Shown: positions 1-31,768 of the stretch, piece after piece
Layout: each line of letters begins with the position of its first letter
Position numbering within the stretch: the first letter of the stretch is position 1
IMG/VR virus record: IMGVR_UViG_3300025892_002985
Span: 1-31,768 of that record
DNA from: a virus
DNA: 31,768 nucleotides
Reading direction: 5' to 3' (one strand)
The notes under the pieces: generated by a model
The model's database searches: none
The model's input: the letters and a program-made list of their open reading frames with translations, nothing else
What the model was told of the DNA's origin: nothing
Position numbers and translations under genes: made by a program

Positions 1-420
1 AGTGATGACATTGATGGAGCATTATTAACTGGTAACTTTGTTGTAGGAACAGTTGATTCTATTACCCTTAATGTAACAGAAGATTTTATAACTGAAGGTG
101 AAGAAATTCTAACTCTTACATTAGATAATAATCAAGCTAATGTTGATGTAAGTATTGTTGATACATCAGTTGAGACATATGAGTTATCTGGACCAACTTC
201 AGCTAATGAAGGTGATCCTATAGTTATTGACTTAACAACTCAAGGTGTAGTTGCTGGTACATCGGTTCCATATACTATAACTGGTGTAACAAGTGATGAT
301 ATTGATGGAGCATCATTAACTGGTAGCTTTGTTGTAGGAACAGTTGATTCAATTACTCTTAATGTAACAGAAGATTTTATACCTGAAGGTGTGGAAACAT
401 TGACTCTTACATTAGATAAT
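1..420 (+). repeat. Tandem coding repeat, 291-base period
   Basis: Bases 1 to about 129 recur from 292 to about 420 with few changes (for example ttattaactggtaac against tcattaactggtagc). The period of 291 bases is exactly 97 codons, so the frame is kept. More copies probably lie upstream of the window. Confidence 0.75.
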
Positions 421-498
421 GGTGAAGATAATATTAATGTTATAATAAATGATAATAATTCATTTGAATATATTTTTCCAATTCCGTTATCTGATTAA
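1..498 (+). CDS. C-terminal part of a Calx-beta-like tandem repeat protein (5' end outside window)
   Basis: Frame 1 is open from the first base and stops at TAA 496-498, so only the last 165 residues are visible. The protein contains a near-identical repeat with a 97-residue (291-base) period: SDDIDGA..LTG.FVVGTVDS followed by ITLNVTEDFI and EG.E.LTLTLDN occurs at bases 1-126 and again from 292. The closing EG-E-LTLTL pattern is typical of Calx-beta and related beta-sandwich modules in large surface and virion proteins. No enzyme motif is visible. It lies just upstream of three adhesin genes on the same strand, so a structural or adhesive virion role is likely. Family assignment is by motif only; another Ig-like beta-sandwich is possible. 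Confidence 0.7.
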   Translation, partial: SDDIDGALLTGNFVVGTVDSITLNVTEDFITEGEEILTLTLDNNQANVDVSIVDTSVETYELSGPTSANEGDPIVIDLTTQGVVAGTSVPYTITGVTSDDIDGASLTGSFVVGTVDSITLNVTEDFIPEGVETLTLTLDNGEDNINVIINDNNSFEYIFPIPLSD

Positions 499-538
499 AT
501 GTTATTTTAATAATTGATCATAAAATTGCTGTTAATTT

Positions 539-546
539 TATAAATA
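539..546 (+). promoter_or_regulatory. T4-type late promoter TATAAATA
   Basis: Exact TATAAATA, 16 bases before the ATG at 563, directly upstream of the three-gene adhesin run. The spacing is longer than at most other copies in the window, giving a leader of about ten bases if initiation is as in T4. Confidence 0.55.
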
Positions 547-562
547 ATTAAAAAGATATATT

Positions 563-2386
563 ATGTCACAAATTAAAACAAATAGACCACCAGATCCAGA
601 TAAGCAAACTGGAGACGTATTAACTGTAAGTGATGTTAACGAATTAACTACAGTTGTAAACACAAATGCTGTTGATTTCGAAGATAGATACACTACCTTA
701 CAACCCAATTTAGCTCCGTTGGGGTCTAGACTGGATGTAATTGAAGGAACATCTGTTCCAATCTTATCGTATACAGATGTATTACCAGAATCAGTAGATG
801 ATGGTACAATTGCATTTGATCCTATCAATAATAATATGATGTACCATAAAGATGGTAATTGGTATAGAATAACAAACGATATATCAGTCTCTGTTAATAA
901 TTTTGCTGTTAAAGTTGATACAGGTGCGACAACAACCTTTAAACTACCTCTTGTATCAGGTAAGAATTATAGTTTCGAAATTAATTGGGGTGATGGTAAC
1001 ATTGAAAATGTTACATCGGATACTCAATTAGAGCATGACTACGGGGTAACTGGTATCTACACAATAACTATGAATGGTTATATACCTGGTTTCATATTCA
1101 ATCTTGCTGGGGATTTTACCAAGCTTATAGAGATCGTTGAGTGTGGTGGGTTAACATTTGAAGGTAGTGCAACTGGTGCATTTGGTGGTTGTACTAATCT
1201 AACGACGATTGACGATACGACAACGTTCAAAACGACAGGTGTATCACTCTTTAATCAATTTTACAGAGATTGCAACTCTTTGACGCAAATTCCGTTGATG
1301 GATACAACATCAGGTGATAATTACAATCTTATGTTCAGATCTTGTAATAGTTTAACTACAATACCTGATTTTGATTTTGGTTCACCATCAGTTATTAAAG
1401 AAATGTTTTTCTCAATGATTAATCTGACAACATTAGATAATATAACAATAGATACGTCTAATGTAACAGACTTTACTCAAGTATTCTTCAGCTGTCAAAA
1501 TCTACAAAGTTTACCTGTAATGGATCTTAGTAATGCTACTAAAATGTCAGGTATGTATAGAAATTGTAGAGCAATTACATCATTACCTACACCCTTAGAT
1601 ACAAGTAAAGTTACTAACATGGATCAGACATTTAGAGATATGCATGGGTTATCTGAGATGCCTGTTATAGACACTAGTTTGAATTCTAATTTCCTTAGAA
1701 CATGGCGCACTTGTTATACTATTACATCTTTTCCACAACTCGATACCAGTTTAGGTGATAATTTCCAAGAAACGTGGTTTGGGTGTTCATCGTTAACATC
1801 TTTTCCAGCTCTTGATTTGAGTAATGGTGAAAACTTCATAAAGACTTGGAATGGTTGTTCAGTATTAGAAAGCTTTGATAATCTAGGTTCACTAGGTAAT
1901 GGTACTGACTTTACAGAATGTTGGACTAATTGTCATAATTTAGCATCGTTTCCTTTAGTTGATGTAAGCTCTGGTACGAACTTCTCTAGGGCTTGGCAAA
2001 ATTGCCGATCATTTACTTCTTTCCCACAACTCGTGTTTAATCAGAGTGGTTCTATCGCATTTGATAACACTTGGCAATACTGTTGGGCATTAGAAGATTT
2101 CCCTGAAATTGATTTCAGTAATGGTACAACCTTCATCGATGCTTGGGTTGATTGTAACTTGAATATGTCAGGTACTGAGAATATTCTTAAATCGTTAGTT
2201 GATTCAAATCTTACAAATCTAGCCACAAGTTTAGCTGGAAGAACATCTATTGGTCAGAGTAGTTGGACGACGAATGCTGATCCAGCTAGAGATGCACAAA
2301 CAAATTACGAAATATTAACAACAACTATCGGAACCCCAATACATGGGACAACTGGAAGAGGTTGGACATTAACTGTAAATCCTTAA
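563..2386 (+). CDS. Tail-fibre/adhesin with PKD-like domain and BspA/DUF285 leucine-rich repeats
   Basis: A 607-residue protein. Residues 1-105 form an N-terminal region shared with the next two genes (TGDVLT..DVNEL, then DDGTIAF and KDGNWYR), probably a virion anchor or trimerisation segment. Residues about 112-180 look PKD-like, with NWGDGN at 141-146 and a HDYG..GIYTITM strand. From about 205 to 535 there are some 13-14 units of about 24 residues of the BspA/DUF285 type, pattern F..TW..C.SLTSFP.LD.S, each usually carrying a Cys. A C-terminal cap ends in a GRGWTLTV motif, also found in the next protein. Such repeats form extended ligand-binding surfaces in bacterial surface proteins. A receptor-binding role is inference from the domains and the company of other fibre-type genes. 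The start follows a late promoter. Confidence 0.75.
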   Translation: MSQIKTNRPPDPDKQTGDVLTVSDVNELTTVVNTNAVDFEDRYTTLQPNLAPLGSRLDVIEGTSVPILSYTDVLPESVDDGTIAFDPINNNMMYHKDGNWYRITNDISVSVNNFAVKVDTGATTTFKLPLVSGKNYSFEINWGDGNIENVTSDTQLEHDYGVTGIYTITMNGYIPGFIFNLAGDFTKLIEIVECGGLTFEGSATGAFGGCTNLTTIDDTTTFKTTGVSLFNQFYRDCNSLTQIPLMDTTSGDNYNLMFRSCNSLTTIPDFDFGSPSVIKEMFFSMINLTTLDNITIDTSNVTDFTQVFFSCQNLQSLPVMDLSNATKMSGMYRNCRAITSLPTPLDTSKVTNMDQTFRDMHGLSEMPVIDTSLNSNFLRTWRTCYTITSFPQLDTSLGDNFQETWFGCSSLTSFPALDLSNGENFIKTWNGCSVLESFDNLGSLGNGTDFTECWTNCHNLASFPLVDVSSGTNFSRAWQNCRSFTSFPQLVFNQSGSIAFDNTWQYCWALEDFPEIDFSNGTTFIDAWVDCNLNMSGTENILKSLVDSNLTNLATSLAGRTSIGQSSWTTNADPARDAQTNYEILTTTIGTPIHGTTGRGWTLTVNP

Positions 2387-2390
2387 AAAT

Positions 2391-3791
2391 ATGCCACAAA
2401 ATAAAACAAGTAGACAAACGCCCGAACAGAGTAAGAATACTGGTGATCCATTTACCGCTGCTGAGTTCAATGAAGTGAATAGTGTTGTTAACAACAACGC
2501 TGATGACATAAATACACGTGTCGGTGATTTAGAGCCTCAACCAGCTGTTATTGATAGCGGTTTATTAACAATTGAGGGGTCATCAACACCAATTCAATCT
2601 TATCCGTCACATGACCTACCTTCGACTGCTGATACTGGTACAATCGCTTTTAATACCAGTACAGGTGAATTGATATACTTCAAAAATGGTAAATGGAATA
2701 GATTGAAAGACAATAACGAAATTATAATCGTAGGTGGTCTTTCGTTTTTGATTGACACTCGAAACACTCAAGATCCAGTTGCGGGTAAATTCAGCCCATC
2801 GGCTAGTGATCAATTCGAGTTACCATTCGTACTTGGTGGTGCATATGATTGTACCATTGACTGGGATTGTAATAATCCTGGTACAGATACACAAACATTT
2901 AATACTGTTACAGGTGGTGACACCGCTGGTCCAATTGTTCATACATACCCAGCTGAAGGTGAATATCTGATCTCTATATCTGGAGTTATTGAATGTTTTA
3001 AATTTGACAATCCAGCAAATAATGACGGAGTTCGTGACTCACTTAAATTAGTTAACTTTCAGAGATTTGGTACTTTAGAAGTTTATGGTGGTAATGTTGA
3101 TACATCAGCATCTAGGATGTTCATGAGATGTCGTAATGCTGTATTTTCAGCACCAGATCTTCCTGTTACAGCGAATAACACAGACTTCTTATGGATGTTC
3201 TGGGAATGTTATAGTTTAACAACCGAAAATATTCCACTTTTAGATATAAATAAAGGTAATAGATTTTGGGCGATGTTTAGAGATTGTACATCGATTACAG
3301 GTTTACCAGATTTTGACTTCGTTGATATCGATCCTAATGTAATTGCAAACCCAAATAAATTTCCTGAGTTTGTTAGAGGTTGTACAAATTTAACAAATTT
3401 AGATAACGTTACGTTTGGTGATATGTCTAATAGTGTATCACTTATGTTTAGAGATTGTCCCAACTTAACTAATGTTCCACCGTCTTGTGATTTCACCAAT
3501 ACAACCAACTTTAGTCATTTTCTAAGAGGGTGTTCTTCAATAACAGATTTTTCGCAGTATAATCAGTTGTTAAATGGAACGAACTTTGGGAGCGCTTGGC
3601 TTGGTTGCGCTTTAACTGCTCAAGCTATTGAAAATATATTAGGTGCTTTAGTTACAAATGGTAGATCTAATCTGAATACAGACTTTTCTGGTGGTACTAA
3701 TGCAGCTAAGTCTACATGGTCAGCAACCGCTAATGGTTATTACGATACACTAGTCAATACAAGAGGATGGGTCATCGATCACAACGCATAA
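2391..3791 (+). CDS. Second adhesin with BspA/DUF285 repeats, paralogue of the upstream gene
   Basis: A 466-residue protein starting 4 bases after the preceding stop. The N-terminal region of about 100 residues matches its neighbours (TGDPFTAAEFNEVNSVVNNN; later DTGTIAF and KNGKWNRL). A PKD-like stretch follows, but the usual WGDG loop is degenerate (IDWDCNNPG). About six BspA/DUF285-type units then carry the M F..C ladder (RMFMRC, LWMFWEC, WAMFRDC, LMFRDC). The C-terminal cap (AIENILGALV ... TRGWVI) matches the end of the upstream protein. It is essentially a shorter relative with fewer repeats, suggesting duplication followed by repeat gain or loss. It probably recognises a different ligand, but nothing in the sequence identifies it. 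Confidence 0.7.
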   Translation: MPQNKTSRQTPEQSKNTGDPFTAAEFNEVNSVVNNNADDINTRVGDLEPQPAVIDSGLLTIEGSSTPIQSYPSHDLPSTADTGTIAFNTSTGELIYFKNGKWNRLKDNNEIIIVGGLSFLIDTRNTQDPVAGKFSPSASDQFELPFVLGGAYDCTIDWDCNNPGTDTQTFNTVTGGDTAGPIVHTYPAEGEYLISISGVIECFKFDNPANNDGVRDSLKLVNFQRFGTLEVYGGNVDTSASRMFMRCRNAVFSAPDLPVTANNTDFLWMFWECYSLTTENIPLLDINKGNRFWAMFRDCTSITGLPDFDFVDIDPNVIANPNKFPEFVRGCTNLTNLDNVTFGDMSNSVSLMFRDCPNLTNVPPSCDFTNTTNFSHFLRGCSSITDFSQYNQLLNGTNFGSAWLGCALTAQAIENILGALVTNGRSNLNTDFSGGTNAAKSTWSATANGYYDTLVNTRGWVIDHNA

Positions 3792-3803
3792 TAATTTTAA
3801 AAT

Positions 3804-4910
3804 ATGACACAACAAACAAATATTCCAACTAAAGTTTCAGGCGATCTATTGACCGCAATTGAGTTTAATAACCTCAATGATGTTATTAACTTTAATTCTG
3901 ATTATGCAACGACACATATCGATACACTAACGACTCAAGTATCTGATCTCAGTTCTAGGTTGAAGACTATAGAAGATACAGATACTTCAGATATTCAGGT
4001 TTATAATACTGAGGACCTACCTACTGATTTAACGAATGGTACCATCGTATTTGATACCTCTGCTGAAGTTCCAGTGTACATTAAGGATGGTGCGTGGTAC
4101 AGATGTAGTGATGCTGCTTCTATTGATACATTCACAGAAGTCGATATGTTCATCGTGATGGGACAATCAAATGCAGATGGTAAAGGCGATATCAACAATC
4201 TGGATTCACAGACTGGTCGCTCTTTAGAGGGGTTGGATCGCACTGGAACTATCATTCATTCATCTTCTATTGATGGTTCTACTAAAGAGTATATTGAAGG
4301 CACATGGGCGCAGATCAATCCAGGTGTTAACACAACAGCTAACGTACCTAATCGCTTTGGACCTGAACTCGGATTCTCTGATACTGTAAAAGCTATTGTA
4401 GATGGTGGTGGAAATGCTAAATATGATAAACCAGTAGCCATTTTAAAATTTGCTAAGGGCGGTACAAATCTAGCAGTGGATTGGGATAATCCAGATGGTG
4501 ATTGCTATACAGCAATGATTCAAGATATTCCAAATGGTAAATTTGATCTCGGTCAAGCAAACTACAAGTTCAACATTCGTGGTATGATTTGGTACCAAGG
4601 TGAATCAGATGGTAGCCCTCAAAGTAGAGCTGATGCTTATGAAGCTAATCTAACTGCATTCTTTGCTGACGTTCGAGCAAGATTTAATAAACCAACTTTG
4701 CCTATCATGATATGTAAAGTAGAGTGGTATAATGCAACCCGTCCAGATTATCTCGACACAGTTAGAGTAGCCCAACAAGCTGTTGCAGATGCCGATGCTA
4801 ACATTGACATTATCGATGTTGCTGGCTATGATCGTAGAGATGATGTTCATCTTAACGCTAAAGGTCAATATGAATTAGGTGAAGCAATTGCTGCTCAGTG
4901 GAATTTGTAA
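3804..4910 (+). CDS. Tail-associated SGNH/SASA-type carbohydrate esterase
   Basis: A 368-residue protein. Residues 1-102 are the anchor region shared with the two upstream adhesins (SGDLLTAIEFNNLNDVI; NGTIVFD; KDGAWYR). Residues about 113-368 form a SASA/SGNH hydrolase domain (sialate O-acetylesterase or acetylxylan-esterase-like): nucleophile block MGQSNADG with Ser122, GPELGF at 186-191, AKGGTNL near 218, the WYQGESD block at 263-269, and a C-terminal DDVHLNAKGQ block with candidate catalytic Asp346 and His349. All catalytic landmarks are present. The likely reaction is removal of O-acetyl groups from host surface polysaccharide during attachment. The substrate cannot be told from sequence. 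The gene starts 12 bases after the previous stop. Confidence 0.8.
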   Translation: MTQQTNIPTKVSGDLLTAIEFNNLNDVINFNSDYATTHIDTLTTQVSDLSSRLKTIEDTDTSDIQVYNTEDLPTDLTNGTIVFDTSAEVPVYIKDGAWYRCSDAASIDTFTEVDMFIVMGQSNADGKGDINNLDSQTGRSLEGLDRTGTIIHSSSIDGSTKEYIEGTWAQINPGVNTTANVPNRFGPELGFSDTVKAIVDGGGNAKYDKPVAILKFAKGGTNLAVDWDNPDGDCYTAMIQDIPNGKFDLGQANYKFNIRGMIWYQGESDGSPQSRADAYEANLTAFFADVRARFNKPTLPIMICKVEWYNATRPDYLDTVRVAQQAVADADANIDIIDVAGYDRRDDVHLNAKGQYELGEAIAAQWNL

Positions 4911-4954
4911 GTTGATTCAATATCTTACTAAAACATTATATAGTATTTGATTTT

Positions 4955-4996
4955 AAACCCTTTCTGTATATATTAATTTATATGCGGAAAGGGTTT
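4955..4996 (+). terminator. Long hairpin, 18-bp stem, without a T tract
   Basis: AAACCCTTTCTGTATATA (4955-4972), loop TTAATT, then TATATGCGGAAAGGGTTT (4979-4996) pair along their full length with two G-T wobbles. It lies 44 bases after the esterase stop. A (TAA)6 run at 4996-5013 follows rather than a T tract, so it may be a transcript 3'-end or stabilising structure rather than a classic intrinsic terminator. Confidence 0.5.
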
Positions 4997-5029
4997 AATA
5001 ATAATAATAATAAAGTTAATAAAACTACT

Positions 5030-5227
5030 ATGTTTAAAAAAATTAAAAAAATATTTTCAACTGATGAAATAAAATGGGTTAAAAATATAACTACTGATAC
5101 CATATATTTACAAATAGGTGAGTGTTTATATGTCAAAAGCTCGAAAGAAGGTGAAATGTTATTTACACCAGATCAAGTTAAATACGCTAAAAAGCGAGCT
5201 AAACAAATAGGTCAAAATTTCAAATGA
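5030..5227 (+). CDS. Small basic protein of unknown function
   Basis: A 65-residue ORF from the ATG at 5030 (MFKKIKKIFSTDEIKWVKN). An in-frame ATG at 4982 would add 16 residues, but those codons fall inside the 3' arm of the hairpin and the (TAA)6 run, giving an unlikely FNNNNNK stretch, so I prefer 5030. The protein has a basic N-terminus, a short central segment (YLQIGECLYVKSSKEGE) that could be a small beta barrel, and a Lys/Arg-rich C-terminal helix. No family is recognised. Its stop overlaps the start of the next small ORF (ATGA), so the two are probably translated together. Confidence 0.5.
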   Translation: MFKKIKKIFSTDEIKWVKNITTDTIYLQIGECLYVKSSKEGEMLFTPDQVKYAKKRAKQIGQNFK

Positions 5228-5385
5228 AAAAAGATTTTTCAGATTCTACCTTATTTAAAAAACTTTCTTCAGATGTTGAAGAGATTAAAAAATTAAAATG
5301 GATTGAATCTGAAAAAGCTAATAAAGATATTGGTTATAATCGAGCGTTGTTATTGTGGATTAGATACCATAAAAAAAAGACGTAA
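5224..5385 (+). CDS. 53-residue hypothetical protein overlapping the previous ORF
   Basis: ATG at 5224-5226 overlaps the previous stop TGA at 5225-5227. The reading frame runs to TAA at 5383-5385. The protein starts MKKDFSDSTLFKKLSSDVEE and contains WIESEKANKDIGYNRALLLW, an amphipathic helix pattern I associate loosely with small conserved bacterial proteins of unknown role. The last codons lie inside the 5' arm of the terminator hairpin. The ATGA coupling and sensible composition support a real gene, but no function can be given. Confidence 0.5.
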   Translation: MKKDFSDSTLFKKLSSDVEEIKKLKWIESEKANKDIGYNRALLLWIRYHKKKT

Positions 5386-5404
5386 TATAAATTACGTCTT
5401 TTTT
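5373..5404. terminator. Bidirectional intrinsic terminator
   Basis: Perfect inverted repeat AAAAAAGACGTAAT (5373-5386), loop ATAA, ATTACGTCTTTTTT (5391-5404). It has a T run on both strands and sits between convergent genes ending at 5385 (+) and 5424 (-), so it can end transcription from either side. Confidence 0.85.
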
Positions 5405-5423
5405 AATTTTATTTAAATAGTTT

Positions 5424-5969
5424 TTAACTAGGTAATTTACCACCGTGGTCTTTCCATGATGCATGGGTTGCGTCATATACTGATTTATCAACAACTGGTT
5501 CTTCTCCAGTTGTTTGTTTACGTGGTTTTTCTTGTTGATTTGGACTTAATGGCGGTAAATTTGCACCATTATCTACTCTTTGTAAAATAGACATTGGTAC
5601 TGTTACTATATTATTATATAACCCTAGAGCATACTGACACCCAATTGTCACTGTAAAATCATATTCAGTCTTAGAACCATTGTGTGCAAATGAACCAAAT
5701 GAACCATATGATGCTGGTACTCTAGTTGAAATAGATATAGCCATAATAGGATCAGGTGATTCTTTATTAGCTGGGTCTGGTAGATTACCAGCCATAACAT
5801 CTAATCTTTCAGCTGTAGATGTATTAATTAAACTCTGAACTTGTGGATCTTTTTTCCAATCTTTGCGAACAATTATTTGGTCACCTTGGTGAATACTTAA
5901 ATGATCTTGTGGGATGACACCCTCTAGAAAAGTTTCAGTATACTCTTTAAATTTTTTATTAAATTTCAT
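5424..5969 (-). CDS. Hypothetical late protein
   Basis: A 181-residue protein transcribed alone on the minus strand between plus-strand blocks. No family is recognised. Visible features are a charged N-terminus (MKFNKKFKEYTE), a basic segment RKDWKKDPQ, a Ser/Gly-rich middle (YGSFGSFAHNGSKTEYDFTV) probably rich in beta strand, and a Pro/Gln-rich hydrophilic C-terminal third. There is no signal peptide or membrane helix. A TATAAATA lies 15 bases before the ATG, and a bidirectional terminator lies 20 bases after the stop, so it looks like a single-gene late unit. Its position beside tail and baseplate genes makes a virion role plausible but unproven. Confidence 0.65.
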   Translation of the reverse strand: MKFNKKFKEYTETFLEGVIPQDHLSIHQGDQIIVRKDWKKDPQVQSLINTSTAERLDVMAGNLPDPANKESPDPIMAISISTRVPASYGSFGSFAHNGSKTEYDFTVTIGCQYALGLYNNIVTVPMSILQRVDNGANLPPLSPNQQEKPRKQTTGEEPVVDKSVYDATHASWKDHGGKLPS

Positions 5970-5984
5970 AACTATAGTTTTAAT

Positions 5985-5992
5985 TATTTATA
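5985..5992 (-). promoter_or_regulatory. T4-type late promoter TATAAATA
   Basis: TATTTATA on the plus strand, read as TATAAATA on minus, 15 bases upstream of the start at 5969. It lies about 33 bases from the divergent plus-strand motif at 6026, giving a compact divergent promoter region. Confidence 0.55.
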
Positions 5993-6025
5993 AAATAACT
6001 ATGTTTTTTCAAATTGATTTTAATT

Positions 6026-6033
6026 GATAAATA
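6026..6033 (+). promoter_or_regulatory. Late promoter variant GATAAATA
   Basis: One mismatch to TATAAATA, followed by ATTAAA and the ATG at 6040, the same six-base spacing seen at the exact copies in this window. Confidence 0.5.
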
Positions 6034-6039
6034 ATTAAA

Positions 6040-6504
6040 ATGGCAGTTTCTATTAAATTTCAACAATCTAAAAAAGATGGCTATAGATATTCTGATCTAG
6101 CTTTAGACTTACAAAAACATAAAACACCTTATGGTTCATCTAATTTGACTAGAGTTAGTGGTGATAGTGATATTAAGACTGATTTCGATGAACACGCCAT
6201 CGCTAACTCATTGAGGAATTTATTTTCAACTAGACCAAAACAAAGATTATTAGATCCAGAATATGGGTTAGATATAACTCAATTTTTATTTGAAAATGTT
6301 AATGAATTTACAGCTAGATTAATTGCTCGTAAGATAGATCAAGGTATACGGAAATATGAACCTAGAGTCACTATAAACTTTATCGATATAATAGTAGAAG
6401 AAGAGCAAAATAGATATAATATATCTATTAATCTAAATATACCATCAATCAATAAGGATGTTGTGTACCAAAGTATATTTACAGAAAATGGGTTTACTAT
6501 CTGA
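6040..6504 (+). CDS. Baseplate wedge protein, gp25-like (GPW/gp25 family)
   Basis: A 154-residue protein of the size expected for GPW/gp25 proteins, which form part of the inner baseplate ring of contractile tails. The family signature is visible: IANSLRNLFSTRPKQRLLDP and EYGLDITQFLFE around residues 54-84, comparable to the usual N-L-TRPGER---PE-G-GL---LFE pattern. The C-terminal half (IDQGIRKYEPRVTINFIDII) matches the conserved pattern in which a helix is followed by a beta strand. It is followed after 22 bases by a gp6-like gene, a partnership that is structural in T4 (wedge assembly). The start is fixed by the late promoter variant six bases upstream. Confidence 0.85.
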   Translation: MAVSIKFQQSKKDGYRYSDLALDLQKHKTPYGSSNLTRVSGDSDIKTDFDEHAIANSLRNLFSTRPKQRLLDPEYGLDITQFLFENVNEFTARLIARKIDQGIRKYEPRVTINFIDIIVEEEQNRYNISINLNIPSINKDVVYQSIFTENGFTI

Positions 6505-6512
6505 TATAAAAC

Positions 6513-6520
6513 TATAAATA
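6513..6520 (+). promoter_or_regulatory. T4-type late promoter TATAAATA
   Basis: Exact TATAAATA followed by TTTGAA and the ATG at 6527. It sits in the 22-base gap between the gp25-like and gp6-like genes. Confidence 0.6.
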
Positions 6521-6526
6521 TTTGAA

Positions 6527-8296
6527 ATGCCAAACGAATTAATAAATTACAATTTACCTACGGATGCATATCTGAATTTTGATGCTGAGTCATTTAAATC
6601 ATATATGATTGAAAAACTGTCTCAAAATGATTGGTTCACTGATCAAAATTTTGTAGGTAGTAATTTAAATAATTTACTTGATATTATAGCTTATGCTAAT
6701 AATACTCTATTGTTTTATTTAAATCAAACATCTAAAGAAACTCATTTTTCTGAGGCTGAATTTTATGAGAATTTAAATAGAATCGTTAAATTAATTGGGT
6801 ATAAGCCTAGTGGTTTTGTTACTCCATCTTTAGGTATACAGGTTACAGCTGACTTAGATAGGGGTACTTATAGTATCCCTAGATATTCTTTTTTTAGTAT
6901 AGATGGTATTACTTATTCTTTGATTAAAGATGGTACTTTTGTTAAAAAAGATAATGGTGAAGAATATCTATCTGATTTTTCTAATTCTTATATTTTATAT
7001 AATGGTAAATATGAAAACTTAGCTGATTATACAGCTATAGGTGATGCTAGTGAAACAATTACTTTATCTACAAAAGATAAAAATATAGATGTAAACACTA
7101 TTAATATTTATGTTAAATCTGATGGTGACTGGGTTGAGTGGTCTCAAGTTGAAAATTTGTATTTCTCTGATTTTGATGAAACACATTTTTCTGTTAGATT
7201 GAATGAAAGTTCAAATTATGAAATAACTTTTGGTGATGATATAAATGGTAAATCTTTGATTTCTGGTAACACTGTAAGTATATTTTATTTAAATAGCCAA
7301 GGTTCTGATGGGGAAGTTGCTCAAAACTTTTTATCTGGTCAAATGACAATATTTTCAACACCTAAAATAAATGAAATATTAAGTAGTATTAGTGACGTAT
7401 CGTATATATCAGCTGATAATTTATCCAAAGTTATTTTTTCTAATAATTTACCATCAACTAAAGTATCAGAAAAAGAGAGTGTTGAAAATATAAGATCTAA
7501 TTCATCTATATTTTATCAAAGCCAAAACCGTTTAATTAGTAAAAATGATTTTACATCTTTTATTAAAAATAATTATAGTGGTTTAATATCTTCTGTTAAA
7601 GTTATTAATAACAGGGATTTTCTAGAAAAACATATAGCTTATTTAGCGAAGATTGGTGTAGCTTACCCATTTGAAGATGGAAGAGTTTTAACTAATCAAT
7701 ACTTTTTTTCAACTCCTTGTAATTTTAATAATGTGTACATATATGCTGTACCAAGAGTTGAACAAAAATATTCAACTCTTGGTAGATTAAATTATATAAA
7801 TCCTGCTCAAAAACAGGCTATTATTGATGCTATGGAGGATAAAAAGGAAATATCATTAGATATAATTATACATGATCCAGTGTATATTGGTGTTGATATT
7901 GGGATTGAACCTGTAGGTGATGATCCTATATTTAATCATATTGGTCAATCATCTATTGAAATTAAAACTAATACTACAAATATTGATATCAATAGTATTA
8001 AAACTGAAGTTATTAATATTATTCAAAATTATTTTCTACCAATTAATTTTGAATTGGGGCAGATTATAAATATGCAAACCATTACAAATGATATTTTGAA
8101 TATCAAAGGTGTTTCTTCAATAACAACTAAAAATGGTAGTAGAGAATCTAATGGTTTAAATTTTTATATTTGGGATGTTGTATATGACACCAATTATGTT
8201 AGTACTTCTCAGAATTATAAATTAGATGATTTTCAATATGCTTTCTTTTATGATATTGAAAATCTTTCAGACAAAATCAACATAACAAATGGCTGA
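6527..8296 (+). CDS. Baseplate wedge protein, gp6-like (baseplate J type)
   Basis: A 589-residue protein, close to T4 gp6 (about 660 residues). The N-terminus (FDAESFKSYMIEKLSQNDWF; then GSNLNNLLDIIAYANNTLLFYLNQ) is the characteristic helical start of gp6/gpJ wedge proteins, followed by ETHFSEAEFYENLNRIVKLI and GYKPSG. The middle has the beta-rich ring-forming core (FEITFGDDINGKSLISGNTV-type segment), and the last third includes a DIIIHDPVYIGVDI strand and repeated -INI- strands. In T4, gp6 dimers form the ring holding the wedges together. It overlaps the next gene by 8 bases, implying coupled translation. Assignment rests on the N-terminal pattern, length and gp25-like neighbour. Confidence 0.8.
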   Translation: MPNELINYNLPTDAYLNFDAESFKSYMIEKLSQNDWFTDQNFVGSNLNNLLDIIAYANNTLLFYLNQTSKETHFSEAEFYENLNRIVKLIGYKPSGFVTPSLGIQVTADLDRGTYSIPRYSFFSIDGITYSLIKDGTFVKKDNGEEYLSDFSNSYILYNGKYENLADYTAIGDASETITLSTKDKNIDVNTINIYVKSDGDWVEWSQVENLYFSDFDETHFSVRLNESSNYEITFGDDINGKSLISGNTVSIFYLNSQGSDGEVAQNFLSGQMTIFSTPKINEILSSISDVSYISADNLSKVIFSNNLPSTKVSEKESVENIRSNSSIFYQSQNRLISKNDFTSFIKNNYSGLISSVKVINNRDFLEKHIAYLAKIGVAYPFEDGRVLTNQYFFSTPCNFNNVYIYAVPRVEQKYSTLGRLNYINPAQKQAIIDAMEDKKEISLDIIIHDPVYIGVDIGIEPVGDDPIFNHIGQSSIEIKTNTTNIDINSIKTEVINIIQNYFLPINFELGQIINMQTITNDILNIKGVSSITTKNGSRESNGLNFYIWDVVYDTNYVSTSQNYKLDDFQYAFFYDIENLSDKINITNG

Positions 8297-11200
8297 TCCT
8301 ACTTTTCAAATATTATCGGATACTGAACTTTATAGTAACGAATTAACACCTTTACAGGTACAAGCTACAACCACTGATGAATATAGCTCAAGTTATTTTG
8401 GTTGGGATTTTGGTGATGGTAATGTAGGTGTAGGTGAAACATATAGTCACGTTTATACTGAAGTTGGTGATTATGATGTAACATTAACTCAATATCTACC
8501 GAGTGGTGAACCAGTAACATCTGAGGCTCAAACTGTGGTAGTTAGAAACCTGATCCCTAATTTAATGCGTTGGGTGAATGATTCTGATAAAATTGAATTT
8601 ATTACGGCATCTATAAAATCTGATACACCATTTGTAGTTAATGTATTCAATAGTTGGCAACAGTACTCTGAAAATTCAGTTATAAATTTTTATGTAGAAA
8701 ACTCAAAGAGTATACCTTTTGATATAACTGATAAACGAATTCACTTAAAACCTAATTGGAGGTTTTTAAATAGATCTGGTGAAGTTATAGATGAGGTTTT
8801 ACTAAATCAAGATAAAATTTACGGCACAAAGGTTGGTGATAAAATATACTTAACTGGAGATAGTAATGGGACAGTTTTTATTGGAGTTAGTTCGCAAGCT
8901 GAATTCTTTTTTGTTGATGATACTCCAACAGGTGTTGACCCAAATGAAGATAACCCAAAGGATTCAACTATTATAGTATCTCAAGATTTATCTTCAGTGT
9001 ATGGTGATAAGAAATTTACATCAGAGGATTATTTACATTATCCAGTATTGGTTAATTCAGTAACAGTTAAAAATATTATTCCAGAAAAATTATCAATAAC
9101 ATCTAATGGTATTTTTGATATAGATCCTATTAAATTTATAAACACTAAAATACCTTATAATATTAGATTAGTTGATTCTAATGGTAATTATATTAAAACT
9201 AACCCAGTTATAGGTAGCCCTGATTATAAAATTAATATAGGGTTTATAGGTGATGGTGTTTCAACAGAATCTAAACCATCTTTCAATAATAATGTTCTTG
9301 AAAAATTTAATCCAGATTTTAGTAATTTGGGTGGGTTTTTTGAATCATATTTTATACCAACTTCAACTACAACTGAGAGTTTAATTTTAACAGCAAGTGT
9401 CGAATTAGATTACCTTATCAATAAGATTCCAACAAAATATGGTGTATTTTCTGATGCTAATTCTAATAAAATATATCGTGTAAAATATGTTAAAGATATA
9501 GAAGATGGGTATTTGGCTAAATTATCTGAAGTTGAAAATGTTAATCTTTACGATAACTTTTACTCTAATACATTTGGAGCTATAGTTGATTTTAATTATA
9601 ATTCAGTTTTTCTTGATTCTGATAACTCCAATTTAGATATTTATAGTGATTCCTTTAGTTTAAATCAGTCTATCGATTTATCTTTTTATGATGAGTCTGG
9701 TAACAATTCATCTCCAGCGCAAGTAACTGTAGATAAAGATGGTGCGTATTATATTACTCTACATGATACAGCTGATTTGGTGATTTATAGAAATAATTCA
9801 TTACAAAAAATAGATTTATATGATCAATTATATACAGGTGATGATACTAACGGTGACCCAACTTTAGATAGTGGATTTGAGTATCAACCAGCTGCTATAG
9901 AAATATTGTCAGATGATACAACACTTTTTATATCATTTGTTAATAAGGGTAATAAATTTATCCAAAAATATGATATAGATAAAAGCGGAGGTGATTACGC
10001 TGTCACATCATCAGGTGATATAATTAACTTGGGTGATGATGTACCTATGGATATGATATCTAATAGAGATGGTGATAAATTATACGTCTTAACCACAGAT
10101 TATTATAATGGTGATAGTTATATAAAAGTATATGATACTGATCAGAATACTCTTATAAGTAGTAATCTAGTTGGTTATGATGCTGAATTTATAACCATTG
10201 ATACAGAACAAAATGTATTTACAGTAGCTAAACAGGATAATGATGATGATTACTCTTTAAATATATATAAATATGATAATACTTCTATCACCAGTTCTAG
10301 TTTAGAAACACTATTCAATACACCGATTAATGGTATAGGTGGAATATGTGGTGATTCTTATGGTAATATTTGGTTATTGGATTCACTTAATGATCGAGTT
10401 ATTGTTATGAATCAAGAAGATGGTGGTGATCACACATATATTAATATCACCGAAGATAGTGGTAACTTAACTAATAAATATGTAGCATATGGTGATTGGA
10501 ACGGTTTCAGGTGGTATAATAAATTTGGTTATGGTGGTGAATCATCATACTATGAATTAACTGGTCAGTCTGAACCCTTTAATATATGTTCTAGAGATAA
10601 ATATAATCTTCAAAAAATAAATGAGGACTTTGATGCAACTGAAACTTTAAAATCTTATCGTACAACTGATTCGATGTTAAATTATGATAATTTATTTGAT
10701 AATTTTCTAGGGTCTATTTATGGTAATAAAATAGATGATGGTACATACATCGGTAGAAATGTTTTTGAAAAAATCGCTAATTTTGTTTTAAATCATGTTG
10801 ACGTTGATACCTGTTCAGTAGATTCGTTAGAATCTCTCTGTAATGAAGTTGGTGTTGAATTTGAAGATAAGTTGATATTACCTAGAGATATAAAACGCGT
10901 AGTTGATATATTCAGTGTCAAATTTAAAAAATTATGGGGTGATGATTATAGAACTGGTTATATAGATGAGCAGGTTGGTGAAATTTTAGACACCTCTAGT
11001 TATGTTGTATCAGCAGATCCTCAAATTAAAATAATAGCGAAAGAAAAATTTAATAATAATTATTCTATAATTGTGCCTACAATATTAGAGAGTGTAGGTA
11101 ATTATAATAGTGAAGAAGATGGTGATAAATTTTATGCATTAAATCTATATGATGATTCATGGGGTTGGGGGCTATCTGTACCAAATGGAGGTGAATTGTC

Positions 11201-11393
11201 TGATTATTATTACTTCTATGAGTATAATGAATTACCAACTGATAGGATAATTGATATTATAGATTGGGGTAATGAATTAACAGACACTTCTATTAAACCT
11301 ATATCAAGTTTCTCAAATTATATGACAACTGATGGCATTGTATCAACTATATTGGGTGATACATTACGTGAAGGGTTATCTATGTATAAATAA
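8289..11393 (+). CDS. Large baseplate protein with PKD domain and propeller-like region; gp7-position candidate
   Basis: A 1034-residue protein overlapping the gp6-like gene. Residues about 10-90 form a PKD domain (WDFGDG at 39-44, Y-H-Y-EVGDYDVTL after it). The middle, about 480-730, has propeller-like strands resembling NHL or YVTN repeats (DGAYYITLHDTADLVIYRNN; YGNIWLLDSLNDRVIVM). The last 200 residues are helical and then beta (NVFEKIANFVLNHVDVDTC; SVDSLESLCNEVGVEFEDK; KFKKLWGDD), reminiscent of the gpI-type tail module. T4 gp7 has similar length (1032) and function next to gp6, so a gp7-like wedge role is attractive but rests on size and position, not clear homology. PKD and propeller parts would probably face outward. 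Confidence 0.6.
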   Translation: MADPTFQILSDTELYSNELTPLQVQATTTDEYSSSYFGWDFGDGNVGVGETYSHVYTEVGDYDVTLTQYLPSGEPVTSEAQTVVVRNLIPNLMRWVNDSDKIEFITASIKSDTPFVVNVFNSWQQYSENSVINFYVENSKSIPFDITDKRIHLKPNWRFLNRSGEVIDEVLLNQDKIYGTKVGDKIYLTGDSNGTVFIGVSSQAEFFFVDDTPTGVDPNEDNPKDSTIIVSQDLSSVYGDKKFTSEDYLHYPVLVNSVTVKNIIPEKLSITSNGIFDIDPIKFINTKIPYNIRLVDSNGNYIKTNPVIGSPDYKINIGFIGDGVSTESKPSFNNNVLEKFNPDFSNLGGFFESYFIPTSTTTESLILTASVELDYLINKIPTKYGVFSDANSNKIYRVKYVKDIEDGYLAKLSEVENVNLYDNFYSNTFGAIVDFNYNSVFLDSDNSNLDIYSDSFSLNQSIDLSFYDESGNNSSPAQVTVDKDGAYYITLHDTADLVIYRNNSLQKIDLYDQLYTGDDTNGDPTLDSGFEYQPAAIEILSDDTTLFISFVNKGNKFIQKYDIDKSGGDYAVTSSGDIINLGDDVPMDMISNRDGDKLYVLTTDYYNGDSYIKVYDTDQNTLISSNLVGYDAEFITIDTEQNVFTVAKQDNDDDYSLNIYKYDNTSITSSSLETLFNTPINGIGGICGDSYGNIWLLDSLNDRVIVMNQEDGGDHTYINITEDSGNLTNKYVAYGDWNGFRWYNKFGYGGESSYYELTGQSEPFNICSRDKYNLQKINEDFDATETLKSYRTTDSMLNYDNLFDNFLGSIYGNKIDDGTYIGRNVFEKIANFVLNHVDVDTCSVDSLESLCNEVGVEFEDKLILPRDIKRVVDIFSVKFKKLWGDDYRTGYIDEQVGEILDTSSYVVSADPQIKIIAKEKFNNNYSIIVPTILESVGNYNSEEDGDKFYALNLYDDSWGWGLSVPNGGELSDYYYFYEYNELPTDRIIDIIDWGNELTDTSIKPISSFSNYMTTDGIVSTILGDTLREGLSMYK
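11385..11392 (+). promoter_or_regulatory. T4-type late promoter TATAAATA
   Basis: Exact TATAAATA overlapping the last codons and stop of the upstream gene, followed by ATTAAA and the ATG at 11399. It could drive the 70-residue ORF and PhoH gene downstream. Confidence 0.55.
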
Positions 11394-11398
11394 TTAAA

Positions 11399-11611
11399 AT
11401 GAATAAAGTAGACAAAATTATTAAAGAATATAAAAAAACTAGGGTTGAGACAAAAAGGACTCGTTATCCTAAAATAGAGCTTGATGAAGATTTTGAGGAG
11501 ATCCTTAAACTACAGATTACTGAGTGGAAAGAAAAAGGTTTGACAGATAAGCAAATTGTTGATAGATTCTGTAGAGCGATCCCGTTCCATGTTTATTCTG
11601 ATGAAGAATAA
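11399..11611 (+). CDS. Small hypothetical protein
   Basis: A 70-residue charged protein with no recognised family. It is predicted helical with a Lys-rich N-terminus (MNKVDKIIKEYKKTRVETKR) and an acidic C-terminal half; LTDKQIVDRFCRAIPFHVY looks like a short helix with a single Cys. A late promoter lies six bases upstream, and the PhoH gene begins 15 bases after its stop, so the two are probably co-transcribed. Composition and spacing support a real gene. Confidence 0.6.
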   Translation: MNKVDKIIKEYKKTRVETKRTRYPKIELDEDFEEILKLQITEWKEKGLTDKQIVDRFCRAIPFHVYSDEE

Positions 11612-11626
11612 ACGAAGTATTTATTT

Positions 11627-12382
11627 ATGACAAAAAAAAGAACTCCTAGAGAATATCGTCAGGAAGATATATTACCCAACGAATTAGAAGTTAAATCACC
11701 AAACTTTAAAGTTAAACAATTAAAGTTCAAGAGTCAAAAACAAAAAGATTTTTTTGACTTGTGTAGGGATGATGATATAAAGTTGGTTATATGTGATGGA
11801 CCAGCAGGTACTGGTAAGAGTTTACTTGCTTTATATGCTGCTTTAAAGCTTATAAAAAGTGGTAAGTTTGAAAGAATAATGTATGTTAGATCACCCGTTG
11901 ATAGTTCTGATGGTGGTATCGGTTATTTACCTGGTGGTGTTCATGATAAGATCATTAATTATATGATACCATTAGACGAAAAATTAAATAAGTTAATGGA
12001 ATATAATGATATTAAAGAACTTTATAGTGAAGATTATATCGAATATACCGTTAACTCATTTATGCGAGGACGTAGTATTGAAAATACTATTTTAATTATC
12101 GATGAATTCCAAAATCAAACTATGATGGAAGCTGTGACATGTTTGAGTCGAATTGAAGAAACTTCTAAAATTATTGCAATAGGTGATCATATGCAATCAG
12201 ATATTGGCTTAAAATCTTGTTTAACAAAAGTTAAGTCTATGTTTAAAGATCGACCCGAAGCTTCTGATAATGGTGTAGCTACATTTGAATTCAATAATGA
12301 TGATATTGTTAGAAGTAAATTAGTTAAATACATTGTAGGTGAATTTCAACGAGCTATGAAAATGTCTCGTGGTGGAAATTAG
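11627..12382 (+). CDS. phoH: PhoH-like P-loop ATPase
   Basis: A 251-residue PhoH-family protein. Walker A GPAGTGKS is at 58-65, followed by the family's MYVRSPVDS..GIGYLPG block (about 84-103) and Walker B ILIIDEFQN at 154-162. IIAIGDHMQSD (about 186-196) matches the conserved PhoH segment after Walker B. PhoH proteins are widespread in aquatic T4-like phages; bacterial members bind and hydrolyse ATP and some act on RNA, but the phage role is unsettled. The N-terminal 30 residues are a charged extension. There is no phosphate-box-like sequence that I can identify upstream. Family assignment is secure, function is not. Confidence 0.9.
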   Translation: MTKKRTPREYRQEDILPNELEVKSPNFKVKQLKFKSQKQKDFFDLCRDDDIKLVICDGPAGTGKSLLALYAALKLIKSGKFERIMYVRSPVDSSDGGIGYLPGGVHDKIINYMIPLDEKLNKLMEYNDIKELYSEDYIEYTVNSFMRGRSIENTILIIDEFQNQTMMEAVTCLSRIEETSKIIAIGDHMQSDIGLKSCLTKVKSMFKDRPEASDNGVATFEFNNDDIVRSKLVKYIVGEFQRAMKMSRGGN

Positions 12383-12385
12383 TTG

Positions 12386-12415
12386 TTGACTTTTATGTAG
12401 AATCTGTCATATATG
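12386..12415 (+). promoter_or_regulatory. Possible sigma70-like promoter
   Basis: TTGACT at 12386-12391 and TATATG at 12410-12415, 18 bases apart, upstream of a gene with a replication-type candidate product and no TATAAATA. Weak in such AT-rich DNA; a host-type or early promoter here is a guess. Confidence 0.25.
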
Positions 12416-12431
12416 TATTGTATGGCAGATT
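12401..12431 (+). promoter_or_regulatory. Hairpin over the translation start
   Basis: AATCTGTCATA (12401-12411) pairs with TATGGCAGATT (12421-12431) with one wobble, loop TATGTATTG. One candidate ATG (12413) lies in the loop and the other (12422) in the 3' arm. It could modulate initiation of the downstream gene. No T tract follows, so it is not a terminator. Confidence 0.4.
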
Positions 12432-12826
12432 CCGATAATCATCTCTTTAAACAATTAAACTCCTTAGTAAAAACTAAGAAGACCCTTTCTAGGGTGTATA
12501 TTGAAGAATGTTGGGTAGGTTCTTATATAATTAAAAGATTCATAACTTTTACTAGTAATGATATATTAGTTTTAAAAGATTTAATACCATATATCAATAA
12601 TTTAGAATGCTCTAATATTGGTGATAATTGGGGTGAGTATTTATTTTTATTTCACACTTTACCGAAAATTAAAAATGCTAATTTTTATTATATTAAAAAA
12701 AATAATAATAAAAATGAAAAAGTAACGGACGATAAAAAAATCAATCTTATAGCTGAATCACTTGAAATTTCTAAAAAAGAATCTAAATACTTAATAGATA
12801 ATAAAATCATCGATATTGAATTATAA
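12422..12826 (+). CDS. Candidate T4 gp62-like clamp-loader small subunit
   Basis: A 134-residue protein from the ATG at 12422 (an in-frame ATG at 12413 adds MYC). The pattern HLFKQLNSLVKTKK near the N-terminus, then a helical block, WGEYLFLFHTLPKIKNANFY, a Lys/Asn-rich linker and a C-terminal INLIAESLEISKKES helix resembles the layout of clamp-loader small subunits in aquatic T4-like phages (short N-terminal helix, -F-FH-LPK-K- block, helical C-terminus). In T4, gp62 works with gp44 to load the gp45 sliding clamp, which is also the late-transcription coactivator. No gp44 or gp45 gene is in this window, so the call rests on weak pattern similarity. Otherwise it is a hypothetical protein. Confidence 0.4.
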   Translation: MADSDNHLFKQLNSLVKTKKTLSRVYIEECWVGSYIIKRFITFTSNDILVLKDLIPYINNLECSNIGDNWGEYLFLFHTLPKIKNANFYYIKKNNNKNEKVTDDKKINLIAESLEISKKESKYLIDNKIIDIEL

Positions 12827-12828
12827 TT

Positions 12829-13260
12829 ATGGACGAACGAACACAAGAATTAAAACTAAGAGAACTTGAGTCTACTTTACAGACTGCTAATAAAAATAAG
12901 GGATCGATTGAGATTGAGAGATACGCTGGAGCGAATTTCGATGTTGATACTACTTTCCAAATTACAAAAATGCCGTTTGATACACTATTAGTTCACTTTG
13001 AAGATGGTGATGCTGATGGTAAACTGAAAGGTGGTATTTATGTACCAAATGGCGCTACAGACACTAAAGTTTGGAGGACTGGTAAAGTATTAATGGCAGG
13101 CGCTGGGTGTCAATTAGTCCAAGATGGTGACTATGTTACCTTCCCTAATGATAAGGGTATCAATGCTAAGGCTATCAATGTTAAAGGTATGGGTATTGTT
13201 AATCACTGTATCTTTATTGCTGAAGATAGGATCTTCGCAATTAGTGAACGAGTGGAATAA
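12829..13260 (+). CDS. GroES-like co-chaperonin (gp31-type function)
   Basis: A 143-residue protein. Residues about 46-143 follow the GroES pattern: ITKMPFDTLLVHFED (the usual PL-DRVLV strand), a Gly-rich mobile-loop region DADGKLKGGIYVPNGATD, TGKVLMAGAGCQL, then VQDGDYVTFPNDKG and a closing EDRIFAISE in place of the family's EDDILAIIE. The first 45 residues are an extra charged extension absent from bacterial GroES. T4 gp31 replaces GroES for folding of the major capsid protein by host GroEL; a similar role in virion protein folding is likely. It starts 2 bases after the previous stop, so it is probably coupled to the gp62-like candidate. Confidence 0.75.
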   Translation: MDERTQELKLRELESTLQTANKNKGSIEIERYAGANFDVDTTFQITKMPFDTLLVHFEDGDADGKLKGGIYVPNGATDTKVWRTGKVLMAGAGCQLVQDGDYVTFPNDKGINAKAINVKGMGIVNHCIFIAEDRIFAISERVE

Positions 13261-13280
13261 ATAACATATCGCATTTTATT

Positions 13281-13288
13281 TATAAATA
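13281..13288 (+). promoter_or_regulatory. T4-type late promoter TATAAATA
   Basis: Exact TATAAATA followed by TTTAAA and the ATG at 13295. GCATTTTA (13271-13278) and TAAAATGC (13291-13298) flank it as an inverted repeat that includes the start codon. Confidence 0.6.
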
Positions 13289-13294
13289 TTTAAA

Positions 13295-13711
13295 ATGCCA
13301 TATATATCACGAGAAGGATTAAAAAAATTACTCTACAATCATTGTGTAGAGATTAAATATCAAAGACGACATCCGTTGGTTGATTCCAAAACATGTCGTC
13401 TTTTTTGTGTCGGGTTTTATCCTAATTTTGATAATAATCCATTTTTAAATTCATTATCAACTAGATCCGCTTTCTATAATCCACCAAAAGGTAGATCTCA
13501 ATCGCTCAAATATAATCCTGATGATAAAAATCTGGTTATAACATATAGTATATTTGATATGAACTATAGGACAGTTTCTATCAATAGAGCCAATGTTATT
13601 AGAGCTTTCCCTGTTGACAATAAAGATAATATATCGAAATTTTGGGACTATTTTAATAAAAATATATCGACTATGAGTTTGGAAAAAAGAATAGATTTTA
13701 AAAAGAAATAA
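13295..13711 (+). CDS. Hypothetical phage protein, possibly a small SH3-like barrel
   Basis: A 138-residue protein. Its layout (YISREGLKKLLYNHCVEIKY; then CRLFCVGFYPN; PDDKNLVITYSIFDMNYRTV; IRAFPVD; FWDYFNKNISTMS) resembles conserved hypothetical proteins of aquatic T4-like phages: an N-terminal helix, a strand that takes the place of a V-FTK segment, a -LVV-DI--- strand and a closing helix. A DUF2693/SH3-like identity is possible but weak, and no function is known. The 5' part of the gene contains two closely spaced hairpins, the second followed by six T residues. The start is set by the late promoter six bases upstream. Confidence 0.55.
   Translation: MPYISREGLKKLLYNHCVEIKYQRRHPLVDSKTCRLFCVGFYPNFDNNPFLNSLSTRSAFYNPPKGRSQSLKYNPDDKNLVITYSIFDMNYRTVSINRANVIRAFPVDNKDNISKFWDYFNKNISTMSLEKRIDFKKK
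13331..13351 (+). other. Small intragenic hairpin
   Basis: CTCTACA (13331-13337), loop ATCATTG, TGTAGAG (13345-13351): a perfect 7-bp stem ten bases before the larger intragenic hairpin. Confidence 0.4.
13362..13406 (+). terminator. Terminator-like hairpin inside a coding region
   Basis: AAAGACGACAT (13362-13372) pairs perfectly with ATGTCGTCTTT (13393-13403), loop of 20 bases, followed by a run to TTTTTT (13401-13406). It has the shape of an intrinsic terminator but lies about 70 bases into the open reading frame that starts at 13295. It could attenuate that late gene, or be chance. Confidence 0.4.
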
Positions 13712-13731
13712 TTGATTTTACCATATAATGA

Positions 13732-13739
13732 CATAAATA
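13732..13739 (+). promoter_or_regulatory. Weak late-promoter-like site CATAAATA
   Basis: One mismatch to TATAAATA, five bases before the ATG at 13745. It supports that ATG rather than the TTG at 13712 as the start of the next gene. Confidence 0.35.
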
Positions 13740-13744
13740 GTTAT

Positions 13745-14104
13745 ATGGTAGAAAAAAATCAGATACTAGAGAGAGAGATTTTTAAAAAACTTATTCAAAC
13801 AAATGTTGAAATTTTTTCTTTAGATCAATTTAATAATAAAACTGTGTTAAAAACTGGTAGACTGGTTAATTTTAATGTTAAATTACCATTTTTATATTTT
13901 TTAATTGAGAGTAAGGCTAAATCAAAAGAATTTATTTTACCTCAACCTTTCGTTTATGATATGAAAAATGATACTGTTGTTATTTTATCTTATAGGTTAA
14001 AAGATTCGATTTCTGATGAAAAAATTGTTGACGAAATGAAAAAAGTAGGTAGTATGAGTGAATCAAAAATATTCAATAAATTGATTTACATAAAAACCTT
14101 ATAA
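13745..14104 (+). CDS. Hypothetical protein
   Basis: A 119-residue protein from the ATG at 13745; the frame stays open back to a TTG at 13712 immediately after the upstream stop, but ATG with a late-promoter-like motif is the better start. No family is recognised. The order is an amphipathic N-terminal helix (EKNQILEREIFKKLIQ), several beta strands (VLKTGRLVNFNVKLPFLYFL), a short -FILPQPFVYDM- segment, and a C-terminal helix. Its strand pattern and size resemble the preceding gene product, so the two may be distant paralogues. Its stop overlaps the start of the helicase gene by one base (TAATG). Confidence 0.55.
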   Translation: MVEKNQILEREIFKKLIQTNVEIFSLDQFNNKTVLKTGRLVNFNVKLPFLYFLIESKAKSKEFILPQPFVYDMKNDTVVILSYRLKDSISDEKIVDEMKKVGSMSESKIFNKLIYIKTL

Positions 14105-15780
14105 TGAATTCACAATTATTTAAACACTTCCCACAAAATAGCGAACCTAGAGAAAATCAAGTAAAACTGTTAAATCAGATCATTGATGCATTAAATACTG
14201 ATAAAAAATTTATCGTAATTAATGCTCCAACTGGGACTGGTAAAAGTTTTCTAGCGGATACTTTAGCCAATTCAAGTGATGATGCTGAAAGTGCTTATGT
14301 TGATTTTGTAAATTCTTATAAAATTTGGAATCAATTAAATGGACCTGATGATGCTCGGGGTTTCTCGAATTCAGGTGCTGCTGTATTAACTGTAACTAAA
14401 AATCTTCAAGATCAATACACAAAAGATTTTACAGAATTGAATTTACTTAAGGGTAAATCTAATTATGCGTGTAATTATGATAATGAATATGATGTTGAAA
14501 ATGCTCCATGTAATACTTCTGGTGGTAGTGCTTTAAGAAAACAGTGTTGGGCATGTGATCGATGCGATTATTATAATGATAGAAATTCTAGTTTAGCTAA
14601 TAAGAAGGGTGTGTTTAATTATGACGTATGGTTGAATTTACCAAAATATGTTCGTAAGAAAGAAGTTCTAATTTGTGATGAATCAAGTGAGTTAGAAAAT
14701 ATTTTGATCTCTCATTTTTCTTTACAAATTGATTATCAAACTCTAGAGAAATTATTTGACATGAAAAAATACCCTAGAATACAATCTGAAACAGATAAAT
14801 CTGGGTATAATTGGCTTTCACAATTATCTGAAAACGTCAAATCAACCATCGAAGACGCTGAGGAAATCGCTTCAGGTAAGTCATCATCTGCTAAAATAGC
14901 TAAGAATAAATTAAAATCATTAAAAAGATTAGATAATTCTATAGATCGTGTTTTAGATAATTGGGGTATTAATGGGGAAAATGATAATTCAGTTGAATAT
15001 ATTATAGAAAAAATCGCTCCAAATAAATTTAATAAGAAAATTAAGGAGGGTATCACATTCACCCCATTTCGTGCTAATAAATTATCTAATCGATTATTTT
15101 CAACAGCTGATCGAGTTGTTTTACTTAGTGCAACTATTATTGATCATAAAAAAGAGATGATGGATCTAGGTATTAATCGAGACGAATATGTTTATATCGA
15201 GGCACCTAGTTCGTTTGATCCAAATAAATCACCAATTTATATTGTAGATAAATACCCCCTAACTTATAATTTGATTGATAGTAATTTACCTAAAGTTACT
15301 GAATTAACGAAACGTATTTTGGATAAACATCATAATCAAAAGGGTTTAATACATACAGTTAGTTTCAAGATTACAAAATCAGTTGAACAATATATTAAAG
15401 ATTCTCGATTAATATTTAGAGAAACTGGTAAGACTAATGATATGCTCCTTAAAGAGCACTCAGACAGCGATGAGCCCACCGTGATGGTTAGCCCATCGAT
15501 GAGTCACGGTGTTGATTTGAAAGGCGATTTGGGGCAATTTCAGGTCATTATGAAGGTACCCTACCTACCGCTTAGTAGTAAGCGTATTAAACGACTATCC
15601 AAAGAGGATTATCAATGGTATGTTAATAAAACTTTATCAACCATTGTTCAGATGGCTGGTCGGTGTACACGTAATGATACAGATTCTGCTAAAACATACA
15701 TTTTAGATGGATCTGTTGTTGATTTGTTAAAAAGAAATTGGAATAAACTTCCTAAATATTTTAGAGATAGGATTAAATGA
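14104..15780 (+). CDS. DinG/XPD-type superfamily 2 helicase with probable Fe-S cysteines
   Basis: A 558-residue protein. Walker A APTGTGKS is at 41-48, and a DEAH-type motif II appears as ICDESSELE (Asp192-Glu193). Between them lie five cysteines (123, 136, 148, 151, 154) in a SNYAC ... CWACDRCDYY arrangement like the Fe-S domain of the XPD/DinG helicases. LLSATI (340-345) is motif III-like, and QMAGRCTRN (516-524) is motif VI with its arginine finger, inside a helicase_C_2-type domain (VSPSMSHGVDLKGDLGQFQV before it). These enzymes unwind DNA 5' to 3' in repair or R-loop removal. A phage role in recombination or replication is inferred. It overlaps both neighbours slightly, so it is read as one operon with them. 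Confidence 0.8.
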   Translation: MNSQLFKHFPQNSEPRENQVKLLNQIIDALNTDKKFIVINAPTGTGKSFLADTLANSSDDAESAYVDFVNSYKIWNQLNGPDDARGFSNSGAAVLTVTKNLQDQYTKDFTELNLLKGKSNYACNYDNEYDVENAPCNTSGGSALRKQCWACDRCDYYNDRNSSLANKKGVFNYDVWLNLPKYVRKKEVLICDESSELENILISHFSLQIDYQTLEKLFDMKKYPRIQSETDKSGYNWLSQLSENVKSTIEDAEEIASGKSSSAKIAKNKLKSLKRLDNSIDRVLDNWGINGENDNSVEYIIEKIAPNKFNKKIKEGITFTPFRANKLSNRLFSTADRVVLLSATIIDHKKEMMDLGINRDEYVYIEAPSSFDPNKSPIYIVDKYPLTYNLIDSNLPKVTELTKRILDKHHNQKGLIHTVSFKITKSVEQYIKDSRLIFRETGKTNDMLLKEHSDSDEPTVMVSPSMSHGVDLKGDLGQFQVIMKVPYLPLSSKRIKRLSKEDYQWYVNKTLSTIVQMAGRCTRNDTDSAKTYILDGSVVDLLKRNWNKLPKYFRDRIK

Positions 15781-16370
15781 TGGATAAAAAAATATTAATA
15801 GTTGGAACAGCTGGTGATGTTATCGACAAACGAAGAGGTGAAAAAATAAATCAATATTTTGATGACATATTGATTTGTAATAAAAGTATTTTTCACATCG
15901 ATGAATATAGTAAATATTTTGGAACCCCTACTATATGGGGTACATGTGGTTGGTATAATAATGATGAGATTTTTGACCCAACTTGTGAAGAAAAAAGTAA
16001 AATATATGATATTATTATTAAAAATAATATATCCAGAGTTTGGTGCAATTCTCTTAAAAATATCAATGATTTAGATTTTGAAATACCTGATAATGTTCAA
16101 TATGATAATATAGTTTATCCATATAAACCTAACCAATATCATTCATTAGGTTTGCAGAGTATATTATACGCTATAAAACAAAAATATTCAGAAATATGTT
16201 ATTTAGGTATAGATTCATATAGAAAAAGCCATCATTATTATAAAGAACATATGCCATCAAATGTGATGACTGATGTTCATTCACAAAGTAATTATTTGTA
16301 TGAAAGTAAAATTATAAAAATTTTAAAAAAAGAAAATAAATTATTTCACATAGGTGAAAAAATTAAGTAA
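15777..16370 (+). CDS. Sialyltransferase-like glycosyltransferase (GT29/GT42-type fold)
   Basis: A 197-residue protein overlapping the helicase stop (ATGATGG gives two possible starts, 15777 or 15780). The N-terminus ILIVGTAGDVIDKRRGEKI then FDDILICNK resembles the CMP-sugar binding start of GT29/GT42 sialyltransferases (V-GN---L----G--ID--D-V-R-N). PNQYHSLGLQSILYAIKQK followed by EICYLGIDSY matches their later -P-TG---I-YAL----I-L-GFD-Y block. The C-terminus is His-rich around the expected catalytic area (SHHYYKEHMPSN). It is shorter than typical family members. The donor sugar is unknown. It heads a three-gene run with two radical SAM enzymes, pointing to glycan or small-molecule assembly. 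Confidence 0.5.
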   Translation: MMDKKILIVGTAGDVIDKRRGEKINQYFDDILICNKSIFHIDEYSKYFGTPTIWGTCGWYNNDEIFDPTCEEKSKIYDIIIKNNISRVWCNSLKNINDLDFEIPDNVQYDNIVYPYKPNQYHSLGLQSILYAIKQKYSEICYLGIDSYRKSHHYYKEHMPSNVMTDVHSQSNYLYESKIIKILKKENKLFHIGEKIK

Positions 16371-16412
16371 TAGAATAGAATTATGAAAAAATTAAGTAAT
16401 AGAATAGAATTA
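16355..16412 (+). repeat. Perfect 29-bp tandem duplication at a gene junction
   Basis: Bases 16355-16383 and 16384-16412 are identical (each begins TGAAAAAATTAAG and ends TAGAATTA). Copy 1 encodes the last residues and stop of the upstream gene; copy 2, in another frame, encodes the first residues of the downstream radical SAM protein, its ATG formed across the copy boundary. Confidence 0.9.
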
Positions 16413-17171
16413 GTTGAATTAAATGTAACTGAATTATGTAATAGAACCTGTTGGTTTTGTCCTAGACATGATTCAAATGTTTACCCAAATCAAAATAAAC
16501 ACATGTCTATTGAGACATTTGAATACGTATTAAAGGCGTTAAAACAATCGGAGTATACTGGTGATATAACTATTTCAGGGTTTTCAGAACCACTTTTGTG
16601 TAAAAATCTTTTTAAAGGGTTAGAAATTTTATCTAATCATTACCCTATAGAGATAATAACAAATTTTGATAAATTAACTGTTGAAATATTAGAGAGGTTA
16701 GATAGCTTTAATTTAAAGTTATTAAAAATAGATTTATACGATGGAATACATCAATTAAATAAATTAAATGATATGTTGAGTAAATCTAATTATAAAAATG
16801 AGATTTTAATTAAAAAGGTTTATGATCAAAGTGAAAGCGACTTAGAATTTTATAATAGGGGTGGAACTGCCCCGTTCGATAGTTCTTATGGTATAGATGT
16901 GAATAGACCGTGCCACATCCCATTTTATAAGGCTATGATAGATTGGCAGGGTAATTATATGTTGTGCCATTCAGATTGGCACAGAGAGTCTGATATTAGT
17001 GTAAAATATGACTACAATGTTAAAAACATGTCTTTAGAACAATACTTAAAGAGTGAAGGTTATGTTGAATTTGTTAAGAATATGGTAGTTTCTAAAAGAA
17101 AAGGGTTAACACCTTGTGAAAAATGTGATATAGGTGGTATATCGAAAGGTCATTTATGGAGCCACGTGTAA
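16383..17171 (+). CDS. Radical SAM enzyme with SPASM-type C-terminal domain (first of two)
   Basis: A 262-residue protein. The radical SAM CxxxCxxC motif is at Cys19, Cys23 and Cys26 (ELCNRTCWFCPRH), followed by a GFSEP motif in place of the usual GGEP (residues 66-70). The C-terminal part has Cys177, Cys195, Cys245 and Cys248 (NRPCHIPFY; YMLCHSDW; PCEKCD), fitting a SPASM or twitch domain that binds auxiliary Fe-S clusters. Such enzymes modify peptides, sugars or cofactors by radical chemistry using S-adenosylmethionine. No precursor-peptide gene is visible nearby, and the neighbours are glycosyltransferases, so a sugar or protein-linked glycan substrate is inferred. Its ATG comes from a 29-bp tandem duplication. 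Confidence 0.8.
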   Translation: MKKLSNRIELVELNVTELCNRTCWFCPRHDSNVYPNQNKHMSIETFEYVLKALKQSEYTGDITISGFSEPLLCKNLFKGLEILSNHYPIEIITNFDKLTVEILERLDSFNLKLLKIDLYDGIHQLNKLNDMLSKSNYKNEILIKKVYDQSESDLEFYNRGGTAPFDSSYGIDVNRPCHIPFYKAMIDWQGNYMLCHSDWHRESDISVKYDYNVKNMSLEQYLKSEGYVEFVKNMVVSKRKGLTPCEKCDIGGISKGHLWSHV

Positions 17172-18127
17172 TGGTAAAAAACTTATGGAATAGTGAAGTC
17201 AGGATAGAACCAACTAATTTATGCAACTATAGTTGTACGATGTGTCCTAGAGATAAACATACTAGATCTAAAGGGATTATGAGTATGAGTCTATATGAAT
17301 CAATTTTAGATCAGATTGTTGAGTTGGGTGCAAAAAAATTAGTATTAACTAACTTCGGTGAACCATTTATTGATCCTAATTTAGAATTAAAAATAAAATT
17401 AGCTAATCAATGTGGTTTAAACACATACATTATAACGAATGCTTCATTATTTGATAAACCGTCTAATTATAATCCCAATAAAACTAAAATACAATGTGCT
17501 ATAGAAAATGGGTTAAATGAATTACGTCTTAGCTTCTATGGGAATAACCCTAAAAAATATTCAAATATAATGAGGGGTGGTGATTTTTATAAAGTTATAG
17601 AAAATCTAAAACTATTGAAAAAACATAAAGGTGAATGTGAAATTTCTCATTATGTTTTACAGTTTAATGAAGAAGAAGAAGACTATTTAAAATTTCCAAA
17701 AGAGATAAGAGATGTTATTGATTATTATGAAATATGGAAACCACATAATTTTGGAGATGGTAGAGAGTATAGAGATATCCAAAAATCTTCGAAAAAATCG
17801 TGTAACAGACCTCAAGGTGGACCGTTGCAGATAAATTGGTCTGGTATAGTAGTACCATGTTGTTATGATTATAATGAAAATATAATATTAGGTGATGCTT
17901 CAAAGCAACCTATAATTGACATTTTAAATTCTAAAAAATATAACAAATTAAAAGAAGCTCATGAAAAAAATGATTATAGTGGGTTTAAATATTGTAACAA
18001 CTGTGATCAATTATTGTGTAATAAATCGAAAAATAGTATCGTATATAGTAGTAACCCTAAACACTCTGATTTGTCTAAATCGCAAATAATTAAAAGGACA
18101 AATACTGACCCAGATATAATTTTATAA
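17156..18127 (+). CDS. Radical SAM/SPASM enzyme (second of two)
   Basis: A 323-residue protein counted from the ATG at 17156. A second ATG at 17171 overlaps the upstream stop by one base (TAATG) and may be the true start. The CxxxCxxC motif is at Cys23, Cys27 and Cys30 (NLCNYSCTMCPRD), with NFGEP as motif 2 and YIITNASL after it, typical of the SPASM subfamily. The C-terminal region has Cys216, the pair Cys235-236 (VVPCCYDY), and Cys280, Cys283, Cys288 (KYCNNCDQLLC), a fuller auxiliary-cluster set than its neighbour. The two enzymes share the fold but differ greatly, so they probably do successive steps. Its stop lies 3 bases from the end of a convergent gene. Confidence 0.85.
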   Translation: MEPRVMVKNLWNSEVRIEPTNLCNYSCTMCPRDKHTRSKGIMSMSLYESILDQIVELGAKKLVLTNFGEPFIDPNLELKIKLANQCGLNTYIITNASLFDKPSNYNPNKTKIQCAIENGLNELRLSFYGNNPKKYSNIMRGGDFYKVIENLKLLKKHKGECEISHYVLQFNEEEEDYLKFPKEIRDVIDYYEIWKPHNFGDGREYRDIQKSSKKSCNRPQGGPLQINWSGIVVPCCYDYNENIILGDASKQPIIDILNSKKYNKLKEAHEKNDYSGFKYCNNCDQLLCNKSKNSIVYSSNPKHSDLSKSQIIKRTNTDPDIIL

Positions 18128-18130
18128 TAC

Positions 18131-18853
18131 TTAATATATATATTTTCTATATTCTTCTTTCTTCATTAATATATTATAAAAATTATTATCAATCTCGTGT
18201 TGATATAAATCAGCACGAGATTGATTTATATCAACACCATGTATACAGTCGATATCATCACGATTAGATAAGTTAACTCCTCTTAGTTGTATATTCACAT
18301 CTCTCCAAGATATGAAACACTCTGACACGCCTTTATATAATTTGTCATAGGTGTATTCTATTATACATCGTTCTTGTGGGCATTTTAAATATTCGTTTTT
18401 AATGTTTTCTATCATTTTTTTAGTATCAGCTGTTTTTCTAAAACATGATATACCAGCATCACTACAAAAATAAGGTATTCGTTTTTTTGTTAAATTATGA
18501 TTTTTAATCGTACTTGAATACTTTACTAATTTATCATTTAACATGAAAGCGTCTGGGTCCATGTATATGCATACCTCATTTTCAGTTAAAAGTTCATTGA
18601 TCATATTATACCAAACTCCAACTTGTGTTGACATTATATTTATAAATTTAGAGTTTTTGTGTAATATAGCGTCACTTTTAGATATTTTTATTTGATTTAT
18701 ATTTAATGGGATATTAACATCAGTATATATAAATATATCATCAATATTTATATATTGAGAGTTTTGTTTAAACCAAAATGGTAATAATTCATTTAGATAA
18801 AAATCATTGAGGGTTTTATCATCATTTTTAAAAAAAGAAGTAATTAATTTCAT
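18131..18853 (-). CDS. DxD glycosyltransferase-like protein (GT-A fold)
   Basis: A 240-residue protein. EVCIYMDPDAFML places a DxD motif at Asp99-Asp101 at the end of a hydrophobic strand, the usual metal and nucleotide-sugar binding site of GT-A glycosyltransferases. The opening (MKLITSFFKNDDKTLNDFYL) and a central GVWYNMINELL helix before the DxD also fit. Later HGVD around residue 214 could supply a second metal ligand. It is the last gene of the minus-strand fibre/glycosyltransferase run, and its start overlaps the aminotransferase stop (ATGA). Donor and acceptor are unknown. Two overlapping inverted repeats lie inside its 3' end. Confidence 0.6.
   Translation of the reverse strand: MKLITSFFKNDDKTLNDFYLNELLPFWFKQNSQYINIDDIFIYTDVNIPLNINQIKISKSDAILHKNSKFINIMSTQVGVWYNMINELLTENEVCIYMDPDAFMLNDKLVKYSSTIKNHNLTKKRIPYFCSDAGISCFRKTADTKKMIENIKNEYLKCPQERCIIEYTYDKLYKGVSECFISWRDVNIQLRGVNLSNRDDIDCIHGVDINQSRADLYQHEIDNNFYNILMKKEEYRKYIY
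18188..18237 (-). repeat. Two overlapping, mutually exclusive inverted repeats
   Basis: Repeat A: GTGTTGATATAAATCA (18197-18212) with TGATTTATATCAACAC (18222-18237), 16 bp perfect. Repeat B: ATCAATCTCGTG (18188-18199) with CACGAGATTGAT (18214-18225), 12 bp perfect. They share bases, so only one can form. On the minus-strand transcript A comes first, and B is followed by AATAATTTTT. Confidence 0.7.
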
Positions 18854-19767
18854 AAAACGGTTAAGTCGTGAAGTGTTATTCTATAACATTTTAAATCATT
18901 GAAAGTATATTCTTTAACTTTATAATTTTTATATTCACTTTTATCTTTTAGTAATATAAAATTGCCAGCTATAGTTAAGATATCATCTTGAAAGTATTTT
19001 TTAAATCGTTTGTATATTATAGATTTTAAATATTTGTCGAATTTATGTGTTATATTATTTTTTAAAATATATTCTAATATTTTTACTGTAGGTGAAGGTA
19101 AAAACATCGGTCTAATTTGATTTATATCATCTATAATAGATTCATTTGATGAATACACGAAACCAAACCTTTGACCAGTTATGCAACCCATTTTGCTAAA
19201 AGAACGTATTAAAATTAAATTAGGTATAGAAATTATAGGTGACATTGGGTTTAAATAAGCTTGATCTATAATTACATATTTAAATTTTTTACATAACTTT
19301 ATAATATAATCATCGTTTAATATTAATCCAGTTGGGTTATGTGGTGAAACTAGAAATATGATCTTTTCTTTAGTTTGTTTTATATGTTCTGTAGTAAATG
19401 AAAACTTATTATTTATAAAATTAACGTCTAATTTTTCGATATTACTATTATAATAGTTTAAATAAAAATCTATCATTTCGAATGTTGGGTTATTAATAAC
19501 CCAATTGTTGGATTCTTTTATTAACACCTCTATTAACGATTTTATAGCACACTCAGACCCATTGTGTATTGATATATTATTAATATTTATATTTAATTGA
19601 TGTGATAATAAATTTAATAATTCGAATGGTGATTTATAGTACATTAAATCAGTTGTTGATGTACTATAAAATGGTGTAATATATTTATTAATAAACACAG
19701 GAAATAGACACTCATTTCTACATAAAAAATGTGATTTACAATCATTGGATATACTGTGTCTTTTCAT
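18850..19767 (-). CDS. PLP-dependent aminotransferase, HisC-like (fold type I)
   Basis: A 305-residue protein, somewhat shorter than the usual 350 for this family. Class I/II landmarks are in order: SPHNPTG at 141-147, IIDQAY with Asp168 and Tyr171, the Schiff-base lysine in SFSKMGCITGQRFGF (Lys192), Arg200, and a C-terminal CYRITLHDL segment that supplies the usual substrate-carboxylate Arg. This resembles histidinol-phosphate or CobD-like aminotransferases. Lying between two glycosyltransferases with overlapping ends, it may make an amino sugar or amino-acid-derived substituent rather than histidine. Its first 26 bases overlap the upstream gene. The N-terminus is Cys-rich (Cys10, Cys16, Cys20), which is unusual. 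Confidence 0.8.
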   Translation of the reverse strand: MKRHSISNDCKSHFLCRNECLFPVFINKYITPFYSTSTTDLMYYKSPFELLNLLSHQLNININNISIHNGSECAIKSLIEVLIKESNNWVINNPTFEMIDFYLNYYNSNIEKLDVNFINNKFSFTTEHIKQTKEKIIFLVSPHNPTGLILNDDYIIKLCKKFKYVIIDQAYLNPMSPIISIPNLILIRSFSKMGCITGQRFGFVYSSNESIIDDINQIRPMFLPSPTVKILEYILKNNITHKFDKYLKSIIYKRFKKYFQDDILTIAGNFILLKDKSEYKNYKVKEYTFNDLKCYRITLHDLTVL

Positions 19768-20329
19768 TATAAATTTTTTTCATCAAATATGGGTTACCTA
19801 TTCCAGCTAAATGATATACAAATGGTTTATAACATTCTTGTCCCATATTGTGGATATAATTGATAGCATCTTCATGTTTTATATTTAAACATGATAAATC
19901 TAAATTATTAAAATATTTTTCTTCAGCTAAATAATTATAATTTTTATTAACATCTAATAAAATATCAATAATTCTATTAGTGTGACTTGTATTATACCAT
20001 ATAGAACAACCTAGTAACCAAGTATTCAGTTTAGATAAAATTAAATCAGAATTATGGTTATCGTATATTAATTTTTTTAAATTATAATTAGAATTATATA
20101 TAAAGCTATCGTGATCTGTTATATAAATAACATCATATTTTTTTATATATTTTTTTAAAATATATATTTTTATCCAACTCAATTTAAAATTTATATTTTC
20201 AAATTGGTTAACATCCTCATATATATAATCTATATTATTTTTTTTACAGTATTCTATTTTACTTTTTTCGAACCGTTTTAGTATTGTTCTAAAATATATA
20301 TCGGAATAAGATATAAGGCATATTTTCAT
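19742..20329 (-). CDS. Glycosyltransferase, GT34-like
   Basis: A 195-residue protein. The run KLSWIKIYILKKYIKKYDVI followed by YITDHDSFI has the layout of GT34 galactosyl/mannosyltransferases (W-K---I---L--YDWV-WLD-D): a helix with Trp and Lys, then a strand ending in a DxD motif, here Asp72-His73-Asp74. Next, LNTWLLGCSIWYNTSHT corresponds to the family's N-G-F--R/N segment. It has no membrane anchor, unlike yeast members. Its start overlaps the preceding unknown gene by 4 bases (ATGA), so it is translated with the fibre operon. The sugar is unknown. Confidence 0.65.
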   Translation of the reverse strand: MKICLISYSDIYFRTILKRFEKSKIEYCKKNNIDYIYEDVNQFENINFKLSWIKIYILKKYIKKYDVIYITDHDSFIYNSNYNLKKLIYDNHNSDLILSKLNTWLLGCSIWYNTSHTNRIIDILLDVNKNYNYLAEEKYFNNLDLSCLNIKHEDAINYIHNMGQECYKPFVYHLAGIGNPYLMKKIYNEKTQYIQ

Positions 20330-20898
20330 TTCATTATAGAAACTAAAAATGGTATATATTCATTTTGTTCTGAAAAAAGTGTAGGCCAGTTTTCTAAAAT
20401 TTGTTTAATATCATTACACTCATCTAAAAACTTATTATATTTATCGAAACAAATTTTAGTTATTTCTAATAAATTTGTTTTTTCTGTTTGAGTTATGTCT
20501 TCATCCTCATTAATATAATGAATTTGTTCATTATGTGATTGCTCAATTATTTGTTTAGTATTTTGTTTAAGTTCATCGATACTAATATTGAATATAGATG
20601 TTTCTTTTATAAAATTAAGTTGCCGTAATCCGCATATTTCCGCATATTTTATATGCGGTTCTAATGATTCATAAACAATTTTATAATCATGATTATTAAA
20701 TTGTTTACGACTTAATTCTATAAAATCAATATGTTTGTCATATTCTGATTTGTCATTTAAAACCTGTAATGTTTTATTTAATAATTTTATCTTGTTTTCA
20801 ACATCGTTTATTAAAATGTAAGCATATCCCGATTGTGATTCTAAAAAAATACCTCTTTCGGTTACCTTGTTATTTTCGTGTATAATAGCGTATCTCAT
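20326..20898 (-). CDS. Hypothetical protein after a fibre gene; possible fibre assembly factor
   Basis: A 190-residue, strongly helical and charged protein starting 3 bases after the fibre gene's stop and overlapping the next glycosyltransferase by 4 bases. The N-terminus MRYAIIHENNKVTERGIF looks like a short beta hairpin, as in some tail-fibre assembly proteins, followed by long helices (NKIKLLNKTLQVLNDKSEYD; DELKQNTKQIIEQSHNEQ). Fibre chaperones often sit directly after the fibre they serve, so such a role is plausible, but no family is recognised and it could instead belong with the glycosylation enzymes. The gene contains a palindrome, CCGCATAT-TTT-ATATGCGG, at 20640-20658. Confidence 0.5.
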   Translation of the reverse strand: MRYAIIHENNKVTERGIFLESQSGYAYILINDVENKIKLLNKTLQVLNDKSEYDKHIDFIELSRKQFNNHDYKIVYESLEPHIKYAEICGLRQLNFIKETSIFNISIDELKQNTKQIIEQSHNEQIHYINEDEDITQTEKTNLLEITKICFDKYNKFLDECNDIKQILENWPTLFSEQNEYIPFLVSIMK

Positions 20899-20901
20899 AT
20901 T

Positions 20902-22008
20902 TTATAGGGTATAAACATTATTGGAAGTAGTATTGAAACCAACAGAAACTGTAAGCGATTTAGACTTATATGTTGTTGCATTTAAATCAGTTATAACTAA
21001 GTTGTATGAACCTGATGATAAACCTGAGAACAATATCAGATTTGACGCTGTATTATTTGTTGTGTTTATATCTGCAAAACTATGTGTATCAGATCTGGTA
21101 ATTCTAATATTATAAGTACCGTCAGATGATTTGGTGAAACTATTACTCATATTATTTAATGAAAGTGTAATTTTTCCATCATTATTCCAATGATATACGT
21201 GCCATGTTTCGGCTATCGTTGTTATATTGCCAGCTATATCCCACAGTATATATGGTTCGTATGTATCACTAACTTTTTGAATTTCTATAAACCCACCAAA
21301 ATTAGATGTTTCAGTAAAACCTAAATTATGGTACACTGACGCATATGCTGTTGAGCTATTGTATTTTTTATTCTTTAAAACTATCTGAGTATCGTCATCG
21401 AAAGATACTAACGTTTTTAAAACCATATTAGTACTATCATTACCAGATGCAAAGTTATGTCCGTTTGTTGATGAAGCTGTGTGACCTTTTATATCAATTA
21501 GTACTTGATTAGTCGCGGCATTAAATAATGCTGTGAAAGCGCCTGATTCAGTAACTGGAAATATTGAAAATATTTCATATGTCCCCCTACCTAAAGTAAA
21601 TGCATTTGAACTATTATTAAAATTTTTTATAATACCGCCATAATCTTTATATAAAAATATATCTCTAGCTACCCAGTCATATCCAAATATTACATTACTA
21701 TTATATCTTGATGTAAAATATGCTTTTTTAGCTGCTGTTGATTGTTTTACCCCAGTTATATTATTTGTAATAATACCTGTATTTTCTGTAATTTCTGTTA
21801 ATGAGTTGTTTATTGTGGTTATATTATTAGTTAAATTACCACCATCTCCAGTTATGATATTATCACTACCTATTTTTAAGTTTATAGATTTTAATTTTAA
21901 TGTCGAAGAACCTCTCTGTAATAAAAATAAATCACCATCTTCTACAGAAGTTGCTTCTTGTAAAATATTTATAGTATTGATTTCGGTGTTTGTCGTTACT
22001 TGTGCCAT
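20902..22008 (-). CDS. Tail fibre-like protein
   Basis: A 368-residue protein. The N-terminus (TTNTEINTINILQEATSVED; then GDLFLLQRG) is shared with the next two proteins on this strand and probably docks them to the same virion site. Residues about 60-90 are Asn/Thr-rich with heptad-like spacing (NNITTINNSLTEITENTGII), fitting a trimeric coiled coil. The rest is beta-rich, with an AFTLGRGTYEIFSIF strand seen in phage fibre heads and a C-terminal Ig-like part ending LTVSVGF. It has no enzyme motif. It starts 6 bases after the previous stop and shares its transcript with the glycosyltransferases downstream. Confidence 0.65.
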   Translation of the reverse strand: MAQVTTNTEINTINILQEATSVEDGDLFLLQRGSSTLKLKSINLKIGSDNIITGDGGNLTNNITTINNSLTEITENTGIITNNITGVKQSTAAKKAYFTSRYNSNVIFGYDWVARDIFLYKDYGGIIKNFNNSSNAFTLGRGTYEIFSIFPVTESGAFTALFNAATNQVLIDIKGHTASSTNGHNFASGNDSTNMVLKTLVSFDDDTQIVLKNKKYNSSTAYASVYHNLGFTETSNFGGFIEIQKVSDTYEPYILWDIAGNITTIAETWHVYHWNNDGKITLSLNNMSNSFTKSSDGTYNIRITRSDTHSFADINTTNNTASNLILFSGLSSGSYNLVITDLNATTYKSKSLTVSVGFNTTSNNVYTL

Positions 22009-22014
22009 TTATAA

Positions 22015-22995
22015 TTAACCTATTTTTAAAAATTCTGCTCTAAAATAAACTTCTGGTAAAGAACCTAGTTGGTAAGGTCTACCTAAATCAGTATTCATAT
22101 TATGTTCATAAAGACCTTGTTCAAATGAGAAAGTTCGTTTATTTTCACTATCGCTTCCGTCTACATATAATATGCAATCAAAATATGTTACAGTTCTTCT
22201 ATCATCTGAAGTTGTCTGACATACATAACTAATATATTTAGTACCGTATTGAGTATCGGCGACATTATGTCTCTTTAATCTTATGAGCGACATGATATGG
22301 TCATCAGCCCAAGCCTTTGCTTTAATATAATATGTTCCTGGTTTTAATCTAAAATTTCTACCACTCCCATTAAAATTCTCTACGATTGTACCTTGGTTTA
22401 ATACCATGGTATTAATATTTCTTTGAACAAACTGTAGTTTGTGGTTGTTGGCACCTTGTGTATTAATCGTTTCCTCGTATGTTTTTGAATCATAAACAGT
22501 TGGAGTCAAATCTCTTTCCACAGTTGCGCCATCAGCATAAACACCATTTGGTCGTTGTTCTTCTAATATGGCTAGTTGGTTTATTGAAGATGTAATATCG
22601 GATAACGTATCTTCAATATATGATAAAATTGCACTACTTGTAACTAATTTCTTTTCTGATCCAGTTATTGATGTTTCAATACCAATTTCCTCTGGATTAT
22701 CTCCACCAGCTAAATTACCTATAACTGTATTTTCCGATAATTCGCCTAGTTTTTGTATACTGATCGAACCATCTACTATCTGAGATGTATTCAGTGGTGT
22801 ACTTTTAACACTTAACTTACCTCCGCTTACCTCTATTGTGCTATTATCAGGTAAACCGTTGATAAAATTAGAGTAGTTTGATTTATATGATTTAAGACCT
22901 CTTTGAACGAGTATCAAATCATCACCACCAATATTACCAATGTCGGATAATTGACTAATTAATTTTAGTTGAGTGTTTGTTGTGATTGTTGCCAT
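22015..22995 (-). CDS. Tail fibre-like protein with jelly-roll-like head
   Basis: A 326-residue protein. Residues 1-65 are the shared anchor (TTNTQLKLISQLSDIGNIGG; DDLILVQRG; LPDNSTIEVSGGKL). The segment KLVTSSAILSYIEDTLSDIT, with a following coiled-coil-like stretch, is of a type seen in many phage fibres just before the head. The C-terminal 150 residues are beta-rich, with NFRLKPGTYYIKAKAWADDH, LIRLKRHN and a closing VYFRAEFLKIG strand, resembling C1q/TNF-like jelly-roll heads of fibre tips. A receptor-binding role is likely. A late promoter lies seven bases before the ATG and would also serve the genes down to 18131. Confidence 0.65.
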   Translation of the reverse strand: MATITTNTQLKLISQLSDIGNIGGDDLILVQRGLKSYKSNYSNFINGLPDNSTIEVSGGKLSVKSTPLNTSQIVDGSISIQKLGELSENTVIGNLAGGDNPEEIGIETSITGSEKKLVTSSAILSYIEDTLSDITSSINQLAILEEQRPNGVYADGATVERDLTPTVYDSKTYEETINTQGANNHKLQFVQRNINTMVLNQGTIVENFNGSGRNFRLKPGTYYIKAKAWADDHIMSLIRLKRHNVADTQYGTKYISYVCQTTSDDRRTVTYFDCILYVDGSDSENKRTFSFEQGLYEHNMNTDLGRPYQLGSLPEVYFRAEFLKIG

Positions 22996-23002
22996 TTTTA
23001 AT

Positions 23003-23010
23003 TATTTATA
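23003..23010 (-). promoter_or_regulatory. T4-type late promoter TATAAATA
   Basis: Read on the minus strand, TATAAATA is followed by ATTAAAA and the ATG at 22995. It is the likely driver of two fibre genes, the unknown gene, both glycosyltransferases and the aminotransferase. Confidence 0.6.
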
Positions 23011-23086
23011 ACAAATTTATATTAATTGGGATTAACGCTTAGATCGACTTTGCCATTTGAAATATGTTCTATATCAATCGTGTTTA

Positions 23087-23094
23087 TATTTATA
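23087..23094 (-). promoter_or_regulatory. Second TATAAATA upstream of the fibre/glycosylation operon
   Basis: An exact minus-strand match just after the collar gene's stop, 92 bases from the next ATG. It could be a tandem late promoter with a longer leader, or chance in AT-rich DNA. Confidence 0.35.
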
Positions 23095-23096
23095 CC

Positions 23097-24299
23097 TTAC
23101 GTCAACTGAGACACGCCTACGATAGTCCATCCCTGTGTTTTCCCAGAGCTAGAAGAACCATTGGAATTCATTCTTAATTTAAACTCGGTCTGTCCAGCTG
23201 AAAACGGGATGAACACCATAGCGCTTGACCCTGCGTCTTCATACTCATATTGTGACTTTATTATTGTCCAGTTCGATCCACCACCAAGGTTTGTTTCAAT
23301 GTATCGTTCAGTTCTGCTTCCATTAGTTGACCGTGTATAACATACGACGTATACGCCCAACACCTTAGATGGATCAACCCCTACCCCAAATGTCGCAACG
23401 TCATAAGAATATTCATCACCCGATATTTGGTCATATTGTTCAATAGATGTAATATCTAAATATCGTGGAACTTGTGGTTGTGAATTAGAATCAACATATT
23501 CTTTAACAGCTCTACTACTAACTAATGATTGGTGATTATTATTTATATCATCAGAAAGATCTGTATCTACGACCCAATTACTTACTGGTGTAGAATTGAT
23601 TGGTTCATCTGGATTAATCTCTTGTTCACGTTTCCACATATATACTGTGGTATATGGTTGGATATTGTTGTGAGGTTGGTCACTACCTTCAGTAGATGTT
23701 TTACCTACATTAGCAGAACTTGTTGTACCGTGTAAAATATATTCAAAGTTTGGATTACCTGGTTGTTGAGATCCGCTTTCCTGGTAGTTATAATCGCGTT
23801 CTAGTTGATTATTTGCAGTCAATGTACCAGTACCATCTGAACCAGTTGATGCAACGTAGTGATTATGACTAGGTATCTCATCTTCAGTTAATTGATGTTC
23901 ATACTCACCACCTGAAGATCCAATTGGAAATGATTTAGATGTTTGTTTAACATCTGTTCCAACTCCTTCACCTATCAGAACTTTACCTTCACCTATTCTT
24001 GACCATATCCCAAATCCTAATATTTCTCTAGGGTTTCTATCATCAAATGCATTTATATATATTGACCCTACTGGATACGTTTGTTTAAGAATAGATCCTT
24101 CTACTTTTAATCTATTTGTAGTTGGGTCCACTTTAATCGTATCATTGTCAGGAATAGATGCTATTAAACTACTGTGAGATAATTTAAATGATTGGGTATT
24201 TGTTTGAGATAAATATAAATCAGAACCGCTAATAGAAGTCTTATTAGGGAGCTCTCTTACCAGGATTACATCCTCTACATTGTTAATTGAATCAGCCAT
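23097..24299 (-). CDS. Tail collar/short-tail-fibre-type protein
   Basis: A 400-residue protein. The N-terminal 70 residues are the anchor shared with the next two fibre genes (SGSDLYLSQTNTQSFKLSHS; IPDNDTIKV). Residues about 74-225 are a phage tail collar-like domain: YPVGSIYINAFDDRNPREIL, GIWSRIGEGKVLIGEG, GGEYEHQLTEDEIPSHNHY with the HxH pair His145 and His147, and PHNNIQPYTTVYMWKR. In T4 gp12 an HxH motif binds metal along the trimer axis, so the same is likely. SLVSSRAVKEYVD near residue 265 precedes a further beta-rich C-terminal domain, an extra head not present in simple collar proteins. It starts six bases after a late promoter. Confidence 0.75.
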   Translation of the reverse strand: MADSINNVEDVILVRELPNKTSISGSDLYLSQTNTQSFKLSHSSLIASIPDNDTIKVDPTTNRLKVEGSILKQTYPVGSIYINAFDDRNPREILGFGIWSRIGEGKVLIGEGVGTDVKQTSKSFPIGSSGGEYEHQLTEDEIPSHNHYVASTGSDGTGTLTANNQLERDYNYQESGSQQPGNPNFEYILHGTTSSANVGKTSTEGSDQPHNNIQPYTTVYMWKREQEINPDEPINSTPVSNWVVDTDLSDDINNNHQSLVSSRAVKEYVDSNSQPQVPRYLDITSIEQYDQISGDEYSYDVATFGVGVDPSKVLGVYVVCYTRSTNGSRTERYIETNLGGGSNWTIIKSQYEYEDAGSSAMVFIPFSAGQTEFKLRMNSNGSSSSGKTQGWTIVGVSQLT

Positions 24300-24305
24300 T
24301 TTAAT

Positions 24306-24313
24306 TATTTATA
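24306..24313 (-). promoter_or_regulatory. T4-type late promoter TATAAATA (divergent pair, minus member)
   Basis: Minus-strand TATAAATA followed by ATTAAA and the ATG at 24299. It faces away from the plus-strand copy at 24342; the two start codons are only 56 bases apart. Confidence 0.65.
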
Positions 24314-24341
24314 TATCATATTGAATATAACTGATTTTTAT

Positions 24342-24349
24342 TATAAATA
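24342..24349 (+). promoter_or_regulatory. T4-type late promoter TATAAATA (divergent pair, plus member)
   Basis: Exact TATAAATA followed by ATTGAA and the ATG at 24356. Confidence 0.65.
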
Positions 24350-24355
24350 ATTGAA

Positions 24356-27300
24356 ATGGCGTTTTTCATTGATTTTAAAATTCTAAAATATTCAATTGTT
24401 AATACAATTGAAACAGTAGAGATAAAAAAAGATTCATCTGAACCTTATGAAATGATAGATTTTGTTAAAAATCTTGATATTGATAATATAGGTAATCAGT
24501 TTGTTGTCGATTCGTATAACAAATATTTAGTTGAATGGACTAAAATAAAAAATCAAACCACAGAAAGTTTTGATAGTATTCGTAGGCGAAAATATGTTGA
24601 ATTATTACAAAATATTCAATTAAACTATTTAAATCAAGACGAGCAACGTATTTTGGGTAATATAGATTGGAGTAATGATTTAGAGTTAGAGGTAGCTATA
24701 CCATTTTTTGTTGAAAAAATTAAAGATATTATTGAGTATTATATCAATAAAAGGCGTGATGTTAAAAATTCTAAAGTAAAATGGTCAACAAAGGGTTCTA
24801 AAGAATATTTAGAAAATTTTATTTCACAATACATAATCGATAATTATACAAAGAATCCTAATACTTTTCAAAAATATAAGCAAGATTATCAAGAATTGAG
24901 CTCATTTCAATCTGATTTTAGAATAGAATATGATGGTCTTTATGATTTGAATGATTATCGTGCTATAGAATTTGAAATAACCCCATCAACTTTTTTAAGT
25001 TCATCAAGTGATTATGATCTGAGTAACTTACCTATAACAAGCTTTTCTGACTATAATAAAGATGAAAAAACAGTTATAGATGAACTCAAGAAAGAATTAT
25101 ATAAAAAATACATATCAGTTGATTATACTTTTTATCAAAGTGTGGATAATAGTATAAAAGATATTAAAAGTACCACACCATTTTACGATCCATATAATTA
25201 CCAAATCCCTTATATTTCTAGGATATCTAATACGGATAATTTATTAAGGGATAGTGATATTGGGTATTATTTTACTAGTAAATACTTATACACTAGTAAT
25301 TACTTTTCACCATATGGTATATCTATTTCAGATGAGGATGAACTTGATGGGTTATTTCCAAAAATAGACACATATCGAAGTGTTGATTATAGAGATTATT
25401 ATTCGTGGAGTAAGTATGGTGAAACGCATCAAGGTCTAGTCGGTAAACCAGTTACAGATAAAAGATTAAAGCGTTTTTATGGATACCAAAGTCGAGATCT
25501 AAATATTGATGATAGTGTAGGTGGGGTAGAACGATATACTGATAATATACAATTATGGTCTGGTGATAAAAATGAAAAATGGAGCAATGATGATATTTTT
25601 GATAAATTTAAAGGTATTACTTTAAATAGAGAATCAAAAAATGATTTCTTCTTTACATTAAAGGATAATGAATCGTTATATAAATACGCTTGTGATATAT
25701 ATGGTAATCAATATTATTTAATTAAAGAAATAAATGTTGCTGGATATTCTTCCAATGGTGGGGATCAATTTTTTTCAAGTGAATATATATACCCAGTAAG
25801 ATCAAAAACATATATTGGTGGTGATATCGGTTCAGCTAATTTCACATTATTAGGGCAAAGATTAAATACCCTAACTGGTTTACATGCTATAGAAATACAA
25901 GAGAATATTGTTTTAGGTTTTTCTATATCAGCTGTTAATATAGATGATGTTTCTTTAAAAAGTGTATTTGATTATAATGTTATATACACTGATTATTATG
26001 ATTTATATTCTAATATTTTTGGTACTAATTATGATCCAGAAGATATAAATGATACAGGTAAATCATTATATGAAAATCAATATACACTTGGTAAACTATA
26101 TATACGAGATGTTAATAGCCAACAAGTTAAACCAATTGGTGAATTTTTAGATCAATCTGAAATATCTCTAAATATATCTAATAAAATTATAGATATTGAT
26201 ATAATTGAGGATTTTGTTGTTTTTACTACAGAGTCTGATATATCTACAGGTAAAATAAATTACGATTTTTCAACAGGTTATTTGTATTTTTCTGAATTGA
26301 ATAAAAATGTTGATAGTTTTTTCAATAAACCTAAATGTAAAACATCATCATATTGGCATGATTCTAAAAACGATGTTATATTATATTCAAATATTGATCA
26401 TCAAGAAAATATTTTTAATATATCATATATAGAAACTAAAACAAATGTTAAGGTTTCATTTATTGTTGATAATTCTAATATAGATTTTGATTATGAAAAT
26501 ATAATTAGTTTTCAGAATATGTCAAAGCCACAAATTATTAGAGAAAATAATTATATATATTTAGTGATATTATTATCAGATTTGTGTGATAATTATTATT
26601 ACCAGATTATAAAATATGTAATTAAATCTAAAAATAATATTTGTGCATTATATAATCGTGTTTATCATCCATCAAAATTAAAGATAACTGAAAATATAAG
26701 AAATGAACCTGTTGATTCTAGAAAACCAGAATTAGAGATATTTTATAGTAATGATACTATTTATACTAATGATATTGTTTATTATTGGTCTGAATATAAT
26801 AATACTAGTGAGACGTATAATTTACCATACGCTGAATCAACTTTTGAGAAACATTATGATAATGATTTAAAAACCGTTGTTCAGAAAAGTAAAGCACCTA
26901 AAAAATATAGATTAAGTTCTTTAACCAATAATATAACACCTGTACAAAATTTATCAGAAAATGAAGATACTTATGTATTTAATGGTGATTATATTTATAC
27001 ACCAGTTGATATAGAATTGGATTTTAGAAATATATCTGGGTTCGAGGGGTATATTCCCAAAGGTGAACCTATTTATAAAATAGAATATTCTCTAAATGGG
27101 AGTATAAAAACTCAATATATCCTCCAAAGTGATCAAATTAGTGAAGATGATGAATTTTATTATTCTGGTATAACTAGTTTATCTGCTCTTGGTTCTGAGT
27201 CCGAATCATCGCAATCTTTATCAGCAATCTCTGAAAGAAATCATAGCGACACGCCAGCAACCAATGATCTTTATAAATCTGTGATTGGTTTGAGTAAACC

Positions 27301-27766
27301 GAATGAAGAACCTAATATTGGTATTTATAATAATACTTTCCAGATATCTCCGCTGAATATGAAATATATAACATTTCAAAATGATATTACGGATTTTTCT
27401 ATTACATTTTTCTCTTTGTCTGGTAAAAAATATAGATTTGACTTTAATTTTAAACCATTGAATTTTTCTATTTCCGAAAAGTACAATAAATTAGAACTTC
27501 TTGACGCTAGACTTAAACATAATAATACTAATAATAATTTAGATTGTATTCTTTTTTTAAATGCTAGAAATCCTGACTCAATTATTGACACAAGTGTATT
27601 AAACGTAGATCAAAGTTTAGAATATATACAATCAAGAATATCTGTAATTGAAGAGGAAGAAGAAGTTAGTGTTGAAGATGTAATTTATCTCACAGATAAC
27701 AATGATAATAAAATAATCGCCAATGGTGATGAAATAATTGTTGATATTTATGGTAATATTTTGTAA
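24356..27766 (+). CDS. Giant virion structural protein (1136 residues)
   Basis: No named family is recognised. The first 200 residues are helical (FFVEKIKDIIEYYINKRRDV; KGSKEYLENFISQYIID), a pattern I associate with baseplate-associated proteins of large T4-like phages. The rest is Tyr/Asp/Asn-rich and beta-rich; residues about 610-760 look propeller-like (IEDFVVFTTESD; YDFSTGYLYFSEL; NDVILYSNI). Near 940 a Ser-rich stretch (SLSALGSESESSQSLSAISE) resembles one near residue 86 of the next gene product. The C-terminus ends in a short LTDNNDNKIIANGDEI motif. The late promoter, size, composition and neighbours point to a tail or baseplate component. It has no signal peptide and no catalytic motif. 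Confidence 0.6.
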   Translation: MAFFIDFKILKYSIVNTIETVEIKKDSSEPYEMIDFVKNLDIDNIGNQFVVDSYNKYLVEWTKIKNQTTESFDSIRRRKYVELLQNIQLNYLNQDEQRILGNIDWSNDLELEVAIPFFVEKIKDIIEYYINKRRDVKNSKVKWSTKGSKEYLENFISQYIIDNYTKNPNTFQKYKQDYQELSSFQSDFRIEYDGLYDLNDYRAIEFEITPSTFLSSSSDYDLSNLPITSFSDYNKDEKTVIDELKKELYKKYISVDYTFYQSVDNSIKDIKSTTPFYDPYNYQIPYISRISNTDNLLRDSDIGYYFTSKYLYTSNYFSPYGISISDEDELDGLFPKIDTYRSVDYRDYYSWSKYGETHQGLVGKPVTDKRLKRFYGYQSRDLNIDDSVGGVERYTDNIQLWSGDKNEKWSNDDIFDKFKGITLNRESKNDFFFTLKDNESLYKYACDIYGNQYYLIKEINVAGYSSNGGDQFFSSEYIYPVRSKTYIGGDIGSANFTLLGQRLNTLTGLHAIEIQENIVLGFSISAVNIDDVSLKSVFDYNVIYTDYYDLYSNIFGTNYDPEDINDTGKSLYENQYTLGKLYIRDVNSQQVKPIGEFLDQSEISLNISNKIIDIDIIEDFVVFTTESDISTGKINYDFSTGYLYFSELNKNVDSFFNKPKCKTSSYWHDSKNDVILYSNIDHQENIFNISYIETKTNVKVSFIVDNSNIDFDYENIISFQNMSKPQIIRENNYIYLVILLSDLCDNYYYQIIKYVIKSKNNICALYNRVYHPSKLKITENIRNEPVDSRKPELEIFYSNDTIYTNDIVYYWSEYNNTSETYNLPYAESTFEKHYDNDLKTVVQKSKAPKKYRLSSLTNNITPVQNLSENEDTYVFNGDYIYTPVDIELDFRNISGFEGYIPKGEPIYKIEYSLNGSIKTQYILQSDQISEDDEFYYSGITSLSALGSESESSQSLSAISERNHSDTPATNDLYKSVIGLSKPNEEPNIGIYNNTFQISPLNMKYITFQNDITDFSITFFSLSGKKYRFDFNFKPLNFSISEKYNKLELLDARLKHNNTNNNLDCILFLNARNPDSIIDTSVLNVDQSLEYIQSRISVIEEEEEVSVEDVIYLTDNNDNKIIANGDEIIVDIYGNIL

Positions 27767-27809
27767 AATATCTACTTTTAAACATTTATTTGAATAGTTT
27801 GTACTATGC

Positions 27810-27817
27810 TATAAATA
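27810..27817 (+). promoter_or_regulatory. T4-type late promoter TATAAATA
   Basis: Exact TATAAATA followed by TTTAAA and the ATG at 27824, in the 57-base gap between the two giant genes. Confidence 0.65.
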
Positions 27818-27823
27818 TTTAAA

Positions 27824-30800
27824 ATGGCTGATAAAATAACAATAATTGAAACTGAGACAGTTGATTCTGTCGATATTAATTATCACGGTAATATAGATTA
27901 TAAACAAACCTCACAACTTTTTAATTCTGGTGAGATTTTTAATATTAAAGATGTATCTGAAAACCCTATCAGTTATAGTATATCTAAAGATGTTTTTTCA
28001 CTAATTACTGACAACAAATATTATAATGATGTTTTTGATAAAATACGTGAAGAAAAACAAGGTGTTGGTACATCTAATGTTAATCTATCAGCTTTAGCAT
28101 CTAATGATTATAGTGATGTTGAATCATTAGATGCTGTATCAGAAGATAATAGTTATGGTAGCGTTATAGCATTATCTGATTTGAAGGACACCGATGCATT
28201 TTCTAATTTAGTTGTATATTCACTTTCAACTAAAGTTAAATTTAGTGCAACATCCAATTATTGGGTATATGATAATGATTCATTATCAAGTGATCTTGAG
28301 CCAGAATATTTCACCGATTCACATTATTTTTATTTTAAATTTATAGATGGTGAATATTGTAATATAATTAAAAAAACACCTTTAGGTGATAGGTGTTTGA
28401 ATTTTGATAGTGATCAACAAAAATTTATATTTGAAGATGTAACTGATATTGATATTAAAGATTACCCTAAATTTATATATTCTTATAATTCTTTAAATAG
28501 TCATATATTGATAGCATTAGATGATGGTGATGTAATAGGTTTTAATGAGCAAGGTGAAATTGTTAAACAACCATCCACTTCACTTATTAATGAGAATGTT
28601 AATTCATTTAAATTAGATTATAAAAACTCATTAAGTAATGATGTCTCAATTACTAATTCTTTTTTACCGTCATATGGTATCAAAAATGATATAGTTTCAA
28701 CATACTATAATAGTAATATATCATTAATTACTCATAATTATAAATCATCGTTAGAGAAAAATTCAAATTATATACCACTTAAGAGTAATGTTGTATATGA
28801 TGAAAAATATTCATTAATTAATACTAGAGGTAACACTTCTTTTAGGGAATATAATTCAATATCTTCGGGTATTAGGGGTAGTAGTGGTTATAATAATTAC
28901 ATCTTAGGTTATAACTCTGAATGGTATAAATATGATTTTAAATCAGATGAGCAGACATTTTTCAATGTACCATTCGAATTAGGTAAAGGTTATACTAAAA
29001 TTAATATAAATGATTGTGAATTACTTAACAATGGTGCAATAGGTGGAAATTCGCCTCTAAATTCTGATAAAATATATAAGAAATTATATGAATATTCTGA
29101 TTTTACAAATACTGGTGAAACATCTGATATCGATAATTCTAAATATATGTGCTCGTGGTTGTGGTATAATCCATATGAACCATCAAAATCTAAATGGTTA
29201 GATAGGTACTATAATCCAGATGTTGTTACTAAATTCAATGCTCTATCTGAAGAGGGTTGGAATAGTTTAGAAACATTAGAGTCATTTTCAACTTCAAATG
29301 GGTTAAAAGACCCATATGAAACATATTATAAAGAGTTTGATAAAACTGTTGGTATTTTTGATGTAGAAAGTAAATTAACTATTGAACCCAATTGTCTTTA
29401 TATGTATGAAAGACTTGGTAAAAAAACATCTATCTCATTATATAATGAATTGAGTTCATTTAATATTGGTGATAAAACTAGTGAGGTTATGGATTATGAA
29501 AATAGTTTCCACCTTCTTACGGATACTACAGAATATGATGATGAATTTAGTTTAAATATCGCTTTATCTGATTTTGATATTGATAACTTTAAAGGTAATA
29601 ATATTTTTGGAAATAAAAACATATCTCTAACTATCGATAAGGATTTTTCACCTTATACTCTGTCTGTAAATGATAGCGAAATTAGATATTATGATTTTGA
29701 TTATAATATTATAAAAACTTTCGATATTGGTGCCACTATAGATGACATCATATTTACAGATGATTTTAATTTATTTTACGTTGATTGTGGTGGTGTGATA
29801 TATACTATTGAATATTTAGATTTTATATCAAATAAAACCGACACTTTAGTTGGTAAAAATATATCAGATATTAAATATAGTGATAAAAAATTATATGTTC
29901 TAGATTCTGGCACAAACTCTATCTCAAGTTATGTACCAGAAGAAGATATATTAGAGTTCAAATATACTGTACTAAATACTGACCATGATCTATTTATTAA
30001 ACATGATGATGGGTTTTATACTGGTGAGGGTGATTATATAGATTATTCAAATTCTGATGAATATTATATATTAAGGGGTAATGATATATATTATAAGGAT
30101 ATACCCACACCAGTGATTAAATTAACTGGTGATGGTGAGATTAAAGATTTTTATGTAGATAAAGATAATATAATATATGTTTTAACATCTGACCATGGTC
30201 TTAACAAACTACTTAAAATTTCAAATAACGGTGTACCTAAACTAGTTAAAGAGGTTATTATTCATTCTACTACTATAGTTTCCTTTAATGTTGTTCGATA
30301 TCAAAGAGATGGTAAAATATTTGAATATATAGATGTATATGATAAATATACTAATTTAAATGTTTATAGATATGATAAAGATTTAGATTTAGTTACAACA
30401 GTGAATGATAAACCTATTGTTGGTAATCTAATTAAACCTAAAGTTAGATTTAATACAAAATTCTTAGAAAAACGATTTACTTTAAAAATTTCTCTCTTTA
30501 ATATATTTAATTATCATAAAAGAGATTATATTGAATTAGAAGTTGATCGTAAATTTATCGATGAGTCTAATGAACCTATTATTAATTTAATATTTTCTAA
30601 TAAGTTTGGTACAATTACTACATATTGTAATGGAACAATTATTGATATTCAAAAATTTGATAAAAATAAATATGCTTTTTCAAATACGTTAAGAGATAAT
30701 AAGATATTTGTTGGAGGTACAAATATTTCATGCGAGGAAACAATTGATTCTCAAGTGACATCAAGTAGCAATGATATGATATCAGGTAGCTTTAAAATTG

Positions 30801-31219
30801 AAAATATATCTATATTTAATTATACATTCAATTATTTTGATGTTATTAACTACAATAGAATGTATAAGAAACTACCTGAAGCATCTTTAATTATCCCAAT
30901 TAAAAAGAGATCATATATTGAAGAAATTGCAGGTTTCTATAACCAGAATAAAAACATCAGAAAGAGTGAATATGGTTCCGTAAAATTATATGGAACAGAA
31001 TTAACTGATGATATGAATGATGATGTATTCAATAAAATTGAAAAATTATATGAAGATACATATATCAACCTCAGATTACATCGAGAGGAAGAAGTTGATG
31101 TTGTTGATACCAGTGTATACGAAATACCTGATATAATTATAGAGCCAGAAACTGGTTATATCTTACGTGAAACTGGTGATTTACTACTACAAGAAAATAA
31201 TAGTGGGTTGTTACATTAG
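27824..31219 (+). CDS. Giant virion structural protein with propeller- and LamG-like regions (1131 residues)
   Basis: Almost the same length as its upstream neighbour and of similar composition. A Ser/Asp-rich stretch near residue 86 (NLSALASNDYSDVESLDAVS) resembles one near residue 940 of that neighbour. Residues about 615-830 have propeller-like strands (DIIFTDDFNLFYVDCGGVIY; DIKYSDKKLYVLDSG; IYVLTSDHGLNKLLKIS). About 870-1040 looks like a LamG/concanavalin-type sandwich (FGTITTYCNGTIIDIQKF; NKIFVGGT; GSFKIENISIFNYTF). The C-terminus carries ETGYILRETGDLLLQE. Such modules suggest sugar or surface contact. It is likely a tail or baseplate component expressed late; its partner and position cannot be told from sequence. 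Confidence 0.6.
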   Translation: MADKITIIETETVDSVDINYHGNIDYKQTSQLFNSGEIFNIKDVSENPISYSISKDVFSLITDNKYYNDVFDKIREEKQGVGTSNVNLSALASNDYSDVESLDAVSEDNSYGSVIALSDLKDTDAFSNLVVYSLSTKVKFSATSNYWVYDNDSLSSDLEPEYFTDSHYFYFKFIDGEYCNIIKKTPLGDRCLNFDSDQQKFIFEDVTDIDIKDYPKFIYSYNSLNSHILIALDDGDVIGFNEQGEIVKQPSTSLINENVNSFKLDYKNSLSNDVSITNSFLPSYGIKNDIVSTYYNSNISLITHNYKSSLEKNSNYIPLKSNVVYDEKYSLINTRGNTSFREYNSISSGIRGSSGYNNYILGYNSEWYKYDFKSDEQTFFNVPFELGKGYTKININDCELLNNGAIGGNSPLNSDKIYKKLYEYSDFTNTGETSDIDNSKYMCSWLWYNPYEPSKSKWLDRYYNPDVVTKFNALSEEGWNSLETLESFSTSNGLKDPYETYYKEFDKTVGIFDVESKLTIEPNCLYMYERLGKKTSISLYNELSSFNIGDKTSEVMDYENSFHLLTDTTEYDDEFSLNIALSDFDIDNFKGNNIFGNKNISLTIDKDFSPYTLSVNDSEIRYYDFDYNIIKTFDIGATIDDIIFTDDFNLFYVDCGGVIYTIEYLDFISNKTDTLVGKNISDIKYSDKKLYVLDSGTNSISSYVPEEDILEFKYTVLNTDHDLFIKHDDGFYTGEGDYIDYSNSDEYYILRGNDIYYKDIPTPVIKLTGDGEIKDFYVDKDNIIYVLTSDHGLNKLLKISNNGVPKLVKEVIIHSTTIVSFNVVRYQRDGKIFEYIDVYDKYTNLNVYRYDKDLDLVTTVNDKPIVGNLIKPKVRFNTKFLEKRFTLKISLFNIFNYHKRDYIELEVDRKFIDESNEPIINLIFSNKFGTITTYCNGTIIDIQKFDKNKYAFSNTLRDNKIFVGGTNISCEETIDSQVTSSSNDMISGSFKIENISIFNYTFNYFDVINYNRMYKKLPEASLIIPIKKRSYIEEIAGFYNQNKNIRKSEYGSVKLYGTELTDDMNDDVFNKIEKLYEDTYINLRLHREEEVDVVDTSVYEIPDIIIEPETGYILRETGDLLLQENNSGLLH

Positions 31220-31245
31220 TAGGATAGTTTTCTATTTATTAATTT
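31220..31245. terminator. Weak terminator-like sequence between convergent genes
   Basis: GATAG-TTTT-CTATT followed by TATTAATTTTT between the plus-strand stop at 31219 and the minus-strand stop at 31246. The stem is only 4-5 bp, so termination here is uncertain. Confidence 0.25.
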
Positions 31246-31768
31246 TTAATGACCGATGGCTTGCCAATAGGCGTATGCGCTACCTGTCTGTAAATCATGT
31301 TCACCAAGAAATGTTACCGAGGAGTTATTAAAACTCGTAACATATACATTCCAAGTTCCGCTAACGGCGGCTGTGTGATTGACGGTGGCGGTAACGTTTA
31401 AGCACCCATTAGGGAACTGTAATGGAAAATCTTCGCTGACTGTTGTTTGGGTATAATTAACCTGAACTCTTCCCCACTGCATAATCAAACCCGATGGTAG
31501 AATTTGATAACCATTCTCTGATAGATTAGATGATTGTTCAGCTTGGATTTGGTTTTCAACCAAAGATTCAATTTCGACTCTTGTTAATAACTCGTTACCA
31601 TCTGGATCTTGTGGGTCTTCATCACCAATAGAAGCGCCATTTTGATTTAATGTTAATAGTCTAGTGTCAGATGTGGTATTAAATATGTGTTGGGTACCTT
31701 TATAATATATTTGATTACTGGTATTACTATCATTAGAGTGTAATGAAACCATAGCCCCACCAGATGCA
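31246..31768 (-). CDS. C-terminal part of a tail fibre with gp53-like tip domain (5' end outside window)
   Basis: The frame is open to the window edge (five codons beyond the first visible ATG at 31752, reading ASGGA), so the protein is truncated here and probably much longer. The visible part has beta strands (QIYYKGTQHIFNTTSDTRLL) and an acidic linker (GDEDPQDPDGNELLTRVEIE). The last 75 residues contain the fibre-tip signature NGYQILPSGLIMQWGRVQVN, then FPNGCLNVTATVNHT and a closing SAYAYWQAIGH, matching the C-terminal domain of many phage tail fibres (putative tail fibre protein gp53-like C-terminal type). It probably binds a host receptor. It is convergent with the giant structural gene. 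Confidence 0.75.
   Translation of the reverse strand, partial: ASGGAMVSLHSNDSNTSNQIYYKGTQHIFNTTSDTRLLTLNQNGASIGDEDPQDPDGNELLTRVEIESLVENQIQAEQSSNLSENGYQILPSGLIMQWGRVQVNYTQTTVSEDFPLQFPNGCLNVTATVNHTAAVSGTWNVYVTSFNNSSVTFLGEHDLQTGSAYAYWQAIGH

Follow-up and report, generated by a model that had tools for sequence, protein, structure and literature searches.

The stretch of viral DNA analysed here (IMG/VR record IMGVR_UViG_3300025892_002985; 31,768 nucleotides), hereafter the window, contains a convergent unit at positions 15777-20898. Three plus-strand genes (GT29l, rSAM1 and rSAM2) face four minus-strand genes (w240m, AT, a GT34-like gene and w190m; Table 1). The three plus-strand reading frames of the initial annotation were all found. 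So were the three transferases, one aminotransferase and two radical enzymes that it had grouped together, but w190m had been left out of the unit.

Table 1. Genes of the convergent unit and of the adjoining tail region, with predicted products
Gene	Position	Strand	Predicted product	Remarks
GT29l	15777..16370	+	sialyltransferase-fold transferase (GT29/GT42-like)	197 aa
rSAM1	16383..17171	+	BtrN-like twitch radical SAM enzyme, predicted alcohol dehydrogenase	262 aa
rSAM2	17156..18127	+	second twitch radical SAM enzyme, possible epimerase	323 aa
w240m	18131..18853	-	probable GT-A transferase (DPD motif)	
AT	18850..19767	-	HisC/CobD-like PLP aminotransferase	PF00155
GT34-like	19742..20329	-	GT34-like glycosyltransferase	PF05637
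w190m	20326..20898	-	conserved 190-aa cassette protein without assigned function	separates fibre-like from sugar genes
w368m	20902..22008	-	probable fibre-like protein (predicted)	directly upstream of w190m, same strand
w326m	22015..22995	-	probable fibre-like protein (predicted)	N-terminal motif common to w368m
gp10 C-terminal-domain gene	23097..24299	-	baseplate/tail protein	heads minus-strand run; PF21939, PHROG tail families

The genes are tightly packed. GT29l overlaps the helicase gene by 4 bp and lies 12 bp from rSAM1, while 3 bp separate the rSAM2 stop from the opposing w240m stop, as previously stated. The minimal spacing described earlier is thus correct, but the 1-bp overlap between rSAM1 and rSAM2 applies only to an rSAM2 start at the sixth codon (the Met at 17171); otherwise the overlap is 16 bp. 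Since all gaps between 15777 and 22995 are 12 bp or less, a precursor peptide gene has no room, in agreement with the earlier statement that none is visible nearby. The minus-strand arm trails baseplate and fibre-like genes with gaps of 3-6 bp, including 3 bp between w368m and w190m. The gene at the head of this run matched PF21939 (E 7.8e-28), and w368m showed a weak match to a gene adjoining tail fibre genes on contig L005. A promoter scan gave no excess over shuffled sequences. Terminator-like sites numbered 8 against 2.9 expected, with none inside the 3-bp gap between the opposing stops.

Predicted enzymes of the cassette

Both radical SAM proteins exceeded the Radical_SAM and SPASM cut-offs of Pfam. 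rSAM1 matched end to end the profile of BtrN, the sugar-alcohol dehydrogenase (2-deoxy-scyllo-inosamine dehydrogenase) of butirosin biosynthesis (E 3.8e-36; PDB 4m7s/4m7t). The two share the CX3CX2C radical cluster (C19, C23 and C26 in rSAM1), which is kept in 95 of 96 relatives, and the four twitch positions, with C177, C195, C245 and C248 aligned to the BtrN auxiliary-cluster residues C169, C187, C232 and C235. R159, also kept in 95/96 relatives, corresponds to Arg152 of BtrN, and the equivalents of BtrN E9, R152 and D190 as well as the seven cysteines are conserved in nearly all of the 96 relatives. Arg152 has an active-site role in BtrN. rSAM1 is predicted to be a BtrN-type twitch radical SAM dehydrogenase, although the homology is distant and does not fix the substrate. 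It further differs from BtrN in being phage-encoded and in having a HisC-like PLP partner, whereas the natural partner of BtrN in the butirosin pathway, BtrS, belongs to another aminotransferase class (DegT-class). At least 481 proteins of one virus collection belong to the rSAM1 family.

The best solved relatives of rSAM2 by profile are BtrN (6e-21), DesII (1e-11) and BlsE (2e-7), and from its sequence rSAM2 is a sister enzyme of rSAM1. The matches to DesII and BlsE, two radical SAM enzymes whose substrates are sugars, are confined to the radical domain, and rSAM2 has conserved HNFGDG and PCCYDYN motifs of its own. The initial annotation had counted four and six C-terminal cysteines in rSAM1 and rSAM2, respectively, and had read them as different auxiliary-cluster sets. 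The counts are right, but the reading as different sets is not borne out by profile alignment, which places the same four ligand positions in both enzymes. Of the two additional cysteines of rSAM2, C236 is shared by 45 of 48 relatives, C288 by no more than 4. The pair C235-C236 is conserved, with C236 at the position of BtrN F188, adjoining a cluster cysteine; such double cysteines are common in SPASM/twitch proteins. At the position of BtrN Arg152, rSAM2 lacks an arginine equivalent and has Phe199, replaced by Tyr or Trp in some relatives (aromatic in 45/48). rSAM2 could possibly be a HygY/NeoN-type twitch sugar epimerase, a class with a cysteine in the active site as hydrogen donor. Radical SAM enzymes of related fold also act on peptides and cofactors.

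The earlier assignment of the first gene as sialyltransferase-like is weak by sequence and supported by fold. GT29l scored below the gathering score of the Pfam GT29 family (E 0.093; 12.5 bits versus a cut-off of 23), and its profile matched CstII with an E value of 0.006. A fold search with the AF2 model (pLDDT 82) returned ST3Gal-I (Z 11.8) and CstII (Z 10.3), the best matches spanning the whole model. As judged from this model, GT29l has a sialyltransferase fold, shared with GT29 (ST3Gal-I, ST6GalNAc2) and GT42 (CstII) enzymes, though at 197 aa it is shorter than these and only 13-18% identical to them. Its orthologues are 48-55% identical, and a viral scan with GT29l as single protein query gave no matches. 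An hhalign comparison of GT29l with phrog_4603 genes of a second lineage, the head-module lineage described below, gave an E value of 0.04, too weak to establish homology, and the comparison with the gene adjoining rSAM2 in L018 likewise established none. Its donor is predicted to be, probably, a CMP-activated acidic sugar.

On the minus strand, AT matched PF00155 (E 1.6e-16; 60.9 bits versus a cut-off of 19.7), with an invariant PLP lysine (K192) and conserved partner residues, and is predicted to be a fold-type I PLP aminotransferase. It remained below the NCBIfam HisC equivalog cut-off (105.5 versus 276.6 bits) and also under that of CobD; a CobD-like decarboxylase is possible. The GT34-like gene exceeded the PF05637 cut-off (37.4 versus 23 bits) and had no match among PDB sequences. 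w240m carries an invariant Y-x-D-P-D-A-F motif; it had no Pfam match and no credible PDB match, but aligned weakly with the GT34-like gene by hhalign (E 0.0015) and not with the glycosyltransferase of the head-module lineage. The AF2 model of w190m (pLDDT 86) comprises a small beta domain and helices; the top hits of the fold search were short helical chains (Z 7.2 at best), none of them credible. Orthologues of w190m are present in all full cassette contigs.

Recurrence in other viruses

The linkage of the radical SAM genes to transferases proposed in the initial annotation was borne out in other viral genomes. The seven-gene convergent block occurs on four further contigs (L003, L005, L013 and L014; 20-67% identical), mostly adjoining tail fibre genes; L013 and L014 are near-identical, which leaves three independent lineages besides the window. 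The AT profile as sole query recovered 11 loci, with rSAM1 within 4 kb in all 11 and a GT42-like gene in 10. With w240m as sole query, only cassette contigs were recovered, plus one new contig (L155/L146) in which w190-AT-w240 faces rSAM1-GT8-GT42. AT is also found near rSAM1 in Synechococcus phage S-SCSM2R, Campylobacter phage CPt10, and L007, L008, L065-L068 and L132. In S-SCSM2R, a cultured phage, the pair lies close to the gene for the long tail fibre.

The surroundings of this pair vary. In L004 and L143, genes for a KdsB-like CMP-sugar synthetase and a HAD phosphatase adjoin rSAM1 and AT. The synthetase is not a constant part of the cassette, being present in some records only, and none was found in the window, a 31.8-kb fragment. 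L148 carries DegT, epimerase, PIG-L and GT8 genes beside AT and rSAM1, as well as a fibre-type gene with Mtd_N. The head-module lineage has rSAM2, sialyltransferase-family genes, an FkbM methyltransferase and a glycosyltransferase between capsid and connector genes. In the large rSAM1 survey, 58 of 74 loci had an SDR-like gene as the direct partner and mostly lacked AT, which indicates that the partner of rSAM1 varies. Mapping the AT linkage on the rSAM1 tree required four changes by parsimony, but the outer rows stand on very long branches, and these changes are therefore not taken as evidence of repeated gain.

Radical SAM and glycosyltransferase genes have already been noted in phage host-recognition regions (PMC7029224, PMC2853527), and many radical SAM genes of phages of aquatic and gut bacteria have been without a function since the 2010 report on Campylobacter phages (PMC2853527). 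The authors of that report assigned no function to the radical SAM cluster of CP220 and CPt10, in which one of several radical SAM genes is a 28-29% relative of rSAM1 and lies close to a PLP gene that encodes a threonine-phosphate decarboxylase domain. Unlike the window, this cluster has five radical SAM genes and a putative glycine amidinotransferase, with no sialyltransferase-like gene noted (PMC2853527). For the pelagimyophage host-recognition cluster, the available text gives no module, enzyme type or reaction, and describes neither the seven-gene unit nor the rSAM1-AT pair (PMC7029224). The earlier claim of an undescribed phage glycan pathway needs to be narrowed accordingly: such regions are known, whereas the seven-gene module and its chemistry apparently have not been described before in phages, as far as this text extends.

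Proposed pathway and alternative explanations

The analysis established directly which genes are present, how their linkage is conserved, their families and folds, and the catalytic residues that are kept; from these we infer the reactions, their order, the product and the acceptor as follows. rSAM1 would act on a sugar or polyol, abstracting hydrogen from a carbon that bears a hydroxyl to give a ketone, which the HisC-like AT would convert to an amine. rSAM2 may introduce a second change in the sugar, which could be an epimerisation in which Cys236 donates the hydrogen, and GT29l (probably with its CMP-activated donor), the GT34 enzyme and w240m would build or cap a short glycan. Because the cassette sits in structural operons, the likely acceptors are tail fibres or other proteins of the virion itself; the main alternative is a glycan of the host surface. 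We give roughly even chances to the reading that the seven genes form a phage glycan-modification cassette with amino-sugar chemistry by rSAM1 and AT and attachment of the product by the transferases.

A similar logic is known from the Kdo8N pathway of Shewanella, in which KdnA and KdnB oxidise a hydroxyl and transaminate it before activation with CMP; KdnB is a metal- and NAD-dependent alcohol dehydrogenase rather than a radical enzyme. The chemistry predicted for the cassette resembles this pathway, but a KdsB-like gene stands beside rSAM1 and AT only in L004 and L143. A radical, NAD-independent phage route to an amino sugar, with BtrN-type oxidation, HisC-like amination, later CMP activation by a KdsB-like enzyme in some phages and placement on a tail fibre by the sialyltransferase-fold enzyme, is speculative and rather unlikely to hold in every step. 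The recurring AT partner of rSAM1 suggests a concrete two-step reaction and links these genes to sugars placed on virions or hosts, a matter of consequence for host range, for escape from host defences and for phage-phage competition. If the radical route is real, it would yield a sugar not previously known from phage virions, and the hundreds of viral rSAM1 relatives would make up a very large group of radical SAM enzymes that act on sugars.

The same enzymes might instead alter the LPS or capsule of the host during infection and so block adsorption by competing phages, which we regard as possible but doubtful. In the available text, the glycosyltransferases of the pelagimyophage host-recognition cluster are interpreted by the authors in this way (PMC7029224), sialyltransferase-type enzymes and KdsB-like genes would suit LPS sugars, and the bacterial relatives of rSAM2 are located in surface polysaccharide loci. 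However, the position of the minus-strand arm behind baseplate and fibre-like genes suggests late, virion-linked expression, as does the head-module lineage, and the cassette showed no gene for a lipid carrier. Direct modification of a peptide or virion protein by the radical enzymes (RiPP-like or cross-linking), with the transferases as mere neighbours, appears improbable. SPASM/twitch enzymes often act on peptides, and w190m, to which no function is assigned, is always in the unit. The nearest NCBIfam matches of rSAM1 and rSAM2 include maturases, but all named maturase families fell far below cut-off, whereas the best solved relatives are sugar enzymes. The gaps exclude a precursor gene, there is no N-terminal recognition (RRE) domain, as the radical motif starts at residue 19 in rSAM1 and 23 in rSAM2, and the two enzymes share four cluster cysteines versus seven in a full SPASM domain. 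No relative examined was tied to a precursor peptide or to an unrelated cofactor pathway. The preference of the initial annotation for glycan chemistry over RiPP maturation is thus supported, given the sugar and aminocyclitol substrates of the solved relatives, the linkage to transferases and AT, and the fold of GT29l.

Some thymidine-hypermodifying phages use radical SAM and PLP enzymes, and the combination of these with glycosyltransferases gives the cassette a general resemblance to such systems. Nothing in the window directly supports a hypermodified DNA base, and this function is very improbable: no Tet/JBP match exceeded the cut-off in 13 records, the genes lie at tail genes, and the sialyltransferase fold and the CMP-sugar, epimerase and PIG-L neighbours point to sugars rather than bases. 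It is equally hard to credit a chance accumulation of unrelated accessory genes, even though hypervariable regions gather cargo and the cassette members are mosaic, with rSAM1 closest to L003/L004 and rSAM2 closest to L013. Such a pile-up is largely refuted by the conserved linkage, as the same seven genes occur on independent contigs and single-gene queries recover their partners. Moreover, a comparison of L013 with L014 gave a dN lower than dS for each of eight genes, although the changes were few.

Recurrence of the seven-gene block

The seven-gene cassette was found to recur in other contigs; the positions of its first three ORFs, as given in the initial annotation, were borne out by ORF calling. 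Contigs with the whole block were reached via scans with the two radical SAM enzymes, rSAM1 and rSAM2, and profiles of all seven proteins were then run against all loci. As L013 and L014 are close to one another, the block is present in three independent lineages besides the window. Identity to the window across the block contigs is 46-66% for rSAM1, 59-67% for rSAM2, 48-55% for the first gene, 36-43% for the aminotransferase (AT), 37-46% for w240m, 35-41% for the GT34 protein and 20-35% for w190m. The nearest relative varies by gene, rSAM1 being closest to L003 and L004 and rSAM2 to L013, which indicates that the alleles are mosaic while the gene content is kept.

Loci and features of note
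Locus	Positions	Features
L003/L016/L059 (one contig)		GT42-like, rSAM1, rSAM2 facing w240, AT, GT34, w190
L013, L014		Block as in L003, plus second GT42-like gene
L005/L015		Block as in L003, plus extra rSAM1 and second GT42-like gene; w190 match weak, located elsewhere
L021		Short contig, start of block
L155/L146		w190, AT, w240 facing rSAM1, GT8, GT42
L004	10001-13047	rSAM1, HAD phosphatase, KdsB-type cytidylyltransferase (above a subfamily cut-off) facing AT
L143	7107-10238	CTP_transf_3 gene paired with HAD, next to AT and rSAM1
L148		GT8, DegT, two NAD-dependent sugar epimerase-type genes, PIG-L, then AT and rSAM1, then fibre gene with Mtd N-terminal domain
L017	5627-9474	Head-module stretch with rSAM2 relative
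L022	5597-10470	Head-module stretch with rSAM2 relative
L028	5463-10336	Head-module stretch with rSAM2 relative
L033 (Campylobacter phage CPt10)	4246-11301	One cluster with five radical SAM genes, a putative amidinotransferase and a PLP gene with threonine-phosphate decarboxylase domain
Window	11000-24600	Terminator-like sites
Window	12829-13260	GroES-like co-chaperonin gene, PhoH nearby (PHROG E 8e-6)
Window	20902-22995	Two minus-strand fibre-like proteins

Linkage was also examined with non-radical genes. When the AT profile was searched alone, 11 loci were recovered. Every one carries rSAM1 (gap -14 to 3508 bp; overlapping AT in L143 and L148), and 10 carry a GT42-like gene. Five of these loci were already known as contigs (L142, L144, L147, L149, L150), L141 is the contig of L077, and L140, L143, L145, L146 and L148 lie on previously unseen contigs, L140 and L145 being alike. 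Since the profile was made from cassette members, it recovers near kin; the cassette type of AT was not found without rSAM1, a result that concerns the AT and not whether every rSAM1 gene has one. Searching with the w240m profile recovered the four known contigs and L155, and nothing else.

The two radical SAM enzymes

The rSAM1 profile (13 proteins) aligned with BtrN from end to end, at E 3.8e-36 against 5e-8 for the next family. The radical cysteines, the four auxiliary cysteines, E12, R159 and D198 are kept in 89 to 95 of 96 relatives, a set that takes in phage genes from Campylobacter and Synechococcus. These last three residues align to E9, R152 and D190 of BtrN, of which Arg152 is located at the reacting hydroxyl. 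The family is large: the virus collection contains at least 481 rSAM1 relatives. A short SDR-like gene directly follows rSAM1 in 58 of the 74 loci surveyed (L060-L133); the loci with this partner form one clade on the tree, and several other clades have AT in the vicinity of rSAM1. Either partner could act on the ketone predicted from a BtrN-type enzyme, which an aminotransferase would convert to an amine and an SDR to an inverted alcohol.

With regard to rSAM2, this sister of rSAM1 (hhalign E 5e-24) has BtrN, DesII and cytosylglucuronate decarboxylase (BlsE) as its best named solved relatives. Its C216, C235, C280 and C283 align to the four auxiliary cysteines of rSAM1, and the BtrN arginine position is occupied by a phenylalanine. 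C236 is present in 45 of 48 relatives; as a double cysteine is common in such domains, its reading as an epimerase hydrogen donor is tentative.

A second phage lineage (L017, L022-L028) has an rSAM2 relative of ~45% identity. On contigs that extend far enough, this relative has the major head protein gene on one side and the head-tail adaptor gene on the other. Its companions are phrog_4603 sialyltransferase-family genes, a phrog_1962 glycosyltransferase, another transferase-like gene and, in most loci, an FkbM methyltransferase. Sequence comparison did not establish homology between the phrog_4603 genes and the first gene of the window. This head-gene module is likely a capsid-glycosylation module. 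Bacterial rSAM2 relatives (42-45%) adjoin sugar epimerase, RmlD, Polysacc_synt_2, GT1, GT2 and SIS-domain genes, as well as a TIGR04326-like surface carbohydrate gene (below cut-off). In L040, L043 and L047, from unrelated phyla, the rSAM2 relative is followed by the TIGR04326-like protein.

Predicted glycan chemistry and its acceptor

The model of the first gene product (pLDDT 82) matched sialyltransferases best, namely ST3Gal-I (Z 11.8, 152 residues) and CstII (10.3, 171), but related folds scored near, including SteA (10.4), MptE-type HPPK (9.8) and a Maf glycosyltransferase (8.8), so that the fold class is clear and the donor is not. The GT34 gene is above its Pfam cut-off, the HisC-like AT has an intact PLP site, and w240m is called a putative transferase on two grounds: its D-P-D motif is invariant, and it shows a weak resemblance to the GT34 gene.

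From these genes, their linkage, families, folds and residues, we infer that the cassette probably performs glycan chemistry. The predicted order of steps would be oxidation, transamination and transfer, and we give about even chances to rSAM1 and AT forming an oxidation-amination pair. The KdsB-like cytidylyltransferase and HAD phosphatase by rSAM1 and AT in L004 and L143 hint at a CMP-activated, possibly Kdo-like amino sugar; nucleotidyltransferases are also found in L066 and L132.

As acceptor, the virion is slightly favored over the host surface. Tail fibre genes adjoin the minus-strand arm in L003 and L005 (PHROG matches); in L013, this position is taken by a 1919-aa unassigned protein, with a T4 neck protein gene on its far side. 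Synechococcus phage S-SCSM2R exhibits AT, then rSAM1, with a long tail fibre gene nearby.

The CPt10 radical SAM cluster is of the same theme as the cassette, and the clusters of CP220 and CPt10 are earlier sightings without assigned chemistry (PMC2853527). Glycosyltransferases and radical SAM cassettes also occur in the host-recognition regions of pelagimyophages, again as an earlier sighting to which no chemistry was attached (PMC7029224). Our search covered the open-access literature and found no paper joining BtrN, radical SAM and phage; the description of the pathway as undescribed is therefore provisional.

Genomic context in the window

In the 31.8-kb viral record, the plus strand encodes a T4-like baseplate set (gp25, gp6), PhoH, a GroES-like protein and a helicase; the minus strand encodes a gp10-type tail protein. 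From the helicase through the second fibre-like gene, spacing is tight all along (-4, 12, -16, 3, -4, -26, -4, 3 and 6 bp). An N-terminal stretch is similar in the two fibre-like proteins (TTNT...LFLLQRGS / LILVQRGL), as would be seen in paralogous receptor-binding proteins. Eight terminator-like sites were counted, compared with 2.9 expected from shuffles, several of them within coding regions on the opposite strand.

Follow-up and report, generated by a model that had tools for sequence, protein, structure and literature searches.

A probable late-gene cassette of putative sugar enzymes linked to a fibre-tip domain in a T4-like virus, with tip modification as its most likely role

The DNA analysed here (the window) is a linear virus record of 31,768 bases from IMG/VR, derived from an uncultured phage. 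Matches to the baseplate proteins gp25 and gp6 mark it as T4-like; gp6 shows only 21-28% resemblance to known phages, and the nearest relatives of the helicase are found in very large phages, e.g. Bacillus phage G. A weak match to the GroES co-chaperonin (E 8e-6) lies at 12829-13260, two genes downstream of a PhoH-like gene. The locus under study consists of three fibre genes, a small protein here called unk190, and six enzyme genes in two converging blocks (Table 1).

Table 1. Genes and sequence features of the fibre-enzyme locus
Feature	Position	Strand	Basis
GT29 (sialyltransferase)-like glycosyltransferase, 197 aa	15777..16370	+	Pfam GT29 E 0.09; conserved in L007-L010
rSAM1, radical-SAM with auxiliary-cluster (twitch/SPASM) domain, BtrN-type	16383..17171	+	Pfam Radical_SAM + SPASM
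rSAM2, radical-SAM/SPASM enzyme	17156..18127	+	Pfam E 1e-14 and 5e-13
DxD glycosyltransferase, predicted GT-A fold	18131..18853	-	AlphaFold pLDDT 78; Foldseek PDB glycogenin E 8.5e-6
PLP-dependent aminotransferase, HisC/CobD-like	18850..19767	-	Pfam class I/II E 1.6e-16
GT34-like glycosyltransferase	19742..20329	-	Pfam GT34 E 3e-9
unk190 ('unknown protein'), small beta-barrel N-terminus and helical C-terminus	20326..20898	-	AlphaFold pLDDT 88.5
Fibre 3, tip-domain fibre protein	20902..22008	-	ORF, tip-domain HMM, N-terminal alignment
Fibre 3 C-terminal tip domain (aa 254-361)	20926..21249	-	Tip-domain HMM 3.7e-28; alignment
Fibre 2, N-terminal anchor in common	22015..22995	-	ORF list, N-terminal alignment
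T4-type late promoter motif upstream of fibre 2	23003..23010	-	TATAAATA scan
Fibre/collar 1 with Gp10_C domain	23097..24299	-	Pfam Gp10_C E 8e-28
T4-type late promoter motif upstream of fibre 1	24306..24313	-	TATAAATA scan

The initial annotation had described the minus-strand genes as one unit, and their order and spacing were confirmed in the open reading frames: 6 nt separate fibres 2 and 3, 3 nt separate fibre 3 and unk190, and overlaps of 4 nt (ATGA), 26 nt and 4 nt (ATGA) follow. The claimed common anchor of the fibres was recovered in N-terminal alignments of fibres 1 and 2 (84 aa, E 1.7e-6) and of fibres 2 and 3 (92 aa, E 1.2e-4). The extent of the unit had been drawn too short, missing the plus-strand half (15777-18127), in which the GT29-like gene, overlapping the helicase gene by 4 nt, and the two radical-SAM genes (16383-18127) converge on the minus-strand block. 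We include these three genes because the complete gene set recurs with this layout in the viral contigs L007-L010. These four contigs (L007 and L008 being near-identical) were found by their rSAM2 relatives (59-67% identity), which are surrounded by a common set of seven enzyme and companion genes; in each, the GT29-like, rSAM1 and rSAM2 genes on one strand converge on the genes for fibres, GT34, aminotransferase and DxD enzyme on the other. Scanning viral contigs with the aminotransferase or GT34 as a single query sequence gave no matches, and neither these two proteins nor fibre 3 or the unk190 of L010 had a relative in the phage collection; further cassette contigs came from profile searches. 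A separate group of viral contigs (L011-L022) carries an rSAM2 relative (42-45%) beside other conserved small genes, with neither aminotransferase nor tip.

The T4-type late promoter placed ahead of fibre 2 was likewise found, its TATAAATA motif ending 7 nt before the gene, with a second copy nearby at 23087-23094. Fibre 1, set apart from fibre 2 by a 101-nt gap, has its own site ending 6 nt before the gene. No TATAAATA was present within 45 nt upstream of the start codons from fibre 3 through the DxD enzyme. Together, spacing and promoter motifs suggest that fibre 2 through the DxD gene are co-transcribed. The window holds 29 copies of the motif against 16.1 expected, and a scan for sigma-70 promoters found no excess over shuffles. 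The motif ends 6-7 nt before the start codon in 6 of 25 genes, compared with 7 of 1,192 ATGs overall; besides the two sites in Table 1, these are 6513-6520, 13281-13288, 24342-24349 and 27810-27817. Late-promoter motifs stand back-to-back at 24300-24355, between fibre 1 and a divergent gene of 1,136 aa. Shine-Dalgarno-like sequences are nearly absent from the window; possibly, late mRNAs are leaderless and the host does not rely on Shine-Dalgarno sequences. A 17-pair hairpin (18188-18225, -24.8 kcal/mol, z -9.3) within the 3' end of the DxD gene, shortly downstream of the rSAM2 stop, may terminate the plus-strand transcript. A conserved terminator between the convergent halves was rejected, the relatives having no hairpin of comparable strength.

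Among the enzymes, rSAM1 matches a BtrN-type twitch radical-SAM enzyme and is a predicted dehydrogenase; BtrN itself acts on an aminocyclitol, oxidizing 2-deoxy-scyllo-inosamine to the amino-ketone (PMC9012708). The rSAM1 family profile aligns with BtrN at E 7e-38 over nearly its full length (profile positions 19-264 of 277), and the cysteines of the CxxxCxxC motif and the auxiliary cluster (C19, C23, C26, C177, C195, C245, C248) are invariant in 11 sequences, as is one arginine. In rSAM2, two partial stretches alone match BtrN. Function prediction from sequence is hard in this radical-SAM subfamily (PMC6231123). Peptide maturation by the radical-SAM enzymes was rejected, every NCBIfam match lying far under its cut-off. 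Homologues of rSAM2 (46-47%) also occur in Halobacteriovorax-group MAGs (L035, 1240-2277; L036, 10001-11014), in L036 inside a polysaccharide cluster; they could hint at a donor or host.

The aminotransferase had been called HisC-like, which stands as a likeness: its nearest structures are HisC and CobD-like (PDB HisC E 2e-20), and its active-site residues are invariant across 10 relatives. As a true HisC it fails, scoring 105.5 bits against the curated equivalog cut-off of 276.55 (TIGR01141), and it was filed as a class I/II aminotransferase. Both glycosyltransferase calls of the initial annotation were upheld. GT34 scores above the Pfam gathering cut-off (37.4 against 23 bits). The DxD protein has no sequence-family match; its AlphaFold model adopts a GT-A fold (Foldseek probability 1.0), and its DPDAF motif, which contains the DxD, is invariant. 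The GT29 match is weak for the window protein (12.5 bits against a gathering score of 23; best family member E 9e-5). An annotation as sugar-active is supported by the GT34 match, the GT-A fold and the BtrN-type enzyme, and more weakly by GT29. No lipid-carrier, flippase or polymerase genes were recognised in the cassette.

Fibre 3 ends in a C-terminal tip domain of about 105 aa, which immediately precedes the cassette, clearly in 11 contig lineages and weakly in a twelfth (L027), there as a tip-like stretch at the fibre C-terminus; L046 is cut off. Four sequences picked by position (those of the window, L009, L010 and L030) served as seeds for the tip model, so that only held-out cases serve as a test. 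Before any iteration, this model placed six tip genes that had been held out (L049, L042, L044, L025, L007, L024) at the top of 1,209 ORFs with E-values of 3e-6 to 2e-3, the first false match coming at 4e-3; L024, L025 and L042 are related to one another. With iteration, the model matched one gene per cassette locus among all ORFs, directly upstream of the cassette, including that of L028, which was detected in this way only. For L032, a tip gene was predicted upstream of unk190 and was found directly before it once the upstream region had been fetched. The cassette is tied to one specific fibre-tip domain across divergent phages, raising the fibre option. Serine and threonine make up 30% of the fibre 3 tip domain.

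Relatives of unk190 are present in the cassette loci, usually directly behind the tip, with varying enzymes after it. All of L007-L010 have it; L009 (279-1310 and 3597-4196) carries a second rSAM1-like gene, and its unk190 has moved inside the enzyme block instead of following the tip. The confident AlphaFold model of unk190 had no full-length structural match, and its identity as a known fibre chaperone was rejected on this ground.

Exchange of the cassette is best seen in L024 and L042, whose DNA outside the exchanged block is 89-95% identical on both sides. Windowed identity holds at about 90% up to the end of the tip gene, falls to 62-70% across unk190 and recovers to about 97% beyond the last enzyme gene, and one of the two has an aminotransferase that is absent from the other. 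Unk190 and the enzymes were thus exchanged and the tip retained, in these related contigs rather than in the window's own phage. Elsewhere, too, the tip and its partner protein are accompanied by other enzymes, and phages seem to swap the way in which the tip, or the cell surface that it contacts, is decorated. Enzyme sets differ even behind a tip that is 91% identical, so the coupling between tip sequence and enzymes is loose. L028 and L044 have their left flank in common at 97-99.6% and differ in tip and enzymes; L030 and L032 have downstream structural genes in common and different enzyme sets. The L032 cassette contains two amidinotransferase-family genes (the solved relatives of the profile include arginine:glycine and inosamine-phosphate amidinotransferases) together with DegT, PIG-L and GT8 genes. 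A KdsB-like CMP-sugar synthetase is found in the cassettes of L027 and L028 only; a complete ulosonic-acid pathway is not proposed for the window, as no DAHP-synthase-family gene was found in 13 contigs, all of them fragments. Cyanophage S-SCSM2R (L054, 8986-14837) has a GT8-like gene sharing 50% identity with its L030 counterpart, along with KdsA, KdsB, an amidinotransferase and 2OG oxygenases.

Comparable modules have already been described in Campylobacter phages and pelagimyophages. In CP220 and CPt10, as here, a radical-SAM block in the tail-gene region is swapped wholesale between close relatives; it was described in 2010 as an interchangeable module of related functions, and the authors gave it no specific role (PMC2853527). 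Block exchange of this kind, with conserved flanks, is seen in L024 and L042. CPt10 and WX1 carry, within a single cluster, an rSAM1 homologue (HMM 9e-33), a distant aminotransferase and an amidinotransferase akin to the one in L032, and CP220 has a different cluster with two nucleotide-sugar-transferase-like genes at the position of CPt10's. The window cassette works like this module, yet is not a member of it: the module has five radical-SAM genes and an amidinotransferase, whereas the window has two radical-SAM genes and no amidinotransferase, and searches for the tip domain and unk190 in Campylobacter phages gave noise-level matches only. The host recognition cluster of pelagimyophages and cyanomyophages is, like the present locus, a hypervariable island among the structural genes in which tail fibres occur together with glycosyltransferases and radical-SAM cassettes; it lies between VrlC and gp14 without a fixed gene set (PMC7029224), whereas a set arrangement of tip, unk190 and enzymes recurs here. 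A further difference is the cassette aminotransferase, for which the phage collection offers no relative. In mycobacteriophage Maravista, phage-borne glycosyltransferases have likewise been suggested to act on a virion protein, with the capsid proposed as target; the abstract describes neither a fibre-tip link nor radical-SAM or aminotransferase genes (PMC11256854). The butirosin pathway offers a parallel in chemistry, rSAM1 matching BtrN over its full length with the same cluster cysteines and adjoining an aminotransferase, as in an amino-ketone and transamination step. The aminotransferase class differs, being HisC/CobD-like in the window and DegT in butirosin biosynthesis.

The computations establish gene order, conservation, tip-cassette linkage, block exchange, folds and active-site conservation; co-transcription, the substrate, the acceptor, the role of unk190 and any effect on host range or shielding are inferences. 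The most likely reading, which we hold at about even chances, is that the module is late and exchangeable, and that its enzymes synthesise an amino-type sugar and place it on the fibre tip. The T4-type late promoter would drive fibre 2, fibre 3 with its tip, unk190, GT34, the aminotransferase and the DxD glycosyltransferase, and the GT29-like, rSAM1 and rSAM2 genes would be transcribed convergently from the opposite strand. rSAM1 would oxidize an alcohol group of a sugar or cyclitol, the resulting ketone would be converted to an amine by the aminotransferase, and rSAM2 may introduce a further radical change. The GT34, GT-A and GT29-like enzymes would build the glycan and attach it to the tip domain, with unk190 as a putative chaperone or adaptor presenting the tip to them; exchange of the enzyme block would yield a new decoration on an unchanged protein scaffold. 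Decoration of the tip is favoured by its linkage to the cassette and by where the late promoters sit. Also in its favour are the block exchange, the BtrN match beside an aminotransferase with intact active site, the GT-A fold, the Ser/Thr content of the fibre 3 tip and the lack of recognised lipid-carrier, flippase or polymerase genes. Against it stand the loose tip coupling, the Halobacteriovorax homologues in a polysaccharide cluster, the difficulty of predicting function in this radical-SAM subfamily and the tip of L007, which is not Ser/Thr-rich.

The pair of options offered by the initial annotation, fibre glycosylation or host-surface remodelling, was the right one; tip linkage raises the former, and the tip sequence does not dictate the chemistry. 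As the main rival, which we consider somewhat unlikely, the enzymes would late in infection modify a host glycan (O-chain or capsule) recognised by the tip, as a barrier to superinfection or to progeny re-adsorbing to debris, and tip linkage would reflect matching receptor specificity. Comparable islands of pelagimyophages, which combine radical-SAM cassettes with fibre and glycosyltransferase genes, have been interpreted as modifying the host O-chain (PMC7029224), the bacterial rSAM2 homologues in polysaccharide clusters are as expected for surface-glycan enzymes, and KdsB-like synthetases in L027 and L028, together with KdsA and KdsB beside related genes in S-SCSM2R, point the same way. The receptor-matching argument is weakened by the occurrence of one tip with differing enzyme sets, late-promoter placement is late for superinfection exclusion, and the cassette has no recognised lipid-carrier, flippase or polymerase gene. 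Host-surface remodelling stays in play because of the bacterial homologues and the loose tip coupling.

That a recombination hot spot behind the fibre genes merely gathers sugar and radical-SAM genes, with no functional tie to the tip, we judge improbable. Hypervariable regions at fibre genes are known in T4-like phages (PMC7029224), and the enzyme content is highly variable, but in divergent phages the tip domain is found repeatedly in the company of unk190 and enzyme genes, and unk190 changes along with the enzymes, not with the tip. Synthesis of a modified DNA base would draw on the same enzymes and is very improbable: radical-SAM, PLP and glycosyltransferase classes do occur in known phage base-modification pathways, but no thymidylate-synthase homologue was found in the 13 contigs searched, all of them fragments, the cassette lies beside fibre genes, and sister cassettes have amidinotransferase, PIG-L and CMP-sugar genes.

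Returning to tip modification, a bolder and rather unlikely version is that of exchangeable 'tip serotype' cassettes, which would place aminoglycoside-like amino or guanidino sugars on a conserved tip via a partner protein and so vary binding or shielding by the glycan, through radical-SAM oxidation and transamination, plus amidino transfer in sister cassettes. The analysis names one candidate acceptor domain, the tip, and one partner protein, unk190. If modification of the tip holds true, some tailed phages would diversify the part that contacts the host by chemistry, through enzyme swaps behind a fixed tip, and not only by mutation of the fibre or exchange of fibre proteins; the radical-SAM modules of Campylobacter phages would then also gain a function that can be tested, as would similar islands in abundant marine phages.
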